Source: Acidobacteriota bacterium (GTDB lineage Bacteria; Acidobacteriota; Blastocatellia; Chloracidobacteriales; JADJPF01). Taken from it: a stretch of DNA of 64,000 bases. Made by a program: the position numbers and the translations under genes. Positions 1 through 64,000 of the stretch are shown piece by piece (position 1 is the first letter of the stretch; each line of letters begins with the position of its first letter). The notes beneath the pieces were generated by a model. That model made no database searches. It was not told where the DNA came from and was given only the letters and a program-made list of their open reading frames with translations. The DNA is taken from NCBI GenBank assembly GCA_016213785.1, contig JACQZQ010000094.1, forward strand, positions 1 through 64,000, written 5' to 3'.

Positions 1-110
1 GCAACCCCAACGCAACCCCAACGCAACCCCAACGCAACCCCAACGCAACCCCAACGCAACCCCAACGCAACCCCAACGCAACCCCAACGCAACCCCAACA
101 CAACCCCAAC
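1..110. repeat. 11-bp G-rich tandem repeat, about 10 copies
   Basis: Ten head-to-tail copies of GCAACCCCAAC run from base 1. The last copy has one change (ACAACCCCAAC). The array continues beyond the window edge, so its true copy number is unknown. The minus strand reads GTTGGGGTTGC, giving a G4 run every 11 bases, which could form a G-quadruplex. No spacers are present, so it is not CRISPR. It lies about 100 bases beyond the 3' end of the ComM-like gene. I see no coding role. Confidence 0.95.
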
Positions 111-213
111 GACGATTATCCCAAGGGCATCTTCTAAGAATCGCAATAAATTTTAATAAATCGCAATGAATCAATGAATTCTAGTAAATCTATTAAAATA
201 GTTGGTAGTAGTG

Positions 214-1758
214 TTATTTCCAGTAATTACGGTCAAGAGAGCGGTATTGAATTGCTTCAGATATATGTTGAATATCAATTTTTTCTGAATTTTCTAGATC
301 TGCAATAGTACGACTAACTTTTAAGATTCTATCATAAGCTCTAGCAGATAAGCCTAAACGATTGATTGCTTTTTCCAAAATATTTTTAGCTTGAGCATCA
401 ATTTGGCAATGTTTAGTAATAAGCCTAGATCCCATTTCAGCATTTGCATAAATTTTTTCTTGTTTAAATCGCTCTAATTGATAAGTTCTAGCTCCAATAA
501 CCCTTTCGCGAATGGTAGTTGAGCTATCGGTTATATCAGTTATTAATTCTTTAAATTTTACGGCTGGAACTTCTATATGAATGTCTATACGGTCTAGAAG
601 TGGGCCAGAGATTTTATTTACATAGCGCTGAATTTGTAAAGGAGTGCATTTACATTCTCTGGTTGGTGAGCCAAAATAGCCACAAGGGCAGGGGTTCATT
701 GCAGCAATAAGCATTACACGAGAAGGAAAGGTTAAAGACATTGTTGCTCGACTAATTGTTACAGAGCCATCTTCAATGGGTTGGCGTAGGACTTCTAAGA
801 CATTTCGAGCAAATTCTGGTAATTCATCTAGGAATAAAACACCATAATGAGCTAAGGAAACCTCTCCTGGTCTAGGTGTTGTGCCACCCCCAATTAAACC
901 TGCATCGCTTGTTGTATGATGAGGAGCACGAAAAGGTCTTTTAGCTACAAGACCACATCCGTTGACAAGCCCAACTACGCTATGGACTTGAGTTACTTCT
1001 AAAGCTTCTTCAAAACTTAAAGGTGGAAGTATTGTAGGAACTCTACGTGCAAGCATGGTTTTACCTGAGCCAGGAGGGCCTATTAGTAAAATATTATGAC
1101 CTCCTGCACTTGCAACTTCTAATGCTCGTTTAACATGAGGTTGTCCTTTAACTTCTTGAAAATCAATATCATAAGAATTATTTTTTGAAAGCAAAGTTGT
1201 AGTATCAATAGTTAATGGAGGAGTATTTTCTTTAGATAAAATGCTAACAACATCACTTAGAGACGTTACAGGATAAATAGCCATATTAGAAACGACTGCG
1301 GCTTCATGGCTATTTTCTATAGGTACAAATAAGCGTTTAAGCCCAGCACTACGAGCTTTAATAGTTGCAGGCAAAACGCCTCTTACAGGGCGAATTCTAC
1401 CATCTAAAGCAAGTTCGCCTAAAAATAGAGTATCTGTTAGGTCTATATTATTGATTTCACCATTTGCTCCTAAAATTCCTAAAGCAATGGGTAAATCAAA
1501 GCTTGAACCTTCTTTGCGAACATTTGCAGGTGCAAGATTGACTGTAATTCGATTATTAGGAAAGAAAAAGCCACAATTGTTTATGGCTGCACGGATACGT
1601 TCACGGCTTTCACGAACTGTTGTGTCAGGCAATCCTACCATTGTAAAAATAGGAGCATAATCGGTTTCTTTTGGTTTAAGCTGAAGATCTACTTCTACTT
1701 CTACTAATGATGCTTCTATACCAAAAACGGCAGCAGTAAGAGTCTTAAATAAAGGCAT
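214..1758 (-). CDS. ComM/YifB-family Mg-chelatase-like AAA+ ATPase
   Basis: This belongs to the YifB/ComM family, AAA+ helicase-like proteins that promote branch migration during natural transformation. The N-terminal third is the ChlI-like Lon-fold domain, with the typical opening [14 protein letters not shown] Walker A motif GPPGSGKT follows near residue 227, then Walker B (LFLDELPEF) and the Cys-rich NPCPCGYFG loop of the Mg-chelatase domain. The C-terminal part ([19 protein letters not shown]) is the usual lid domain. The ATG at 1758 is preferred over one 15 bases upstream because GGAG lies nine bases ahead of it. At about 514 residues the length is normal for the family. It stands alone, divergent from the response regulator. 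Confidence 0.9.
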
Positions 1759-1961
1759 GGTAATTTTCTCCATAAGTTATGAAAGTGATTTATTAACAGG
1801 CTATTTATCTGAGAAAAATAAGAATTTATTTTTTGTAGGGTTAGCATTGTAAGAGAAGATTTTTTGGTAGAGTGCTAGCCTTTAAAGGCCAAAGATAAAG
1901 AGCTTTCTAGCAAGAAATAGATGCAGAAGGGAGATTTATTTCGGCAAAAGAGATACTTTTA

Positions 1962-1991
1962 TTGCTGCAAATAGAGAGGCTAAAGTATACT
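1962..1991 (+). promoter_or_regulatory. Candidate sigma70 promoter, leaderless transcript
   Basis: A -35 TTGCTG (1962-1967) and a -10 TATACT (1986-1991) are separated by 18 bases. Only seven bases lie between the -10 and the ATG at 1999, so transcription would start at or next to the start codon. No Shine-Dalgarno sequence is present. Confidence 0.5.
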
Positions 1992-1998
1992 TAGCCCT

Positions 1999-2607
1999 AT
2001 GAGCTTAAGTCCTGCCACAATTTTAGTTGTTGATGATGATCAAGATTCTAGAGAATACTTGGCGCTATGTTTTTCTCATTTAAACTATAAAGTGATTCAA
2101 GCAACCAATGGGATACAAGCCTTAACTCTAGCTAAATCTACTCAACCAGATGTAATTGTCCTAGATGTTGTTATGCCTGATTTAGACGGCTATCAAGTTT
2201 GTCATGAATTAAAAAGTGATGAAAAGACTGCTCATATACCCATAATTTTAATTACAGTACTACGTAAACTTGAGGATGAAATAAGGGGTTTTGAAGCAGG
2301 TGCTCATGACTATATTAGTAAACCTTATAATAGAGCAGAATTAAGCGCTAGAATAACAGCAGCTTTAAGAGTAAAAAGGCTCCAAGATCAATTACTACAC
2401 CGTAATGAAGCATTAAAGGAATTACTCAAGGTTCTACAAAGAGACATTACAGATCCTTTAACAGGAGTACTTGGGCGAACTACTTTAATGTTAAGACAAC
2501 CGCTAACAGAGGATGTTTCAGAAGGCTTACATACTATTGAAACTCTAGCTAAAAGAATTGCCAAATTAATAAAACATCTTGACAAAGAAATAAAAGATAT
2601 TAGCTAA
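1999..2607 (+). CDS. Response regulator with receiver domain and degenerate HisKA-like tail
   Basis: Residues 7-125 form a standard receiver domain. The acidic pocket is D12-D14, the phosphoacceptor D56 (VIVLDVVMPDLDGYQV), the switch Thr T86 and the conserved Lys K108 (SKPY). After a helical linker (LQDQLLHRNEALKELL), residues 141-200 resemble a histidine-kinase dimerisation domain: DITDPLTGVLG matches the H-box pattern HELRTPLNAILG. The phosphoacceptor His is replaced by Arg (R148), and no ATPase domain follows. It is therefore probably a signalling or dimerisation output rather than a kinase. It is followed by a disordered protein 54 bases downstream. Confidence 0.85.
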   Translation: MSLSPATILVVDDDQDSREYLALCFSHLNYKVIQATNGIQALTLAKSTQPDVIVLDVVMPDLDGYQVCHELKSDEKTAHIPIILITVLRKLEDEIRGFEAGAHDYISKPYNRAELSARITAALRVKRLQDQLLHRNEALKELLKVLQRDITDPLTGVLGRTTLMLRQPLTEDVSEGLHTIETLAKRIAKLIKHLDKEIKDIS

Positions 2608-2626
2608 ACTAGAGTTAAAAAGTTTC

Positions 2627-2654
2627 TTGATTATCAAAATTAAAATCATATAAT
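2627..2654 (+). promoter_or_regulatory. Candidate promoter, second leaderless-type start
   Basis: A -35 TTGATT (2627-2632), a 16-base spacer and a perfect -10 TATAAT (2649-2654). The ATG of the next gene follows after seven bases with no Shine-Dalgarno sequence. The -10 to ATG distance is the same as for the gene before it. Confidence 0.5.
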
Positions 2655-2661
2655 AGGCGAC

Positions 2662-3468
2662 ATGGAAAACAGAAAAAAAAGTATCGAAGAACTACAAGCA
2701 GAACTTACTTTAGAAGCTGAAGCTTTATCCACTCTTCAGCTAATTTATGCTGAAAAAGTAAAACAAGTCAGAATTAATACCCAACTTCCTCCTGATATTC
2801 AAGCCCGTTTTTTAAGCGAATGGGAAACTTTTTATCAACAAAGAATGACAGCTATTTTCCGCAAAGAGTATTTGTTTGACTCAGCCTCATCTAAGCATAA
2901 CCCAAATAATTTATTAGCCATGCAAATGCTTTCAACAGAAACACCTCCTACTCCTGTAGCTGTTATGCCATTGCCAAAAATTTCTACTATGGCAACTCCT
3001 ATACCAAGTCCTGTGTCGGTAGCTCCAGTAGCTTCAACTCAAGTAACTGCTGTGCCAGCTAGCCCTATAAAATCAACTCCTAATCGTCCTCTAGCTTCAG
3101 CAGTACAAAATGCTCCTATAACCCCATTACCAATTCCACCACCTATTGCTAAACGTAGCGAACCGTCTTCAATGCCTTCTTCTGCTAATCAAGAACCTAC
3201 TGTTACAGATGATATATTAGGTGTTAATACAGGTAGTTGGATGAATCCAGCAGAGTCTATTGGTTATGAGCAGTATTCAGATAATGAGCCTATTTCTTCA
3301 ACTTTAATGGATAGTGATAAAATACAATCAGCTAGTAATGATAATGAGACTTCTCCCTATGATGAAGAAATAGATGAAAGTGACTCTATAGATGGGTTTG
3401 CTGCTACCTCTGGGTTAAAAGGTTTAACAGAATTTATGGATTTTGACTTAAAAAGGAAAAAATCTTAA
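2662..3468 (+). CDS. Hypothetical protein, helical N-terminus with Pro/Ser/Thr-rich disordered region
   Basis: I do not recognise a family. Residues 1-90 are predicted helical and charged (IEELQAELTLEAEALSTLQ). Residues 95-190 are rich in Pro, Ser, Thr and Ala and almost certainly disordered. The rest is acidic (SDNETSPYDEEIDESDSID) and ends in a basic tail KRKKS. There is no signal peptide and no membrane segment, so it is probably cytoplasmic. It sits between the response regulator and trpS in the same direction but has its own promoter. It might be a scaffold or partner of the regulator; this is only positional inference. Confidence 0.6.
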   Translation: MENRKKSIEELQAELTLEAEALSTLQLIYAEKVKQVRINTQLPPDIQARFLSEWETFYQQRMTAIFRKEYLFDSASSKHNPNNLLAMQMLSTETPPTPVAVMPLPKISTMATPIPSPVSVAPVASTQVTAVPASPIKSTPNRPLASAVQNAPITPLPIPPPIAKRSEPSSMPSSANQEPTVTDDILGVNTGSWMNPAESIGYEQYSDNEPISSTLMDSDKIQSASNDNETSPYDEEIDESDSIDGFAATSGLKGLTEFMDFDLKRKKS

Positions 3469-3589
3469 AAAACTTAAAACTAAATTCTTAGGCTATCATC
3501 AAAAGCCTTTATAAATTTCAAAAAATTGAAACACTTACAATAATTAGCTCCAGAATATTTACTAAGCTAATTATCAATCATTTATATTT

Positions 3590-4558
3590 ATGCAAAAACG
3601 TATACTTTCAGGTATTCAACCTTCAGGAAAATTACATTTAGGAAATTATTTTGGTGCAATTCATCAACATCTTGCTTTTCAAGATCAAGGAGAAGCATTT
3701 TATTTTATTGCTAATTACCATGCACTTACCACAGTACAAAATGCTCTACAATTAAGGGAATTAACTATAGATGTAGCAATAGATTATCTAGCTTTAGGGT
3801 TATCTCCAGAAAAAGCTACTCTATTTCGTCAATCGGATATTCCTGAAGTAACAGAACTAGCTTGGTTACTATCTACAGTAACAGGAATGGGGCTACTAGA
3901 ACGTGCTCATTCTTATAAAGATAAAGTAGCTAAGGGAATTTTGCCTAAAGTAGGTTTATTTACTTATCCTGTGCTAATGGCGGCAGATATTTTAATTTAT
4001 CAATCTAATATTGTGCCTGTAGGCGCTGATCAAGTTCAGCATATCGAAATGACTCAAGATATGGCAGGATATTTTAATACTACATATAGTAAGGAGGTCT
4101 TTACTAGACCAGAACCACAGCTTAATGAAACAGCTAAAGTGCCAGGAATAGATGGTCAAAAAATGAGTAAATCCTATGGCAATACAATAGAAATTTTTGC
4201 TGAAGGAAATGCACTAAAAAAAGTAGTTATGGGTATTGTTACAGATTCTACACCTGTAGAAGCCCCAAAAGACCCAGATACTAACGTAGTTTTTCAGCTT
4301 TACACTCTTTTTGCTACAACAGAAGAAAAGCAAGAGATGAGAGATAAATTTTTAGCAGGTGGTTATGGTTATGGTGAGGCAAAGAAAACCTTACTTAAGA
4401 AAATAGATGAATATTTTGCTCCCTTTAGATTAAGAAGAAAAGAGCTAGTAAATGATAAGGCTTATGTTGAAGAAGTGTTAAGAAAAGGTGCAATTAGAGC
4501 TAGAGAGGAAGCTAGCAAAACTCTAAAATCTGCTCGTTTAGCTTGTGGAATAGATTAG
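3590..4558 (+). CDS. trpS: Tryptophan--tRNA ligase
   Basis: Charges tRNA-Trp with tryptophan in the cytoplasm. It is a class I aminoacyl-tRNA synthetase with the HIGH-type motif HLGN at residues 16-19 (SGIQPSGKLHLGNYFGA) and a perfect KMSKS at 191-195. The central signature MAADILIYQSNIVPVGADQ and the tRNA-binding C-terminal helices are intact. Its 322 residues are normal for bacterial TrpS. No clear Shine-Dalgarno precedes the ATG. It is convergent with the next gene, with only eight bases between the two stop codons. Confidence 0.97.
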   Translation: MQKRILSGIQPSGKLHLGNYFGAIHQHLAFQDQGEAFYFIANYHALTTVQNALQLRELTIDVAIDYLALGLSPEKATLFRQSDIPEVTELAWLLSTVTGMGLLERAHSYKDKVAKGILPKVGLFTYPVLMAADILIYQSNIVPVGADQVQHIEMTQDMAGYFNTTYSKEVFTRPEPQLNETAKVPGIDGQKMSKSYGNTIEIFAEGNALKKVVMGIVTDSTPVEAPKDPDTNVVFQLYTLFATTEEKQEMRDKFLAGGYGYGEAKKTLLKKIDEYFAPFRLRRKELVNDKAYVEEVLRKGAIRAREEASKTLKSARLACGID

Positions 4559-4566
4559 TTAGGCTA

Positions 4567-5226
4567 TTAAACAGGTAAGAACTTTCTAAAAAGTTCTCTC
4601 CAAGTTGATTGTGGTGGAACAAATGGTGAAATGGTGCGGTTTAGTGCATTAAGTGTGGCTCTAGATGCTGCTTGAAGTGGAAGAGTATCGTTTTCTGCCA
4701 TTGCTACGCCAGAAAGTGTTTGCATTGAATCTTGCGTTCTTCCTACCTTAAGAAGAATTGCTACCATAGATTGTTCAATTTTTGATAAAGAATGGTGTTT
4801 AACTTGAAGTAGTTCAAAGAAAAATTTGTTTCCTAATATTTCATTTATTGCATCTAAAGTTGCTTGAGCAGAGGCAGTAAGCATATCTTGAACATTATCT
4901 TTACAGAGTTTTTCTGTAGTAACAACAGATGTTTTAGAGGCTAGAGTAACTGCTATTGCACGTCTATCTTCTTCGCGTCGCCAAACATCGACAGCATGTA
5001 GGATTAAACGGGCTTCACGTTTAGTCTCTAGGCTTTTTTGTAATTGCTCTAGAAGCGTATCTAAGGATTCTTTAGAAATATAAATTTCTGAGTCGCTTTC
5101 TTCACCTATTAAATAACCAAGTTTAACCCACTCTACTAAAGTTTCTTTATCTGGAGCTTTATCTAGTATTTCAGAAAGCCTTTTTTGTGTTTCAGCTAGA
5201 GTAAGTTTTCTTTGATTATCGTTCAT
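4567..5226 (-). CDS. Hypothetical cytoplasmic protein
   Basis: I do not recognise the family. The protein is 219 residues long, largely helical and charged, without signal peptide or membrane segments. The N-terminus (TLAETQKRLSEIL...LVEWVKLGYLIGE) resembles a small helix-turn-helix or MerR-like helical module, but this is not firm. The middle is rich in Lys and Glu and the C-terminal half in Ala, Leu and Thr. The ATG at 5226 has AAGGAG six bases upstream and is preferred over a TTG two codons earlier. It follows the FHA/cytochrome gene on the same strand, but a strong hairpin terminator lies between them, so co-transcription is doubtful. Confidence 0.6.
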   Translation of the reverse strand: MNDNQRKLTLAETQKRLSEILDKAPDKETLVEWVKLGYLIGEESDSEIYISKESLDTLLEQLQKSLETKREARLILHAVDVWRREEDRRAIAVTLASKTSVVTTEKLCKDNVQDMLTASAQATLDAINEILGNKFFFELLQVKHHSLSKIEQSMVAILLKVGRTQDSMQTLSGVAMAENDTLPLQAASRATLNALNRTISPFVPPQSTWRELFRKFLPV

Positions 5227-5259
5227 AAACAACTCCTTAGAGTAGGTAAGAAAATTATA

Positions 5260-5293
5260 AAGGACACGAAGAAGTTAACTTCTTCGTGTCCTT
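5260..5293 (-). terminator. Strong hairpin terminator (perfect 34-base palindrome)
   Basis: AAGGACACGAAGAAGTT (5260-5276) is followed directly by its exact reverse complement (5277-5293). Read on the minus strand, the hairpin lies just after the stop of the large redox gene and is followed by TTATAATTTT. This fits an intrinsic terminator of the redox operon. Confidence 0.75.
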
Positions 5294-5308
5294 ATAGGTT
5301 AAAGAGAA

Positions 5309-8300
5309 TTATTTTGTTGGTTTAGCATCTTTAGCGCCTTCTTTAGGAGCGTCTTTTTTCTTATCCCAACCAGTATATTTAATACCGATTTTTTCTAAGA
5401 AACCTTTAGGTGCTTCACTACCAATCATAGCAAACACAAAATCATTAGGAATAGTTCCTATGACTTGTTCACCACGAATCTTCATTAAAGTAACTTCTTT
5501 TTCTTTAATTTCCTTTAAGCCAGCGCCAAAGTAAGCTTTCATTCTGCCTTTATCTATACAATAGTAAACCCACATCTTGTTTTCTAGAGTCAAGTCTTTT
5601 GGGAAGTCAGAACGAACAACTAAAGAAACTTCATTACCACCTTCTGGAAAGATTACAGTCCCATCATCTTGACGCTTACCTGTTAAGTCTACAGCAGCCT
5701 CTACCGCAGAGTTACCTGCACCAACTACAACAATCTTCTTACCTTTGAAATCAGCAGGATCTTGTAAGCGGTTAAGGATCTTTTGGTCATGCTCTTTTTC
5801 GCCAGTTACGCCAAGTTTACGAGGAGCCGCCGCAGTACCCAAAGCAAGGATAACTTTGCGAACTTTATAGCCAGTTTGATTCTTGACAGTCTTAACTATA
5901 AAGATTCCATCTTGTGGTACAACTTCGCTAACGCCTTCAAATTCATTTATTTTGATATTGAATTTTTGTACTGCTTCATCCCACCAACCTAGCATTTTTT
6001 CTTTGAGATCTCCTCCGCCTTCTAAACGAACAGCACCTAGAGGGGGATCACTAGGATTAAACGGGTTAAAGGCTACATATTTACCAGCAGGATATTTATC
6101 TGCAATGGTTGCATATTTACGGCCTTGTTCTAGTGCAATATAGCTAAGACCAAGCTCAGCAGCGCGTGCTGTTGCTGAAATACCGCCAGGGCCTATACCA
6201 ATTATTGCAACGTCTATATCTGCTCCAGCTTTACCTTCTGCTTTTATCTTTTCTGCAATTTTATCTACAGCCACACGGCCTTCTTTAATTGCATTACGAA
6301 TAAGTGGTACACCAGAAACATCACCTACTAAATAGACTCCATTAACATGCTCTGTTTCAAAGCCTTCTCCAGCCCCTTTACGAAGTGGTTTAGGAGCTTC
6401 ACGAATGTTTTTCTTAGTGTTAATAAGTACACAAGATTGAGGTGCGGTTGGACAAGCAAGCTGACAACCCGTATCTTCCATACATTGTTCAAAGTTAACT
6501 ACAATTGCATGGTGTTCTTGGTCATCAAATCCAAGAACGTCTTGAGGGCAGGCTAAAATACATCCATGACAACCTATACAAGTCTCGACATTAATAATAG
6601 GGTGTGGCACTGGTCGAGAGCGGGAAGATTTTTCAGCACTAGCTTTTTGAGCTGGAGATTCCCATTTTTGAGCATATTTGATACTACTTGCATCCCAAGC
6701 TTTTTTATTAGAAAGGTCTATTAATTGGCCTTTAAGTTTTTCTTGTACCTGACGGCGGCGAAGAGTATCGACTCCTAAGAAACCTAAGATAGTTAAAGGA
6801 ACAATACTAAAGAAAATTAACCAGCCAGAGAAAGACATTCCACCAAATCTAGCTGCAAAAGATGTCCAATTCCAAGATCTACCACCACGAAAAACGCTAT
6901 CGGCAGTATAGACTTCTAAAGTCTTTTTGGCATCAATCTTTTTACCAACAGCAGGTCTTAGCATTACAGCTTTAAGCTCTTTACTTTCACCATGTTGTGG
7001 GTGACAAGAATTGCAGTCAAGACCATTTTTAACTGCTAATTTGTCAAGCATCTCTTTTGCTTCTTTGGATTGTTTATTGGAAATATTTACAAACTGTACG
7101 CCATGACAAACTGCGCATTTGTTGCGATCAATATTTTTAGCCAGTTCAGGAGTGTCTAAAGAACCATGACAGTCATTGCAACGGGCACGACCAGCTTCGC
7201 GACCACTTAAGTGAACGTAATGGAATTTACTAGACGGTGTTAAAACATCATCTGTTGGAAGAGCCTTTTTCATATATTCATTCATAGGATCTTTCCAAGT
7301 CCATTCTCCACTATCGCTTATAGGATAGCCAAAGTTACCACCATGAGGTTCTGTAAGTTTTTTACCAGCAACAGTTTTAGCTTTAGGGTGTTTAGGGTCA
7401 GCCGAATGGCAATCAACGCACATACTACGAGCCACAGTTGCAGGGCTAAAAGCCTTACCTTTATGGTCAGTATGACAGTCCATACAACTTATTTTGGCTT
7501 TATCGTGGGCATCAATAACATTTGGATTAAAGTGTGATGTCTGGTGGCAGCTTTTACACTTTTGCTCCATAGGGGTTACAGCGGAGTGACAGCTAGCACA
7601 ATTACCACCAACAGAAGAGTTAGAAGCAAGTAGAGGTTTAGAATTTGGTAAAAGTTGTGCCCGATTAAACTCATTAGCCTCATGAGCGGCAGCTAGTGGG
7701 CCTGGAGAGAGAAAACCATCATAGGTTAAAGATAATGCAGCAGCAACCACAGTGATAATTATACCTAATGTGCCTAAAAAGCCACGAGGCCAGGGGCGTA
7801 CTAAGTCTGTAGAGGGCAACCAATTAAATTGTTTTTTACCTAAGTGAAGGTTAAATTTCTCATACTCAGGATCGGGTTTATTTGGGCGTAAAAGAGAAAT
7901 ATCAGCCATTTTTTGCTCGCCGCCTGTTTCTGCTAGCTTGCGTCTATCCCAGAAAGCATCCATAGTTTGTTGGAATTTTTGTTGCTCATCTTGTGGCAGA
8001 GCCATAATTGAGCTAAGAAGTCCAGTCATACCACGTTGCAAGCGAGCAGCCCCTAGAAGCTGTGTTGCACTTTGTTTTGATACTGCTTTACTAGGAGAAG
8101 GTGTAGGAGCACCTGGTTTTGCTCCAGGAGCACCTGGCATTGATATCCCAAGCTTTTTTAACATCTCTGGGTCAAGCATTTTAGTTTTACCACTAGCTAT
8201 GGCTTCTAATGGCCCACCTAGGATTTGTGTTCCACGATTATTTGCTGATACGGAGTCAATTTGTTTTTCTACCTCTAAAGTGAGTGATCCATCATCTGGA

Positions 8301-8596
8301 TCCATTTGTGGTTTAAGCAAGAAAACCCCAATTTGAATAGCATCACTATCTTCTAGTTGTACGGTTTCAATTAATGCTCCATTAACTATAGTGCCGTTAG
8401 AAGTAGATAGATTTTTGATCCAATAAGCGCCATCAATTTTACATATACCTGCATGGGTACGAGATACTGCTGGGTGGTTAAGCAGTACATCATTACCTAG
8501 TGCAGACCCAATGGTCAGACTATCGCTTTCGATTACTAAATCATCGTTGTCTAAGTCTGTTCTCTTGATGACAAATTTCGTTGATTCTGTACTCAT
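5309..8596 (-). CDS. FHA - seven-haem cytochrome c - ferredoxin - flavoprotein fusion
   Basis: About 1095 residues (numbering here from a TTG four codons upstream). Residues 10-100 are an FHA phosphothreonine-binding domain (IGSALGND, SRTHA, NGT). A Pro-rich linker leads to a membrane helix at 275-297. Seven CxxCH haem motifs follow between 337 and 536 (CASCH, CKSCH, CMDCH, CVDCH, CNDCH, CAVCH, CNSCH). A second helix (594-613) with RRR after it returns the chain to the cytoplasm. Cys-rich Fe-S motifs lie at 677-726 (CIGCHGCILACP, then CMEDTGCQLACP), then a thioredoxin-reductase-like FAD/NAD(P) module (GIGPGGISA, VVGAGNSAVEA). The predicted path is NAD(P)H, FAD, Fe-S, periplasmic haems, or the reverse. 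ATG 8596 has AGGAG upstream. It is second in an operon after the cNMP/cytochrome b gene. Substrate unknown. Confidence 0.88.
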   Translation of the reverse strand: MSTESTKFVIKRTDLDNDDLVIESDSLTIGSALGNDVLLNHPAVSRTHAGICKIDGAYWIKNLSTSNGTIVNGALIETVQLEDSDAIQIGVFLLKPQMDPDDGSLTLEVEKQIDSVSANNRGTQILGGPLEAIASGKTKMLDPEMLKKLGISMPGAPGAKPGAPTPSPSKAVSKQSATQLLGAARLQRGMTGLLSSIMALPQDEQQKFQQTMDAFWDRRKLAETGGEQKMADISLLRPNKPDPEYEKFNLHLGKKQFNWLPSTDLVRPWPRGFLGTLGIIITVVAAALSLTYDGFLSPGPLAAAHEANEFNRAQLLPNSKPLLASNSSVGGNCASCHSAVTPMEQKCKSCHQTSHFNPNVIDAHDKAKISCMDCHTDHKGKAFSPATVARSMCVDCHSADPKHPKAKTVAGKKLTEPHGGNFGYPISDSGEWTWKDPMNEYMKKALPTDDVLTPSSKFHYVHLSGREAGRARCNDCHGSLDTPELAKNIDRNKCAVCHGVQFVNISNKQSKEAKEMLDKLAVKNGLDCNSCHPQHGESKELKAVMLRPAVGKKIDAKKTLEVYTADSVFRGGRSWNWTSFAARFGGMSFSGWLIFFSIVPLTILGFLGVDTLRRRQVQEKLKGQLIDLSNKKAWDASSIKYAQKWESPAQKASAEKSSRSRPVPHPIINVETCIGCHGCILACPQDVLGFDDQEHHAIVVNFEQCMEDTGCQLACPTAPQSCVLINTKKNIREAPKPLRKGAGEGFETEHVNGVYLVGDVSGVPLIRNAIKEGRVAVDKIAEKIKAEGKAGADIDVAIIGIGPGGISATARAAELGLSYIALEQGRKYATIADKYPAGKYVAFNPFNPSDPPLGAVRLEGGGDLKEKMLGWWDEAVQKFNIKINEFEGVSEVVPQDGIFIVKTVKNQTGYKVRKVILALGTAAAPRKLGVTGEKEHDQKILNRLQDPADFKGKKIVVVGAGNSAVEAAVDLTGKRQDDGTVIFPEGGNEVSLVVRSDFPKDLTLENKMWVYYCIDKGRMKAYFGAGLKEIKEKEVTLMKIRGEQVIGTIPNDFVFAMIGSEAPKGFLEKIGIKYTGWDKKKDAPKEGAKDAKPTK

Positions 8597-8669
8597 AGCT
8601 CTCCTCAACTTTTAAGCTAAAATACTTAGCTTGAATAAAGATTAACACCAAGATTTATTTAATATTTAA

Positions 8670-11240
8670 TTAGTTACGCCACAGATAGTAGGTTACCTGA
8701 ATAATGTGTATGAGCAAGAGAGCTAGCATTATAGATGTAAAAATAACATGTGGAGGTAACCAAAGTTTTAATGCACGATGCAGATATACAAGAGCATCTA
8801 CTCTACGCACTGTTGCAGCTGCTTTAGCCAGTTTAATAAAAGCATCTTTTTCTGATTGATCTTTTATTTTACTTGCTTCCCCTTGAAATTCTTTTTGGGT
8901 AGCAGCTAATAACTCTTCTACTGATTCTTTCTTAAGATATTGACGTAGTAGATAAGGTAAGGAAGTAATAGTATCTAAAACAACATCACGCCCTTTAAGA
9001 AATCCATTCCTAAACTCTGCTTCACGGTTTTGTTCTTTTGCTTTATTTTGGCAAGTTGCTGTAATATCAGCTATTTCTTGGTATAGCTCTTCACGGCGAC
9101 GTTGTAGGTCTTCTATTAAAAGAGGCTCGCCTTCAATCTGTGTTAATGTTCTAGGGCCTAACCAATAAATAAGAATACCAAATAGACCTGTAAGGATTAC
9201 TAGGTCAAAAGAAATCATTAGAGATGCTGTTAAATAACCACCTAAGCTAGTACCACCATGTAATAGTAGTAATACTCCGGCAATAACTCCAGCATAAGTA
9301 TGGCTAAGCATCCAATAGCGAAGCGAGCCACTACGTTTTAACCACATTTGTCGTCTCATAGGATAGGCCATAACTACAACTATTCCTAAGAGTCCTACTA
9401 AACCTGTTATCCAGCGGAAATTAAACCAGTTAGTGGTAAGAAGTGGTGTTCCAAGACCATACTGGACAATTCCAGCCATAGTTAAACCACATAAGAATAG
9501 AGTAAATATAATCCCAATAACATGAGCAATTTGTTTACCAGTGTCTTTATAAGATCCTTTACGTACAGTTGCTTGAGCGTTTTTATTAAAAGCAACTCCT
9601 TTAATATTAGAAATTTCTGAGAAATATTCTGTTGGGCTAACACGCATACAAGCGCCTGTTGGACAGCTTTCTACACAATTATATCTATGGTCTTTATGGA
9701 TTTTAACCCCATTTTTATCAACAGGATTAATTGCTGTTCCATTACAGAGGTTACATTTTACTGCTACTAAATCCTCTTCACCCGTTACTGGGCTTGGTTT
9801 AGTGTCAAAAGCTAGTCCTAGCATTTCAAAAACATTAGCTTTTGCTTCTGCTGTAGCGCCTTTAGCACCTGCTTTAGCATCCTTTGCAGGAGCGGCTTTA
9901 GCCGCAGCAGGAGCACCAGGTTTTCTTAAGTCTTTACGTAGTACTAATGAAATGGCATTATAGGGACATTGAGTGGCACAATCTCCACAGCCAATACATG
10001 TAGCAGGATTAATATCAACTTGTCCGCCTTGAAAACGGGCGATTGCTCCAGTAGGACAACCAGTCATACATTCAGGATCTTTGCAATGTAGGCAAACCGA
10101 AGGTGCAAGAATGCTTTGATCCAATTTATGGCTAACTTCTTTAGGTCTAAATAGATGGATTCCTCTGCGAGTTAATCTTGCTTGACCATGTATTTCGTGG
10201 CAAGCCAAAGAGCAATTACCACATCTTACACATAAATCCATATCCATTACTAAAAGGTTAGTTGCATCAGCAAGACCTTTATCTAAAATACGATCTTGTG
10301 CACTTTTAGCAGGTTTAGCAAAAGCTAGTTGTTTTTCGGGTTGTAGCGGTGTTCCAGTACTACTAAAGGGTAATAATTCTGTTTTTAGACTTTCCATTAA
10401 TTGTGGATAAGCCATTAGTTTCTTAAATGGAACTTCTAATACTTCTGTACGGCTAAGAACAGTGGCTTTATAAGGCCATTTAGCTCCACGCTCGGTTAAA
10501 GCATTTAAGCCTATACAGTATCCTGAGCCAATAAAATCGGCTGAATCGCCTGTTTTATCTGCTTCACAAGTTCGTTTAAGCCAACCATCTTTAACTATAA
10601 CAAGTCGATCTATTGGGCGGTTTTCTTGACAAGCAACGTGGCCTCGGGCAAGTACACGAAACTCTGAGATTTGAGCTAACTGTTTTTTAGCTTCTTCACC
10701 AATAGACAATATGCCTAGGGTAGAGTTACGTCCATTATTACGATAGGTTAAGTCGAGTGCAGCACCAAATTTCTTTAGCTTTCTTAACATACGTAAGGCG
10801 GGGCGTTGTACTTCAAGTACAGTGATACCTGTTTCATGGTGGGCTTTAATAGTAGCTGCACGTTGTACACCTGCTAAAACAGCCATTTCTCCAAAAGGAT
10901 TTCCATGTTTAACAGATGCAACAGGTTCTTTACCCTCTTTTACTGCTTTAACAAAAATTTCTGCTGAGCCTTCAACTACAATATAAAAAGTGTTAGTGTC
11001 CCAGTCTCCTTCACGAATTACTTCTGCTCCTGCTGGATACTTGAACATTCTAATATAGGGGCCTACTTTTTTACCTGGGCCATAATTACGGCCATAAATA
11101 GATACTTCTAAGTCAACTGCGTATTTATAACCATGTCCTGCTTCAAATTCCACTAGCTCTTCAATCGCTCCAATGCCTTTAATAGCTTGAATAATTGCAT
11201 GATGGTCTTGCACTTCTTGACGCTTTAGCTCTTTACTCAT
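8670..11240 (-). CDS. cNMP-binding - four-cluster ferredoxin - membrane cytochrome b-like fusion
   Basis: 856 residues. Two cyclic-nucleotide-binding domains come first (about 60-160 and 190-290). The first has an intact phosphate-binding cassette (FGEMAVLAG..RAAT); the second is degenerate. Residues 337-531 carry four Cys clusters in DmsB/HybA-like order (CVRCGNCSLAC, CLHCKDPECMTGC, CIGCGDCATQC, CNLC...CVESC) with an Ala/Lys-rich insert near 440-470. Membrane helices follow at about 570-700, with His pairs (LSHTYAG, LLLLHGG), then a coiled cytoplasmic insert and a last His-bearing helix (HRALKLWLPPHV, LLIHIIQ). These His could bind b haems or quinone. It is first in the operon, 73 bases ahead of the FHA/cytochrome gene, and is probably its membrane partner with cAMP- or cGMP-controlled activity. 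Confidence 0.87.
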   Translation of the reverse strand: MSKELKRQEVQDHHAIIQAIKGIGAIEELVEFEAGHGYKYAVDLEVSIYGRNYGPGKKVGPYIRMFKYPAGAEVIREGDWDTNTFYIVVEGSAEIFVKAVKEGKEPVASVKHGNPFGEMAVLAGVQRAATIKAHHETGITVLEVQRPALRMLRKLKKFGAALDLTYRNNGRNSTLGILSIGEEAKKQLAQISEFRVLARGHVACQENRPIDRLVIVKDGWLKRTCEADKTGDSADFIGSGYCIGLNALTERGAKWPYKATVLSRTEVLEVPFKKLMAYPQLMESLKTELLPFSSTGTPLQPEKQLAFAKPAKSAQDRILDKGLADATNLLVMDMDLCVRCGNCSLACHEIHGQARLTRRGIHLFRPKEVSHKLDQSILAPSVCLHCKDPECMTGCPTGAIARFQGGQVDINPATCIGCGDCATQCPYNAISLVLRKDLRKPGAPAAAKAAPAKDAKAGAKGATAEAKANVFEMLGLAFDTKPSPVTGEEDLVAVKCNLCNGTAINPVDKNGVKIHKDHRYNCVESCPTGACMRVSPTEYFSEISNIKGVAFNKNAQATVRKGSYKDTGKQIAHVIGIIFTLFLCGLTMAGIVQYGLGTPLLTTNWFNFRWITGLVGLLGIVVVMAYPMRRQMWLKRSGSLRYWMLSHTYAGVIAGVLLLLHGGTSLGGYLTASLMISFDLVILTGLFGILIYWLGPRTLTQIEGEPLLIEDLQRRREELYQEIADITATCQNKAKEQNREAEFRNGFLKGRDVVLDTITSLPYLLRQYLKKESVEELLAATQKEFQGEASKIKDQSEKDAFIKLAKAAATVRRVDALVYLHRALKLWLPPHVIFTSIMLALLLIHIIQVTYYLWRN

Positions 11241-11249
11241 AGAGACCTC

Positions 11250-11280
11250 ATTATAAAGCTTTAAATTTAATGATTTTCAA
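11250..11280 (-). promoter_or_regulatory. Candidate promoter of the redox operon
   Basis: On the minus strand TTGAAA (11275-11280) and a perfect TATAAT (11250-11255) are 19 bases apart. The ATG of the cNMP gene starts nine bases after the -10, so the leader would be only a few bases. A GAGG lies between the -10 and the ATG and would be mostly outside the transcript. Confidence 0.4.
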
Positions 11281-11663
11281 CCAGATAATTAATAATTCTT
11301 ATCCATTGGTTAAAGCTATTAATTATGGATATATATAAGTTTTTAATGCTTTATTATCTTTACCTGTTTGAAAACTATTGGTTGGGATAGCAACACACAT
11401 TATATACTTGATTTGAAAAACGTAACTAGAAAAATTCACCAAAATGGGGCGTTCTTTCCAGAAATTACCAGAAATTAATAGTAATCTTGCTTTAAGCTAT
11501 TTGTTTGACATAAACTTAGCCCTAGGTTAACTATTTAGAGCTTTTTCTTAGAAAATCCTTAAATCTATTGTTATTTTTGCTTGAGAAGACATCCTTGCTA
11601 ATGTTAACTTCATATCTACTATACTACTATTTATAGCCTTTCTATATTCCTTGATATTACTTT
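11281..11663. other. Divergent intergenic region
   Basis: AT-rich spacer between the redox operon and the nucleotidyltransferase gene. It holds a TTGACA at 11505-11510 without a good -10, and a 10-base direct repeat CCAGAAATTA near 11458-11478. No open reading frame or RNA gene was recognised. Regulatory sites for both directions probably lie here. Confidence 0.4.
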
Positions 11664-12533
11664 ATGGATAAAAATTATGCGTCTATTAAACCAACTAGCC
11701 CAATTAGTCATCAATATCGGCGTTTAGCTCAAAAAATTGCTGATTTATGCCCAAAGAATTTCGCTACAGAAATAGCCCTAATAGGCTCTACTGCCTGTGG
11801 TGTTGCTGATGAAGATTCAGATATAGAGTTAATTTGCTGGATAAATAATATTGCTACAGCCTTGGAACGTAAGGAGTGGTTAGAGACTATTGGTGCAAGA
11901 GAAATTCTTATTGATAAAGAACCTCTATCTGATGGTTCTGTTTGGACAACTTGTTTATTTGAAAATACTTGGGTTGAAATAGGTTGGCAGAATGAATTAG
12001 CCCAGGAAAAACTCTTATGTGCTCTTTTGGAAGGGACTATTCTAGATTCTAGTCAGCTAATTGGCGCAGGTCTTCTTACTCAAGCTATTATTTTACGTAG
12101 TAATGGCTTAATAAATAATTGGCAAAATAGATTAAAATATTACCCTGAAAATCTATCAACAGCACTCATTTCTAGTTTAATAAAGCCTTGGCAGTCTTCA
12201 CACCTTATTAAAGTTCGATTTGCCTTAGTAAAACGCCAACAAAGATTTGCCTTAACCCAAAAATTAACTCAAGATATTAATAATCTACTGCGTATTTTAT
12301 TTGCTGTTAATAAAAAATGGGAAAGCTCTACAAAATGGCTGGATTTAGTTTTAGAGCAAATGACAATAAAACCTCTTAAGCTAGTAGAGCGTATTGATAG
12401 GATTTTTTCTTGCCTTTCTCTTAATGAAAAAGTTTGCCTAACCCTTGAATTAATAATAGAAACCTTAAATTTATTACCCCAGTCACCTGATATAAAACAG
12501 GCTATTAATACGTTAGAGAAAAATCTAGATTAA
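11664..12533 (+). CDS. Nucleotidyltransferase-fold protein (DNA polymerase beta-like)
   Basis: The N-terminal third shows the minimal nucleotidyltransferase signature: a GS helix turn followed by two acidic residues (LIGSTACGVADEDSDIELICW), near residues 40-60. The pattern GS-x(9)-DxD/E fits families such as MNT antitoxins, kanamycin nucleotidyltransferases and tRNA-modifying enzymes. The remaining 200 residues are helical with no clear motif. There is no signal peptide. At 289 residues it is longer than MNT antitoxins, and no HEPN partner gene is adjacent, so a toxin-antitoxin role is not supported. The gene is alone, 126 bases ahead of the HslV-like gene. Substrate unknown. Confidence 0.65.
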   Translation: MDKNYASIKPTSPISHQYRRLAQKIADLCPKNFATEIALIGSTACGVADEDSDIELICWINNIATALERKEWLETIGAREILIDKEPLSDGSVWTTCLFENTWVEIGWQNELAQEKLLCALLEGTILDSSQLIGAGLLTQAIILRSNGLINNWQNRLKYYPENLSTALISSLIKPWQSSHLIKVRFALVKRQQRFALTQKLTQDINNLLRILFAVNKKWESSTKWLDLVLEQMTIKPLKLVERIDRIFSCLSLNEKVCLTLELIIETLNLLPQSPDIKQAINTLEKNLD

Positions 12534-12659
12534 AGAACTAGATGACTTAGAGTATCAATAAATCTTGCTAGAAAAGGTTTATTTCAATAAATTAGAAAAT
12601 TAGACTCTTAAGCTTAAAAACTTGTTCTTAAATGAAAAATATTTTAACGGGGAACTGCT

Positions 12660-13247
12660 ATGTCAACAGTTGTTGTAGTAAAGAAGGCCAATCGTGTAGT
12701 TATTGCTGCTGATACTTTAACTAGTTTTGGTGATACTAAATGTAGAGGTAAATATATAGAAAATAAAGATAAAATAATTGTATTTAAGGATAACTATATT
12801 GGTGTTGTAGGTAGTTCTGCTCACAGTAATGTGTTTTATAGTATTATAAATAATTATGCTAACTTACTTTCTTTTAAGAATAGAGAGGATATTTTTGAAA
12901 GCTACCTTAGGTTACATCCTGTATTAAAAGAGAAATATTTTCTTACTACTCAAGAAGGTGATGAAAGTGAACAAGTCTATGAATCTAGCCAAATAAATGC
13001 TTTAATTGCTAATCGTTATGGGATTTTTGGTGTATTTTCATGGCGCGAAGTTTATGAATATGAGAAATTTTGGGCAATTGGTTCAGGAAGTAGTTTTGCT
13101 TTGGGTGCTATGTATGCTACTTATGATCTTTTAAGCACTCCTGAACTGATTGCTAAAGCTGGTATTGAAGCAGGTGCAGAATTTGATAATGCTTCAGCAC
13201 TACCCTATAGCCTTTATTGCGTTAAACTTAAGGTTTTAGAAAAATGA
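12660..13247 (+). CDS. HslV/proteasome-like Ntn-hydrolase family protein
   Basis: 195 residues with the fold signature of proteasome beta-type subunits. The start MSTVVVVKKANRVVIAADT matches HslV (TTIVSVRR..VVIAGDG), so Thr3 or Ser2 is the candidate N-terminal nucleophile. A Lys occurs in the expected strand region (ENKDKIIVFKDNYIGVVG). The C-terminal AIGSGSSFALGA corresponds to HslV AIGSGGNYA. No HslU ATPase gene is nearby. The opening resembles the bacterial proteasome homologue BPH, an HslU-independent tetradecamer, as I recall that family. The start has only a weak GGGGA upstream. Its stop overlaps the next gene by four bases, so the two are translationally coupled. Confidence 0.75.
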   Translation: MSTVVVVKKANRVVIAADTLTSFGDTKCRGKYIENKDKIIVFKDNYIGVVGSSAHSNVFYSIINNYANLLSFKNREDIFESYLRLHPVLKEKYFLTTQEGDESEQVYESSQINALIANRYGIFGVFSWREVYEYEKFWAIGSGSSFALGAMYATYDLLSTPELIAKAGIEAGAEFDNASALPYSLYCVKLKVLEK

Positions 13248-13936
13248 AGAAAATCAAGACTTCTAATAAATTGCTGGTAAAAATCCTTGTGGTAGTTTTT
13301 GTAGTGATTGTTTTTCCAATAATCTATTTTTCCATAATTACTATTAAGGCCTATTTTGATTCACAAACTATAGTTAATAAAATTTATTCTTCTAATAAAT
13401 TAACACTTAGACTAGAAGATTTTTCTCAAGAACAGCGACTAGCCTTACTTAAAGTTGAGGATCCTAACTTTTATGAGCATAATGGAGTAGACCTAAAAAG
13501 CCCTGGAGCAGGTTATACAACAATTACTCAAGGGCTTGTAAAGATTTATTTTTTTCCAGAAGGCTTTTCTCCAGGGTTTCTTAAATATAAAAAAATAAAA
13601 CAAAGTTTAATAGCTTTAGCTTTTAATAGCAAAGTAGATAAAAATACTCAGCTAGATATTTTTATTAACACAGTTTATTTAGGCAATATTCAAAGCAAGG
13701 AAATTTTAGGCTTTCAAGAAGGGGCAAACGCCTATTTTAAGAAGGATTTTAAGCAACTTTCTTTTGATCAATATTTATCTCTTGTTGCAATGATTATCGC
13801 CCCTAATGATTTTCACCCAATTAAAAAAACAGAGAAAAACAAAGAACGAGTAAGGCGAATAAACCGACTACTAAAAGATGAATGCAAAGCTATTAGCTTA
13901 AGTGATGTCTATTACGAAAATTGTCAGGATAAATAA
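13244..13936 (+). CDS. GT51 peptidoglycan glycosyltransferase-like protein (divergent MtgA type)
   Basis: One N-terminal membrane helix (residues 11-33) is followed by a GT51 domain without a transpeptidase, as in monofunctional transglycosylases. Motif 1 is EDPNFYEHNGVD with the catalytic Glu at residue 72. Motif 2 is TTITQGLVK, and the later NTVYLGN motif is present. In the third motif, usually RKxxEA, this protein has KKIKQS, so the second catalytic Glu is Gln120. It may therefore have altered or no polymerase activity. 230 residues match MtgA in length. The ATG overlaps the stop of the HslV-like gene (ATGA), which links peptidoglycan and a proteasome-like protein in one operon. Confidence 0.75.
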   Translation: MKKIKTSNKLLVKILVVVFVVIVFPIIYFSIITIKAYFDSQTIVNKIYSSNKLTLRLEDFSQEQRLALLKVEDPNFYEHNGVDLKSPGAGYTTITQGLVKIYFFPEGFSPGFLKYKKIKQSLIALAFNSKVDKNTQLDIFINTVYLGNIQSKEILGFQEGANAYFKKDFKQLSFDQYLSLVAMIIAPNDFHPIKKTEKNKERVRRINRLLKDECKAISLSDVYYENCQDK

Positions 13937-14308
13937 TAAATTAAAAGTAGAAGAAGTTAAGAATCTATCAATTTTATTTAGCTATTTTACTTAAAAGATT
14001 AGGGGTATAAAATCTTTCTTCTAACTTTTTGTTAGAAACTTGTAAAAAAGGTTTTTCAGCTGTATTTGCATTACTTCCGGCCAAATTTTTCTATTTTTCC
14101 GGCAAAAGCTGAATAAAGACATGACTTGCTCCTGATTTAGTTTTTGATATCAAGAGTAGATGGAAAAAAAGTAAAGCTTTCTGCAAAATTATTCTAGATT
14201 AGTGGGATATCTTTAATAAATCTACTAGATCAGTTAAGGTTAATTCATTTTTATTTATAGCCAATATTTTATACGATCTATTTATTAGGTTTTTTAGTAG
14301 CTCTTTTC
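13937..14308. other. Intergenic region with weak hairpin and direct repeats
   Basis: A 7-base stem TTCTAAC/GTTAGAA with a T5 loop lies at 14019-14037, about 80 bases past the GT51 stop, and might act as a weak terminator. TTCCGGC occurs twice (14075-14081 and 14097-14103). No open reading frame is supported. Confidence 0.4.
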
Positions 14309-15502
14309 TTAATTACCGCCAGCATTTTTGCACACGCAATTTTGTTTTTGTCCTTTTACTTCTGCTATTAAGGAAATAACATCTGGAATTAACTCTGCTT
14401 CAACTGCTTTATTATCATTAGTTAAAAATTCACCTAAGCTTAATTCTACTAACGTATTAGAAGGAAGAGTTTTAACTTTAAGAAAGTATTTTTTACCTTT
14501 ATCCTCAAAAGAAGTTACTAAACCTGTAAGTTCTTCTTTTGAATTAATTAATATATAAGGTTTATCTACTTTTATAGTGACTGCTAGGTTTCCTACGCAA
14601 TTATAATTTTGTATCTTTTCTGTACTAGTAGATACTTCTACTTTGGAAAAAAATAACCATTGTACTACCCAAATAAGCGAGGAGAGAAATATAAGACTTA
14701 TTAATATTGGTATGCGCCAATTAAACTTAGATTCTTCCCTATCTAGGGCTTGAGCCACTTTAATTGTGTTATAAGAGATTTCAGGTTTAGTGGTTTTAGA
14801 TGTAGTAGAATTTCCAGTAAAACTACCTGAAATTGTATTAGGAAAAGTTAGTTCTTTAGTCCCTTTAAAAGATTTATAGCTTTCTTCTTTGGTTATAACT
14901 TTTTCTGCTAATTGTTGTGCTATCCAAGAAACTTCATAACGGTGTACTGAATCACCTTTTGATTGACAAGCTGTTTCTTTAACATCTGTTACGCTAAAAC
15001 CAAGCTGCTCTAATAATTTTTCAAAATACCCTAAGGCACTAGCACAATAGTTTTCACTTACGTCCATTTGATAGCGATAAATTAATGCTACTTGTTTAAT
15101 ATTTCCTTTATCAGGCAAGGTTTCAATTTCAACTTCTCCAAAATTTTGAAATATTACATTAATTCTTGAAGTATTCTTAAAAAGTTCTTCAGGTTTTTGT
15201 TGAATTACTGAGTCTGGTAAGCGCCAAAAATTAAATTCTGCACTAAATCTCCCTAGCTCATGAAGTATAGTAGGATCACCTTTAGCTAAATCATCTAAGA
15301 TTGTTTTGTCAAGAGTTTCTAAAGTTGCAAACTCAAACCAACTATTTTCAAAAACAGGGCTATCTAGTAGTTTTTTTTCTTTGGTAGGTAATTGGTTAAT
15401 CAACTTTTGTTTAGCGCTACTCCCCCAACGCTTTTCAACAAAGGCTAATCGAGAACTAATAATTGCTCCATTAATTTTGTTTTTTGTAGATTTATCTTCC
15501 AT
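14309..15502 (-). CDS. DUF2378-like protein with C-terminal membrane anchor
   Basis: Residues 10-200 match the pattern of the DUF2378/TIGR02265 family first noted in myxobacteria: INGAIISSRLAFVEKRWG, then LLDSPVFENSWFEF, LHELGRFSAEFNFW, and a late SALGYFEKLLEQLGF...ETACQSKGD. The family is thought to share the V4R/haem-NO-binding-like fold; this is from memory. A Ser/Thr-rich linker leads to a single membrane helix (about 270-290, ILISLIFLSSLIWVVQWLFF), after which a roughly 110-residue domain lies outside. A sensory role is possible. The ATG lies 15 bases from the stop of the broken phospholipase D gene, so they were probably one operon. Confidence 0.65.
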   Translation of the reverse strand: MEDKSTKNKINGAIISSRLAFVEKRWGSSAKQKLINQLPTKEKKLLDSPVFENSWFEFATLETLDKTILDDLAKGDPTILHELGRFSAEFNFWRLPDSVIQQKPEELFKNTSRINVIFQNFGEVEIETLPDKGNIKQVALIYRYQMDVSENYCASALGYFEKLLEQLGFSVTDVKETACQSKGDSVHRYEVSWIAQQLAEKVITKEESYKSFKGTKELTFPNTISGSFTGNSTTSKTTKPEISYNTIKVAQALDREESKFNWRIPILISLIFLSSLIWVVQWLFFSKVEVSTSTEKIQNYNCVGNLAVTIKVDKPYILINSKEELTGLVTSFEDKGKKYFLKVKTLPSNTLVELSLGEFLTNDNKAVEAELIPDVISLIAEVKGQKQNCVCKNAGGN

Positions 15503-15514
15503 AAAATTTAGGGC

Positions 15515-16163
15515 TTAACGGCTTTCCTCGCAAAAAGGAAGGATTTCTATTTGATCTAGGCTAGAAACAACCATTTCTAGCTTTTTACCTTTAGGTTTTT
15601 CTTCTTTATTTTTTTCATCATCATATTTGCAGCTTATTCCAGCTTCGCTTAATTCCTTAAATGGAACATAACGCCATCTAGAAATTACTCTAGGAGAGCT
15701 AAAACTATTATCAATCAGCAATAAAAAATTTATTGTGCATTAATCCAAATTTTTTATTATCAGCAATAAGCTTTACTTTGCTATATTTTAATAAATTAAG
15801 CGATGCACTGTTCTTAGGTAAAGTTAACCGCCTTGATTCAACTACTATTTGAACATCAACACCTGAGTCTGCTCGTTCAATTAGCTTTTCTGCTACAGCA
15901 ATCATATCTATTTCATGTGCAGAGCCATAAAGAGAAACTTTAGCTGAGTCAAAAAAACGAAGTAAGTGATAGAATACACTAGTTTTATCATCTGTAGCCT
16001 TTGGCCCAAAGTAAGCCTCTATAGAATTACTAGTAGTAAATACTGTAGTGTTAGAAACAGTATTAGTTTTATTAGGTGATGTTGATTTTGAAGTTTGAGC
16101 TTGTACAGAAGAGATAAAAACTAGAGCAAGAATAATTACTATAAATCTTGGTAGCCGTGCCAT
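15515..16163 (-). pseudogene. Broken phospholipase D-family secreted protein
   Basis: The first part (16163-15711) encodes a signal peptide (RFIVIILALVFISSVQAQ) and a PLD domain: SIEAYFGP, SAKVSLYGSAHEID, then the HKD motif HNKFFIAD. It then meets three stop codons in a row (TGA TAA TAG). The next frame (15721-15515) continues with SFSSPRVISRWRYVPFKELSEAGISCKYDDE, which looks like the lead-in to a second PLD domain, but no second HKD motif follows. A run of six T lies just before the stop and could be the site of a frameshift or sequencing error. Either way the expected GSxN segment is missing. The first start has AAGGAA upstream. Confidence 0.6.
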
Positions 16164-16190
16164 ATTTATTCCTTAAAATCTTAACATTTT

Positions 16191-16709
16191 TTATGGATTA
16201 AAAAACTTATAAGCATTGGTTGGAGGTGAACCTGTTTGTGGTAAAGCAAATAAAATAACTTCACCTGCACCAGAAGCTCCTCCTGTAGTAGAACGGCTTG
16301 CACGAAATCTAAAAAACCTATAACTTGTACGTAGGTTTGTTTTTGGATCGCAATCTAATGTATAGCCATCAGCATTAGCTGTATAACGAAAGCTGTAATC
16401 ATAAAAACCATCAGATATAATTTCTGTTGCTCCATTGCTACTGTTAACGTTACGTGTAAATTGTCCTGGAGTTAAGAAGTCTTTTTTATAAAGATCGTCT
16501 ACAATTGCAAATTTATCATTACTTTGATAATAAAGGGCTTGTACATTATTAATAGTTTTAATATGGGCAACGGCTCTACCTTCGTGGGCTGCACGGCGAG
16601 CCGCTATTAGATTAGGCACTGCGATACCTGTGAGAATACCTAATAGTGTTATTACTAAAAGTATCTCAAGCAGGGAAAAGCCTTTTTGTGAAGAAGTTTT
16701 TGGTGACAT
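16191..16709 (-). CDS. Type IV pilin-like / type II secretion pseudopilin
   Basis: A short basic leader ends in the prepilin peptidase site KG|FSLLE, with Glu5 of the mature protein present. The hydrophobic helix LLEILLVITLLGILTGIAVP and the ARRAAHEGRAVAHIKTINN helix follow. The 172-residue length and the C-terminal beta-rich part fit major or minor pilins (PilA/GspG type). AAAGGAG lies seven bases before the ATG. No other pilus assembly genes are in the window. The gene is upstream of the phospholipase D remnant on the same strand, 27 bases away. Confidence 0.88.
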   Translation of the reverse strand: MSPKTSSQKGFSLLEILLVITLLGILTGIAVPNLIAARRAAHEGRAVAHIKTINNVQALYYQSNDKFAIVDDLYKKDFLTPGQFTRNVNSSNGATEIISDGFYDYSFRYTANADGYTLDCDPKTNLRTSYRFFRFRASRSTTGGASGAGEVILFALPQTGSPPTNAYKFFNP

Positions 16710-16904
16710 CTCAGTCTCCTTTTGAATCTATCTATAATTAGTACTTAGGAAAAATAATTGAGTAATTAGGTAATTAGCTGAGAGTTTTGAGAGTTTTGAT
16801 TCTAACATGAGCTTATAGAAACTCCTTGTAAATATACAGTAAACTTTTCTTTCTAAAGGAATTATTGAAAAAATACTACAAGAAATACTAATGAGCAAAA
16901 CTAT

Positions 16905-17567
16905 TTAGTCTTCAAAAATTCTTGCTGATACGCCTGCATGACGACCTTCTTCTTCTAAGTCTTCTAGCTTAGCCTCAAGTTTATCCATTTTAGTTTGACG
17001 GGTCTTGACAGCTTTTGTATCAAGCATAGGAATGTTTTGCCCTTTTGGGGTTTTAAGCTTTTTCTTACGGGATTTTCTAGAATCTGCATAAAGGAGTTGG
17101 GTTTCACTTTGAGGGTTAATACGCTCTTCTTCAATCATTTCTTTGCGTAACTTAACGTATTTTTCTTTATAAATTACATCCAATGAGCGCTCGCGGCTAT
17201 AGTTCTTTTTACTTCCTTCGCTAGCAAGTTCATTCATAAATTGTCTTTGTCTATTTAACTCTACTACAGTATCGCTACTTCTATTGGTAAGTTCGCTTCG
17301 CAATTCAGCAGTAAGGACTTTTATTTCTGCTTCATCCATTCTATCTTGCCAAATATCTTCTAATGGGTCAGTTGATGTAGAGGATGTTTTAGATTTAGAT
17401 TTTTTAGTTTTAGACGTAGGGGTATTTGTTGTAGTTGATGAAGTTGTAGCACTTGATACCGGCGATACATCATCCATTGTTAAGCTTTTTGATTTCCCTT
17501 GTGTTTGAGCAGGTGTAATAATGGTACAAGTTAGTATTAAAAATAGGGCTAAATAGCACTTATTCAT
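16905..17567 (-). CDS. Secreted coiled-coil hypothetical protein
   Basis: An N-terminal signal peptide (YLALFLILTCTIITPAQTQG) is followed by a Ser/Thr/Lys-rich low-complexity stretch (about residues 35-70) and long charged helices (DRMDEAEIKVLTAELRSEL, KLRKEMIEEERINPQ, DKLEAKLEDLEEEGRHAG). I do not recognise a family. AAGGAG precedes the ATG. It is probably periplasmic. It lies 195 bases upstream of the pilin gene on the same strand, and whether they share a transcript is unclear. Confidence 0.65.
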   Translation of the reverse strand: MNKCYLALFLILTCTIITPAQTQGKSKSLTMDDVSPVSSATTSSTTTNTPTSKTKKSKSKTSSTSTDPLEDIWQDRMDEAEIKVLTAELRSELTNRSSDTVVELNRQRQFMNELASEGSKKNYSRERSLDVIYKEKYVKLRKEMIEEERINPQSETQLLYADSRKSRKKKLKTPKGQNIPMLDTKAVKTRQTKMDKLEAKLEDLEEEGRHAGVSARIFED

Positions 17568-17851
17568 AGTAACTCCTTCAAAAATTAAATGATTAAAATG
17601 ATTTTGATTAAATATTTTGTGCTTTATCTAAAAGAAGTAGGAAAAGATATTCTAACTCATAGAGTCATGAAAAATAAAGGTTTAAGAAATATTTAATGGA
17701 AAATTTTATTAGCTCTATTTCTAGTAATTAATCCCTAGTCTAAGACTAAATTAAATTCTTGTAGTAATCCAAAGTATTAGATAAACCTATAAACCTTTTA
17801 TAATCCATAATATAATTTTGGATTTGCAAAAACTTTATTTGGAATTTTGTT

Positions 17852-19672
17852 ATGTTCTTAACCTTACTATGTTGCTTTTTTATTGCGATCGCCTTTAGCC
17901 TTTTGCCAGGCTGGATTTTTGTCAATCGATTGCAATTTGATAAACTTACCAAATTATTACTATCAATCATACTTAGTTATATTATTATGTATTTATTAGA
18001 GTTTGCTACATATATAACAGGTATAGCGCATGGATTACCCTTTTTAGTTTGTGGAGCACTTTCTTTATTTTCAATTTATTTAATTAGACAACAAGGTTTT
18101 CCTTGGGCAGGTTTATTAGCTTGGATTGGTTTATCCTCTTGGTTAATGGCAATGCAATGCTTAGTAGTTGTTTATGGTGCAGGAAATTGGTATGGCGATT
18201 GGTATGAACACTATGAGCGCTCAGTTTTTTTTCTTAATCAACTCCCTTTAGAAACAAAATTTCTAAATAATTTATGGACTTTGCCAGCTAGAGGCCCAAT
18301 CTTTAATGCTTCCTCTGCTTTAGTGATGGCAGGACTAGGGGATGAATTTTGGATTTTTCAAATAATTTCTACTGTTTTTAATTCTTTTACTTTTTTACCA
18401 CTAGCTTTACTTATAAGAGACATAGCAAAAATACGAGAAACCATAGCTTTACTAATTAGCACAATAATTTGTGGCCTTGCCCCTTTTGCTATACAACCAG
18501 AATTATGTACTTGGACAAAGTTTTTTACTGTAGCCTTTATTTTATCAGGTTTTTATTTTTATCGTCTTGGAGCAGTAGAAAAAAAACCTTGGTTAATGGG
18601 TGGAAGCTTTATAGTTTTTGCTACAGGGATTCTTGCCCATTATTTAGCAGTAATTTATACATTTTTTTTTGCATGCCATTTTCTTTACTTAACAATAAAA
18701 AATCGGTGGAATTGGCAAGTAATTGTTTATCCTGCAATTATTTCTGCACTTTTACTATTTAGCTGGTTTGGTTTTTGCGTTGCAACTTTTGGCTTTAAGG
18801 CAACTACAATGGCTAATAGCACACTTGGAGATTACAAAGACCAAATTGAACAATCAGAAACAACTAATGAGCCTTCAGCTAAACCTTCAGCTAGTTTAAT
18901 TTTTCTTGCTAATGTTGTTTCAACTACAGTTCCTTATAGCTGGCGGCGTAATTTTAAGTTTGCTGGTACACCAACTTTTTTCCCCCAACTCGATGAAGAA
19001 TCAGAGTATCTTTATGGCTTAGCTAATAATTCGGCTAGTTTTCTAGGTGCATTAGGTTGGTCTGGTTCCATAGGGCTACTTGTTGCAGTTTATTTAGCTC
19101 TAAGAAAAACTCTTAATATCAATAAACTAGGTGAGCCTTATAGCCCAGAATTCTTAAATTTAGTTCCTGGTAGATATTTTTGGCTAATTTATTTTCTTCT
19201 AGGCATTCCACTTAATATAATGGTTCATACAACTTATGCTATACAAGGTTTAGTTGTTATTCATTTGCAAACTTATATATGTTTAATAGCTATATTTTTA
19301 ATCAGTAACTTAAGCCCCCTAAATCTACTACCAAAACTAGCTTTTATACTTATTTTTTTAGTGGAATCTGCTTTAGCAGTTTTTGCTACTTTAGCTCTAC
19401 AAGCAAGAAAATTACCCGTCATTATAGAGGCCAATGGAAATATAAAAGCCGAAGCAGAAGTTATAGCCTCTCCAGTATACGTAGGTAATTATATTTATAA
19501 ACTCAGTACTAAGGCGGTATTTATTTCTGATAAATTTGCAGATATAGCCTTACCTATTTCTATAGGAGCCTGTTTATTAGCTATTTCTATGTTTTTTGTA
19601 GGATTAATTTATAGCTATAAAGCTACTATGTCCAATAAGTTAGAGCCTGATAATAAAACAGATTCTAAATAA
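17852..19672 (+). CDS. Large polytopic membrane protein, possible GT-C glycosyltransferase
   Basis: 606 residues with about 12 membrane helices spread over most of the chain. A first outer loop contains the acidic/aromatic GDWYEHYERSVFF near residue 115. GT-C glycosyltransferases (ArnT, PMT and O-antigen ligase-like types) carry their catalytic acidic residues in such a loop, so a lipid-linked sugar transferase is the most likely class. The family cannot be fixed from sequence alone. A TATAAT at 17799-17804 may be its -10. It ends six bases before the convergent mqnC stop. Confidence 0.55.
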   Translation: MFLTLLCCFFIAIAFSLLPGWIFVNRLQFDKLTKLLLSIILSYIIMYLLEFATYITGIAHGLPFLVCGALSLFSIYLIRQQGFPWAGLLAWIGLSSWLMAMQCLVVVYGAGNWYGDWYEHYERSVFFLNQLPLETKFLNNLWTLPARGPIFNASSALVMAGLGDEFWIFQIISTVFNSFTFLPLALLIRDIAKIRETIALLISTIICGLAPFAIQPELCTWTKFFTVAFILSGFYFYRLGAVEKKPWLMGGSFIVFATGILAHYLAVIYTFFFACHFLYLTIKNRWNWQVIVYPAIISALLLFSWFGFCVATFGFKATTMANSTLGDYKDQIEQSETTNEPSAKPSASLIFLANVVSTTVPYSWRRNFKFAGTPTFFPQLDEESEYLYGLANNSASFLGALGWSGSIGLLVAVYLALRKTLNINKLGEPYSPEFLNLVPGRYFWLIYFLLGIPLNIMVHTTYAIQGLVVIHLQTYICLIAIFLISNLSPLNLLPKLAFILIFLVESALAVFATLALQARKLPVIIEANGNIKAEAEVIASPVYVGNYIYKLSTKAVFISDKFADIALPISIGACLLAISMFFVGLIYSYKATMSNKLEPDNKTDSK

Positions 19673-19677
19673 CTGGA

Positions 19678-20751
19678 TTATCCTATAGCTAAAGGATGAT
19701 AGCCAGCATTGCGTTTTACTGGGGTAAACCCTTCTGAAATAATGACTTCACGTAACATTTCTTCCGTTGCTTTATGATTAGCACCTGCTTTAGAAATTAC
19801 ATTTTCCTCAATCATTGTGCTACCAATATCATTAGCTCCATAATGTAAGGCTTTGCGCCCTACATCTAAGCCTTGTGTTAGCCAAGAAACTTGATGGTTT
19901 TTTATGTTTTGTAAATAAATTCTAGCTAAAGCAAACCATCTCAAGTATTCTTCGCCTGACACACGGTCAGGGTATTTTTTCCAAAGAGGTGTGTTATCTG
20001 GCTGTAATGTCCAAGGAATAAAGGCAATAAACCCGTTTGTTTTTTCTTGTAATTGATAAAGTCTTTCTAAATGCTCAATACGATGTTCAATGGTTTCACC
20101 CATTCCAAATGTCATAGTTGCCGTAGTAGGAATGCCTAAATTATGTGCTACTTCCATTACATAAAGCCATTCTTGAGCATTACACTCGGTACGACGACGG
20201 CGGCGAATTTCATCTACTAGGATTTCTCCTCCACCTCCAGGAATAGAATTAAGTCCAGCAGCTTTTAATTTAACTAAAACTTCTTCTACAGACATTTTGT
20301 AAATCTTTGAGAAATTATCTATTTCTGGTGGGGAAAAACAATGTAGATAGATTTTATAGCGGCTTTTTAGTTCTCTAAGTAAAGTTTCATAATACTCAAA
20401 TGGTAAATCAGGGTGTAGCCCACCTTGCATCAAAACCCCGCTACCGCCAATGGAAATCATTTCTTCAACTTTATGGAAAATCTCTTCATGGCTTAAGACA
20501 TAACCATCTGCTGAGCCAGGTTTACGATAAAAAGCACAAAAGGTGCAAACAGAAGTGCAAATATTACTATAATTTATGTTTCTATCAACTACATAGCTTA
20601 TGGTTTTTTCTGGGTGTAAACGGATTCGCACCTCATTAGCCAATGTAAAAAGCTCTTGAGATGGCATTTCTGTAATCATCTCTAAAGCAATTTCAGGAGT
20701 AAGTTTACCATTATTTTCAATTGTTTTTGTTATAGAAGTTGAAGTAAGCAT
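19678..20751 (-). CDS. mqnC: Cyclic dehypoxanthinyl futalosine synthase
   Basis: Radical SAM enzyme of the futalosine pathway to menaquinone. It cyclises dehypoxanthinyl futalosine. The Fe-S Cys triad is CTSVCTFC near residue 67, followed by [12 protein letters not shown]. The family signature [13 protein letters not shown], the [10 protein letters not shown] segment and [13 protein letters not shown], which distinguishes MqnC from MqnE, are all present. At 357 residues it is full length. The other mqn genes are outside the window. No Shine-Dalgarno sequence precedes the ATG, and a weak -10-like TATAGA lies eight bases upstream. The organism therefore probably respires with menaquinone. Confidence 0.92.
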
Positions 20752-20820
20752 AAATTAAGTCTATATCCTTAAACGAGTTACAGTTTAAAAACTCTTGGTT
20801 TTATTAAAAAGATTTTGAAC

Positions 20821-20846
20821 TAGCCCAACACTTTTGCGTTGGGCTA
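20821..20846 (-). terminator. Intrinsic terminator of the flotillin operon
   Basis: A 9-base stem TAGCCCAAC/GTTGGGCTA encloses an 8-base loop. On the minus strand it lies 66 bases after the flotillin stop and is followed by a T-rich stretch (GTTCAAAATCTTTTT). Confidence 0.65.
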
Positions 20847-20912
20847 AAGTATTACACGAGCTAACAAAAATCGTCAATATAACTAGTTAACTAGAAAATA
20901 TAGCTGTAGATA

Positions 20913-22220
20913 TTACTTAACATCTAATTCTAGGTTATCATAGCCAGATGTTATATTTGTTTGCTGGCGGGGTTGTTTAGCTTTAGGGGTTTCAGCTATT
21001 GTGGATGAAAAAGCTTGTTGTAATAGTCGTGCTTTTTCTTGTTCAATTGGGTGAGGATGAATTGCTGAAATAGGAGCATTTGAGCTTGAAGCCCCTGAAA
21101 TTACAGTACTTTGTTTAACAGGGAAATAAGAGAGAGTTTGTGCAAAAGGTTTCATAAACTTTTCAAAATTCTCAATTATATAAGCCTGTTTGGCTGAATC
21201 ACCACCGGTTTGCAAAATCTCTACAGTCTTTTTTAACTGATCTAGTTCAGATTGAGCACGGCCTTGAAAGCTTGTAGCTTGGGTTTTAGCTATAAGGATA
21301 GTTTTTTCTTTCTCTGCTTGTACTGGAATAATCATTTCTGCCCGAAATTTTGCTTGTAACATTTCTACTTTACGTTTTTCTGCTTCGATTTGGGCTTTAA
21401 TACCTGCTACTTTAGCTTCTGCATCACGAGTAGCTTTTTCTACTCCAATTGCGGCACGTTGTCTTTCTGAAGCAATATTAACACTGGTTTGTGCAGCTAA
21501 AGATTCTTTTTCATTATTAAATTTACGTACCATAACCTCAGCACGTTGAGCTTCACTTGCTTCTTTAGAAGCAGCAGTACTAAGAGCTTGGGCTTCACGC
21601 GCTTGAGTTTCTGCATTAGCTGCTTGAATACGTTTAAGTAAAGCTATGTAGAGTTCTGGTTCTGTAACCCCGTCTAAACGATGGTCTTCTACATCAGCAA
21701 TATTCATTGCCGTAATTTCTAAACCAATTCCCTCTAAGTCAGTTTTACAGACTCTTATCATGTTTTGTACTAATATATCTTTATCTGTCATAACTTGTTC
21801 AGGGGTCATTGTAGCAATGGAGTCTCGTAAATGGCCTTCAATAATAGAGTTAGCTATATAGCGTAATTCCTCCCATCCATGAGTCATTGTAAGAATTCTA
21901 CGTATTGCATTTTGAATACCACTAGGGGAAGAGGCTATAGTAAAACTTACTGTAGCAACAACTGTAAGAGGTACAACGCCCTCAGCAATAGCAGATTCTA
22001 CTGTTACTGTAGTAGTTTGTGGCCGCAAATCCATTTTATAGAAAGCATGAATTAATGGGAAAACAAAAACTCGACCGCCACGAATAGTTGAAAGACCTTC
22101 TTGACCTTTTCCCGCGATGACTGCTAATTCATTAGCTCCAACAATTTTCATTTTACTAATTACTTGGTAAAGAATTGATGCTCCGATTAATCCTATTAGT
22201 GCAACAAAAAATCCACCCAT
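20913..22220 (-). CDS. Flotillin-like SPFH-domain membrane protein
   Basis: An N-terminal membrane hairpin (FFVALIGLIGASILYQVI) is followed by an SPFH/band 7 domain (residues 30-190). A long Ala/Glu-rich coiled coil comes next (about 205-330, with EAQALSTAASKEASEAQRAE and AEKRKVEMLQAKFRAEM). This is the flotillin layout found in bacterial membrane microdomain scaffolds such as YuaG/FloT. The C-terminus is a Pro/Ser-rich tail. It is the last gene of a three-gene operon with another SPFH protein ten bases upstream and an NfeD-type protein. GGAG precedes the ATG. Confidence 0.88.
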   Translation of the reverse strand: MGGFFVALIGLIGASILYQVISKMKIVGANELAVIAGKGQEGLSTIRGGRVFVFPLIHAFYKMDLRPQTTTVTVESAIAEGVVPLTVVATVSFTIASSPSGIQNAIRRILTMTHGWEELRYIANSIIEGHLRDSIATMTPEQVMTDKDILVQNMIRVCKTDLEGIGLEITAMNIADVEDHRLDGVTEPELYIALLKRIQAANAETQAREAQALSTAASKEASEAQRAEVMVRKFNNEKESLAAQTSVNIASERQRAAIGVEKATRDAEAKVAGIKAQIEAEKRKVEMLQAKFRAEMIIPVQAEKEKTILIAKTQATSFQGRAQSELDQLKKTVEILQTGGDSAKQAYIIENFEKFMKPFAQTLSYFPVKQSTVISGASSSNAPISAIHPHPIEQEKARLLQQAFSSTIAETPKAKQPRQQTNITSGYDNLELDVK

Positions 22221-22230
22221 AATTTTCTCC

Positions 22231-23652
22231 TTATTTTGACCCTTCAGAAGATTTACTTGATAAAGCCATTAAGTCACGAACGCTAATGCCAAAACTAGCT
22301 TCAAAATGTTTTAAGAAGTCTGCTAAAGCCTCAGGCCCGCGATTAACAACGCCATTAAAGCCTTTTTCTGGATCCATAATAATTAAATTGTCTACAGACA
22401 TTCCTTGAGTATTTTCTTGGTAGGATTGGAATAATTTATCTAGATGCTGTTGAACAAAAATGGCAATTTTAGCGGCATCTCCATACTGAGAAATTAGCTC
22501 TACTTTTTGCTTTAATAAATCATTTTGAAGTTCTTGAAAAATCTTTATGGCTTCACCTTCACCCTCAGCACGGATTTCTGCTACACGCTTTTTAGCTTCA
22601 GCCTCTAGAGTTACTTGGGAGATATTTTTAAGTTTTTGTAGTTCAATCATTGCTTCTTGAACTAGTTTTTCACCCTCGCTCATTGCTTTAACTATTGCAC
22701 TATCGGCTTCAAGTCGATTGCGTTCTATAGATGCCTCACATTCACGACGAAAGACTTCTAATTGTTGCTGGGAAACTAGGACTTTTTCATTTGCCTGGTT
22801 TATTGCAATCATTTGACGGCGAGATGAATCAGACTCAGCTTGTTCGGCTCTAGCACGAAGTCTTGCTTCTTGGATTTCTACTTCTTGGCGCTTTTGTGCA
22901 AGCGTTTTACTTGCTAAATTAGCTATATAATTTGAAGTATCCCAAATCTTTTGTAGCGATACAGAAACCACTCTCATTCCAAAAGTGCTTAAATCTTGGT
23001 TACTATCTTTAAGAAGCTCTTTACGAAAATGGGCACGTTCACCATCATTTTGTGTTGCTAAAGCGGTATTACTAGAACGTACAAGCATACTACTAGCATT
23101 ACTTTCATCTGAGCGGTCTTCATCCATCCCTATTGCTTGTAAAGGAGTAGTTTTATTTAGCGCACCACGAACGTTTCCAACCATTGTTTGTTGCATTTGT
23201 TCTTGGATTTCTCGTCGAGATTTGCCTATTAAACGCTCAACCGCAGAATAAACTAAAGCTTCATCTTTATCATCAACACATACACAAGCTGTAGCGTCTG
23301 CTCCAACAGTTATACCATTAGCAGAGTTAACACCCTCAATCTTAACATTAATTGGTAAAATTCCTAGGTCTAGGGTTTGAGCACTTTGAAAATAGGGAAC
23401 TATGTAAGTCCACCCGCCTTTTTGAATGCGAAACCCGTATTCTTTGCCATTAATAGTAGTTTGAGCACCAATAATTACTAGAACTTGATTAGGTGGACAA
23501 ACTCGGATTATAGTTTGAAGTAGACTAACTACTGTAAAAAATAGTACTGCTGCCGCTGCTGCTCCAAAAATAAAAAAAGAATCTAGCTGAAACATAGCTA
23601 GCAATGGAAAAACACTTACGAAACCTGTCTTTAGTGCTAAGACCAAAATCAT
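22231..23652 (-). CDS. Second SPFH/flotillin-like membrane protein
   Basis: 473 residues: an N-terminal membrane helix (about 22-50), an SPFH domain (50-250, with the strand GGWTYIVPYFQSAQTLDLG) and a coiled coil (about 255-390). It is paralogous to the following flotillin and could form mixed oligomers with it. Compared with that protein the SPFH domain has an insertion (EDRSDESNASSMLVRSSNTA) and the C-terminus lacks the Pro-rich tail. AGGAG lies six bases before the ATG. The gap to the next gene is only ten bases. Confidence 0.82.
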   Translation of the reverse strand: MILVLALKTGFVSVFPLLAMFQLDSFFIFGAAAAAVLFFTVVSLLQTIIRVCPPNQVLVIIGAQTTINGKEYGFRIQKGGWTYIVPYFQSAQTLDLGILPINVKIEGVNSANGITVGADATACVCVDDKDEALVYSAVERLIGKSRREIQEQMQQTMVGNVRGALNKTTPLQAIGMDEDRSDESNASSMLVRSSNTALATQNDGERAHFRKELLKDSNQDLSTFGMRVVSVSLQKIWDTSNYIANLASKTLAQKRQEVEIQEARLRARAEQAESDSSRRQMIAINQANEKVLVSQQQLEVFRRECEASIERNRLEADSAIVKAMSEGEKLVQEAMIELQKLKNISQVTLEAEAKKRVAEIRAEGEGEAIKIFQELQNDLLKQKVELISQYGDAAKIAIFVQQHLDKLFQSYQENTQGMSVDNLIIMDPEKGFNGVVNRGPEALADFLKHFEASFGISVRDLMALSSKSSEGSK

Positions 23653-23747
23653 AGTTTTCTCCTAACTGATATGATAAAAAGCCTATTTTAATTTTCTATA
23701 AATAGTTTCCCCTATTTTTCTGTTAGTTATGGGGACAAATAACTAAT

Positions 23748-24458
23748 TTATTTTTGTAGTTGTGGGGTCTTTTTTCTTTGAGACATTCTACTTATAGGAA
23801 AGTCATTAGATGCAGGACGAACATAAACACACTCGTCTGTTACACGTACAATATCAACTTCACTATCTTTAGAAAAAGAATCTAAAGGGTTTTCAGCCAA
23901 AGCATAACGCTCAGCTACAGATTGTCCAGTAATAATTCTAACCTTACCCATATTACCATTAGTAATAGGCACTATTACTTCAGCTTTACCTAAGAAAAGA
24001 TCCTCCATATGCACAGTAGAATCTAAGTCCTTTTGTTGTAAACGGAAAAAAAATAACCCCATAGATGTACTAGCTAGACCGCCTAGCATAGACCAGGCAA
24101 GGGCACCTAAAAGCCCTGAGCCGCTAAATTCAGCTAAAAGCCCCATAGGGCCAAACCCAGCACAAAAATAAACAAACATCCTTATATATCTTAAAACTGA
24201 AAGTAAAGGGATATGGTGATTGTGGCTATTGTGGTTATTAGTTTGATGGTCACTTTGATGATTAGCCTGATGGTCACTTTGGTGGGCTAAGTTGTGATCC
24301 ATTTGTGAAATATCTTCTGGCGTTTGGCTTTGAGAGTTGCTATCAGAATGACTAACCCCAAAACTATGTGCAAAGACTCCAAGCAAATCTAATAACATTA
24401 CTCCTACACCAAATATGGTTGTTACAAGATAAATAAGATGTAAATAGCTTTCAAACAT
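23748..24458 (-). CDS. NfeD/YuaF-like membrane protein with His-rich loop
   Basis: The first membrane helix (YLHLIYLVTTIFGVGVMLLDL) is followed by a hydrophilic loop with a near-repeat HQSDHQANHQSDHQTN and further His (NHNSHNHH), about residues 57-82. Two more helices follow (VYFCAGFGPMGLLAEFSG, GALAWSMLGGLASTSMGLFFF). The C-terminal 90 residues (GKAEVIVPITNGNMGKVRI) look like the OB-fold of NfeD/YuaF proteins, which accompany flotillins. It is the first gene of the flotillin operon. The His-rich loop could bind metal ions such as Zn, Ni or Cu; that is inference. Confidence 0.75.
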   Translation of the reverse strand: MFESYLHLIYLVTTIFGVGVMLLDLLGVFAHSFGVSHSDSNSQSQTPEDISQMDHNLAHQSDHQANHQSDHQTNNHNSHNHHIPLLSVLRYIRMFVYFCAGFGPMGLLAEFSGSGLLGALAWSMLGGLASTSMGLFFFRLQQKDLDSTVHMEDLFLGKAEVIVPITNGNMGKVRIITGQSVAERYALAENPLDSFSKDSEVDIVRVTDECVYVRPASNDFPISRMSQRKKTPQLQK

Positions 24459-24752
24459 AGAGTTTTCCTATTTTAATTTTGTACCAAATTATGGAATTGA
24501 TTTTTATTTATAAACTTAGACTTATAAACTTAAGGGATTTTGTTTTAAGAAAGTTTAGCATGAAAAGCTTTTCTAAGAAGTAAAGAAAAGTTAACTTCAT
24601 TTTTTAGGCTTTTAGCAGGCTCAAGTAAAATTTTTAAGGCTAATGTGGGCTTCTTTTTTGACTTTACTTTCCAGCCACTTTTTACTTATGCTGGCGCTTA
24701 TTGCAATTACTTTTATGCCTTTTTAGGCTCATATAATTTTAGGAACTTACGT

Positions 24753-25601
24753 ATGAGAAAGCTCTTTATTTGTATTTTTTTAGCACTTTTTTTAACTGCC
24801 TGTGATGACACAAGATCGCTTGAGACAACCCCAACTCCCACACCTACAAATACTTCTGAAACAAACTTAAAAAATAATAGTGATTTTATTCAAGGTGATT
24901 TTTCTGAGAAAAAAGCAATGGAGTTTTTATATAGTAATTATAATGAAGCTCAAAAAGAATCTAATTGGAACCCTACTCAAGAAGATTTACTAAAAGTTGA
25001 TGAAGACTCTTCATTAAAAGAAGCTAAAGAATTTTATGTTACAGCCCTATTAACAAGCCCTTTTAAGGAGGAAGGCAGTGATAAACAAATATTAATTACT
25101 GCTGCTGCTCCTCCAGAACATACTTGCCATGCTTGTGCTCCAATTATTGGAGCTTTTATTTTTAAGAAAAATACTCAAGGGTGGGAACTAGAGTTAAAAC
25201 AACATTATGTTACAGAATTAGGTTCTTATGGCGCTCCTCCCGATGGTAAGCTAGTACAAATAGGTAAAGATAACTTTGGGGTATTATTTGACTTTGGTGA
25301 TACAGGTCAAGGTTACACAACCGAAAGTGTAGTATTAATAGCTAAGACAGATAAAGCTTTTAAGGAAATATTAACTGTTGAAACAGGTGGCGATAATTCT
25401 GGAACCTGTGGAGATGATTTAGGGCCTTGTTGGGAATTTTCTTCTAAATATGAATTTGTTTCAGGAAAAAATGAAAATTTTTTTGACTTTAAGATATCTA
25501 CTACTGGAACAAAAGGCGGTGATGAAGAAAATACTACTGTTCCAGTAAATGAAAATAAAACATATATTTTTGATGGTAAGGAATATAAGTCTCGTCAATA
25601 G
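24753..25601 (+). CDS. Lipoprotein of unknown function
   Basis: The signal peptide MRKLFICIFLALFLTAC ends in a lipobox with the lipid-anchored Cys at residue 17. The longer frame from 24645 is unlikely because ATG 24753 directly precedes the signal peptide and has AGGAA upstream. A TATAAT at 24732-24737 suggests a short leader. After a Thr/Pro linker the rest of the 282 residues is a soluble domain with a CHACAP segment and a later CGDDLGPC pair that could form disulphides. I do not recognise the family. Confidence 0.7.
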   Translation: MRKLFICIFLALFLTACDDTRSLETTPTPTPTNTSETNLKNNSDFIQGDFSEKKAMEFLYSNYNEAQKESNWNPTQEDLLKVDEDSSLKEAKEFYVTALLTSPFKEEGSDKQILITAAAPPEHTCHACAPIIGAFIFKKNTQGWELELKQHYVTELGSYGAPPDGKLVQIGKDNFGVLFDFGDTGQGYTTESVVLIAKTDKAFKEILTVETGGDNSGTCGDDLGPCWEFSSKYEFVSGKNENFFDFKISTTGTKGGDEENTTVPVNENKTYIFDGKEYKSRQ

Positions 25602-25718
25602 CTAACTTAGCTAACTTAATTCTTAGACTAACAAAAATACCTAAAAATTATAAAAAGCTTATTTGAAAATTTTAAGACCTAGTTGTTAGAAATTTCTAAA
25701 AAATAAGGAAAAATAGGT

Positions 25719-26573
25719 TTGTTAAAACATAGAAGAACTAGAATTTTAATAACCATATTATTAATAGCAACGATATGGTTTTTAGGCTGTACTTCTGATA
25801 ATAAAAAGCAAGAGACAAAAGAAGTAGAAAGAGCAGAACAAACAGTAAGACCAAGTAATTTTCAAATTCAAGAAGCAGAACCAGATCCAGCTATAGATAT
25901 AAAACTTATAAAAATACCTTCAGGAACTTTTATGATGGGGAGTGATAAATTTCCTAATGAGAAACCTATTCATAAAGTTGAAATAAAAGAAGATTTTTAT
26001 ATAGGAAAATATGAAGTAACACAAGAACAATGGCAAAATATAATGGGAGATAATCCAAGTTATTTTAAGGGTGAGTCAAATCTTCCTGTGGAGGAAGTAA
26101 GCTGGATAGATGTAGGGAAATTTTTGGATGCTCTAAATAAAAAAAGCGAAAAATATACTTATAGATTACCAAGTGAAGCAGAATGGGAATATGCTGCAAG
26201 GGCAACAAGTACAGGAGATTACGCTGGAAACTTAGATTTAATGGCATGGTATGGTGCTAATTCAGAGCGTAAAACACATCCTGTAGGGCAAAAACAACCT
26301 AATGCTTTTGGCCTATATGATATGCATGGAAATGTTTATGAGTGGTGTCAAGATTCTTGGCATCCAAATTATCAAGGTGCTCCTAGCAATTCAAGTGCTT
26401 GGGAAGATACACCTAATAACTCGCCTGATGATTTAAGAGTATTTCGTGGAGGTTCTTGGTATTATTCTGCTATTAATAATCGCTCATCTTATCGCTTAAA
26501 CGCTAAGGCAAGTGCTTATGATAATGGACTGGGTTTACGCGTTGTAGCAGTTCTACGTTATAATATTAAGTAA
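25719..26573 (+). CDS. FGE-sulfatase-type (SUMF1) lipoprotein
   Basis: The signal peptide ends with the lipobox FLGC, so it is likely a lipoprotein. Residues 60-280 form a formylglycine-generating-enzyme-like domain: IPSGTFMMGSD, IGKYEVTQEQW, RLPSEAEWEYAARA, GLYDMHGNVYEWCQDSW and FRGGSWYYSA. The two Cys of the true sulfatase-activating enzyme are not both evident, so it more likely belongs to the broad SUMF1-like group of unknown activity. The TTG start has AAGGAA eight bases upstream. It is followed 26 bases later by the M28 peptidase. Confidence 0.82.
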   Translation: MLKHRRTRILITILLIATIWFLGCTSDNKKQETKEVERAEQTVRPSNFQIQEAEPDPAIDIKLIKIPSGTFMMGSDKFPNEKPIHKVEIKEDFYIGKYEVTQEQWQNIMGDNPSYFKGESNLPVEEVSWIDVGKFLDALNKKSEKYTYRLPSEAEWEYAARATSTGDYAGNLDLMAWYGANSERKTHPVGQKQPNAFGLYDMHGNVYEWCQDSWHPNYQGAPSNSSAWEDTPNNSPDDLRVFRGGSWYYSAINNRSSYRLNAKASAYDNGLGLRVVAVLRYNIK

Positions 26574-26599
26574 AACAATAAATTAGGTAAACAAATTTT

Positions 26600-28762
26600 A
26601 TGCTTAAAATTGCTTTAACTAGAAAATTTAATCAAACTATAAGATACACTACTATATTTTGTATCATCTTGATTATCTCTCAAATAACTACTATTACTAG
26701 TGCTAATAAGTCTTTACAAGAACCAAGTGATAGCTCTAATAGTAAGGTTAATAATGACCTTGGCGAATGGGAAAAGTTTTATTTATCTCAGCCTAATCCA
26801 GAAAATATAAGACGGCATTTAAGAGTTTATACTGAAGAACCACATATAGCAGGAACAGAGCAGGACTATCAAACCGCCGTTTATACTCGCGATAGGCTTC
26901 GCGAATATGGAATTTCAGCAGAAATAGTTGAATACCAGGTTTTTTTACCTTATCTAAAAGAAAATTCTTTAGAAATGCTTCGACCAACTACTTATAAAGC
27001 ATCGCTTAAAGAAGACACAGTTACAGAGGACAAAGATTCTTTTGATATGGCTGTAACTCCAGGTTTTAACGCCTATTCAGCAAATGCAGATGTAACAGGG
27101 CAGTTAGTTTATGTAAATTATGGACTTCCAGCAGATTACCGTAGACTTACAGAAATGGGGGTTAGTGTAAAGGGCAAAATTGCTATTGCACGTTATGGGA
27201 GGTCTTTTCGAGGTGTAAAAGCAAAAGTTGCAGAAGAAAATGGTGCAATTGGACTATTAATTTATTCTGATCCTGCTGATGATGGTTATGGAGCGGGTGA
27301 TGTTTTTCCTCGTGGGCCTTATCGGTCATCTTCTTCAGTACAAAGGGGAAGCGTACTCTATACTTTTTTACACGCAGGAGATCCATTAACTCCAGGTGTT
27401 GCAGCAACTAAGGATGCAAAAAGGCTTTCTCCAGAACAAGCCACAACACTACCTAAAATCCCTGTTCAACCTCTTTCTTATAGAGATGCATCTCCGCTAC
27501 TAGAAGCCTTATCTGGGCCAAATGTTCCACGTAATTGGCAAGGAATGTTACCTTTTTCTTATCATGTTGGGCCAGGGCCAACTGAAGTAAGGCTTAAAAC
27601 TAATTTTGATTTCCAAGTACGTAAGATTTGGAATGTAATAGGTGAGATTAAAGGCGCAATTGAGCCAGAAAAATTAGTTATTTTAGGTAATCATAGAGAT
27701 GCTTGGGTTTATGGAGCAGTAGATCCTAATAGTGGCTCATCGGCTATGTTAGAAGTGGCTCGCTCTTTAGGTGAACTACTTAAAAAAGGTTGGAAGCCTC
27801 AAAGGACAATAGTTTTTGGTAGTTGGGATGCTGAAGAATTTGGTCTTATTGGTTCAACTGAATGGGTAGAAGAAAATGCTGAAAGATTAAGAAAAAACGC
27901 AGTAGCTTATCTTAATGTTGATGTAGCAGTTAATGGTACTAATTTTGGAGTGTCTGGAGTCCCTAGCTTAATGAAGTTTGCTCATAGTGCAATGGCTGAT
28001 GTAACCGATCCTAAGACAGGCAAAAGCATTTTTGAAACTTGGGTTAGTCGCCAAGTTGGGCAAAAACAAAATTCAGTTAAAATCGGTGATGCGAACTTTC
28101 AAATTGGTAGTTTAGGTAGTGGGTCAGATTATACTCCCTTTTTGCAACATATAGGTGTTCCTGCTCTAGATATGGGTTTTAGCGGCCCTTATGGGGTTTA
28201 TCATTCAATTTATGATAGTTTTTATTGGATGGAAAAATTTGGAGATCCTAATTTTACTTATCATGCAACTTTAACAAAAATTTGGGGCCTTATGGCTATA
28301 AGGCTTTCTAGCGAAGCACTTTTACCATTTAATTATAGTAATTATGCTAAGCAAATAGAAAAATTTATTGATGTTACAAGCCGGCAAGCTAAGGAAAATG
28401 AAGTAGATATAAACTTAAATGATTTAAAAAAAGCTGCTGGTGAATTTCGCCAAGCAGCAGAAGACTTTCAAGAAAAACTAAATCGTGAACCTTTAACAGG
28501 AAATAGCTTAAAAACCATAAATGAAACTCTAATAAAAGTAGAAAGAGCTTTTATTGATTTGCAAGGGCTAAATCTACGACCTTGGTATAGACATGTTGTT
28601 TATGCACCAGGTATTTATGCTGGCTATGAAGCAGAAGTTTTTCCTGCTTTACAAGAATCTATTGATGCTAAAAATCTTTCCCAAGCACGTTTAGCCGCTA
28701 ATCAGGCAAAATTAGCACTAGAACGCGCTAAAGCAACATTTTTATTTAATGCAAATCCTTGA
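26600..28762 (+). CDS. M28 metallopeptidase of the glutamate carboxypeptidase II type
   Basis: 720 residues with an N-terminal secretion signal or anchor (about 17-36). A PA domain inserted in the peptidase (GKIAIARYGRSFRGVKAKVAEENGAIGLL) and a C-terminal TFR-dimerisation-like helical domain make it a PSMA/NAALADase homologue. Di-zinc ligands and catalytic acids are visible: H365 (GNHRDAW), D375 (VDPNSGSSA), E412-E413 (DAEEFGLIGS), D441 (LNVDVAV) and H535 (YHSIYDSF). It probably cleaves peptides outside the inner membrane. The HU promoter overlaps its stop codon. Confidence 0.93.
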   Translation: MLKIALTRKFNQTIRYTTIFCIILIISQITTITSANKSLQEPSDSSNSKVNNDLGEWEKFYLSQPNPENIRRHLRVYTEEPHIAGTEQDYQTAVYTRDRLREYGISAEIVEYQVFLPYLKENSLEMLRPTTYKASLKEDTVTEDKDSFDMAVTPGFNAYSANADVTGQLVYVNYGLPADYRRLTEMGVSVKGKIAIARYGRSFRGVKAKVAEENGAIGLLIYSDPADDGYGAGDVFPRGPYRSSSSVQRGSVLYTFLHAGDPLTPGVAATKDAKRLSPEQATTLPKIPVQPLSYRDASPLLEALSGPNVPRNWQGMLPFSYHVGPGPTEVRLKTNFDFQVRKIWNVIGEIKGAIEPEKLVILGNHRDAWVYGAVDPNSGSSAMLEVARSLGELLKKGWKPQRTIVFGSWDAEEFGLIGSTEWVEENAERLRKNAVAYLNVDVAVNGTNFGVSGVPSLMKFAHSAMADVTDPKTGKSIFETWVSRQVGQKQNSVKIGDANFQIGSLGSGSDYTPFLQHIGVPALDMGFSGPYGVYHSIYDSFYWMEKFGDPNFTYHATLTKIWGLMAIRLSSEALLPFNYSNYAKQIEKFIDVTSRQAKENEVDINLNDLKKAAGEFRQAAEDFQEKLNREPLTGNSLKTINETLIKVERAFIDLQGLNLRPWYRHVVYAPGIYAGYEAEVFPALQESIDAKNLSQARLAANQAKLALERAKATFLFNANP

Positions 28763-28788
28763 CAGATTTGTAAGTTAACGCCTATAAT
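28759..28788 (+). promoter_or_regulatory. Consensus sigma70 promoter for the HU gene
   Basis: Perfect TTGACA (28759-28764) and perfect TATAAT (28783-28788), 18 bases apart. The -35 overlaps the stop codon of the M28 peptidase. The leader to the HU start would be about 155 bases. Confidence 0.7.
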
Positions 28789-28948
28789 GCAAACCTCTGT
28801 TGTGACTTTGATAAAAAAAATAACATCGCAATTTTACTATAAAAACTTTTTTAAAAGTTTTAAGCTGATTGTATTTTTATTTTTGTAATTAAAGTAACAA
28901 TTGTTGAGAAAAATACATAGAAACTACATTATTAAGGGGCTGAAAAAA

Positions 28949-29212
28949 GTGATAAAGTTGGATATAGTTAATCGAGTTTCAGAAAAAACCGGTGTTCCAA
29001 AAATTAAAGCTGAAGTAGCCGTAGATGCACTCTTTAATGCTATGAAAGATGCGATGCAACGCGGTGAACGTATTGAGCTTAGAGGATTTGGCGTATTTGT
29101 AGTAAAACCTCGTAAACGTGGTATTGGCCGCAATCCTCGAACAGGCGAAGTAACAGACATTCCTCCTGGCAAAACTATTAGGTTTAAACCAGGCAAAGAG
29201 TTACAACAATAG
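28949..29212 (+). CDS. HU/IHF-family DNA-binding protein
   Basis: Small histone-like protein that bends DNA as a dimer. Helices IKLDIVNRVSEKTGVPKIKAE and the beta-arm signature GRNPRTGEVTDIPPGKTIRFKPG are intact. The start is taken as GTG 28949 (VIKLDIVNRV), giving about 88 residues, the normal size, with AAGGGG upstream. A longer frame from 28901 adds 16 residues with no counterpart in HU. It is driven by a consensus promoter, so probably highly expressed, as expected for a nucleoid protein. Confidence 0.93.
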   Translation: MIKLDIVNRVSEKTGVPKIKAEVAVDALFNAMKDAMQRGERIELRGFGVFVVKPRKRGIGRNPRTGEVTDIPPGKTIRFKPGKELQQ

Positions 29213-29246
29213 TCTTGTTAAGATATTGATGATCTTATAGTTAGGT

Positions 29247-30260
29247 GTGGCAGACTTGAAACTTCCTTTTTTTTCAAAGCCGCAAGAAAAAAGTTTTGAG
29301 CAAGAAGAAAACAATCGTTTTTTCTACTCAAATGATGAGTCTGCTACATCTTATGTTCTATCTCTAAACTCTGGCTTAGGTGTTACTCCTAGACAATTTA
29401 TTTTTCATTTATTTCTATTTATTGCTACTGTAGTTACTACTACTATTTCAGGAGCAATATTTCCCTATCTTTTACAAGAACTTGAAATAGAAGAAGTAAT
29501 AAGAATTCTAACAAGCTCCTGGGTTCCTATTACTAATGGTTTACTATTTTCTTTTACTTTACTAACAATTTTATTTACACATGAATTAGGCCATTATATT
29601 GCTTGTCGCTATTATGGAGTAGTTGCTACACTTCCTTATTTTATACCCATTCCACCGCCTTTAGGTATAGGAACACTAGGCGCATTTATTAAGATCCAAT
29701 CCCCGATTTATACTCGTAAAGCTCTTTTTGATATAGGAATTTCAGGCCCGCTTGCAGGTTTTGTTTTTGCTATTCCTGCTGCTATTGCTGGAATTTACAA
29801 TGCTAAGCCAATAACTGACAGTGCTTTAGCCATAAATTTTAATAGCCCATTATTATTTACTTTAATTTCAAAAGCTTTTGGGATTGAGTCACATCTAGCT
29901 TGGAACCCAATATGGTTTGCTTGTTGGGTAGGGCTACTTGCTACAGCACTTAATTTATTACCTGTAGGGCAACTAGATGGCGGACATGTTGTTTATGCTC
30001 TATTTGGCCGTAAAGGTCATCGTAGTGTGGCGCTTGTTGTTACACTTGCTCAAGCTATGATTGCTTATTTTGCCTATATTGACTCTAATTGGAGTGGAGG
30101 CTTTATCTATGCAATTGTATTAGTTGTAATGTTTGTAATGCGTCATCCTCAAGTAGTAGACGAAGATGAACCCTTAGGTATTTGGCGAAAAATACTAGCT
30201 TTTATTGCTTTAATAGTATTTATCTTAAGTTTTATGCCTGTCCCGCTAAAAATAAATTAA
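29247..30260 (+). CDS. M50 site-2-protease-type membrane metallopeptidase
   Basis: Several membrane helices with the zinc-binding motif HELGH (H112, E113, H116) in the helix LLTILFTHELGHYIACRYYG. The second conserved motif is LLPVGQLDGGHVVYALFG, whose Asp is the third zinc ligand. A conserved GPLAGF lies between them. Such enzymes cut membrane-bound regulators within the bilayer. The layout without a PDZ domain fits the group III/EGY1-like M50 proteases common in Cyanobacteria and Acidobacteria. It begins 34 bases after HU, with a GTG start, so it may be partly transcribed from the HU promoter. Confidence 0.88.
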   Translation: MADLKLPFFSKPQEKSFEQEENNRFFYSNDESATSYVLSLNSGLGVTPRQFIFHLFLFIATVVTTTISGAIFPYLLQELEIEEVIRILTSSWVPITNGLLFSFTLLTILFTHELGHYIACRYYGVVATLPYFIPIPPPLGIGTLGAFIKIQSPIYTRKALFDIGISGPLAGFVFAIPAAIAGIYNAKPITDSALAINFNSPLLFTLISKAFGIESHLAWNPIWFACWVGLLATALNLLPVGQLDGGHVVYALFGRKGHRSVALVVTLAQAMIAYFAYIDSNWSGGFIYAIVLVVMFVMRHPQVVDEDEPLGIWRKILAFIALIVFILSFMPVPLKIN

Positions 30261-30401
30261 AAATATCAAAAATTTTTCTAAGTTCTGGGTGCTTTGCTCT
30301 AAAAAATAGCATAGCTAAATTGACATTTTTTCATTCCCAAGGCTTAATTTATAATTTGCATTTTGCTTTCCTGTAAATTAATTGAAAGGGTTTAATATCA
30401 A

Positions 30402-30827
30402 ATGGCAGATTCAGCAGAAATCGTTTATCAATTACTTTGTGATGACGTTCGTTTAGAAGTCGGAAACAAATTTAGTTTAATGGGTATTTTTCAAGATATT
30501 TATGTTCAACAACTTCCAGTAGGATTGCCTAAAATGGCCGTTATTACTCAATGGCGCGGTAAGGGCGACTTTTCTAGTGAAGTGAGAATACTTACTCCAG
30601 ATCGTAAAAATGTATTAGCTGGTTCACCTCCAACTCGTTTTCAAATTCCTGAAGGTGGTTTTGCTAATAATGTTAATTTCTTTATTACACTACAATTTAA
30701 TGAACCTGGTGATTATGTTGTCCAAACATTTTTGGATGGTTCTCCATTTATGGAGCGTAAAATTACTGTAGGACAAGTTAAGATTCAAGAAGATGGTAGT
30801 GTTGCTAGTGATGATACCGTTAACTAA
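30402..30827 (+). CDS. Hypothetical beta-rich protein, DUF6941-like
   Basis: 141 residues, soluble, no signal peptide. The opening VYQLLCDDVRLEVGNKFSLMGIF resembles the short family I recall as DUF6941 (LCDEVR...GKLILIG), whose function is unknown. The rest is beta-strand rich and ends with ITVGQVK. AAAGGG lies upstream of the ATG, and a TATAAT at 30350-30355 could be its -10. A bidirectional terminator follows. Confidence 0.6.
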   Translation: MADSAEIVYQLLCDDVRLEVGNKFSLMGIFQDIYVQQLPVGLPKMAVITQWRGKGDFSSEVRILTPDRKNVLAGSPPTRFQIPEGGFANNVNFFITLQFNEPGDYVVQTFLDGSPFMERKITVGQVKIQEDGSVASDDTVN

Positions 30828-30850
30828 AAAGAATTGATATGTTTTCAAAA

Positions 30851-30884
30851 AAGATAGTGTTTTTTAATTAAAAACGCTATCTTT
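30851..30884. terminator. Bidirectional hairpin terminator
   Basis: AAGATAGTGTTTTT pairs with AAAAACGCTATCTT (one G-U pair) around a short AT loop, flanked by A and T runs. It lies between two convergent genes. Confidence 0.7.
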
Positions 30885-30907
30885 TCTCCTAATTAAATAA
30901 TTAAAAA

Positions 30908-31354
30908 CTAACGAGTTTCTTTTTTACTGTAAGTAGAAATATGGCTTGCTAAATCCCATAAACTTAGAATTACTCCTACTGTTATAGCTATTGGCCCTGC
31001 ATCTTTTAGCCGAAAATAATCAAATTTATAATAGTTCCAAATTGCTAAAACAATTGCTGAAGTACTTGCTAAAGTAATTAAAAAGCGTAAAAATATTAAA
31101 GAAAATAGTTGAAAATTTTTTCTTTGTTGATTGTGTTTTAATAAAACTACACTAGATATAATTCCGGCTAAAACCCCAAGAATAATTCCGCCTACTAACC
31201 ATTGTTTTAAGCTATCTAAGCCAGAAGTATACCTTAATCTGATAAAGAAATAGTGAATATCTGCGAGTGATGAAGCCATTAGGCTTATCACCATTCCCAT
31301 TAATAAAATACCTAGGAACCTACCAAAAGATTTAATAATAGTTTTAATATACAT
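30908..31354 (-). CDS. Small polytopic membrane protein, unknown
   Basis: 148 residues with four predicted membrane helices (FGRFLGILLMGMVISLMASS, LVGGIILGVLAGIISSVVLL, FLRFLITLASTSAIVLAIW, GPIAITVGVILSLWDLAS). Lys/Arg/Gln-rich loops follow helix 2 (KHNQQRKN). No family is recognised and no Shine-Dalgarno is clear. It lies 36 bases after the 121-residue gene on the same strand. Confidence 0.55.
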   Translation of the reverse strand: MYIKTIIKSFGRFLGILLMGMVISLMASSLADIHYFFIRLRYTSGLDSLKQWLVGGIILGVLAGIISSVVLLKHNQQRKNFQLFSLIFLRFLITLASTSAIVLAIWNYYKFDYFRLKDAGPIAITVGVILSLWDLASHISTYSKKETR

Positions 31355-31390
31355 ATAATTTTTAGAGTTTAGTGATTTAGATAAATTAGT

Positions 31391-31756
31391 TTAAGAGAAT
31401 TGAAACTCCTGAATAGTAGCACGAACTTTGGGTGTTTCCACTTTAGGAGGTTCTGAATCAGGCTGATTAAGTAACGTTTCTAGTTCAGCCCAGTCTAGTA
31501 AACGGCCTTCACTTAATGGGGCTAAAGAAGTTTTTGGTTCAACTGACCAAACAATACAATTTCCTTGGATTGTAAACTTATCTTTAAGTTCTTGTACTAG
31601 CTTACCAGTTAGTGGTAAAGCCTGATAAAGGTCTAATTCCCGATTATAAGCGCGGGAAATTTCAAGTAGCTCTTGATTAGTCCAAATAGCAACACGGTTA
31701 GGTAGAATTGTAAAAAACTGACCATTAGCACGTCTCATTATATAGATTTTGGACAT
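31391..31756 (-). CDS. Hypothetical small protein
   Basis: 121 residues, soluble and without recognisable family. The N-terminus (MSKIYIMRRANGQFFTILPNRVAIWTN) is strand-rich, and the rest is charged with a Pro-rich stretch (PDSEPPKVETPKV) before a short C-terminal strand. AGGA lies upstream of the ATG. It is probably in one operon with the four-helix membrane protein that follows. Confidence 0.5.
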   Translation of the reverse strand: MSKIYIMRRANGQFFTILPNRVAIWTNQELLEISRAYNRELDLYQALPLTGKLVQELKDKFTIQGNCIVWSVEPKTSLAPLSEGRLLDWAELETLLNQPDSEPPKVETPKVRATIQEFQFS

Positions 31757-31948
31757 AGAGTTTTATTTTCCTAAGATGAAGCTATTTAATGGCTAATTTT
31801 ACTTTTTAATGTTTATTATGCAAAGAAAATATCCTTACATAATGACGTAATAGCCTTTTAGGTAAGATAATTCTTGTAAGCCTAGTCAAAATTGCTTACT
31901 TTAAGCTATAAATTAACTGATTGACTAACTGAATTTTAATTTTTATTT

Positions 31949-32000
31949 AACTCTGTTTAACCCTGTTTAAGCCTATTGTAAGCCTATTGTAAGCCTATTT
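31949..32000. repeat. Short direct repeats upstream of the Cys-cluster gene
   Basis: Two copies of a 10-base unit (CTCTGTTTAA, CCCTGTTTAA) are followed by two and most of a third copy of AAGCCTATTGT (31969-32000). The array ends about 40 bases before the start codon at 32042. Its role is unknown. Confidence 0.7.
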
Positions 32001-32041
32001 AGCTTTATTAATAATAATAAATTAAAGGAGTAAGTTCCAAA

Positions 32042-32560
32042 ATGCAAACGCATTTGATCCAGTTGAAGCCTAAGAATAAGAAAAAGGCAGTTGATTTTAA
32101 GACTCCTGAAATAGTTCCTAGTACATTTTGGATTTATAAGCAAAAACTAAAAATAACTTTTTATACAGCAATTTATATTTGGCAGTCTAAACATTCTTTA
32201 GCAAGTATGCGTCGGTTTTTTATGGCTTTTGTTGCTCCTCAAAGTTATAGAGATAGATTAAAAGCGCGTTTAGAAGGGAGTTGTAATAATTGTGGGCATT
32301 GTTGTAGGGTAAATTTTCAATGTCCTTTCTTAAGAGAACTTCCTGATGGTAAAGGGCAATGTACAATTTATTTAACTAAACATGCCCCAAAAGTTTGTGT
32401 AGCTTTTCCTCTTGATCCTTGGGATTTAGAAGAAATCCAACGAGCCATTGCCCCAAATAAATGTACTTTCTATTTTACTCCTGAAAAAGTAGAAGAGCCT
32501 CTAGTTAAGCGTTTGCCTATTAAAATACGTAAATTACTAAAAATAGGTGCAGATGCTTAA
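32042..32560 (+). CDS. YkgJ-type Cys-cluster protein
   Basis: The C-terminal half carries the CxxCxxCC-type cluster of the YkgJ/UPF0153 family: C81, C84, C87, C88 and C94 (CNNCGHCCRVNFQC), then C107 and C119. The family is thought to bind Zn or Fe-S; function unknown. The first 60 residues are basic, with a moderately hydrophobic segment (about 38-47), and lack family similarity. AAGGAG is 11 bases before the ATG. The stop lies three bases from the convergent egtB stop. Confidence 0.8.
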   Translation: MQTHLIQLKPKNKKKAVDFKTPEIVPSTFWIYKQKLKITFYTAIYIWQSKHSLASMRRFFMAFVAPQSYRDRLKARLEGSCNNCGHCCRVNFQCPFLRELPDGKGQCTIYLTKHAPKVCVAFPLDPWDLEEIQRAIAPNKCTFYFTPEKVEEPLVKRLPIKIRKLLKIGADA

Positions 32561-32562
32561 AT

Positions 32563-33873
32563 TTATAAAGTTTTTGCACAGCGAAAACCTACTAACATCC
32601 ATCTTTCTTGTGGGTAAAAGTAATTACGATAGGTTGTGCGAATATGGCTTTGTGCTGTGGCATATGAGCCACCACGCAAGACTTTTTGGCTAATAAACCA
32701 TTTATCTGTATATTCATTAAAATAAGGCTTAAACCCTGGATAAGGAGCATAATCAGAAGTAGTCCATTCCCAAAGATCCCCAATCATTTGATGACAACCA
32801 TAAGAACTAATACCTAATGGAAAAGCTCCTATAGGCGATACATCCCATAAATTATTTTCAAAAAGATTTGCAGTTAGAATATCTGGTGAATTATTTCCCC
32901 AAGGAAATAACGTATTTTCTTTTAATTCTTGACTAAAACAAGCAGCTTTCTCCCATTCTGCTTCAGTAGGCAAGCGCTTTCCTCTCCATTTAGCAAAGGC
33001 TGAAGCTTCATGAAAATTAACATGAGATACAGGGTAATTTGCTTTATCTAAAACCTTATGAAGGCCATGATAGTCACGTATATACCACTCGTTTTCTATA
33101 AATTCCCAATAAAGTGGAGCTTGCCATTTTTCTTGATTTAGTAAGTTCCACCCTTCTGCATACCATAAGGATGGGTCTTGATAGCCTCCTGCTAAAATAA
33201 ACTCTAAAAACTCAGTATTATTAACCATTGCTAAATCAATAGCAAAGTCCTGTAGGTAAACTTGATGGCTAGGTCTTTCATTATCAAAAGCAAACTTACT
33301 TTCTTTATCACCAAGCCAAAATAGCCCACCTTCTACTTGAGCCATTCCAATCACTTTTTTACCCTCTAATGAATTTTCTTTATTGATAGGAGTTTTATAA
33401 ATATCACAAAGTAAATGCTTTATATCATAAACGAGCAGTTCTTGATGCTGCATTTCATGTTCTAAACCTAGTTGGACAAGTTCTAGTATTTCATTACACT
33501 TAGGATGATTTGCTAGATTGCTTAAAAATTCCAACATAGCTTCATCTATAAAATCACGGTATTTTACTGTCTCGCTTACCGTAGGGCGAGATTTAGTACC
33601 TCTTTTAGCTCGTTCAATACGTACACCAAACTTGTCATAATAGGAATTAAAATAAAAAAGAAAATCTTCAGAGTAAATTTTATATTTAGGAGAGTACTCT
33701 TTTAAGAGCATTTCAAAAAACCAAGAAGTATGCCCAATATGCCAACGCGGAGGACTCATAAATGGCGCAGTTTGAATAACATAGTCCTCTATTTCTAGTG
33801 GAGCTACAATTCTCATTGTTTGGCTACGTACAGACTTATAGCCTGTTTGAATGGCTTGAGTATTTTTGAGCAT
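32563..33873 (-). CDS. egtB: EgtB-like sulfoxide synthase (ergothioneine pathway type)
   Basis: 436 residues with a DinB-like N-terminal domain and a C-terminal FGE-sulfatase domain. The Fe(II)-binding His are in [11 protein letters not shown] (about residue 48) and EHEMQHQEL, the EgtB three-His pattern. [12 protein letters not shown] and RAKRG...[16 protein letters not shown] are typical EgtB/OvoA segments. The C-terminal domain has [20 protein letters not shown] and VLRGGSYAT. It joins histidine betaine with a thiol. No egtD methyltransferase lies in the window. The ATG at 33873 with GGAG upstream is chosen over a start 22 codons earlier that adds a Phe/Leu-rich, unrelated extension. Confidence 0.88.
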
Positions 33874-34020
33874 ATAACTTTCTCCAAAAGTTTTGGTGTG
33901 GAAAAAGTATAGAAGTAAAATTTTATTATGAAAATACAAAACAGGAATATAAGGCTTTTTATTTGAGTTTGTATTTTTATAATTAGTTTTTGGATTCTTA
34001 CTTGGACAAAAAAACTACCA

Positions 34021-34048
34021 GTATAGCTTTTCTTAAAAAGAGCTATAC
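34021..34048 (-). terminator. Intrinsic terminator
   Basis: A stem GTATAGCT/AGCTATAC extended by T and A runs, followed on the minus strand by GGTAGTTTTTTT. It ends the small zinc-motif gene. Confidence 0.65.
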
Positions 34049-34101
34049 AAAAACGATAATTTAAGTTTAGTAGAATTAACTAATTAAATTTATAGGAGTA
34101 A

Positions 34102-34299
34102 TTAGTTAATAATGGAGAAAGGTATATTAGTAGATTTTTGGCTTACAGTTTTGATTTCTTGCCGTAACTTTTCTAAACATTTTTGACAAATTGTATGAGA
34201 TTGTTTAGAGCTATTAGTTACAGGTTTATCATTTAGTATTTGGTTACACCAAGCACATATTATAGTGAATGTTTCTGTTATATTAGTAGTCTTCTGCAT
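34102..34299 (-). CDS. Small CxxC...CxxC zinc-motif protein
   Basis: 65 residues with CAWCNQIL and, 20 residues later, CQKCLEKLRQE. Two CxxC knuckles of this spacing make a small zinc ribbon likely. GGAAGGG is just upstream of the ATG and a good terminator follows, so this is a real short gene. It may bind DNA or protein. No family is recognised. Confidence 0.6.
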   Translation of the reverse strand: MQKTTNITETFTIICAWCNQILNDKPVTNSSKQSHTICQKCLEKLRQEIKTVSQKSTNIPFSIIN

Positions 34300-34628
34300 A
34301 ACCCTTCCTTTATTGTTTTAATGTTTTATTACAGACCTATCAGACATAAAAATTAAGGAGGTGTGAAGTAACAGTAGGGCTTTTTTGTATTTTATTAAAT
34401 TTTTATTAATTCCAGCCATATTATTTAGTAAATTTCTTATTGTCAAGATTTTTCCCCTAAAAATTATTACTATTAACAATGTTATTTATATAAACAGTGA
34501 AAACTATTGTAAAAAGGGCTATTTTTATTTTTAAGAAATTATGCTTAGGTTGACTTTAAATAGATTTTTTTATAAGTTTTGATCTAGTTTTAACGTCCAA
34601 CATAAAATCTAAAAAGTTTAATAACATA
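34300..34628. other. AT-rich intergenic region
   Basis: Divergent spacer between the small zinc-motif gene and the 112-residue gene. No reading frame, RNA or strong promoter was recognised. Confidence 0.4.
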
Positions 34629-34967
34629 ATGGTAAAACAATCTAAAAATTCTAATTTAGCTAAAGACAATACTCTTAGTAAATCTCAGCAGCTAGATATA
34701 CCTGCATATCCTAATTCAAGACCAATACCTACAGAAAAAGCTCCTAAGGGGATACAAATACTAGAAATGATTAGTAATGATTCTTGGGAGGATGTATTAA
34801 CTTTTTATAAGGAGAAGTTTTCTGAAAGAGGATGGCAAGTTTTTGCTTCAAATGAATTAGCTGAACGAGGTTCATTAAGCTTTCACCCTACAAAAGATGA
34901 AACTGTAACTGTACTTGCTGCTAATGAAGACTCCCTAACTCATATTAGAATCTATATTCAAGCTTAA
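34629..34967 (+). CDS. Hypothetical small protein
   Basis: 112 residues. The first 45 are low-complexity with Lys, Asn and Pro ([16 protein letters not shown]). The rest ([19 protein letters not shown]...[21 protein letters not shown]) looks like one alpha/beta domain that recalls small proteins with an FYxxxLxxxGW pattern; function unknown. The stop is 13 bases before the cobalamin adenosyltransferase start, so they may form an operon. Confidence 0.55.
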
Positions 34968-34980
34968 GGATTTAAGATTT

Positions 34981-35544
34981 ATGCGTATCACTAGAGTATA
35001 TACTCGTACTGGAGATAATGGAACAACAGGATTAGTTGATGGTAGCCGTGTTAGTAAAGCTAGTTTAAGAGTTGATGCTTATGGAGATGTTGATGAGTTA
35101 AATTCACTGCTAGGACTCTTAAGGGTTAAGCTTTTGGATGAAGAACTTGATGGGGTTTTAGCAGTAATTCAAAATGATTTATTTATTCTTGGTGCAGATC
35201 TTGCAAGTCCTATATCAATAAATGTCCCAAGGGTTCAGCAATTAAGTATTGATCAGCTAGAGACTTGGGCAGATCTTTATTTAGAACACCTTGCACCGTT
35301 AAAAGAGTTTATTTTACCAGGAGGTTCTGAGGCAGGAGCATTAATGCATCTTGCTCGAACAGTATCACGTAGGGCAGAACGTCGCGTAGTTGCCTTAGGT
35401 GAAAGTGAAGAAATTAATCCTTTAACTATTACATATCTTAACCGTTTATCAGATTTATTATTTGTTTTAGCAAGAGAAATAAACAGGCGTAAGAATGTGG
35501 CAGAAAATTTTGCTAATTTTTCTGCTCGTTCATCTAAAAAATAG
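34981..35544 (+). CDS. PduO-type ATP:cob(I)alamin adenosyltransferase
   Basis: Transfers adenosyl from ATP to cob(I)alamin to give coenzyme B12. The ATP-binding N-terminus [19 protein letters not shown] and the helix [18 protein letters not shown] are those of the PduO type. The C-terminal [14 protein letters not shown] and [15 protein letters not shown] segments are conserved. Its 187 residues are typical of the stand-alone form. AAGGA lies 11 bases upstream. It fits with the AdoCbl-dependent ribonucleotide reductase of this window. Confidence 0.94.
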
Positions 35545-35738
35545 CAATGAGCCTCTATAAGAATACTTAAGCCTGTAACAAGGGTTTTAACCAAAAAAAG
35601 CTATTACGGAAAAATCCCCAAAATGTGTGCATAAAGAGCTTGTAATAGTTATCTAGTTTAGATACGATTGCGGCCTTAGCAGCGATTTATATCAATTTTT
35701 TAAGAAATCACACATAAAAATCTTTAGGAGGATAGTTT

Positions 35739-37166
35739 ATGGCAGAAGCTAAAATTGGTCTTATTGGCTTAGCAGTAATGGGTGAAAACTTAGCACTTAA
35801 CATTGAACGCAATGGATTTCCTATTGCTGTTTGGAATCGTGATCCTAAGAAAGTAAACACCCTACTAGAAACTAGAGCCAAAGGCAAGAATTTTATTGGG
35901 TGTACATCAGTAGAAGAGTTTGTTAAGTCTATTGAAAGACCCCGTAAGATTGTTATGCTAGTAAAAGCAGGTGAAGCAGTGGATTGGACCGTATCACAGC
36001 TTAAACCCTATTTAGAAAAGGGAGATATCCTCATTGACGGCGGTAACTCCTGGTATCAAGACACAGAAAGACGTACCCGTGACCTAAATGCAGAAGGACT
36101 TCACTTTATTGGTTCTGGTGTCTCTGGTGGTGAAGAGGGAGCACTTTGGGGGCCATCCCTAATGCCAGGTGGTGATAAAGAAGCTTATGCAAGTCTACAA
36201 CCAATCTGGGAAGCTATTGCTGCTAAAGTTGATGATGGTTCATGTGTTACCTACATTGGCCCAGAGGGTTCTGGACATTTTGTAAAAATGGTTCATAACG
36301 GTATTGAATACGGCGATATGCAATTAATTGCTGAAGCTTATGATATGATGCGCCGTTGTTTAGGAATGTCTGCCAGTGAAATTAGTGATGTTTTTACAGA
36401 ATGGAATAAAGGCGTTCTTAGCTCTTTTTTAATTGAAATTACTGGCGAAATCTTTAAGTATGTTGATGAAGAAACAGGTAAGCCGCTAGTAGATTTAATT
36501 ATGGATAAAGCAGGCCAAAAGGGTACAGGTCTTTGGACTTCTAAAGTAGCTCTTGACCTTGGTGTAGCTATTCCTACTATTGAATCCGCTTTAGCTGCTC
36601 GTATGATGTCTGGGCTTAAAACCCAACGTATTGAAGCTGCTGGTGCTCTTTCTGGGCCAAAAGATGCTTCTTATTCTGGAGATAAGGCCGAATTTGTTGC
36701 TGCTATTCACGATGCCCTTTATGCCTCAAAAATTTGTTCTTATGCCCAAGGTATGGCATTAATTAAAACTGCTTCAGATAATAACCATTGGGATCTTAAT
36801 ATGGGTGAAATCAGCCGTATTTGGAAAGGTGGTTGTATTATTCGCGCCCAATTCTTAGATAAGATTAAACAAGCTTATCATCGTCGTGCAGACTTACCAA
36901 ACTTACTCCTAGACCCAGATTTCCGCGATGCAGTTAGCAGTACTCAAGCAGGTTGGCGTAAGGCTGTTACTACGGCAATGAACCTAGGTGTTCCTTGCTT
37001 GGCTATGGCTTCTAGTTTAGCCTATTATGATAGCTATCGCTCTGCAAACCTACCACAAAACTTAACTCAAGCTCAACGTGACTTCTTTGGTGCTCATACT
37101 TATGAACGTGTTGATAAACCTGAAGCTGGCTTTATGCACACCGAGTGGAGGAAAAAAGCTGAATAG
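35739..37166 (+). CDS. gnd: 6-phosphogluconate dehydrogenase (decarboxylating)
   Basis: Makes ribulose 5-phosphate, CO2 and NADPH. The NADP-binding N-terminus GLAVMGENLALNIERNGF, the SGVSGGEEGALWGPSLMPGG loop and the catalytic segment GHFVKMVHNGIEYGDMQ with the conserved Lys are all present. 475 residues match the long (E. coli-like) form. AGGAGG precedes the ATG. It is first of the gnd-zwf-opcA-pgl group and is separated from zwf by a terminator-like hairpin. Confidence 0.97.
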   Translation: MAEAKIGLIGLAVMGENLALNIERNGFPIAVWNRDPKKVNTLLETRAKGKNFIGCTSVEEFVKSIERPRKIVMLVKAGEAVDWTVSQLKPYLEKGDILIDGGNSWYQDTERRTRDLNAEGLHFIGSGVSGGEEGALWGPSLMPGGDKEAYASLQPIWEAIAAKVDDGSCVTYIGPEGSGHFVKMVHNGIEYGDMQLIAEAYDMMRRCLGMSASEISDVFTEWNKGVLSSFLIEITGEIFKYVDEETGKPLVDLIMDKAGQKGTGLWTSKVALDLGVAIPTIESALAARMMSGLKTQRIEAAGALSGPKDASYSGDKAEFVAAIHDALYASKICSYAQGMALIKTASDNNHWDLNMGEISRIWKGGCIIRAQFLDKIKQAYHRRADLPNLLLDPDFRDAVSSTQAGWRKAVTTAMNLGVPCLAMASSLAYYDSYRSANLPQNLTQAQRDFFGAHTYERVDKPEAGFMHTEWRKKAE

Positions 37167-37301
37167 TTAAAAAATTTGGCTTTATAAATTTGCTTATTAT
37201 TACCGCTAATTTCTCATCAGAAGTGATTTAAGAAAATAGACCTAAGCATGTCTTAAAAAGGCTTATTTCCTTTAAAATTTTAATATAAGGAGAGCGCTTT
37301 T

Positions 37302-37325
37302 TCCCAAAAGCTTTTTGGGATTTTT
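37302..37325 (+). terminator. Terminator-like hairpin just before zwf
   Basis: TCCCAAAA, a GCT loop and TTTTGGGA form an 8-base stem (37302-37320, with one bulged T), followed by TTTTT (37321-37325). The zwf ATG is 14 bases later. A TAATAT and an AAGGAG lie just upstream. It may end gnd transcripts or act as an attenuator in the zwf leader. Confidence 0.55.
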
Positions 37326-37339
37326 GTGCCAAATTTCTT

Positions 37340-38917
37340 ATGACATCTGAAATGGAAAATCCTTTACGAGAAGAAATGCGCATGGAACGCAAAGCTCCTC
37401 CCTGTGCTATAGTAATCTTTGGCGCTTCTGGAGACTTAAATAAACGCAAATTAACCCCAGCCCTCTATAGTCTATATCAACAACATTTACTTTCTAACGG
37501 GTTTGCTATGGTAGGCTTTACCCGAACTAAAATGGATCATCAAACTTTTCGCACACTTATGACTGAGACTACTAAAGAGTTTGCCGAAGGCGGTATAGGT
37601 GATACTGCTGTTTGGGAAAGTTTTTCCCAAAAACTTTTTTATGTCTCAGGCGACCCAAATGATCCTAAAGCTTATCAAGAACTAAAAGAATTACTTAATA
37701 ATTTAGACCGCGAGCAAGGCACAGCTTGCAATAGAGTATTTTATCTTTCTACTCCTCCAGAACTTTATACACCCATTGTAAAACAATTAGGTGCGGCAGG
37801 AATGAACCGCGCAAGTACTCCTGATAGTTGGGTACGTATTATTATTGAAAAACCTTTTGGCTATGACCTACCTTCAGCACTTAAACTAAATGGTGATGTT
37901 GGTCAAATATTTGAAGAAGACCAAGTTTATCGTATTGATCATTATTTAGGTAAAGAAACTGTACAAAATATTTTAGTTTTCCGTTTTGCTAATGGTATTT
38001 TTGAACCTATTTGGAACCGAAATTTTATTGACCATGTACAAATTACCGCCGCTGAATCAGTAGGTGCAGGTGATCGTGTAGGTTATTATGAAGCCTCAGG
38101 TGCTTTAAGAGATATGATTCAAAATCACTTAATGCAGGTTTTTTCTTTAGTAGCAATGGAGCCGCCTGTTTCACTAGATGCTAATGCTATTCGTGATGAA
38201 AAACAAAAAGTGATGATGGCTGTTTATCCTTTTACTCACCAGGAAGTCCCACGTTTTGCTGTTCGTGGACAATATGGAGCAGGAGCTTCTAATGGTAAAC
38301 CTGTTTTAGGATTTAGAGAAGAAATCAAAGCTTTTAATGCTAAAAGTAAAGGTGGCCGTCATTATAATGAAGAATCTGATGCTCCAACTTATGCAATGGT
38401 GCGATTAATGGTTAATAACTGGCGTTGGGCTGGAGTGCCTTTTTTTATTCGTTCTGGTAAACGTATGCCTAAGCGTGTTTCAGAAGTAGCAATCCAATTT
38501 AAGCGTGTTCCACATCTTTTATTTAAGCAAACTAAGGCTGATCGTATTGAACCAAACTCGCTAGTTATTCGCATCCAACCAGATGAAGGTATTACTCTAA
38601 AATTTGGCGCTAAAATGCCTGGTCAAGCCGTCCATATTCGTGAAGTAAACATGGATTTCCAATACGGTCAACAATTTGGCCGACATTCTCCTGAAGCATA
38701 TGAACGTCTTTTATTAGATTGTATGTTAGGTGATCCTACACTTTTTGCTCGTCGTGATATGGTAGAAAAGGGCTGGGAATTGCTTGGCCCAGTACTTGAT
38801 ATTTGGAGTGAACAAAAAGCTAATTTCCCAAATTATGAGGCTGGTAGCTGGGGGCCAATTGAAGCAGATGAATTTATTGCTCATGGTGCTCCTCATCGCC
38901 GTTGGCGTAAACCATAG
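37340..38917 (+). CDS. zwf: Glucose-6-phosphate 1-dehydrogenase
   Basis: First enzyme of the oxidative pentose phosphate pathway, making 6-phosphogluconolactone and NADPH. The nucleotide-binding motif GASGDLNKRKLTPALY and the active-site RIDHYLGKETVQN are intact, as is the C-terminal part. 525 residues, normal to slightly long. No Shine-Dalgarno is seen at the first ATG; internal Met at codons 5, 13 and 15 are alternatives. It is followed by opcA and pgl with strong ribosome binding sites. Confidence 0.96.
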   Translation: MTSEMENPLREEMRMERKAPPCAIVIFGASGDLNKRKLTPALYSLYQQHLLSNGFAMVGFTRTKMDHQTFRTLMTETTKEFAEGGIGDTAVWESFSQKLFYVSGDPNDPKAYQELKELLNNLDREQGTACNRVFYLSTPPELYTPIVKQLGAAGMNRASTPDSWVRIIIEKPFGYDLPSALKLNGDVGQIFEEDQVYRIDHYLGKETVQNILVFRFANGIFEPIWNRNFIDHVQITAAESVGAGDRVGYYEASGALRDMIQNHLMQVFSLVAMEPPVSLDANAIRDEKQKVMMAVYPFTHQEVPRFAVRGQYGAGASNGKPVLGFREEIKAFNAKSKGGRHYNEESDAPTYAMVRLMVNNWRWAGVPFFIRSGKRMPKRVSEVAIQFKRVPHLLFKQTKADRIEPNSLVIRIQPDEGITLKFGAKMPGQAVHIREVNMDFQYGQQFGRHSPEAYERLLLDCMLGDPTLFARRDMVEKGWELLGPVLDIWSEQKANFPNYEAGSWGPIEADEFIAHGAPHRRWRKP

Positions 38918-38991
38918 CTAATAGTCCCTTAAGTTCTTCTAGTTACCTAAATGGCTAAAAACTTAAAGGTTGATATTGTTAAGGAGTTTTT

Positions 38992-40152
38992 ATGATAACA
39001 AGCGATGCAGCAAATACAGAAATAATTGACCAAATAATGAAGCCTTTTGATTTACGTACTATCGAAAAAGACCTTAGAGAGCTTTGGAAACAAAAAGAGG
39101 ATGCTGCGGAAGAAAACAAAGTAACTAGTACTCGCGCTTGTGTAAGTAATCTTCTTATTTATGAAGACCAAGAAGATGAAATAAACACTTTAACTGAAAC
39201 TATTATTGATGTTACTAAACATCATCCATGCCGTGTAATAGTAATGTCTTCTAAGGCTAATTCTTTAGAGGACAAGCTAGAAGCAGGAGTTTCTGCTATA
39301 TGTAGTTTTACTATAAGCCAAGGTAAACAAATTTGTTCAGAACAAATTATGGTTAAAGCGGAAGGAAGTGCTGTTAAAAGGCTTTCTGCTAGTGTAATGC
39401 CGCTACTGGTTTCAGATTTACCAGTAAATCTTTGGTGGCGAGGAGTTCCAGTTGATACACAACCCTTTAGTGGCTTATTAGGTTGTGCTAATAGAGTAAT
39501 TCTAGATTCTAGTTATTCCACTCGCCCTACTGCATTTCTTTCTGTCCTTGCTACTTTAGCTAGACAACGCTTTAAGGAAGTTGCTTTTAGTGATATTAAT
39601 TGGTCACGTTTAACTCAGTTACGCTCACATATAGCAGGACTATTTGATGTCCCAGATCTACTTGCCTATCTTAAAGACTTAAGCAAAGTAACTATAGAAT
39701 TTCCTTCTTCTACAACTGATCAAGACCTGCCAGCACCTCAAGCAATGCTTTTAGTCGGTTGGTTTATGAGCCGTCTTAATTGGGGGCTTACTGAAGATAT
39801 TTTAAGGTCTAGAACTGGGGCAACAATCTTAAAATTTTTACGCGGAGAACATGAAATTACTGTAGAAATGACTCCATCAACTAAACTTGAAAATCAAGAC
39901 CTAAAGCTTACTCTTACTATGGCTGATAATACAGGCTGGCAAGAAGCACGTATAGTTATAATGCGTAATTATGCTTATAACGCTATTGAGACTAAGCTTG
40001 AGACTCCAACTATTTGTTGGCTTAAAGACGTTGCTCGTTATGAAATGCCTACAGAATCAGAACTAATTTTAAGCGAGCTAGAAATTTTAGGACATGATGT
40101 TATTTATGAGAATGCTTTAGAATGCACTGCACAAATTATAGAGAAAATGTAA
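38992..40152 (+). CDS. opcA: Glucose-6-phosphate dehydrogenase assembly protein OpcA
   Basis: OpcA activates or assembles Zwf in Cyanobacteria and Actinobacteria. Family features seen: ACVSNLLIYEDQ, HPCRVIVM, PLLVSDLPVNLWWRG and SRLNWGLTE. 386 residues, cytoplasmic. AAGGAG lies five bases upstream of the ATG. Its place directly between zwf and pgl supports the call. Redox control of Zwf, as in Cyanobacteria, is possible but not shown. Confidence 0.92.
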   Translation: MITSDAANTEIIDQIMKPFDLRTIEKDLRELWKQKEDAAEENKVTSTRACVSNLLIYEDQEDEINTLTETIIDVTKHHPCRVIVMSSKANSLEDKLEAGVSAICSFTISQGKQICSEQIMVKAEGSAVKRLSASVMPLLVSDLPVNLWWRGVPVDTQPFSGLLGCANRVILDSSYSTRPTAFLSVLATLARQRFKEVAFSDINWSRLTQLRSHIAGLFDVPDLLAYLKDLSKVTIEFPSSTTDQDLPAPQAMLLVGWFMSRLNWGLTEDILRSRTGATILKFLRGEHEITVEMTPSTKLENQDLKLTLTMADNTGWQEARIVIMRNYAYNAIETKLETPTICWLKDVARYEMPTESELILSELEILGHDVIYENALECTAQIIEKM

Positions 40153-40189
40153 GTTAATCCATCTAAATTTAGGTTAGGAGGAAGCATTT

Positions 40190-40933
40190 ATGACAAGAGA
40201 AGTTATTGTTTGCCATAGCCAAGAGGAAATTTTTACCAAATCAGCAGATATGTTTGTTGCCTTAGCTACTCAATCCATTGCTGCAAGAGGGCAATTTACT
40301 ATAGCACTTTCTGGCGGCTCTACTCCTAAGGGAATGTACTTGCTGCTAGCTAGTGATGCTTATAGAGACAGAGTTGATTGGAATAAAGTACAACTTTTTT
40401 GGGGTGATGAACGCTCTGTTTCACCAGATAATGATCAAAGCAATTACCGAATGGCTAATCAAGCAATGATTAGTAAAGTTCCTATTCCAGCAGAAAATGT
40501 TCATAGAATGAAAGCTGAATCAGAAGATATAGAATTAGCAGCAAAAGATTATGAAAATATACTAAAACAAGTTTTAGGTTTTGCTGATGGTGAACAGCCT
40601 AAATTTGACCTAATACTTTTAGGAATGGGTGATGATGGGCATACAGCATCGCTTTTTCCAGGCACAAAAGCTTTAGCAGAAAAAGAGCGAATAGTAGTAG
40701 TAAATTGGGTAGAAAAATTTAATACCAACCGAATGACTTTTACTGCACCAGCCATTAACAATGCTCGCAACATTGTTTTTATGGCCGCAGGAGCAAATAA
40801 ACTCCAGCCATTAAAAGAAGTGTTGGTTGGAGAAAAAAATCCTGAACTTTACCCCTCACAACTTGTTCAACCTACTGATGGTAAGCTAATTTGGTTAGTT
40901 GATGAAGCTGCAACTGGCGGGGAAAAATATTAA
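40190..40933 (+). CDS. pgl: 6-phosphogluconolactonase
   Basis: Hydrolyses 6-phosphogluconolactone to 6-phosphogluconate. The DevB/SOL-type motifs are present: LSGGSTPKGMY (about residue 43), LFWGDERSVSPD, SNYRMA and LLGMGDDGHTASLFPG. 247 residues is the usual size. AGGAGG precedes the ATG. It is the fourth gene of the pentose phosphate group. Confidence 0.96.
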   Translation: MTREVIVCHSQEEIFTKSADMFVALATQSIAARGQFTIALSGGSTPKGMYLLLASDAYRDRVDWNKVQLFWGDERSVSPDNDQSNYRMANQAMISKVPIPAENVHRMKAESEDIELAAKDYENILKQVLGFADGEQPKFDLILLGMGDDGHTASLFPGTKALAEKERIVVVNWVEKFNTNRMTFTAPAINNARNIVFMAAGANKLQPLKEVLVGEKNPELYPSQLVQPTDGKLIWLVDEAATGGEKY

Positions 40934-40952
40934 CCACCTTAAGAAGTTTATA

Positions 40953-41423
40953 ATGATAGAGTTAGTTCCTATTGGATATATAAAAAACTCCCGCCAAATA
41001 GTAGAAGATGACTATTGGGGCGGGATTATTTCTGAGCTTATAATTGACGAATCAATTGTGGGCAAAGATGGACTTGATGGAATAGAGGGCTTTTCTCATT
41101 TAGAAGTGGTTTTTTATTTTCATCTTATAAATAAAGAAAAAATTGTAGTAGGAGCACGACACCCAAGAAATAATCCCAATTGGCCGAAAGTAGGAATACT
41201 TGCTCAACGAGGTAAAAACCGACCTAATCAACTGGGTTTATCTATTGTTGAACTTATTGAGCGAAAAAACAACAGTCTTTTTGTCTTAGGGCTTGATGCA
41301 GTAGATAATACACCAGTACTAGATATTAAGCCTGTTATAAAAGAGTTCCTGCCCAATAAAAATATTACTCAACCAAAATGGTCAACTGAACTAATGGAAA
41401 ATTATTGGAAAGATGCCATGTAA
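40953..41423 (+). CDS. TrmO/TsaA-family tRNA methyltransferase
   Basis: TrmO-type enzymes methylate N6-threonylcarbamoyladenosine-37 in tRNA using SAM. Seen here: VPIGYIKNSRQ, HLEVVFYFH, ARHPRNNPNWPKVGILAQRGKNRPNQLGLS and LDAVDNTPVLDIKPV, all TsaA-like. 156 residues from the ATG 40953, the family core without a C-terminal extension. The frame is open from 40899 within pgl, but this ATG begins the family alignment. It follows pgl by 19 bases and is probably co-transcribed. Confidence 0.87.
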   Translation: MIELVPIGYIKNSRQIVEDDYWGGIISELIIDESIVGKDGLDGIEGFSHLEVVFYFHLINKEKIVVGARHPRNNPNWPKVGILAQRGKNRPNQLGLSIVELIERKNNSLFVLGLDAVDNTPVLDIKPVIKEFLPNKNITQPKWSTELMENYWKDAM

Positions 41424-41506
41424 ATTCCTATTTTCTTTAATAGCTTGCCAAAATAAACCCTACTCGTTAAGCTTTGTGACTAAACTATTTAAGGCAGTTA
41501 AATCTA

Positions 41507-42313
41507 ATGCAGTCTAATAATCAAGACCTTTCCTTAATAGATCTTGCTCCATACATTCGCGCTATTTGGAAATATAAATGGTTAATTATCATCTTACCAT
41601 TAATTTCAGTAACAATCACTTTAGTACTAAGTCTTAGAGAAAAACCTAGCTATATAGCAACAGCACATATCAAAATAGGTAAAGTTTGGGATTTACCTGT
41701 AGGTGATCCAAACATAATTGCAGAGCTAGTAACAAAATCCCCGTTTTTGCTTAGGGTAAATGAGAAGTTAAGTAAAAAAAGAAATATAGATGTTTTATCT
41801 CGTGCTATTACAGCCGAAAAACTAGAGGCTGGTAAAGGTCGAGCAAGATATGTTTATTTAGTTCGTTTAACAGGGCGTGGAGCTAGTCCAGAACTAGCTG
41901 AAGAATTAACAAAAGCAACTGCTGAACAAGTAATTTTTGAAAGCAACCAAATTTTTGATAAAGCCTACACAGCTTATGAAAATAGAGAAAAAGAGTTAAA
42001 AAAGAAAATAGAAGAATTAAAGACTAGCGCAACTAGCACAAATCTTTCACCAACAGAACTTTATGAAAAACGCTTAGAGACAGAACTTTTAGAAACAGAG
42101 CTTTCAGAAACACAAATAAATAACCAATCCCCATTAAAAACTTTTAAGACTGCATTTGCTCAAGAAATAGAACCAGCTAAACAAGTGCCAAGTCCTAATG
42201 TTTATAAGTTTTTAGCTATGGCTGCTAGTACTGCTTTAGCTCTAGGTGTGCTTATTGCTTTAGCTTTAGAATTTGGATGGCCGTTCTTAAAAGAGGCTGT
42301 TAGGAGAAATTAA
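41507..42313 (+). CDS. Wzz-type polysaccharide chain-length regulator
   Basis: Two membrane helices near the ends (WLIIILPLISVTITLVLSL at about 26-44, and ALALGVLIALALEFGWPF near the C-terminus) flank a periplasmic coiled-coil region (about 120-210). The start IDLAPYIRAIWKYKWLII is typical Wzz. There is no C-terminal tyrosine kinase domain, so it is of the Wzz rather than BY-kinase fusion type. It controls O-antigen or exopolysaccharide length. The next gene, wecB, starts five bases later. Confidence 0.82.
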   Translation: MQSNNQDLSLIDLAPYIRAIWKYKWLIIILPLISVTITLVLSLREKPSYIATAHIKIGKVWDLPVGDPNIIAELVTKSPFLLRVNEKLSKKRNIDVLSRAITAEKLEAGKGRARYVYLVRLTGRGASPELAEELTKATAEQVIFESNQIFDKAYTAYENREKELKKKIEELKTSATSTNLSPTELYEKRLETELLETELSETQINNQSPLKTFKTAFAQEIEPAKQVPSPNVYKFLAMAASTALALGVLIALALEFGWPFLKEAVRRN

Positions 42314-42318
42314 AATCT

Positions 42319-43428
42319 ATGGCTGAAAATAAATTAAAAATTATGTGTATTGTTGGAGCACGACCTAATTTTATGAAAATAGCTCCTATAATGAGCGAAA
42401 TTAAGAAACGCTCAGACAAACTTAATGCAATACTTGTGCATACAGGCCAGCATTACGATGAATTAATGTCAGATGCTTTTTTTGCAGATTTGGAAATTCC
42501 TAAACCAGATATTAACTTAGCTGTTGGCTCAGGTTCTCATGCAGAACAAACCGCTAAAATAATGTTAGCTTTTGAAAGTGTTGTACTAGAACAGCGTCCA
42601 GATTGGGTAATAGTAGTTGGGGATGTAAACTCTACAATGGCTTGTACTTTAGTTTGTAGCAAACTAGCAATTAAAGTCGCTCATGTAGAAGCAGGACTAC
42701 GTAGTTTTGACCATAGTATGCCAGAAGAAATTAACCGCCTAGTTACAGATGTTTTAGTTGATTTACTCTTAACCCCTAGCCGTGATGGTGATACAAACCT
42801 TTTAAGGGAAGGGGTTTCACCAGAAAAAATTAAATTTGTCGGTAATGTAATGATAGATACTTTATATAAGTATTTGCCTAAAGCTAGAACTTCAAAAATA
42901 TTAAATACACTAAATATTATCCCTTTTAATTATGGTGTTGTTACTCTGCATAGACCTTCTAATGTGGATGATAAAAAAGTCTTTCAAGGTATTTTAGAAG
43001 CCCTAGGAACAATATCAGGGAAATTACCTTTAATTTTTCCTATACATCCACGTACCAGAGAAAGAATTAAGCAATTTAAGCTAGATAGAAAAATGGCTAA
43101 CTATAACATTAAATTAATAGAGCCTTTAGGTTACTTAGACTTTTTACAGCTTTATAGCAATAGTCGAATGGTTTTGACCGATTCTGGCGGAGTTCAAGAG
43201 GAAACTACAGTCTTAGGCATTCCATGTTTAACTTTAAGAGAAAATACTGAGCGCCCAATTACAATTAAACAAGGGACAAATAGATTGTTAGGCACAAAAC
43301 GCAAAAAAATAGAACAAGAAGCTTTTTCCATATTAAATCAACCCATTGGAGAGGCTAAAAAGCTAGAGTTCTGGGATGGACGAGCAGCAGAAAGAATTAT
43401 TGATGCAATAATTTCTACTAAAAACTAA
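42319..43428 (+). CDS. wecB: UDP-N-acetylglucosamine 2-epimerase (non-hydrolysing)
   Basis: Converts UDP-GlcNAc to UDP-ManNAc for surface polysaccharide. Family motifs: GARPNFMKIAPI, VHTGQHYDELMSDAFF, VVGDVNSTMACTL, VEAGLRSFD, MPEEINRLVTD, TLHRPSNVDD, and LTDSGGVQEETT...PCLTLRENTERP. 369 residues, full length. It is coupled to the wzz-like gene. Other polysaccharide genes are outside the window. Confidence 0.95.
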   Translation: MAENKLKIMCIVGARPNFMKIAPIMSEIKKRSDKLNAILVHTGQHYDELMSDAFFADLEIPKPDINLAVGSGSHAEQTAKIMLAFESVVLEQRPDWVIVVGDVNSTMACTLVCSKLAIKVAHVEAGLRSFDHSMPEEINRLVTDVLVDLLLTPSRDGDTNLLREGVSPEKIKFVGNVMIDTLYKYLPKARTSKILNTLNIIPFNYGVVTLHRPSNVDDKKVFQGILEALGTISGKLPLIFPIHPRTRERIKQFKLDRKMANYNIKLIEPLGYLDFLQLYSNSRMVLTDSGGVQEETTVLGIPCLTLRENTERPITIKQGTNRLLGTKRKKIEQEAFSILNQPIGEAKKLEFWDGRAAERIIDAIISTKN

Positions 43429-43569
43429 GAAAATACTACTCAGTAATATTCTTAGTTGGTATATTTAGATTTTCTATTATTTCGAGGGCTGTTTCTTTAG
43501 AAAGCATATAATAACTAGGTAGCATAGTTTCATAAATTCTTTTCACAAACCTTACTGAAAGTTTTATAA

Positions 43570-43995
43570 TTATTTGCTAAATATAGGCTTATTACTTTTT
43601 TTAGTATAAATTCCTTCTGCTGTAACATAAGCACCAAAACCACAATCATCTACATTTTCTTCAGCTATTTGGACTTTGTTATTGCTAAATTTGAGAGTGA
43701 TTTTACAGCTACCTTCTTTATAAACAGCAACATTATCTTTAAGCTCAATTTCTGCTTCAATTTCACCATTATGAGGCGAATCTGAGCCTGTTATTAGAAT
43801 TGCTGTTAAATGGAATTTAATTTTATTGCTATTTAGATGTTTGATATCTAATTGGTTTGCCACATTTGATTTTTTAAAAATATAATGTCCTGTGATGTTA
43901 CTAGTAGGTTTATCTTTATTATTTTGAGCAGTTATAGTAATTGTAAAAAGAGAGATTACTAAAAATAATTTAAATAATAGCGCTAGTTTTTTCAT
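43570..43995 (-). CDS. Secreted hypothetical protein
   Basis: 141 residues with a signal peptide (LALLFKLFLVISLFTITITAQ). The mature part is beta-rich (TGHYIFKKSNVANQLDIKH, GEIEAEIELKDNVAVYKEGSCKITL) with one Cys pair. It resembles small lipocalin-like or META-like proteins in pattern, without firm assignment. No Shine-Dalgarno is clear. It is separated from nrdJ upstream by a terminator. Confidence 0.65.
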   Translation of the reverse strand: MKKLALLFKLFLVISLFTITITAQNNKDKPTSNITGHYIFKKSNVANQLDIKHLNSNKIKFHLTAILITGSDSPHNGEIEAEIELKDNVAVYKEGSCKITLKFSNNKVQIAEENVDDCGFGAYVTAEGIYTKKSNKPIFSK

Positions 43996-44024
43996 AATTT
44001 AAAAAGTTTTTGTTTATAAAAAAT

Positions 44025-44053
44025 ACTGGGATGTATTTATCATACATCCCAGT
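44025..44053 (-). terminator. Intrinsic terminator of the ribonucleotide reductase gene
   Basis: ACTGGGATGTAT and ATACATCCCAGT form a 12-base stem with loop TTATC. On the minus strand it is followed by ATTTTTTAT. It lies 30 bases after the nrdJ stop. Confidence 0.85.
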
Positions 44054-44082
44054 TTATTAAGGGGACAATTATTAAGAATACT

Positions 44083-46458
44083 CTATTTACATTTAGAGTA
44101 GCCACAATCTCTACAAGTATCGCAATTAGAAGCGTGTTCTAACTGACCAGAGCATTCTGGACAAACTCCAATAATTGATGAGACTTCCCTTTTACGAGAA
44201 GTATCAGAACGGCCTTCTAAACGACGTTTAGTAATCAAAATACATTCAGCAATTGCTTGCTCTGGAGAAGTGCAAAGCCTTTGATTAAACCAAACTGAAT
44301 GAGTTCCATTGACTTTATTTAAGCTACGAGCTACTTCTTCTGACTCAAACCCTCCTCGTAACATTTTAGACGCAAGTAGGCCAACAGAAGGACTAACTGG
44401 GCCAGAGGCAAAAATTTCTAATACTCGGTTAAAATCATGATTAACTGTTACATATAGATTTAAGCCATCAAAAGGAATTCTCCAAGTATAGCCAATTAAC
44501 TCTTTAGGTCTTTCTAAATGAACTCTTGTATTTGCTGTAGTAGAAGTATTTTTAGCCAGTTCTTCCGCTTTCTTTACCTCCTTAGTTAGACCTGGTTTTG
44601 ATATAGTATTTGCGTCTTCATTATCAGTTTTTTTACTAGAATCTGAAGAAGTAATAGCTGTTAATACTTGACCATCGCGGCTTCCATCACGGTAATAGGA
44701 AACACATTTGACTTTTAAGCTTCGAGCTAGGCGATAGAGTCTATCTACATCAGCAACAGTGTCTGTTGATGCGCCATTACAGGTCTTAGAAATAGAGTTA
44801 TCAACATTCTTTTGAAAAGCTGCTAAAACTCTAATATGCTCTTCTCCCCCAATTTCATAAGCGTTAATAAAATAGCTAGGTAGTTCAGCTTGACGCTCTA
44901 CTACTTGTTGAGCGGCCATTTCAATAGAAGCCTCATCTGTAGGATCATATTTAATTCCTAGTGCTTCTGCTGCTAGAGGATGAACGTAAAAGCGTTTTCC
45001 TAAAGTATCTTGACGTAAATATGCCCAAGAGAAATTGGGTTCAATACCTGATGAAGTTTCAGCTATTAAACTTATTGTTCCTGTAGGAGCAATAGTTGTA
45101 GTTTCATAATTACGTGGTGTTAGTGGACGGCTAGAATCTATTCCAATTTCATTATAAAGGAAGTTTTCATAAAGTGCTTTGTTTGGTTCAAATTCTGGGA
45201 AAACTCCTTTTTCTAGCCCTAAGTTAAAACTAGCTTCCCAGGATTCGTGGCGAACAAATTTCATTAATTTATCAGCCATTTCAAGGCTTTCTTGCGAGCC
45301 ATAACGAATACCTTGTTTTAATAAAAGGTCTGCATACCCCATAATTCCCAGCCCAACAGGGCGAGTACGATGTACCACATCATCAATTTGAGGAAGCGGC
45401 CAAGTACAAACATCAACTACATTATCTAAGAAACGTACACTAGTATGAATAGCATCTCGCATTCCATCCCAATCAATCACACCTGCATCACAGAACTTAG
45501 CAACATCTACTGAACCAAGATTACATGAATTATAAAAGTGAAGAAATTGCTCCCCACAAGGATTACAGCTAAAAATTGCACCCATAGAATTCATTAAGTG
45601 ATTATGTCTATTTACTTCATCAATAAAAATAATTCCAGGTTCAGCATATTTCCAAGCAGATTCAACAATACGTCGCCAAATATCAGGAGCATAAATCATT
45701 CCTGGGCGTGGGGGTTTTTGTCCTTCATACTCATAATCTTTGCCTGTAACAGGGTCATAGATTGGTTTTTCCCATGCTTTATCGTTAAAGTCTGTTTGGA
45801 ACCATTCGTTGCGGTCTACTGCTTCTAGAAAAGCGTCTGTAACAGTGACAGAGATATTAAAATTAGTTAGCGAGGCTTGGTCATTTTTAGCATGAATAAA
45901 GCGTAAAACGTCAGGATGAGTTACTCGCAAAATGCCCATATTAGCACCACGACGTACACCACCTTGTTTTACAGTTTCAGTCATGGTGTTAAAAATATTC
46001 ATAAATGAAACTGGCCCAGAGGCTACACCGTGTGTTGATGCTACTACAGCACCAGAAGGACGTAGTTTTTCAAAAGTAAACCCGGTTCCTCCTCCTGTTT
46101 TATGGATAATTCCTGCTGCTTTAGTAGATTCAAGAATTCCAGCTATAGAATCTGGTACATCGATAACAAAACAGGCCGCTAATTGCCCATCAGATTTACC
46201 TGCATTGACTAAGCAAGGTGTATTAGGAATAAACCTACGCTCTATCATTAGTTGGTAGGCAGAGCTATAAAAACGCTGTCTTTCACTAGGATCTTTTTCT
46301 GCTTTAGCAATTGCGCCTACCACTCTTTTACAGATTGCTTCCCAATCCTCTAATGCATTACCCTCACGATCTTTTAAAGCATATCGCTTAGCAACTACTT
46401 TTTGAGTATTAGCACTTAATGCTTTTAGATCTCGTAATTTGCTAGCACTCGCGCTCAT
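44083..46458 (-). CDS. nrdJ: Adenosylcobalamin-dependent ribonucleotide reductase (class II)
   Basis: Reduces ribonucleotides to deoxyribonucleotides using coenzyme B12. Signature parts: [32 protein letters not shown], the active-site [20 protein letters not shown], and [19 protein letters not shown]. The C-terminus carries two Cys-rich knuckles ([20 protein letters not shown]) as in many NrdJ proteins. There is no N-terminal ATP-cone. About 791 residues from ATG 46458 (GGAG upstream). A candidate promoter and NrdR box lie upstream. The cobalamin adenosyltransferase at 34981 supports its cofactor. Confidence 0.96.
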
Positions 46459-46649
46459 GATTTTTGTTCTCCATTTATTTTTATTCAAATTGAACAAAAA
46501 AATCCCTAAGAACTAGCAATAGTCCTTACGTATTTTATAAATTAATAAGCTAATATTTTGATAGGAATATAATTAGCTCACAAAACTAGAAAAACTATGT
46601 ACGTAGAGTTAGAGATAAAAATTTGTTCATAAGTTGGTTTGATGTGGCA

Positions 46650-46702
46650 ATGCTAGCCCTAAGGATTTGGTGTTGTCAACAGCAAAATCCAATATATTGT
46701 GG
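46650..46702 (-). promoter_or_regulatory. Candidate nrdJ promoter with NrdR box
   Basis: On the minus strand TTGACA (46674-46679) and TAGCAT (46650-46655) are 18 bases apart. Just upstream, 46687-46702 reads CCACAATATATTGGAT on the minus strand, matching 13 of 16 positions of the NrdR box aCaCwAtATaTwGtgt. Only one box is seen, while NrdR usually binds two. This lies in the 345-base spacer before nrdJ. I saw no B12 riboswitch box. Confidence 0.5.
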
Positions 46703-46804
46703 TTTTTGAAGGTAACTTGTAGTTAGTTATAAGCTTATTTTTTGCGGATAGAGTAAAATTTTTCGATCAAAAAATTTCTTAATAATCAAATCTACTAATT
46801 GTGG

Positions 46805-47161
46805 TTATGAATCATACAACCCACGAGTAATAGTGGTTTTTCTGATTGTTTCTGGAGAAAAGTTTTTCGCCCAAAGAGCAAAAATTTTTTCAGGGTCTGT
46901 ATTATCTTCTAAAAATATATCCATTGCTAAATGATTACTTTCAGGGTGAGAACGAAAGCAAAGATGACCTATATCAAAGAGTAATATTCCTGTATAGATT
47001 CCTGAGGGTAGGTTTTTTAGAATAGGTTCTGATAAGAGATTAAGTTCTAAATTGGTTGTATCTTTGAATAGTTGTAGGAAAAAGTTTTGATCATTGAGTT
47101 TATCTTTTGTTACTCCAAAAAAGTCTACTAGAAGATGTTGGGCAGGTAGGTTTTTTTGCAT
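46805..47161 (-). CDS. SpeD-like AdoMet decarboxylase homologue, catalytic residues lost
   Basis: About 119 residues aligning over their length to the small prokaryotic SpeD. GHLCFRSHPE fits SHLTIHTWPE, AMDIFLEDNTDPEKIF fits AIDLFTCGEDVDPWKAF, and TITRGLYDS fits EHERGRYDE. The Ser that is cleaved to make pyruvoyl is Gly (residue 65), the active-site His is Arg (70), and the Cys is Glu (85). It should therefore not self-process. The ATG at 47161 is chosen over GTG 47176. It is upstream of nrdJ on the same strand. Possibly a regulatory or structural protein. Confidence 0.7.
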   Translation of the reverse strand: MQKNLPAQHLLVDFFGVTKDKLNDQNFFLQLFKDTTNLELNLLSEPILKNLPSGIYTGILLFDIGHLCFRSHPESNHLAMDIFLEDNTDPEKIFALWAKNFSPETIRKTTITRGLYDS

Positions 47162-47337
47162 GCTTTTTCTACTCACTATAGATTATTTAGTTTGATAATA
47201 AATTATTTAAGTTATTTAAGCTTACAATTTTAAAAATCCTCTATAGCTTATCGCTAAAACCGATTATTGTATAGTAGTTTTATAAGGATAATTATATATT
47301 TAAAACCCTTTAATCTCCTATAGTAATTTATAGTAAT

Positions 47338-48045
47338 TTAGGGGGTACTACTAGTTTGATTAGGTTTTTTTTCTAGCGGATTTTTAGGTTTAGTTTGATT
47401 AGGAGTAGAACTTGGGCTAGGAGTAGGTTCTGGAGTACTATTATCTAATTGAGGATCACTATCAGGTTTTGTTCCATTTTTAGCGGCTCTAGCGGCTCTA
47501 GCTTCTAGAATTACTTCATCTTTTACCTTTTTTCTTGCTCGTTCAATATGGTTATTAGCAGAGCGTAGAGCTTCGTGTAGGATGGGGTCTATATAGTAGT
47601 AGCTATGAGAGGCTATTTGTAATTCTGGGCCTAGTTTATAACGTTCTTTAACTTTAGAAAATAGTTCTCTATCATTTGTAGCAAAAAGCTTGTTAGCAAA
47701 GAAATTATCTCCAACCCTAGCACGTTTTTTTTCTAAAAGTTCTGAAGCTAGGCGAAAATCTTCTATCGTTTGTTGTATTTCTAAGTAAGATGGTCTAAGT
47801 GGAGTGGTTTGATTAGAGTTTAAGAATTCATTAACTATAGCTTCTGTATTTTTTAAGTTTTCTTTATAAATTTTTATATCTATTTCTTCTATTTCTAAAG
47901 ATCGTAATGTACTTAAGGAGTCTAGTACAGTTTCTGTATTTTTTTGATATATTGTCCAAGGAGGAGTTTCTTTTTTCTTTTTAAATGGACAAGCTGTAAG
48001 AGTAAGTGTTAAAACTAAAAAAAGAAATGTAGCTAAATATTTCAT
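47338..48045 (-). CDS. Lipoprotein with helical domain
   Basis: The signal peptide YLATFLFLVLTLTLTAC ends in a lipobox. The mature protein is largely helical and charged (residues 25-190), then ends in a Pro/Thr/Ser/Lys-rich tail (STPEPTPSPSSTPNQTKP). No family is recognised. The overall layout resembles small Acidobacterial periplasmic lipoproteins; function unknown. Confidence 0.65.
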   Translation of the reverse strand: MKYLATFLFLVLTLTLTACPFKKKKETPPWTIYQKNTETVLDSLSTLRSLEIEEIDIKIYKENLKNTEAIVNEFLNSNQTTPLRPSYLEIQQTIEDFRLASELLEKKRARVGDNFFANKLFATNDRELFSKVKERYKLGPELQIASHSYYYIDPILHEALRSANNHIERARKKVKDEVILEARAARAAKNGTKPDSDPQLDNSTPEPTPSPSSTPNQTKPKNPLEKKPNQTSSTP

Positions 48046-48255
48046 ATTCTTTATTGCAAAATAAACAAAATTCTAGACTTATTATATATGATGCAAGTTT
48101 TTTTATAGAGTTAGCTTTTCCTAAAAATCGCAATCCTAACAGTTTTTTTTAGCAGACAGCAACTCTTATAAGGATAAACTCTCCTGCTTATGATATATTG
48201 ATTGTATTTATAAGAGTATTAACCTATGTTAAATCTCTAGTCTTTTCTTAAAGCC

Positions 48256-49410
48256 ATGAGTAAAACAGAAAAAAACAAAACAGAAGATAATTTATTGGAA
48301 AATAGTGAAGTAGACGAACCTACAGATACATCATTTATTACTAATATAAAAATAGATATTTCTGCTTCTCCAGATAATTTACCTAAAGAAAAAAAGCCTC
48401 CTTCTTTAGGTAGCACAGGAGTTTCCAATATGTCTAAAGAAAGTTCATTTATCAATAACACTGCTATCAATAATACTGCTTTAGGCACAAGTCGGTCTTC
48501 TTCTAGAACTACTACGCTAGCTTTAGACCCCAGGCCATATAAGAAAAGAGAGACTGTTTATACAACTATAATAGTTATACTCTCTGTTGCTTTAGTTGCT
48601 CAAAGCGGTCTGCTATGGGCAATGCATTTGCATAATGTTACTAAACAAACCACAAACCAAACAAATAAAAACCCTAATTTAGATAAAATAATTATTTCTG
48701 GAGTCAAGTTAAATCTAGAGCTTTTAGAAAAAGTAGCAGATATATTTATGCGTAAGCATATTGGTAAGAGCTTTTTAGTACAACCAAGAGATGAAAGGGT
48801 TGCTTTAGCTGAATTTGCACAAGGCCAAGTTCATATTATTCAAATGACCGAGCCTCTATCATCAGATGAAAAGAAACAATTAGAAGCTATAACAGGGAAG
48901 CCAGTTAAAGAAATATATAGTCAAACTTTTCCTTTAGGGATATATATTGATGAAAATAGCTCACTAAATGAACTTAGTATAGATAGTCTAAGAAAAATTT
49001 ATTCAGGAGAAGTGTTACGTGGAAAAATTGTAGGTTGCGAAGATGATTTTATTAATACTTATAAGTTTGAGGAAAACAAGTTTATTGATAAGTTTTTTCA
49101 AGAAAAAGTAATGAAAAATAACCAAGCTAAGATTAAATTTAACAGCCAGCAAGAGATGCTTTCTAAGGCTAGTCAAACCTCTATAGTTTCTATTGGTTAT
49201 GGGGAAGTTAAAAAAACATTACCTATGAAAATGAAGCTAGTCAAAATAAAGCCAAATGAAGAAGGTGAAAGTCTTCAGCCTATAATAAATGGTAGACTAA
49301 ACCCAAGCTATCCACTAGTTTATAATATTTATTGGTATACAACTGATTTAGGAGAAGAAACTATAAAATTTTTTGTGGAAGAGATAAAGCGACAAGAAAG
49401 TCAAAAATAG
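48256..49410 (+). CDS. Membrane-anchored PstS-like substrate-binding domain protein
   Basis: A cytoplasmic, Ser/Lys/Glu-rich N-terminal segment of about 95 residues precedes one membrane helix (YTTIIVILSVALVAQSGLLWA). The C-terminal 240 residues are outside and resemble the phosphate-binding PstS/PBP-like fold (VKLNLELLEKVADIFMRKH, EFAQGQVHIIQMTEPLSSDEKKQL, LGIYIDENSSLNELSIDSLRKIYSGE). PstS-like domains in this arrangement, without ABC transporter genes nearby, suggest sensing. No clear Shine-Dalgarno. A bidirectional terminator follows. Confidence 0.65.
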   Translation: MSKTEKNKTEDNLLENSEVDEPTDTSFITNIKIDISASPDNLPKEKKPPSLGSTGVSNMSKESSFINNTAINNTALGTSRSSSRTTTLALDPRPYKKRETVYTTIIVILSVALVAQSGLLWAMHLHNVTKQTTNQTNKNPNLDKIIISGVKLNLELLEKVADIFMRKHIGKSFLVQPRDERVALAEFAQGQVHIIQMTEPLSSDEKKQLEAITGKPVKEIYSQTFPLGIYIDENSSLNELSIDSLRKIYSGEVLRGKIVGCEDDFINTYKFEENKFIDKFFQEKVMKNNQAKIKFNSQQEMLSKASQTSIVSIGYGEVKKTLPMKMKLVKIKPNEEGESLQPIINGRLNPSYPLVYNIYWYTTDLGEETIKFFVEEIKRQESQK

Positions 49411-49445
49411 TTAGAATTAAACAAAATAACTAAGGGCAAAATAAC

Positions 49446-49480
49446 AAGGAGAAAAAACATAATTTATGTTTTTTCTCCTT
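49446..49480. terminator. Bidirectional hairpin terminator
   Basis: AAGGAGAAAAAACATAA pairs with TTATGTTTTTTCTCCTT with almost no loop. It lies between convergent genes and has A-rich and T-rich arms. Confidence 0.75.
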
Positions 49481-49507
49481 ATAAATTAAGAATACTTACT
49501 TGGAATA

Positions 49508-49879
49508 TTATGCGAGACGAACTAACAACCTTTGCAGTTTTTGGCTCATAATAGGATCGTTTTGAGCAAAGTCTGACATCACAGACATCAGATTGCTGAT
49601 ATTAATCTTATCTTTTAACTCAGGACTAATTAAGTTATTAACAAATGCTCTAGCTGCTTTATCTACTGCAACGCGAGAAGAGATAGAGTTATTAAAATCA
49701 GTTCCTTGTGCAATATTGGTTAACTGATTTTGTAAAGGAGATGAACTTGTATTAGTACTAGGAGTATTTATATTATCTAATTGAGAATCAAAACTATTGC
49801 GATTAATATCTTGATTTTTTACATTTTTAACATCATTAAAAGAATTAAAATCTATATTACTAAATCTATCTATTTTCAT
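49508..49879 (-). CDS. Small Asn/Ser-rich protein with helical C-terminus (cassette gene 4)
   Basis: 123 residues, no signal peptide. Residues 1-65 are rich in Asn, Asp and Ser and likely disordered. The last 60 form helices (VDKAARAFVNNLISPELKDK, NISNLMSVMSDFAQND, PIMSQKLQRLLVRLA). GAGG lies before the ATG. It is last of four small same-strand genes. A disordered N-terminus and helical C-terminus without a signal peptide is a pattern common in proteins exported by type III systems, but no homology was established. Confidence 0.5.
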   Translation of the reverse strand: MKIDRFSNIDFNSFNDVKNVKNQDINRNSFDSQLDNINTPSTNTSSSPLQNQLTNIAQGTDFNNSISSRVAVDKAARAFVNNLISPELKDKINISNLMSVMSDFAQNDPIMSQKLQRLLVRLA

Positions 49880-49925
49880 AATTTTACCTCACAGAAAAAT
49901 ATTTCTGCGTTTTTATAAAAGCATC

Positions 49926-50312
49926 CTATTCAATGACTTCCAAAATTGATTGTGCTAGTTGTGCGTATGGACTTTCTGGGCTAAGTTCTATGGCACGGGA
50001 GAGATTTTCACGTGCCATAGAGAATTCTTTTTTCATAAAAAAAGCTTCACCTAAGTGAACATGGGCATAAGCGCTATGGGGTTGTTTTTCTACAGCTTTT
50101 TGATAATAGCTAATTGCTTCTTCAAAATTATTTTCTGCAAATAGTATAGTGCCGTAAGTAACTAGTGGAATATCAGAATCTGGCCTTAGCGCTATCAAGC
50201 CACGAACTACATCACGAGCTTGCTCATATTTTCCCGCATCGCGGTAAATAGTAGCTGCTTCCATTAAAAAGGTTAATTCTTCTTGTGATACTTCCACATC
50301 TAGTTTTGGCAT
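49926..50312 (-). CDS. Small TPR protein (cassette gene 3, chaperone-like)
   Basis: 128 residues composed of about three TPR repeats (EEAISYYQKAVEKQPHSAYAHVHLGEAFF, ARENLSRAIELSPESPYAQLAQSI). The size and repeat number match type III secretion class II chaperones (SycD/LcrH) and YscG. GGAG precedes the ATG. Its start lies 11 bases after the stop of the preceding Gly/Ser-rich gene, so they are co-transcribed. It could also be a general protein-interaction module. Confidence 0.75.
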   Translation of the reverse strand: MPKLDVEVSQEELTFLMEAATIYRDAGKYEQARDVVRGLIALRPDSDIPLVTYGTILFAENNFEEAISYYQKAVEKQPHSAYAHVHLGEAFFMKKEFSMARENLSRAIELSPESPYAQLAQSILEVIE

Positions 50313-50323
50313 CTATAGTCTCC

Positions 50324-50707
50324 TTACTTAAGGTTACGAGCAGCATCTAGTGCAGTATCATGACGCGACTTAAGTATATTAGTTAGAATCTCTGTAGTAC
50401 GAGATTGTGATTGAATTCTTTCTTGTAAATTAATTAAGGATAATTGATTTTTAAATTGTTGTTGAATTGCGTTTTCACCTGCAACAGAGTTTAATGCATT
50501 TTCTACATTGGCATCCTTGGTGTTGACATCACCTAAGCCTAAATTACCTTCGCCAACGCTGTTGCTACCGGTAAAGCTTGAACTAACTCCACCTGAACCA
50601 TTTCCTAAATCAAATGAACCGCCGCTAGTAGACGCAGAAGTCCTATTAGTAAGAGAACCAATGTTGCCTAAATTAAAATTACTATTATTTAATCCTTGAA
50701 TACTCAT
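50324..50707 (-). CDS. Small Gly/Ser/Asn-rich protein with helical C-terminus (cassette gene 2)
   Basis: 127 residues without signal peptide. Residues 1-65 are Gly/Ser/Asn-rich and probably disordered. The last 55 are helical (QQQFKNQLSLINLQERIQ, SRTTEILTNILKSRHDTALD). The C-terminal helix pattern recalls type III inner-rod/needle proteins (SctI, SctF), where the last helix polymerises, but the likeness is weak. AAGGAA lies upstream of the ATG. It is tightly linked to the TPR gene. Confidence 0.55.
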   Translation of the reverse strand: MSIQGLNNSNFNLGNIGSLTNRTSASTSGGSFDLGNGSGGVSSSFTGSNSVGEGNLGLGDVNTKDANVENALNSVAGENAIQQQFKNQLSLINLQERIQSQSRTTEILTNILKSRHDTALDAARNLK

Positions 50708-50839
50708 TTTTATATTTCCTTCCTATGCATGTATGTTATTCAAACGACAAGTGTTTGATCACAGGTATTATCGGGAGTCAAAATTAAAAGTTGCTCAAGT
50801 AATTAAGAAATTTTCCGCGCTAAGCTAGAAAATATAAGC

Positions 50840-51157
50840 CTACCAGCCCCTAAACTTGGCTTTTAGCTCTAGAAGTTCCTTAGCAAGCTGTATTGATAAA
50901 CCATATGCATTAATTGCATTTTGAGCTTGGGTTGCCATTTCATTTGATCCCGTTCTTACAATACGATCTAGCTCTGTACAGCTTTTATAACACTTCTCAA
51001 ATAACTCTCCAAAGTTTTCTGTAGTAAGATAGCGCTGGAAAGCAGGATAGGTTTTTTCAAATTTAACATCATCTTCTTGTTTAGGGTTGCTAGTTCGTGG
51101 CTGAGACTGTCGATTATACCAATCCCCAACGGTAAATGGCTGAAACTTATCACTCAT
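50840..51157 (-). CDS. Small hypothetical protein (cassette gene 1)
   Basis: 105 residues, soluble, no signal peptide. A charged N-terminal segment precedes three helices (TYPAFQRYLTTENFGELFEKC, IVRTGSNEMATQAQNAINAYGLSIQLAKELLELKAKF). The strong AAGGAG upstream supports translation. I do not recognise the family. It leads the group of four small same-strand genes down to 49508, with a 132-base gap to the second. Confidence 0.55.
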   Translation of the reverse strand: MSDKFQPFTVGDWYNRQSQPRTSNPKQEDDVKFEKTYPAFQRYLTTENFGELFEKCYKSCTELDRIVRTGSNEMATQAQNAINAYGLSIQLAKELLELKAKFRGW

Positions 51158-51232
51158 TTAGCTTTCTCCTTAGGTTAGTTTTTCTACAAAGTATGATAAA
51201 AAATAATGTAATTTATTTTTAAGGAAAGTAAA

Positions 51233-51254
51233 AACCGAGCAAGTAAGCTCGGTT
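51233..51254 (-). terminator. Intrinsic terminator of the TPR gene
   Basis: AACCGAGC and GCTCGGTT form an 8-base stem with loop AAGTAA, about 30 bases past the stop at 51281. On the minus strand it is followed by a moderately T-rich stretch. Confidence 0.7.
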
Positions 51255-51280
51255 CACTAAAAATGTATATAAATCTAATG

Positions 51281-52885
51281 CTATTTCAATATCCATTCTA
51301 GCAGGAATGCAAGGGGTTCAGGCTCACTACTAGAGGTTTCTATTTCCAAAACTGCAACATAAGAGTTGCTTGACGAAGGTGATTCTACTAAGCGTATTTC
51401 AGCAGAACCATTTAATTTATTTACTTTAATAGTTGCATCTTGAGCAGGGAGGGGTTCAGCCTCATAACTAACATCTTTTGCTATCATACCGCTAACTTGT
51501 TCAATATCAACAAATGGGCCTTGGACTCTTATAATACTTTTTCCTGTAACTTGTCCTCGCCAACTAACTTTACCTTGACGTTTAAGTTCCCATTCAATCT
51601 CAAAAGATACATTTTTAGGCTTTTTAGTTTCAACAGATATAGTTGTTGTGTATTTATTAGCAACAGAAGGTTGCTCAGCTATTTTAACAGGAACACTTCC
51701 AGAAACCGGTTTAACTTTTTTAACTAAATAGCCAATTACAGGTAAAGCTTCATTAAGCGATCCATTACCACTACCATCATAACTAAGTTCTTTACCTGTA
51801 ATCTTTATCTTTGTTGTAGAATCAATTTTGCCCGACCAAACACTTTTTCCTCTTGCAGGTGTAGACGGTCTAAGGCGGACGGCTATTTCCTCTAAACGGG
51901 TTTTAATTTTTTCATCATCTGGTAGGATTACAAGTGCTGCTTGATAAAGCTTTTCTGACTCAATATATTTTCGGTTAGCATAAAGTTGCTCTGCTTTAAG
52001 CTTTTGGAAATTGCCTTCAGCTATTTTAGCTCCTTGTTGTGCTTGTTCATTATCAGGATCTATTGATAGGGCTTCTTTAAATTTAATTAAAGCATCTTCA
52101 TAAGCTTCAGCCTTCAGTTTATTTTCAGCAAATTCTAAAAGAGCTTTTAAGTCTAGGACTCGTAGTTTTTGTTGAGCTAATTGGTTTTGAGGATCAATAT
52201 CTAAAGCTCGTCTAAAGCTACTTTGTGCCAAATCATCTTTACCTTGAGAAAGTGCAGATTCTCCTTTTCCAAGAAGTGCGGGTAAAAGTTTATCTTTAGC
52301 CTCTTTATTTGAAGGGTTTAAGGCAAGTAAAGAATCAAGGCTCTCTAATGCTCTATCATAATCTTTTTGATTTAATGCTTCATCAGCTATTTTAGCGTAA
52401 ATTTCTGGAAGCTGTTCTTTTGATTTAGGGTCATTAGGACGGATTTTAAGAATTTCTAAATAGTTATTTAATGCTGTTTGAGCATCGTCTGTATCATCTG
52501 CTTCTATATGTAATTTAGTTACCTGAGTCTGTTTATCAAGTAAATCAAGTAGTTCTGGTGTTGCTAAACGGTCTTTACGCTTTTTTTCTGCCTCTTCAAA
52601 ATATTTTGCTGCTAGCTCAAATTCCCCATTATCAAGCTTTTCTGTTCCTGTAGTAATATAAAAGCTTAAGGACTTTCCTAGAGGAACAACAGAAGCTGGT
52701 GTTTTTACTGTACGTTTAGGTTTGGTAACTTTACGTGGGGGGGTAGGGTTAGGGTTAGGAGTAGGGTTTGTTGGTTTTGGAGGATCTGGCCTTCCAATAG
52801 TAGGTTGAGCACTAATATTACTAGCAGATATACTTATCCATAATAAACTAATCAGTGTGGTAATAACTAATTTATTGATCTTCAT
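51281..52885 (-). CDS. Secreted TPR-repeat protein
   Basis: 534 residues with a signal peptide (VITTLISLLWISISASNISAQ), a Pro/Asn/Thr-rich linker (residues 30-65) and about six TPR repeats up to about residue 335 (for example DYDRALESLDSLLALNPSNKEAKDKLLPALL). Two related beta-rich domains follow, each with a strand WSGKIDSTTKIKITG or WRGQVTGKSIIRVQG, so the C-terminal 190 residues contain an internal duplication. It is probably periplasmic and binds partner proteins. It is on the same strand as the small-protein cassette but ends in its own terminator. Confidence 0.75.
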   Translation of the reverse strand: MKINKLVITTLISLLWISISASNISAQPTIGRPDPPKPTNPTPNPNPTPPRKVTKPKRTVKTPASVVPLGKSLSFYITTGTEKLDNGEFELAAKYFEEAEKKRKDRLATPELLDLLDKQTQVTKLHIEADDTDDAQTALNNYLEILKIRPNDPKSKEQLPEIYAKIADEALNQKDYDRALESLDSLLALNPSNKEAKDKLLPALLGKGESALSQGKDDLAQSSFRRALDIDPQNQLAQQKLRVLDLKALLEFAENKLKAEAYEDALIKFKEALSIDPDNEQAQQGAKIAEGNFQKLKAEQLYANRKYIESEKLYQAALVILPDDEKIKTRLEEIAVRLRPSTPARGKSVWSGKIDSTTKIKITGKELSYDGSGNGSLNEALPVIGYLVKKVKPVSGSVPVKIAEQPSVANKYTTTISVETKKPKNVSFEIEWELKRQGKVSWRGQVTGKSIIRVQGPFVDIEQVSGMIAKDVSYEAEPLPAQDATIKVNKLNGSAEIRLVESPSSSNSYVAVLEIETSSSEPEPLAFLLEWILK

Positions 52886-53065
52886 AGTTTTAATTTTAAT
52901 TTATGAAATACTTAAAATATAATGATTTAAAACTAAACTAAACTAACTCGATAGATCTTAGTCTAATAAAGATTTATAACGCAAAAACAACATTAGCTCA
53001 AGCGAATTACTCTGAGACAACTAGTAAAATCAAACTATAGATAATCTACTTAAATGTAATGCTTG

Positions 53066-54160
53066 TTATATAATCCCTAGCGGTCTTAAGATTAAGACCC
53101 ACACCAAAATACTTACACCAATTAGAGCAATTAGGCTAAGGATTATTAAAATAACTCGTTCAGTACGACGGGAATCTTCTAAGATTGTTGCTGTTTGTGG
53201 GCTAGTGACAGAAAAAATATTTGACGAAGGAACGTTAGAGAGGTTATTTGTAGTAGTTATGCTTTTACCTGTTGTATTTTTTGGAGTTTCTTGTTTAGGA
53301 ATGACAGGTTTTACAATATTAGGTACTGGAGCTACAGCAGAGGTTGAGCTAAAAGAAGGCTTAATAGGAATATCTTGGGTTTTATCTTTATTCTCTAAAA
53401 TAGGAATATCTTGGGTTTTTTCTGTTAAAACAGGCATATCCGCAGTTTTTTCTGTTAAAACAGGAATATCTTCTGTTTTCTCCCAGCTTTTATCTACTAA
53501 AACTTCCATCTCATCTGTAGGAGCATAATCATCATCATAATCATCAAATTCAACTTTAGGCGCAGCAGATGCAGGTTTAACTGCATAGCCACTTGAAGAA
53601 GAGAGTTTGGTAGGTGAAGAACCTTTTTTTAAGTCAAGCCCAGAAGAACTCAAAGAACTAACTTGAGGTTTAACTCCAAAGCTATTTGATTCTTTTGATT
53701 CTAATAGGCTAGGTTTTGAATGCCCGTTTTCGCCATTTCCTTTTAGCGGAGGCATAGTTTTAGGAACTTCAAAACCTACTGTATCAGGTAGCAGTTGCTG
53801 AGTAAACTCATTTAATTGATCTTCTAGGTCTTCTTTGTATCTTTCACCACTTGAAGGATCAAGTGCTGGTTGCCATTGAGGTGTTGTTGGTTGTGAGGTG
53901 TTAGGTAGTTTTTCAACTGAAGGGGAAAAACTATTATAAAGGCTCTGATCAATTAAACTAGGTGCTACTGATTGGTTTTGATTATCAGTTTGACTATTTG
54001 GAATACTATCTGCAACAGAATTTAAGTCTCCAGCAAAGCTATTATAGTGAGGTAGAGGACTTGTCCCAACATTAGTTCGTGGCGCTGGCAAAGTACGACC
54101 ACATTGGCGACAAAACTTCTTACCGTCCCGGTTCTGATGGCCGCAGAAGGGACAAAACAT
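53066..54160 (-). CDS. Zinc-ribbon, TxDI-repeat and C-terminal membrane anchor protein
   Basis: The N-terminus has two CxxC knuckles (MFCPFCGHQNRDGKKFCRQC) of the zinc-ribbon type. A long Ser/Pro/Asn/Gln-rich disordered stretch follows, then four near-repeats of KTxDIP(V/I)L. One membrane helix sits at the C-terminus (VILIILSLIALIGVSILVWVLIL), so the chain is tail-anchored with the body in the cytoplasm. The ATG 54160 has GGAG upstream and begins right at the zinc ribbon. The Thr of each repeat has Ile or Met at +3, the type bound by several FHA domains after phosphorylation. Function otherwise unknown. Confidence 0.65.
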   Translation of the reverse strand: MFCPFCGHQNRDGKKFCRQCGRTLPAPRTNVGTSPLPHYNSFAGDLNSVADSIPNSQTDNQNQSVAPSLIDQSLYNSFSPSVEKLPNTSQPTTPQWQPALDPSSGERYKEDLEDQLNEFTQQLLPDTVGFEVPKTMPPLKGNGENGHSKPSLLESKESNSFGVKPQVSSLSSSGLDLKKGSSPTKLSSSSGYAVKPASAAPKVEFDDYDDDYAPTDEMEVLVDKSWEKTEDIPVLTEKTADMPVLTEKTQDIPILENKDKTQDIPIKPSFSSTSAVAPVPNIVKPVIPKQETPKNTTGKSITTTNNLSNVPSSNIFSVTSPQTATILEDSRRTERVILIILSLIALIGVSILVWVLILRPLGII

Positions 54161-54422
54161 TATAGGCTCCCCTCTCAATCGTAAATAAACTTGGAAATTA
54201 TTAGGCAGATTGCCAGTTTTTAAGTAAAGCACCAAATATGGTTAGCTTAATTTTTTAACTGAGTTTTAAGCTAAATGATGAAAACAAAAACATTTTACCA
54301 CCCTAATCATTTATGTTTCAAGCATAGCAAAGAAAGAAAATTACAACTAATAATACTACTACAGAGTTAGCTATATTAACATATATGATTAGTAGTAATA
54401 AACATAAGTATTTTAGTGTAAG

Positions 54423-54983
54423 CTATATATTTTCATCTTTTACTAAAGCAACAAAAGGCAGATTACGATAACGTTCTGCGTAATCTAGACCATAGCCTAC
54501 AACAAATGCATTAGGTATTTCAAACCCAACATAAGCAACGTCAACTTGACGAATACGCCTAGAAGGCTTATCTAAAAGGGCTACCACTGAGACAGAGTTA
54601 GCTTGACGGCGGTGAAAAATATCTAATAAGTAGCTTAAGGTTAAACCAGTATCAACAATATCTTCTACTACTATTATATCCTTACCTTTTAAACTAGCGT
54701 CTAGATCTTTTAATATACGAACTTCTCCAGAAGATTTTGAAGCAGCACCATAACTAGAAACAGCAATAAAGTCTATTGCTAGTGGTAGGTCAATATTTCT
54801 TACAAGGTCGCCTAAAAAAATGCATGCCCCTTTTAGGACACAAATAAGCAAGAGGTCTTTGCCTAGAAAATCACGGGTAATTTGTGCTCCTAATTCCTGA
54901 ATACGGGCTTGTAGTCTTTCTACACTGATCAAAACTTCTAAACTAGGGTTATTAAATTCTGAAGGTTGAATGTCAGTGATCAT
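54423..54983 (-). CDS. hpt: Hypoxanthine phosphoribosyltransferase
   Basis: Purine salvage enzyme joining hypoxanthine or guanine with PRPP. The PRPP loop VVEDIVDTGLTLSYLL (about residue 100-115) and the LLICVLKGACIFLGDLVRN segment are typical, as is the C-terminal VDVAYVGFEIPNAFVVGYGLDYAERYRNLP. 186 residues, normal length. It is divergent from the rpiB-deoC pair, with 116 bases between the start codons, so these salvage functions may share control. Confidence 0.95.
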   Translation of the reverse strand: MITDIQPSEFNNPSLEVLISVERLQARIQELGAQITRDFLGKDLLLICVLKGACIFLGDLVRNIDLPLAIDFIAVSSYGAASKSSGEVRILKDLDASLKGKDIIVVEDIVDTGLTLSYLLDIFHRRQANSVSVVALLDKPSRRIRQVDVAYVGFEIPNAFVVGYGLDYAERYRNLPFVALVKDENI

Positions 54984-55099
54984 AACAATACCTTTTCTTT
55001 ATGGTAAACTAGCTTGGTTAAAATTTAAGGATTAGCCTAAAATAGGTCACTATAAAAAATCCATCACTTTGCTGTCAAGCCATCATCAAGGATAGAACT

Positions 55100-55723
55100 A
55101 TGCAGGATCTCTCTGAAAAACAGGTAATCACCGAACAAGACTTAAAAATATTGGCTGAAGGCACAAAAATACAACTTGCCGAAAACGCAATTATTACACC
55201 TTTAGCACTAGATCTAATCAGTGCCCGTCGTTTAGAAATTACTCGCCGAAGACGACATGGAAAAAAACGTATAATTGCTATCTCTGCCGATCATGGTGGT
55301 TATGAAATGAAAGAAGCTCTAAAAATTCTCCTAAAAGAGCTAGGGCTTGAATACTATGATTTTGGTACTTATGACACTAAAGCAGTTGATTATCCTGATT
55401 ATGCTTTTATGGTAGCTAATGGAGTCTCACAAGAAAATTTCTCTTTAGGTATTATTATAGATGGTGCTGGTATTGGCTCCTGTATGGTAGCCAATAAATT
55501 ACCAGGAGTAAGAGCCGCAATGGCTACAAATGTTGCCCTAGCCCGTAATAGCCGAGAGCATAATGATGCAAATGTCTTAACTCTTGGCGGTAAAATGATT
55601 TCTATAGAAGAAATGAAAGAAATCGTAAAAGTTTGGCTAAATACTTCTATTACAGAAGAACGTCACTTAAATCGAGTTGCTAAAATTATAAATATTGAAA
55701 AGCAATATATTAAAAATAAATAA
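55100..55723 (+). CDS. RpiB/LacAB-family isomerase with microcompartment-type N-terminal extension
   Basis: Residues 58-205 form an RpiB fold (IAISADHGGYEMKEALK, AREHNDANVL-like SREHNDANVL). The usual catalytic Cys of CGTGIG is replaced: here DGAGIGSCMVANKLPGVRAA, so Cys becomes Asp with a Cys four residues on. The first 57 residues (ITEQDLKILAEGTKIQLAEN then ITPLALDLISARRLEITRRR) are absent from ordinary RpiB. They resemble N-terminal segments of microcompartment-associated enzymes, which I recall from EutT/PduO-related proteins. Ten bases separate it from deoC. It likely isomerises a sugar phosphate, but the substrate may not be ribose 5-phosphate. Confidence 0.8.
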   Translation: MQDLSEKQVITEQDLKILAEGTKIQLAENAIITPLALDLISARRLEITRRRRHGKKRIIAISADHGGYEMKEALKILLKELGLEYYDFGTYDTKAVDYPDYAFMVANGVSQENFSLGIIIDGAGIGSCMVANKLPGVRAAMATNVALARNSREHNDANVLTLGGKMISIEEMKEIVKVWLNTSITEERHLNRVAKIINIEKQYIKNK

Positions 55724-55732
55724 GGCAAGTTT

Positions 55733-56605
55733 ATGAGTCAAAATACTATGGTGGAAGCTTTTATTAAACAAGTTATTGATGAAGTTGTAGGTCGTTTAGG
55801 AGGAGATTTTTCTACTGCCTCTCCTGCTTGTACAGATTGTTGTACTATGGGTTGTGTTCATCGTATGCAAGTGGCTGTAGCTGCTGGTGCATCACGTCTT
55901 GGACTACCTCCAGTAGATTCACTTTCTGCTCGTGATATGGCTCAGTATATTGATCATACATTGTTAAAGGCTGAAACTACGCGTAGCGAGATACGCAAGC
56001 TATGTAGCGAGGCTGGTGAGTATCGCTTTGCCTCAGTTTGTGTTAACCCTGTTTGGGTAAAAGAATCAGCAAAATATCTTTGTGGAACAAGCGTTGAAGT
56101 TTGTACTGTAGTAGGTTTTCCTTTAGGTGCAAGCGCTTCAGATGCTAAAGTTTATGAAGCACGTAGAGCTATTTTTGATGGTGCAAAAGAAATAGATATG
56201 GTTATGCAAATAGGAGCATTAAAGTCTGAGGACTATAATTTAGTTGAGGATGATATTGCAAAGCTTGCTGAAGCCGTTCATCAAGATAATGCTCTATTAA
56301 AAGTTATTATTGAGACTGCTCTTTTAACTGATGAGGAAAAGGTAAAAGCTTGTTTACTTTGTAAATCTGCGGATGCTGATTATGTAAAAACATCTACTGG
56401 ATTTTCTAAAGCAGGTGCAACAGTAAGAGATGTTTCTCTAATGCGCAGAGTAGTTGGGCCTGATATGGGAGTAAAGGCTGCTGGCGGAGTAAAAGATTTT
56501 GCTAGTGCTCAAGAGATGCTAGCCGCAGGCGCTACACGTATAGGTGCTAGCGTAGGTGTAAAAATAGTCCAAAATTTAAGTGCTACTCCAGGTACAAATT
56601 ACTAA
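55733..56605 (+). CDS. deoC: Deoxyribose-phosphate aldolase with N-terminal targeting-like extension
   Basis: Cleaves 2-deoxyribose 5-phosphate to acetaldehyde and glyceraldehyde 3-phosphate. The catalytic parts are intact: [44 protein letters not shown] and [14 protein letters not shown] with the Schiff-base Lys. The first about 65 residues are extra: an amphipathic helix ([18 protein letters not shown]) typical of microcompartment encapsulation peptides, then a Cys-rich linker ([12 protein letters not shown]). The acetaldehyde product is a classic reason for encapsulation. No shell protein or aldehyde dehydrogenase gene is in the window. Confidence 0.9.
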
Positions 56606-56777
56606 ACTGTGCTTAGGATAAGCCATTGGGATTAGATTATTTATAAGCTTTTCTCTTTACTGTTAAGCAACTGTTGATGCGTCAAGTAGCCTTGACACTT
56701 CAATGGCGATCAAATAAGGTGAAGTTTTACTATAACTAAGAGATTTTTTAGCTTCTATAGTATAGAAAGGCAAAAAA

Positions 56778-57689
56778 ATGGTTACTTCACAAAATCCTTA
56801 TCTTGGTTCTAATATAGAGAGAATTACAGAAGTTCCTATTGCTGAACTAATTGAAGAAAAAATTACTAAACCAGCAGAAGAAACTTTCGTTGACAAAGGT
56901 CTATCTATACCAGATAGCTATGATATAGACACTATACGAGCAATGGTTCAAGACCCTTTTCATATTTGGGTTTATTGGACAATGCGTCCTCAAGTATTTG
57001 ATAAATTAACAGCTATTTTCCCTAAAGAAGTAGCAAAAACTTTCTCACCAGTCCTAAAACTTACAGAACTAAAAAATAATGATGTAGTGTTTATTAATAT
57101 TAATGATGCTGGAGATTATTGGTTAAGTGTATTTCCAGATAGGCATTATCGTATTGAGGTTGGAGTGCGTTCCCCTGAAAGGGGCTATATTCGCCTTTTA
57201 GAGGCTGATGAAGTTTCTACTCCACGAGGCACAGTTTCTATAAATGTTGATCCTGAGCCAGAATATAAGATTTATGGGCAAGAGTTTGTTGAAAATTTAC
57301 GTGCATCAGGCTTTGATTCTTTTGCTGGAGTGATTGGCCCTGAAAGCATTATGAATAAAGTTCCTCAGCCAGTCTCAGAAATTATTTCATCTATTTCATC
57401 TGGTGAAAATTTACAAGAAAACCAAATCGATAATCTACCTCCTAGAATTCGTGCTTTACTTAAAGAACTTCAAGCACGAGGTGAGGAAAGTTTAACAATG
57501 CTTTCTCTACTTCATCTATTACCAGAATATTTACGTGAAACCGTTCAAGAAGTGGAAGATGTTTTTGATGATGCCTTACATCCTCATCATTTATCACCAC
57601 GTTTTATGGTTGGGGCCTCGGAAAATCGCCCATATCCAAAACGTAAACCTTGGATGCCAAGTATGACAGGTCAATGGCTTAATCACTAA
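56778..57689 (+). CDS. DUF4912-domain protein
   Basis: 303 residues, cytoplasmic. The central part (MVQDPFHIWVYWTMRPQVFD through YRIEVGVRSPERGYIRLLEAD) matches the DUF4912 pattern, a carbohydrate-binding-like beta domain of unknown role. The rest is charged, and the C-terminus is helical with a Pro-rich end (KRKPWMPSMTGQWLNH). DUF4912 genes often sit beside GH57-type branching enzymes, as here (66 bases downstream). An AAAGG precedes the ATG. A role in glucan metabolism is inference from this neighbourhood. Confidence 0.8.
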   Translation: MVTSQNPYLGSNIERITEVPIAELIEEKITKPAEETFVDKGLSIPDSYDIDTIRAMVQDPFHIWVYWTMRPQVFDKLTAIFPKEVAKTFSPVLKLTELKNNDVVFININDAGDYWLSVFPDRHYRIEVGVRSPERGYIRLLEADEVSTPRGTVSINVDPEPEYKIYGQEFVENLRASGFDSFAGVIGPESIMNKVPQPVSEIISSISSGENLQENQIDNLPPRIRALLKELQARGEESLTMLSLLHLLPEYLRETVQEVEDVFDDALHPHHLSPRFMVGASENRPYPKRKPWMPSMTGQWLNH

Positions 57690-57712
57690 ATTTTGTTGTT
57701 AGAATTGACAAT

Positions 57713-57736
57713 AGCCTAAGAGTCTTTTCTTAGGCT
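57713..57736 (+). other. Hairpin in the leader before the GH57 gene
   Basis: AGCCTAAGA and TCTTAGGCT form a 9-base stem with loop GTCTTT. No T tract follows. It lies 19 bases upstream of the GH57 start codon and could affect translation or RNA stability. Terminator function is uncertain. Confidence 0.5.
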
Positions 57737-57755
57737 GTTGATTAAGGATTAATTA

Positions 57756-59336
57756 TTGATGAAACAGGGCTATCTTGCGCTAATTTTACACGCGCACTTG
57801 CCGTTTGTGCGTCACCCAGAATATCCAGAGTTTCTAGAAGAAGATTGGCTTTATGAAGCAATAACAGAAACTTATATACCACTCTTATTTGTGTTTGAAA
57901 ATTTGCTAGCAGAAGGAGTAAAGTTTCGTGTCACAATGACTTTAACCCCTAGTCTATGTGAAATGCTAGCCGATCCCCTACTACAAACTCGTTACTCAGC
58001 TAGAATTGATAACCTAGTTAAACTTGCTAGCAGCGAGTTAATACGTACAAAAAACAGTCCTTTTGAAGAAGCCGCAAAACTCCATCATAAACATTTTCTT
58101 GCAGCACAAGAACTTTTTGAAATCAAGTATCAACGAAATCTCTTAACAGGTTTTCGTTCATTGCAAGATGCTGGAGTGCTAGAAATTATTACCTGTGCTG
58201 CTACACATGGGTTTTTACCCTTAATGTTAAATGATAATGTAAGGCGAGCACAAATTCAGATAGGTTGTCAAAACTATGCAAAACATTTTGGGCGTTGGCC
58301 TAAAGGTATTTGGCTACCAGAATGCGCTTATCAGCCTGGTATAGAAAATTTACTCTCAGAAGTAGGATTAAAGTTTTTTATTGTAGATTCTCATAGCATT
58401 ATGTTTGGCGATCCTCGACCTAAACGAGGGATTTTTGCTCCTGTAATAACTTCAGGTGTAGCTGCTTTTGCTAGAGATGTTGAGACTAGTGAACAGGTTT
58501 GGAGTTCGGAAATAGGCTATCCTGGTCATCCTAACTACAGAGAGTTTTATAGAGATATTGGATGGGATGCTGAAGAAGAATATATTAAGCCATATCTTCA
58601 TTCTGATGGAAGTAGACGCAATTTAGGGATTAAGTATTTTAGAGTTACTGGTAAAGTCGATTTGCACTTAAAACAACCTTATGTCCCAGAATATGCAACA
58701 GAAACCTTAATTGAACATGCAAACCATTTTATTATTTCCCGCTTAAACCAAATGCGTCAATTAAATCAAATGATAGGCAGACATCCTGTAGTAGTCTCGC
58801 CTTACGATGCTGAGCTATTTGGGCATTGGTGGTTTGAAGGGCCACAATTTCTTAACATACTTATAAAGAAATTTCATTATGAGCAAGATGAAGTTTCTTT
58901 AATTACTCCTTCAGATTATTTAGATATTTTTGAAGATAATCAAAAACAAACCCCATCGGCTTCAACTTGGGGCGCAGAAGGCTATAACCGAGTTTGGATT
59001 AATAGCGCAACTAATTGGATGTATCCACATCAACATATGGCAGAAAGACGAATGTGTGAGCTTGCTCGCCGCTATCCTAATGCAGAAGGCTTGCTAGTTA
59101 GCGCTCTAAATCAAGCAGCACGTGAACTAGTCTTAGCTCAATCTAGTGACTGGGCTTTTATTATTACAACTGGAACAATGGTTCCCTATGCTATTAAACG
59201 CTTTAAGGATCATATTCATCGCTTTACTAAACTCTACGAAGATATAAATGCTAATAGAATCGATGAAGCCTGGCTTTCTGATATTCAAAACAAAGATACT
59301 ATTTTTCAAGAAATAGACTATAGAGTTTATAGATAA
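57756..59336 (+). CDS. GH57-family 1,4-alpha-glucan branching enzyme (DUF1957 type)
   Basis: Glycogen branching enzyme of the GH57/DUF1957 group. The N-terminal LILHAHLPFVRHPEYPEFLEEDWLYEAITETYIPLL, the nucleophile segment GIWLPECAYQPG (Glu, about residue 190) and the later SPYDAELFGHWWFEGP with the acid/base Asp are all present. The C-terminal helical domain (INSATNWMYPHQHMAERRM) is typical. 526 residues, full size. AAGGA is 11 bases upstream of the ATG. It is paired with the DUF4912 gene. Confidence 0.92.
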   Translation: MMKQGYLALILHAHLPFVRHPEYPEFLEEDWLYEAITETYIPLLFVFENLLAEGVKFRVTMTLTPSLCEMLADPLLQTRYSARIDNLVKLASSELIRTKNSPFEEAAKLHHKHFLAAQELFEIKYQRNLLTGFRSLQDAGVLEIITCAATHGFLPLMLNDNVRRAQIQIGCQNYAKHFGRWPKGIWLPECAYQPGIENLLSEVGLKFFIVDSHSIMFGDPRPKRGIFAPVITSGVAAFARDVETSEQVWSSEIGYPGHPNYREFYRDIGWDAEEEYIKPYLHSDGSRRNLGIKYFRVTGKVDLHLKQPYVPEYATETLIEHANHFIISRLNQMRQLNQMIGRHPVVVSPYDAELFGHWWFEGPQFLNILIKKFHYEQDEVSLITPSDYLDIFEDNQKQTPSASTWGAEGYNRVWINSATNWMYPHQHMAERRMCELARRYPNAEGLLVSALNQAARELVLAQSSDWAFIITTGTMVPYAIKRFKDHIHRFTKLYEDINANRIDEAWLSDIQNKDTIFQEIDYRVYR

Positions 59337-59401
59337 GGAAAGTATTAGTAGTATATAAATATAGTGCGAGCATTTTATCCGCATTATTCAATTACTGAAA
59401 A

Positions 59402-60430
59402 TCAGCTATTTTTAATATAAACAGGAATGGTTACTAAATAAGGTTGATTAGCCTTTTTTAAGACAGTATAAATTTGCTGTGGTGGCGGTGCTTGAGAAGA
59501 TAATTTTTTAGTTTCTCCTTTTAATGCTTGAATTTCTAGCACATCCATAGATTTGTATTTTTTATAAGTAAGATTTTTTAAGTCAAGTTCTGCTACTGCT
59601 GTTGGAGAAGACCATTCCTTTAATTTTGCTTCAAAATCAAATTCTTCTTTTGAAATTAGCCTAGGGCTACATCTAATGACACGATCTCCACGATTATCTA
59701 ATTTTCCAGTGTCAAAACATTTTATAGGGCTTAGATTTAAGGGTTCTTCGCTAACAATAACTGTAAAAGATTCTGCAAAGAGTTTTCCATTTTCACCTTT
59801 TCCATTTAGCTTAAAAAAATAGGATTCTTTTTGTTTAGGCAGAAAGAAAAGCTCTCCTGCACTAGCATAATTATTATCTACTTGTCCATTTACAGACTCT
59901 ACAGGATAGATTAAGTAAGCTTTACCATAGCTATTTTCATATTGCTCACGATTAAAAACATAAAGATAGCCTTGAGTTGGTATTTCTAGCCCAAGTCTAA
60001 AAAAACTCCCATCTTCTAGCATTGCTTTTCCTTCAACGCGTTGTGGGGTCATTTCTTCTTTAGCTTCTGAACCTACAATATCAATAATTCTATAAGAGTC
60101 ATCTTTTGCTGCTGGGCGTAACTTCCATACTGTTACACCAAGGGCTGCTACTTCTTCTTGAGAGAATATCTTTGGTTGTAGCGCTTTTCCAGCATTTTTA
60201 GAAGAATTAGTTTTAACTACTCTACGAGTTACTTTTTTATGTAGTGGTTGGGGGTTCACACGGTTTTTAGCAAACTCACTTGGGCTAACTACATCTATAC
60301 GGATAACATCGCGGTTGTTTTGAGAATCTATTTGTGAAATTTGTGAAATGGCAATAAGACTAGTAGCTATAAAATAAGTAAATAAACAAATTATTCTAAA
60401 AGGTAAAAGAAGGTTCTTATTAAAAAACAT
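59402..60430 (-). CDS. Secreted DUF4384-like protein
   Basis: 342 residues with a signal peptide (LPFRIICLFTYFIATSLIAIS) and a Lys/Arg-rich linker. Residues about 130-250 resemble the DUF4384 domain (EDGSFFRLGLEIPTQGYLYVFNRE, AYLIYPVES, FFLPKQKESYFFKLNGKGENG, VIVSEEPLNLSP), which occurs in bacterial kinases and secreted proteins of unknown ligand. The C-terminus ends with TIPVYIKNS. It is divergent from a Ser/Thr kinase that carries a similar domain. Confidence 0.75.
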   Translation of the reverse strand: MFFNKNLLLPFRIICLFTYFIATSLIAISQISQIDSQNNRDVIRIDVVSPSEFAKNRVNPQPLHKKVTRRVVKTNSSKNAGKALQPKIFSQEEVAALGVTVWKLRPAAKDDSYRIIDIVGSEAKEEMTPQRVEGKAMLEDGSFFRLGLEIPTQGYLYVFNREQYENSYGKAYLIYPVESVNGQVDNNYASAGELFFLPKQKESYFFKLNGKGENGKLFAESFTVIVSEEPLNLSPIKCFDTGKLDNRGDRVIRCSPRLISKEEFDFEAKLKEWSSPTAVAELDLKNLTYKKYKSMDVLEIQALKGETKKLSSQAPPPQQIYTVLKKANQPYLVTIPVYIKNS

Positions 60431-60785
60431 AGTAGCCTCAATGTTTAGTTATAAATTTAAGTTTAGTCTCTTTTCTAAGCGGAAAAAGAATAAAAAATCC
60501 CCAAAATTTTTACATTTTTTCAGGGAATATTTTAATAGTTCTCGCTTACCTCAAGAAAGAGTTTTAATGTTTTAATATAAATATTTAAGCTAAATATAAT
60601 TAAAGTAAAAACATTGATAGGAATTGTAATAAAAATAGTATATTTATTGTAAATATTACATTTAATAAAAATATAAATACTTAATTTTAAGAGATCTTTA
60701 AATACATTCCTACAGCAGTTTACAAAAACTGGTATTATTTATAGTTCAAACCTCTAAATTGCGTTGGTGAGGAGTGTTAATAGCA
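60431..60785. other. Intergenic region between divergent DUF4384-type genes
   Basis: 355 bases of AT-rich sequence with many short A and T runs. TTTACA at 60720-60725 might be a -35 for the kinase gene, but no good -10 pairs with it. No reading frame or RNA gene is supported. Confidence 0.4.
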
Positions 60786-62486
60786 GTGAGTGAACCTAAG
60801 AAAGAAAGAAATCCTTATGCAGGACAATTGATAAAAAATCGTTATTTAGCAGATGAGTTTATTTTAGCCAAAGGTGGGATTGGTTTTGTTTTTAAGGCTA
60901 AGGATAGAGAAAAAAATAGAAACGTAGCTGTAAAAGTCCTTCAACGTCAGTTAGTTGAAGATCCTTGGATTGTGGCAAAGTTCTATAGTGAGGCAAAAGC
61001 TATTATGCGAATTCACCAAATGCAAGACTCTTTTGGTCAAGAAAAATATACTCAAGAAGAAAAATGCTGTCTTGGATGGATTGTTGAAGGTATAGAAACC
61101 GATGAACTAGAAGATGGAAGCCCCTATTTGGTAATGGAATTTATTGAAGGATTTTCTCTAAGAAATGTAATTAGAGAAAATACCCATGGAGTAAATTTAG
61201 AGAGAGCCGCAAATATCTTAAAGCAACTAGGTATAGCATTAAGCCTAGTTCATAGAAATGGTATATATCATCGTGACTTAAAACCAGAAAATATAATGCT
61301 AACAATATATAAAAATGGGGAGGAAAACATTAAATTAATAGATTTTGGTATTGCTACAGTTAAAGAATCTCCAAGCGAAAAAACTCAAACAACAACTCTA
61401 CCGGCTGGAACTATGGCTTATATGGCTCAAGAACAAATCATGGCTAAACCCTCTGCAAGTAGTGATATTTATGCAATGGGTGTAATTGCTTATGAGTTAA
61501 TTACTGGTCGTAGACCATTTTATTTAGATCAATCAGATGATGGATTGCCAGCAGTTAAGTTCTATAATGCTCAAGCAGATGGTCTAAAAATAAAACCTAA
61601 AACCTTAAGAGATTTTTTGCCCGAAGAAGCTAGTGAATTAATTGTTAAAGCTCTTTCTTTTAATCCTGAAGATAGGTTTTCTAGCGCTCAAGAGTTTGGA
61701 AACTTACTCCATCAAGCTTTAACGCAACCTGATGGAGAAGAAACTTTAATAAGTCCTATAAAAACAGGAAAAATTACACCTAAAGAAAAAACTGATCCTG
61801 TCCATCCAATAAAAACAAAACCATCGCTTAAAACACAACTTAGTAAAAATATATCAAGTAAATTAACTGTCATAGGTTTTTTATTAGCAACAATAATCTT
61901 TGTTGCTACAAGTCTTTGGCTAAGTAAACCAACTAGTCCTATTGTTAAAATAGGTTATGCAATAGAGTTACAACGTTTTTCTAGCGGAAAATATGAAAAA
62001 ACTGTTCGTTTAGCTGGTAGGACTAGTTTTAGTAGCAATGACAGAATAAAATTTAATATTTCTAGTCAAGAATCAGGCTATATTTATTTATTAAATGAAT
62101 CTCCAACAAAATTACAAGGCAAATTGCCTAAGTATATACTTTTATATCCTAAAGTAGATGAAAATAATTATTTCCCTTTTAATCAATTAATTACAATTCC
62201 TGCATCACCTGAGTCTTGGCTACAATTTGCAGATGCCACAGGAATAGAAAAAATTTGGATTATTTGGTCAAAAGAACCTCTACTTGAACTAGAAAATATT
62301 CGCCCACTTCTTAACTCAAACGATAAAGGTCTTGTTAAAGATATAGAGAAAATTAACTTAATAACTAAGCTTTTAGAAAAATATAATAAAAACCTTAAAC
62401 CCCAAGAAAATGAACAAACTAACCTTGTAGAAATAACTAGCCAAGAAAAAACTATTGCTATTGCCGCAAGTTTGATTCATCAATAA
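60786..62486 (+). CDS. Membrane-bound Ser/Thr protein kinase with DUF4384-like external sensor
   Basis: PknB-type kinase, catalytic residues present: glycine loop LAKGGIGFVFKA, Lys in VAVKVL, HRDLKPENIML and DFG. The APE motif is MAQEQ. It spans residues about 20-320. A linker leads to one membrane helix (LTVIGFLLATIIFVATSLWL), then an external domain of about 150 residues (SGYIYLLNESPTK, YILLYPKVDENNYFPFNQLITIP, KIWIIWSKEPL) similar to the DUF4384-like protein next to it. GTG 60786 with GAGGAG upstream is preferred over a GTG four codons earlier. It probably phosphorylates cytoplasmic proteins in response to an external signal. Confidence 0.88.
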   Translation: MSEPKKERNPYAGQLIKNRYLADEFILAKGGIGFVFKAKDREKNRNVAVKVLQRQLVEDPWIVAKFYSEAKAIMRIHQMQDSFGQEKYTQEEKCCLGWIVEGIETDELEDGSPYLVMEFIEGFSLRNVIRENTHGVNLERAANILKQLGIALSLVHRNGIYHRDLKPENIMLTIYKNGEENIKLIDFGIATVKESPSEKTQTTTLPAGTMAYMAQEQIMAKPSASSDIYAMGVIAYELITGRRPFYLDQSDDGLPAVKFYNAQADGLKIKPKTLRDFLPEEASELIVKALSFNPEDRFSSAQEFGNLLHQALTQPDGEETLISPIKTGKITPKEKTDPVHPIKTKPSLKTQLSKNISSKLTVIGFLLATIIFVATSLWLSKPTSPIVKIGYAIELQRFSSGKYEKTVRLAGRTSFSSNDRIKFNISSQESGYIYLLNESPTKLQGKLPKYILLYPKVDENNYFPFNQLITIPASPESWLQFADATGIEKIWIIWSKEPLLELENIRPLLNSNDKGLVKDIEKINLITKLLEKYNKNLKPQENEQTNLVEITSQEKTIAIAASLIHQ

Positions 62487-62534
62487 ATTAACCTTCATAA
62501 ATATTAAGAGCTATTTATTAGGAGTAAGTAATTT

Positions 62535-64000
62535 ATGGTATATAAAAAAATTTTAAAATCATTTTTAGCTAGCCTATTTATATTTCAGATAACAAATTTC
62601 GATAATAATATTTTTGCTAAAGGGTATTTTAATAATCTAGATAAATTAAAATTAGAGACTAAGTTGAGACAAAACCTGCTTTCTCAACAAGATAAAGAGG
62701 TTTTGGAAAAAACAGAAGAATCACTTGAAAAAGCTATCTCTTTATACAATGAAGGTAAGTATAAAGAAGCTATATCACTTGCTCAGCAAGCAGTTGATAT
62801 TAGAAAAGAAAAATTAGGAGACTCTACCCTAGCTTTAGCAAAAGCATTTAATATTTTAGGCAAAGCCTATTTTTTTGATGAAGATTTTGATAGAGCAGAG
62901 TCTTTTTTTATAAAAGCTCTAGAAATAAGAAAAAAAATTTTAGGCCAAGAACATACTGATATAGCTGAAGTACTTAATAATTTAGGTCTTCTTTATGAGG
63001 GTAAAAGAGAATATGAAAAAGCAGAAGAGCTTTACTTAAAAGCCTTAGAGATGCGTAAAAAGCTTTTAGGTGAAGAGCATTTAGATACAATTTTAATTAT
63101 TAGTAATCTTGGTCAATTGTATGAATTAAAAAACTCTTTTGAAAAAGCTGAAAGTCTTTATATAAAAGCTTTGGAAGTAAGAAAAAAGCTTTTAGGAGAA
63201 GAACATATAGATGTAGCAGAATCACTTAATTATTTAGGTTTATTTTATTATGAAGTAGGAAAGTTTTCACAAGCAGAACCGCTCTTAAACAAAGCCTTAG
63301 AAATAAACAAAAAATTATTAGGAGAAGAACACTTAAAAACAGCCAATATAATGAACAACTTAGCAAATTTATATTTGCGTAAAGGAAAGTATCTACAAGC
63401 AAAGCCACTTTTAGTTAAAGTTTTAGAAATTAATAGAAAGCTATTTAAGGATGGACATTCAAATCTAGCTACAGTACTTAATAATATGGCGGGTTTTTAT
63501 GTTGTTACAGGTCAATACAGTCAAGCAGAAGTACTCTATAAAGAAGCTTTAGAATTAAATAAGAAAATATTAGGAGAAGAGAATCTAGATGTAGCCTTTT
63601 TATTAAATGAATTAGGTGTATTGTACTCAAAAATAGGTGAGTATAATGAGTCAGAAAAGTTTCTAACAAAAGCTTTAGAAATGCGTAGAAAATTCTTACC
63701 AGAAAATAACCCTTTTATAGCATCTTCACTAAATAATCTAGCAGTTCTTTATGAAATTAAAGGAGATGATAAAAATATAGAATCGCTATACTTAAAAGCC
63801 ATAGATATATATAAACAAGTGCTTGGAGAAGAAAGCAATAGTACTGTTACTACGGAAATTAGTTTAGCAGTTTTATATGCTAAAAAAGGAGAATTTGAAA
63901 AAGCAGAAAAGTATTACTTAAAAGCTATAAAAGTCTATAAACAAAGATTAGGAGAACAGCACCCTTTTATTGCAAATGTCTTTAATCTACTAGGATCCTT
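62535..64000 (+). CDS. Kinesin-light-chain-type TPR protein, cut by window end
   Basis: Open from ATG 62535 (AGGAG nine bases upstream) to the last base, about 488 codons, with no stop. An N-terminal signal peptide-like segment (SFLASLFIFQITNFDNNIFA) is followed by ten or so TPR repeats of 42 residues, consensus LNNLGLLYxxxxxYxxAExLYLKALEIRKKLLGEEH (kinesin light chain type). Such arrays are common in large cell-surface or signalling proteins, often with CHAT domains, which would lie beyond the edge. It starts 48 bases after the kinase stop and may be in its operon. Confidence 0.85.
   Translation, partial: MVYKKILKSFLASLFIFQITNFDNNIFAKGYFNNLDKLKLETKLRQNLLSQQDKEVLEKTEESLEKAISLYNEGKYKEAISLAQQAVDIRKEKLGDSTLALAKAFNILGKAYFFDEDFDRAESFFIKALEIRKKILGQEHTDIAEVLNNLGLLYEGKREYEKAEELYLKALEMRKKLLGEEHLDTILIISNLGQLYELKNSFEKAESLYIKALEVRKKLLGEEHIDVAESLNYLGLFYYEVGKFSQAEPLLNKALEINKKLLGEEHLKTANIMNNLANLYLRKGKYLQAKPLLVKVLEINRKLFKDGHSNLATVLNNMAGFYVVTGQYSQAEVLYKEALELNKKILGEENLDVAFLLNELGVLYSKIGEYNESEKFLTKALEMRRKFLPENNPFIASSLNNLAVLYEIKGDDKNIESLYLKAIDIYKQVLGEESNSTVTTEISLAVLYAKKGEFEKAEKYYLKAIKVYKQRLGEQHPFIANVFNLLGS

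Follow-up and report, generated by a model that had tools for sequence, protein, structure and literature searches.

The extracellular electron transfer systems known to us begin with cytochromes that oxidise quinol, and their control is exerted mainly through expression. CbcL, MtrH, MtoC and ImcH are quinol-fed inner-membrane cytochromes in which a membrane b-type or NapC-like domain and 7-9 c-type haems feed a periplasmic/outer-membrane conduit; as described, none includes a ferredoxin, flavin or sensory module (PMC6295460). Transmembrane complexes of a different kind are DsrMKJOP, Hmc and Nhc, where an Fe-S protein, a dihaem cytochrome b and a multihaem cytochrome c span the membrane (PMC8076601). 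A 2026 cave metagenome study counts Acidobacteriota among the organisms that have porin-cytochrome complexes (PMC13264449), and most multihaem cytochromes of wastewater Acidobacteriota have no assigned role (PMC8100337). A 64,000-nucleotide stretch of an Acidobacteriota genome (the window) carries two adjacent genes, encoding P0002 and P0001, which would likewise feed a conduit and span the membrane. Yet, the pair has ferredoxin, flavin and sensory modules, all three missing in the CbcL-type cytochromes, and its b-type and c-type domains reside on two proteins, whereas CbcL and ImcH join the c-type and membrane domains in one. DsrMKJOP, Hmc and Nhc have neither the sensory domains nor the NAD(P)H module. 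Among NCBIfam profiles, DsrO (NF045797) matches the P0002 ferredoxin domain best, with 65.3 bits against a cut-off of 200, and no NrfD family match was found by Pfam in P0001 or P0002 at E<=1. P0002 and P0001 probably join in one inner-membrane NAD(P)H:cytochrome c oxidoreductase, which would deliver electrons to a porin-cytochrome conduit; a pair of cNMP domains is proposed to set its rate.

Table 1. Features of the locus, by position in the window (P0001 residues are counted from the TTG at 8608)
Feature	Position	Strand	Basis or measure
Intrinsic terminator hairpin, end of the two-gene operon	5260..5293	-	z -8.1
P0001, FHA - TM - heptahaem c - TM - ferredoxin - permuted flavoprotein	5309..8596	-	1095 aa from ATG
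P0001 FAD/NAD(P)-binding core, YpdA/TrxR/FNR-like	5369..6217	-	Pfam, Foldseek, VIA
P0001 C-terminal FAD segment (GVYLVGDVSGVPLIRNAIKEG), moved ahead of the Rossmann core	6218..6391	-	circular permutation, alignment + hhalign
P0001 ferredoxin module, 8 invariant Cys, two predicted [4Fe-4S]	6404..6607	-	profile + alignment
P0001 membrane helix 2, residues 595-613	6770..6826	-	hydrophobicity
P0001 seven CxxCH haem motifs, residues 337-540	6989..7600	-	alignment
P0001 membrane helix 1, residues 276-294	7727..7783	-	hydrophobicity
P0001 FHA domain, G-S-x..SRTH..NGT, Ser for Arg of the usual GR motif	8327..8515	-	Pfam + alignment
P0002, cNMP x2 - 4 x [4Fe-4S] - cytochrome-b-like membrane protein	8670..11240	-	856 aa
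P0002 membrane domain, about 5 helices, predicted dihaem b	8673..9542	-	model + alignment + hhalign
P0002 ferredoxin domain, 16 Cys, four predicted [4Fe-4S], DsrO/NrfC-like	9642..10256	-	profiles + alignment
P0002 second cNMP fold, residues about 184-295, degenerate pocket	10356..10691	-	profile matches + alignment
P0002 first cNMP-binding domain, residues 64-152, canonical phosphate-binding cassette FGEMAVLAGVQRAAT	10785..11051	-	PF00027

The ORF of P0002 is intact, and cNMP_binding (in two stretches) and several Fer4 families exceed their Pfam gathering scores, PF00027 reaching 80.7 bits against a threshold of 27.5. The first cNMP pocket is kept among homologues (G117 in 61 of 61, E118 and R127 in 60 of 61). 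The fold of the second domain is evident, as residues 162-299 of the model match the CNBD of HCN2 (3bpz; VIA Z 14.2), but its pocket lacks the Arg and is degenerate in the Blastocatellia alignment; of the two cNMP domains originally claimed both folds stand, and only the first pocket is canonical. Residues 184-295 are also matched by the NCBIfam profile of family 2B encapsulin shells, which contain cNMP-type domains as well. Four sets of four Cys are invariant across 61 homologues. In the membrane part, about five helices in the predicted model, the motif H-x13-H occurs twice (H647/H661, H831/H845), and these putative b-haem ligands are invariant in the same homologues, a few rows being gapped at the C-terminus. 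The domain is homologous to a free-standing cytochrome-b-like protein found elsewhere (hhalign P 99.7%, E 2.4e-26), and the four His are invariant in that comparison too. No match above the Pfam cut-off was found to quinol-type cytochrome b, b561 or HydC families, and no PDB relative by profile search; whole-model fold searches are dominated by the cNMP domains and uninformative on the membrane part, and confidence in the modelled Fe-S part is low. The predicted four Fe-S clusters and the His-bearing membrane helices agree with the original prediction.

P0001 is encoded by an intact ORF (5309-8608), whose start is more likely the ATG at 8596 (MSTESTK), directly after GAGGAG. FHA (32-94), Cytochrom_c3_2, Fer4_10 and Pyr_redox_2/3 (798-1080) exceed Pfam gathering scores. 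All seven CxxCH sit between the two hydrophobic helices, and each is kept in 49 of 49 homologues, which rules out chance occurrence. Exactly seven further His of the haem domain are invariant in the same 49, His309 just upstream included, the pattern expected for bis-His haems. An eighth CxxCH match, CIGCHGC, is a ferredoxin motif and not a haem site. The architecture anticipated for P0001, an FHA domain, two helices enclosing seven haem motifs, Fe-S Cys and a flavin/NAD(P) module, is confirmed. Its FHA domain had been regarded as a phosphothreonine reader: PF00498 scores 53 bits (threshold 20.7) and the core G, S, H and N residues are present, but in the window Ser replaces the phosphate-contacting Arg, found in 39 of 49 relatives.

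The flavin/NAD(P) module is present, but its circular permutation had been overlooked. The core has the same fold as 7a76, 7a7b, 2zbw and 3ab1 (Foldseek E 1e-20 for 7a76; VIA Z 20.2, rmsd 4.5, 262-263 aligned), a fold common to YpdA/TrxR-like ferredoxin-NADP+ reductases. In these enzymes the FAD Rossmann part comes first and the GD-motif segment is C-terminal, whereas in P0001 the order is permuted; the GD-motif segment precedes the core in 40 of the 40 sequences listed, and rotation of the profile raises the hhalign score from 356 to 427 and the coverage from 261 to 305 columns. Unlike the YpdA/TrxR-like reductases, the module is fused behind a 2x[4Fe-4S] module, and P0001 stays below the NCBIfam cut-off for YpdA (126.7 of 339.9). 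No description of a permuted TrxR-like flavoprotein was found in the open-access literature, and the P0001 module makes a usable structural oddity.

The haem gene lies directly downstream of the cNMP gene in all 59 Blastocatellia loci with room for it. At 11 of these the flavoprotein is fused, and at 33 it is encoded by a gene of its own next door; at 11 none was found in the vicinity, and 4 are undecidable. Where it is not nearby, the donor may differ. Seven loci in which ORF picking had missed the FHA gene were all recovered by tblastn. Recurrence in 59 loci rules out an assembly artefact or an accidental fusion, and the same adjacency in 2-contig genomes (L065-L067) refutes the view that assembly errors joined modules of separate proteins. 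Complexes of the P0002/P0001 type occur in 55 of 118 Blastocatellia genomes and in 14 of the 14 sampled genomes of the order of the window, those of Chloracidobacterium type included, and are conserved in many Acidobacteriota from soil, hot springs and groundwater. No third gene of the operon was found at the window locus. A contig scan with two short motifs found no P0002 architecture in other phyla, and outside Acidobacteriota it returned weak, ferredoxin-only matches in Planctomycetota, Verrucomicrobiota and Kiritimatiellia (L153-L157).

Outside Blastocatellia the same modules are arranged in other fusions, and different modules stand at the NAD(P)H entry. In other classes flavoprotein, two cNMP domains and Fe-S part form one protein, cytochrome b is free-standing, and FHA and 10 haems reside in another protein. 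Entry modules are of three kinds, a canonical FAD/NAD(P) enzyme, the permuted one, and a complex-I-like NuoEF/NuoG; the stem made of cNMP-Fe-S, dihaem-type cytochrome b and multihaem c is constant. At two loci (L079, L215) a NuoE-NuoF fusion adjoins a NuoG-N-like/cNMP/FeS protein, and the NADH module of Complex I (NuoEFG) would feed the same stem; no proton-pumping arm was seen there, and the window locus lacks NuoEFG. The cNMP domains are kept in every variant examined, with canonical pockets in FAD-type and NuoG-type relatives. Some variants (L079, L216, L217) have a haem protein without FHA; an apparent loss of FHA in second copies (L062, L064) was dismissed, as Pfam finds the domain. Invariable adjacency and recombination of the modules in other fusions indicate that the two genes belong together, as predicted, though "mirror-image design" was a loose wording. 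The complex may take electrons from the quinol pool or give them to it. A CbcL-like exchange of electrons between the b-haem domain and menaquinone, with the NAD(P)H module left to tune or bypass this route, is rather unlikely: the 11 loci with no flavoprotein nearby and the resemblance of dihaem b plus multihaem c to CbcL (PMC6295460) speak for it, but the swapped modules of other classes argue that a cytoplasmic nucleotide is the usual donor, and quinol-type cytochrome b families gave no match above the Pfam cut-off.

An outer half of the system is suggested by genome content. A gene for a 9-10-haem LVIVD protein occurs in 55 of 55 complex-bearing Blastocatellia genomes, against 5 of 63 others (Fisher 3e-28, the kinship of genomes being ignored), and within one genus the two are absent in parallel. 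The large LVIVD protein is usually encoded beside a putative barrel gene. In the window genome a separate contig (C24) hosts the 9-haem LVIVD gene together with barrel-like and HbpS-like genes; the adjoining gene, 707 aa long, has homologues ending in F or Y. A C-terminal F or Y is usual for outer-membrane barrels, and the 707-aa product may be one, a call which rests on the C-terminal aromatic, size and synteny. Inner complex and outer unit share one operon at three loci (L221, L077, L076), and one strand at two (L099, L148). The haem output could instead end in the periplasm, for example at a peroxidase, nitrite reductase or terminal oxidase, and the LVIVD/barrel link reflect shared ancestry of genome content. 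The location of the outer unit on another contig of the window genome fits this, but the parallel absence within a genus, the 55/55 against 5/63 distribution and the single-operon arrangements in distant genomes make it very improbable. The outer half resembles the porin-cytochrome "group 1" of the cave study, a putative identity drawn from size and arrangement; that text describes no inner-membrane complex, and makes no mention of cyclic nucleotide, FHA or LVIVD (PMC13264449). In the open-access literature no description was found of LVIVD with multihaem, or of the signal-domain inner half, while the outer half resembles that published group.

In the preferred reading, electrons would pass from NAD(P)H to FAD and two [4Fe-4S], all in the C-terminus of P0001, to the four [4Fe-4S] of P0002, across the membrane through its two b-type haems, to the seven bis-His c-haems of P0001 in the periplasm, then to periplasmic multihaem cytochromes, and finally to a barrel in the outer membrane together with an LVIVD protein of 9-10 haems at the surface. 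The electron shuttle originally proposed is supported by the cofactor layout, which links cytoplasmic NAD(P)H without a break to the haems in the periplasm; a likely partner, the outer-membrane multihaem/barrel unit, extends it beyond the periplasm or quinone pool. The complex would be a feeder of extracellular electron transfer that takes its electrons from the pool of NAD(P)H, either in place of quinol or in addition to it. Ligands are invariant and leave no spare coordination site, which suggests electron transfer, not catalysis. A role in redox sensing only, as a signal protein carrying no current, was set aside given about 15 predicted metal centres with invariant ligands (7 c-haems, 2 b-haems and 6 Fe-S clusters), for which it is difficult to account unless electrons flow. 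The direction of flow is not set by sequence, and we infer that it is outward. Inward flow, by which the conduit would oxidise Fe(II), reduced humics or sulfur compounds outside or in the periplasm, and the complex reduce NAD(P)+ or ferredoxin using the membrane potential, is improbable. Complex-bearing lineages are mostly described as heterotrophs, and NAD+ reduction from high-potential haems needs a driving force, and neither gene was found to encode a pump subunit. All modules are reversible in principle, and porin-cytochrome systems are known for both directions (PMC6295460), but only three porin-cytochrome MAGs of the cave study had carbon fixation (PMC13264449).

Outward flow from NAD(P)H might be regulated on the spot. 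The cNMP pair, directly beside the Fe-S domain, would respond to cAMP or a similar nucleotide by adjusting the rate, and FHA would probably dock a phosphorylated partner. The window genome has 7 matches to class III cyclase domains and 46 to FHA domains. Judging from domain content, it is plausible that cAMP or phosphoproteins gate the complex, and the built-in domains may switch electron flow on and off. Tentatively, cNMP binding near the Fe-S chain and docking of phosphoproteins by FHA could directly open and close the export of NAD(P)H electrons out of the cell. That cNMP and FHA are structural or localisation modules of a constitutive complex lacking a second-messenger gate is somewhat doubtful. 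The degenerate second cNMP domain and the window FHA devoid of Arg are in line with it, and the encapsulin 2B match exemplifies the cNMP fold in a structural protein; yet, the first-domain cassette is kept in 60-61 of 61 homologues and is canonical in FAD-type and NuoG-type relatives, and since its residues are not needed for a structural role, their conservation argues against a structural-only cNMP pair. The original statement that no characterised system has both sensor types agrees with searches of the open-access literature, which returned no description of the cNMP/FHA/multihaem combination.

The inner-membrane part of this system appears to use NAD(P)H without an intermediary and to have second-messenger and phosphoprotein modules built in. 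The swapping of modules shows how evolution has joined different kinds of NAD(P)H module to a single membrane stem. We know of no earlier case of second-messenger control inside an extracellular electron transfer complex, and a ligand-gated conduit, if real, would be the first post-translational control of this kind built into one. The presence of the complex in every sampled genome of the order of the window makes it open to experiment.

The two genes lie on contig C82 of a 6.4 Mb Acidobacteriota genome (132 contigs; class Blastocatellia, judging by its named relatives), are separated by ~75 bases, and are both preceded by plausible ribosome-binding sites (GAGGAG, GAGG). P0002 is composed of two cNMP domains, a 16-cysteine ferredoxin domain and a membrane domain. 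P0001 carries, in order, an FHA domain, a helix, a heptahaem domain, a second helix, an 8-cysteine ferredoxin module and a FAD/NAD(P) module. Since c-haem is assembled in the periplasm, the helix count would place the haems in this compartment, and the N-terminal FHA and C-terminal flavin in the cytoplasm, if both hydrophobic helices cross the membrane. A scan of GTDB genomes identified 72 relatives of P0002. Their contigs bear the labels Acidobacteria, Blastocatellia, Pyrinomonadaceae or Chloracidobacterium, with the sole exception of one labelled Actinomycetota. The latter (L083, JAAFHI010000008.1) is probably mislabelled in the public record: the MAG is titled Actinomycetota, yet the scaffold is named Acidobacteria and the sequence is a typical Blastocatellia locus. 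Named Chloracidobacterium MAGs (L086, L137) possess the pair too, and two genomes, G051 (L063, L064) and G063 (L061, L062), each host two diverged copies; FHA is present in the second copy of either genome, and cNMP in the single one that was checked for it. The FHA-haem gene is found directly 3' of the P0002 gene, on the same strand, in 59/59 loci with room downstream. The flavoprotein is fused in 11 of these, encoded by a separate neighbour in 33, not found nearby in 11 and undecidable in 4.

Coordinates of the gene pair and of other features
Feature	Sequence	Positions	Strand
P0002, first gene of pair	window	8670-11240	-
P0001, second gene of pair	window	5309-8596 (from ATG)	-
Strong hairpin terminator closing the pair	window	5260-5293	
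Two tandem flotillin/SPFH-like genes, small membrane protein	window	20913-24458	-
Apparent oxidative pentose phosphate run	window	35739-40933	+
Serine/threonine protein kinase-like gene	window	60774-62486	+
NuoE-NuoF fusion beside NuoG-N-like + cNMP + Fe-S protein	L079	9565-13370	-
NuoE-NuoF fusion beside NuoG-N-like + cNMP + Fe-S protein	L215	2554-6404	+
Paralogous permuted flavoprotein	L080 (contig C84)	9183-11498	-
FHA-GAF-cyclase and octahaem cytochrome genes	L175 (contig C42)	7377-9029 and 9101-10219	both -
Pyr_redox_2 + FHA + 2Fe-2S protein	L216	13939-16176	+
Multi-domain HbpS-like protein	L172	12458-14593	
Multi-domain HbpS-like protein	L073	14145-15815	
Multi-domain HbpS-like protein	L076	11401-13161	

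In 61 P0002 sequences all 16 Fe-S cysteines are invariant, as are H647 and H661, and H831 and H845 where aligned. The seven CxxCH motifs between the two helices of the FHA protein are all invariant in 49/49 FHA-haem proteins, and the haem region holds exactly seven other invariant histidines (309, 368, 382, 422, 463, 466 and 539, numbered from the TTG at 8608), which fits the need of seven bis-His haems. The P0001-type FAD/NAD(P) module is circularly permuted. In TrxR-like enzymes the GD-motif segment closing the FAD site is C-terminal; here it precedes the Rossmann core in all 40 sequences inspected. With the segment moved to the end, the profile-alignment score against canonical relatives rose from 356 (261 columns) to 427 (305 columns), and one BLAST alignment then spanned the whole domain. 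Structural matches of the modelled module to YpdA (Z 20.2) end at about residue 270 of 322-324, the exact point where the displaced segment would follow. The same genome encodes a paralogous permuted flavoprotein (771 aa) whose chain also includes membrane helices and a NapH/CcoG-like polyferredoxin.

In other Acidobacteriota the modules are fused differently, a classic sign of parts acting in one complex. Five loci (L075, L076, L077, L220, L221) combine a flavoprotein of canonical order with two cNMP domains and Fe-S in one protein; where neighbours are readable, cytochrome b is free-standing (~275-300 aa), and FHA plus 10 haems form a third protein. In hhalign the P0002 membrane domain matches the family of this free-standing cytochrome b (probability 99.7, E 2.4e-26), and its four histidines belong to the small set of invariant residues. 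At L079 and L215 a NuoE-NuoF fusion takes the place of the flavoprotein, together with a NuoG-N-like domain joined to cNMP and Fe-S: a complex-I NADH module attached to a cyclic-nucleotide-domain ferredoxin. All swapped entry modules handle NAD(P)H.

Many loci include 4-haem and 8-9-haem cytochromes, an HbpS-like protein, a barrel-like protein and a giant LVIVD protein (7-10 haems). L221, L077 and L076 each have six co-directional genes leading from the NAD(P)H module to the LVIVD protein (the L077 cytochrome b gene is not resolved in the ORF calls); at L099 and L148 the barrel-like, LVIVD and periplasmic cytochrome genes share one strand with the P0002/P0001 pair. In the window genome, contig C24 carries an LVIVD protein (1348 aa, 9 CxxCH), a predicted barrel (707 aa) and an HbpS-like gene. 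Among 118 Blastocatellia genomes the LVIVD protein occurs in 55/55 with the complex versus 5/63 without (Fisher 3e-28, not corrected for phylogeny), and the two are present or absent in step across one genus of Pyrinomonadaceae (g7). In a phylum sample of 247 genomes the figures are 22/23 and 4/224. Among these last four, closer inspection of G023 revealed a NuoG-type complex adjoining the LVIVD gene, and this genome was taken as complex-bearing in the statistical test of the phylum sample; in G172 and G237 the loci are at contig ends. Multi-domain HbpS-like (haem-degrading-like) proteins recur next to multihaem conduit genes.

Electrons would pass from NAD(P)H to FAD and two [4Fe-4S] clusters, then via four [4Fe-4S] clusters to two b-haems across the membrane, and from these to seven c-haems, periplasmic cytochromes and the outer-membrane multihaem unit. 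This predicted path and the pairing are well supported by sequence; complex formation, direction of flow and surface location of the outer unit are inferred. An apparent oxidative pentose phosphate run in the window (6PGDH, G6PDH, OpcA-like, 6-phosphogluconolactonase) looks like a candidate NADPH source. Two tandem flotillin/SPFH-like genes with a small membrane protein were also recognised there, like the run, by their sequence. The pair would work similarly to CbcL/ImcH-type feeders of porin-cytochrome conduits. In contrast to these, b- and c-type domains reside on separate proteins, there are additional modules (ferredoxin, flavin and sensor), and no part reaches the HydC/b561 family cut-off; the complex therefore falls outside the CbcL/ImcH families. 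Nor is it a member of DsrMKJOP/Hmc, as no NrfD subunit was found and the DsrO cut-off is missed. A group of large-decahaem/porin loci with ferredoxin-NADP+ reductase nearby (PMC13264449, June 2026) is probably the outer half of the complex, which backs the feeder reading, and reduces the novelty of that half.

Gating of electron flow by ligands is the weakest step of this reading. Both cNMP domains are present, but only the first stands as a conserved cassette (G, E and R kept in 60-61 of 61 sequences), the second being degenerate and devoid of the pocket Arg. Gating is favoured by this cassette adjoining the Fe-S domain, by the retention of cNMP domains in all cNMP-Fe-S proteins of the reshuffled variants, and by seven class III cyclase domain matches in the genome; it is disfavoured by the degenerate second domain and by the altered FHA of the window. 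In the 49 proteins the FHA core residues are kept to differing degrees (G 49/49, R 39/49, S 48, H 39, N 40); Arg is Ser in the window's group, and no FHA was detected in the L079, L216 and L217 proteins with 10 haems. L216 encodes a 745-aa protein with Pyr_redox_2, FHA and 2Fe-2S (Fer2) domains. The window genome has 46 FHA domain matches, apparently many for one genome, and a second signal/redox pairing, in which an octahaem c-type cytochrome gene is immediately followed by one for an FHA-GAF-adenylate/guanylate cyclase. A kinase-like gene in the window may be a source of phosphothreonine for FHA domains. Searches of open-access text found no earlier description of an inner half that bears cNMP as well as FHA domains; ligand gating, if real, may represent a categorically new feature.

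Follow-up and report, generated by a model that had tools for sequence, protein, structure and literature searches.

The C-terminal module of a 1099-residue protein from a member of the Blastocatellia (Acidobacteriota) is very probably a natural circular permutation of a flavoprotein of the YpdA/thioredoxin reductase (TrxR) type. This protein is encoded on the minus strand (5309..8608) of the window, i.e., the whole 64,000-nt stretch of DNA analyzed here. In the proposed arrangement, the beta-alpha unit that closes the FAD domain would be placed ahead of the first Rossmann strand; the FAD domain would begin with its closing strand, and the chain would stop after the NAD(P)H domain. A joint explanation, in which the permuted flavoprotein belongs to an NAD(P)H-FAD-[FeS]-heme electron conduit, also appears probable.

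Layout of the protein

From its N-terminus, the protein consists of an FHA domain (residues 32-94, 8327..8515; Pfam PF00498, E 4.7e-14), a first predicted transmembrane helix (residues 274-292, 7733..7789), a c-type cytochrome domain with seven CxxCH motifs (residues 337 to 536, 7001..7600), a second predicted transmembrane helix (residues 590-608, 6785..6841), a ferredoxin domain (residues 670-721, 6446..6601; Pfam Fer4_10) and the putatively permuted YpdA/TrxR-like flavoprotein, all on the minus strand. Both helices come from a hydropathy scan, and the multiheme domain is defined by motif positions together with matches to Cytochrom_c3_2 and Cytochrome_C7; an extra, eighth CxxCH string at residue 677 is part of the ferredoxin. 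The listed start codon is the TTG at 8608; an in-frame ATG found four codons on, at residue 5 (8596), is an alternative and may be the true start in place of this TTG.

Across the ferredoxins of the window protein and 12 aligned relatives, the CxxCxxCxxxCP pattern is kept and the second site reads Cx5CxxxCP, giving seven invariant cysteines in the 13 sequences, and not eight. Judging from this pattern, one of the clusters may be of the 3Fe type or have a non-cysteine ligand.

The flavoprotein core spans residues 799-1080 (5369..6214, minus strand) and comprises an FAD Rossmann domain, with its GxGxxG motif GIGPGG at residues 804-809 (6182..6199), and an NAD(P)H Rossmann domain, with its GxGxxA motif VVGAGNSA at residues 961-968 (5705..5728), without a closing segment at its end. 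A segment made of a strand, a GD turn and a helix, and homologous to the C-terminal segment of YpdA and TrxR, is found at residues 750-790 (6239..6361). The preliminary description of this DNA had placed a GD-type closing motif, GVYLVGDVSGVPLIRNAIKEG, at residues 757-777, ahead of both Rossmann motifs, and these positions were confirmed. Its second observation, that the chain ends where the GD motif would normally come, was borne out as well: AMIGSEAPKGF stands at residues 1060-1070, about 20 residues lead from the NAD(P)H domain to the end of the chain, which is reached at residue 1099 with a Lys-rich tail, and no closing segment was found after the NAD(P)H domain. Pfam Pyr_redox_3 and Pyr_redox_2 cover residues 799/802-1079 and stop short of the model end, the TIGR04018 match of the protein extends over model positions 1-263 of 316, and the moved segment is left without annotation by Pfam scans.

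Evidence for a permuted flavin module

The homology of the early segment to a conventional C-terminus was assessed with a profile of 44 columns, for which 21 conventional YpdA proteins, and no others, supplied the closing segments. The closing segment lies C-terminally in the ordinary YpdA of the same genome (L049) and in 20 other conventional relatives. The search for further permuted members that had been proposed yielded 51 distinct proteins with a conserved order, i.e., 52 open frames by locus identifier (37 of type A and 15 of type B, see below) minus one duplicate. This set leaves aside near-copies and contig-split loci (e.g., L009-L022, L025-L029, L031-L033, and L035-L037), the fragment L046, the weak matches L125-L137, and the unfetched matches of a phylum sample. 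In all 51 proteins, the best profile match is found directly ahead of the core, with a gap of 11-36 residues (median 15) between the end of the match and the core; iE is below 0.001 for 43 of them and below 0.01 for 46. Among the five segments above 0.01 with this YpdA-only profile, three, all of type B, are weak (0.23, 0.38, and 1.1). None of the 51 proteins has a match after the core, and the controls (reversed sequences, or the rest of each protein) gave 0/51 each at iE<0.01, with a best score of 1.2 bits. The window segment itself (locus L056) reaches a modest 16.1 bits (iE 1.5e-5), versus a weak 6.0 bits (iE 0.034) with a six-sequence profile of cNMP type.

Chain order was also probed by rotation, whereby the 60 residues ahead of the core were transferred to its end and the result was scored on a conventional full-length profile. 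Rotation raised the score in 51/51 permuted proteins, by 13.2 bits on average, whereas moving a shuffled copy of the segment lowered it by 10.7 bits on average; the real segment outscored the shuffled one in every protein, and a different upstream segment in all 39 proteins that have one. Two independent NCBIfam models were covered almost in full by the window module once it was rotated: the TIGR04018 match went from 130.6 bits over positions 1-261 to 143.5 bits over 1-315 of 316, and the TIGR01292 match from 54.8 bits over 2-245 to 65.2 bits over 2-298 of 300. With the AhpF model, the rotated module scored lower than the native one (49.9 versus 56.8 bits). Furthermore, when the window module was compared by BLASTP with L112, a relative of conventional order, two non-collinear matches resulted: 63-344 pairs with 8-265, and 14-49 with 278-312, the latter match being weak (E 0.02); two such out-of-order matches are the pattern expected of a permutation. 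The claim of the preliminary description that the FAD domain is permuted is thus supported by the segment profile, the rotation, the non-collinear BLASTP matches and the type B proteins. The motif order is beyond chance, since it is kept in relatives at 70-95% and at 32-54% identity.

Structure prediction followed by comparison with known folds, another of the earlier suggestions, points to a TrxR/YpdA-like core. The model of residues 737-1083, built from 14 alignment rows, has a mean pLDDT of 73.5 and a pTM of 0.70, with a pLDDT of about 61-66 for the moved strand. It contains a strand at 758-760, a helix at 770-791 and beta-1 at 798-803, and this predicted order matches the beta-alpha-beta unit expected of closing strand, closing helix and beta-1. 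The best Foldseek match is YpdA (7a7b_A, E 7.0e-20), and VIA-align also aligns the model to YpdA (7a76_C), with a Z of 20.0 and an rmsd of 5.4 over 261 residues. In the latter alignment, model residues 59-346 are paired with residues 1-273 of 325, the closing part and the first 58 model residues remaining unpaired, and the high rmsd possibly stems from a rotation of the domains in the model. An earlier model that included the ferredoxin (9 rows) was poor (pLDDT 54.5, pTM 0.51) and its ferredoxin part is not interpretable.

The moved segment would probably fold back in cis onto its own FAD domain. The permuted order could also be correct with the closing segment completing the FAD site of the neighboring subunit, as in a domain swap. 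In favor of such a swap, TrxR-like flavoenzymes occur as dimers or tetramers, and one monomer of a TrxR-like FNR places a C-terminal subdomain over the FAD of the other (PMC10294844). However, the 11-36 residues between segment match and core (n=51) correspond roughly to a normal loop between helix and strand, and the predicted helix stops just six residues short of beta-1, both of which make the swap quite improbable. The preliminary description had itself named a competing possibility, namely that the early GD motif belongs to a separate second flavin domain. Such a motif could mark the end of an upstream flavin domain, either separate or decayed, conceivably a by-product of tandem duplication, and GD motifs do occur in many flavoproteins; nevertheless, the region upstream is a ferredoxin, there is no second match after the core in the 51 proteins, and the segment begins the protein in type B, where proteins with an intact start have only about 20-45 residues ahead of it, too few for a separate flavin domain. 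The probability of this reading is very small. No tandem-duplication intermediate, which would carry the closing segment at each end, turned up among the 51 proteins. Finally, a chance motif and an assembly or frame error were both rejected, as the order is conserved in 51 distinct proteins and the controls are negative.

Relatives, distribution and origin

The proteins with the permuted order have two architectures. In type A, represented by the window protein, by compact proteins of ~440-600 residues and by others, a ferredoxin is followed by the closing segment, the core and the end of the chain. In type B (L048, L101-L110, and others), the closing segment is N-terminal and is followed by the core and by a membrane domain with Fer4, which we take to be NapH-like. 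The statement that the closing segment was placed next to the ferredoxin module is therefore correct for the window protein, but does not hold as a general rule, the Fe-S part of type B proteins being far C-terminal. L048 (5184-7499 of contig C84, 771 aa) is a second permuted protein of the same genome. Conventional sisters are found too (L111-L114, L116, and L117; in the case of L112, by Pfam), with the order core, closing segment, two cNMP domains and ferredoxin.

The gene upstream of the permuted one (8670..11240, minus strand) encodes a partner of 856 aa made of cNMP-binding domains, ferredoxin clusters and a membrane domain. Its product aligns with the C-terminal half of the conventional fusion L112 (28% over 492 columns, E 1e-42), and this fusion of a conventional flavoprotein with a homologue of the upstream gene suggests that the two window genes work together. 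Both genes are present in 14/14 searched genomes of the order; the permuted gene of one genome (G013) is divided between two contigs, and another genome (G002) has the two genes of the pair on different contigs.

The seven named relatives at 70-95% identity mostly carry Blastocatellia or Chloracidobacterium (Acidobacteriota) titles, and one of them is titled Actinomycetota and has a scaffold named Acidobacteria. The permuted order is also encountered on a contig of the Bacteriovoracaceae (Bdellovibrionota; L047), on plasmids of Emticicia (Bacteroidota) and Pseudoalteromonas (Gammaproteobacteria), and on IMG/VR contigs, one of 328 kb. On the Bacteriovoracaceae contig (6067-9604), frames with 14 and 30 CxxCH motifs lie downstream of the permuted gene. 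The 328-kb contig, from a putative large phage, encodes a compact permuted ferredoxin-flavoprotein (L122, 4863-6164) whose neighbors are glutaredoxin-like, ClpX-like and exonuclease genes; further putative-phage loci are L121, L123, L124, and L172-L174, and a search of an isolate-phage collection for the permuted protein gave no match. At E<=1e-40, the alignment matches 66 of 396 genomes in a sample of the phylum, conventional relatives being counted in. Two annotated members bear the generic name "NAD(P)-binding domain-containing protein".

On a free quick tree, the permuted state takes two changes, because the conventional cNMP fusions sit within an unresolved fork. When the 56 permuted rows were constrained to a single clade, the likelihood rose by 9.17 (p-AU 0.814), and these sequence data are compatible with, and do not prove, one origin of the permuted state. 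We would lean, by a small measure, toward a broader scenario, in which a single ancient permutation of the fold with two dinucleotide-binding domains founded a widespread, unrecognized family, and in which a chain opened at the FAD-closing strand, with the end of the NAD(P)H domain set free, allowed the flavin module to be fused directly to ferredoxin, multiheme cytochrome or NapH-like membrane domains, leading to NAD(P)H-to-periplasm conduits in one polypeptide.

Electron transfer and known systems

The fused ferredoxin, the helices flanking the seven-heme domain and the multiheme genes adjoining the permuted gene elsewhere, such as the two genes annotated as cytochrome c3 family in Emticicia, argue for transfer from NAD(P)H via FAD and [FeS] to heme. 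NAD(P)H would reduce FAD in the cytoplasm, and electrons would then reach the ferredoxin cluster fused beside the closing segment and, from there, cross the membrane to the seven-heme domain, while the FHA domain and the neighboring cNMP/Fe-S/membrane protein could provide regulation and further electron exchange. Such transfer to periplasmic heme, with the direction and topology presumed here, is likely, and would give Acidobacteriota a compact route from NAD(P)H to periplasmic cytochrome. The flavoprotein module is unlikely to work by a dithiol mechanism, since a motif scan found no CxxC in residues 740-1099 and since the sole cysteine of the flavoprotein module, Cys1017, is missing from relatives L018 and L019.

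Electrons could also run inward through the permuted protein, from periplasmic cytochromes or the quinone pool to NAD(P)+ or ferredoxin. Nothing in the sequence fixes the direction, and Chloracidobacterium, a phototroph, is among the relatives. Nothing decisive speaks against inward flow, but uphill reduction of NAD(P)+ needs an energy input that is not seen in the module, and we consider this direction possible but clearly the less likely one.

YpdA/Bdr (TIGR04018; PDB 7a76, 7a7b, and 7apr) is the best match of the window core in both sequence and fold; the two share the FAD and NAD(P)H Rossmann motifs and, by profile, the same closing segment, which is C-terminal in YpdA/Bdr, whereas it precedes the core in 51/51 permuted proteins. 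As the nearest solved structures are those of Bdr/YpdA, the module might be a bacillithiol-type thiol/disulfide reductase, with the ferredoxin and hemes as accessories. This seems improbable, however: the TIGR04018 score of the window protein, 126.7 bits, remains far below the cut-off of 339.9 even after rotation, GPGG replaces the GPCG that holds Cys14 in YpdA, and the one module cysteine is not conserved. Unlike YpdA/Bdr, the protein is also fused to ferredoxin, heme and FHA domains. The role of Cys14 in YpdA is itself debated (PMC8945050).

The preferred reading, an electron-transfer flavoprotein of permuted order, can be set beside other members of the fold. Thioredoxin reductase (TIGR01292) has a CxxC redox pair in its NADPH domain, which the window module lacks. 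TrxR-like FNRs are more similar in this respect: according to PMC10294844, they combine a TrxR fold lacking the CxxC pair with electron transfer between NAD(P)H and a ferredoxin partner. They differ by their conventional order, by a C-terminal subdomain over FAD and by a separate ferredoxin, whereas the window protein has a fused ferredoxin and ends ~20 residues past the NAD(P)H domain, without such a subdomain. The literature searched, mostly open-access papers, yielded no prior report of a TrxR-type flavoenzyme that is circularly permuted in nature. A natural circular permutation of an FAD enzyme is described in PMC3779223 for PutA proline dehydrogenase versus MTHFR; it concerns an FAD-binding TIM barrel, a fold unrelated to the window module. 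The conventional YpdA-cNMP-ferredoxin fusions, finally, have the same core, a closing segment closely similar to the permuted ones, and cNMP and Fe-S domains like those of the gene next to the permuted one, but their order is conventional, the closing segment linking the core to the cNMP domains. Since one phylum thus holds conventional relatives alongside permuted ones, the way in which a cofactor-binding fold accommodates and exploits a changed chain order can be tested directly.
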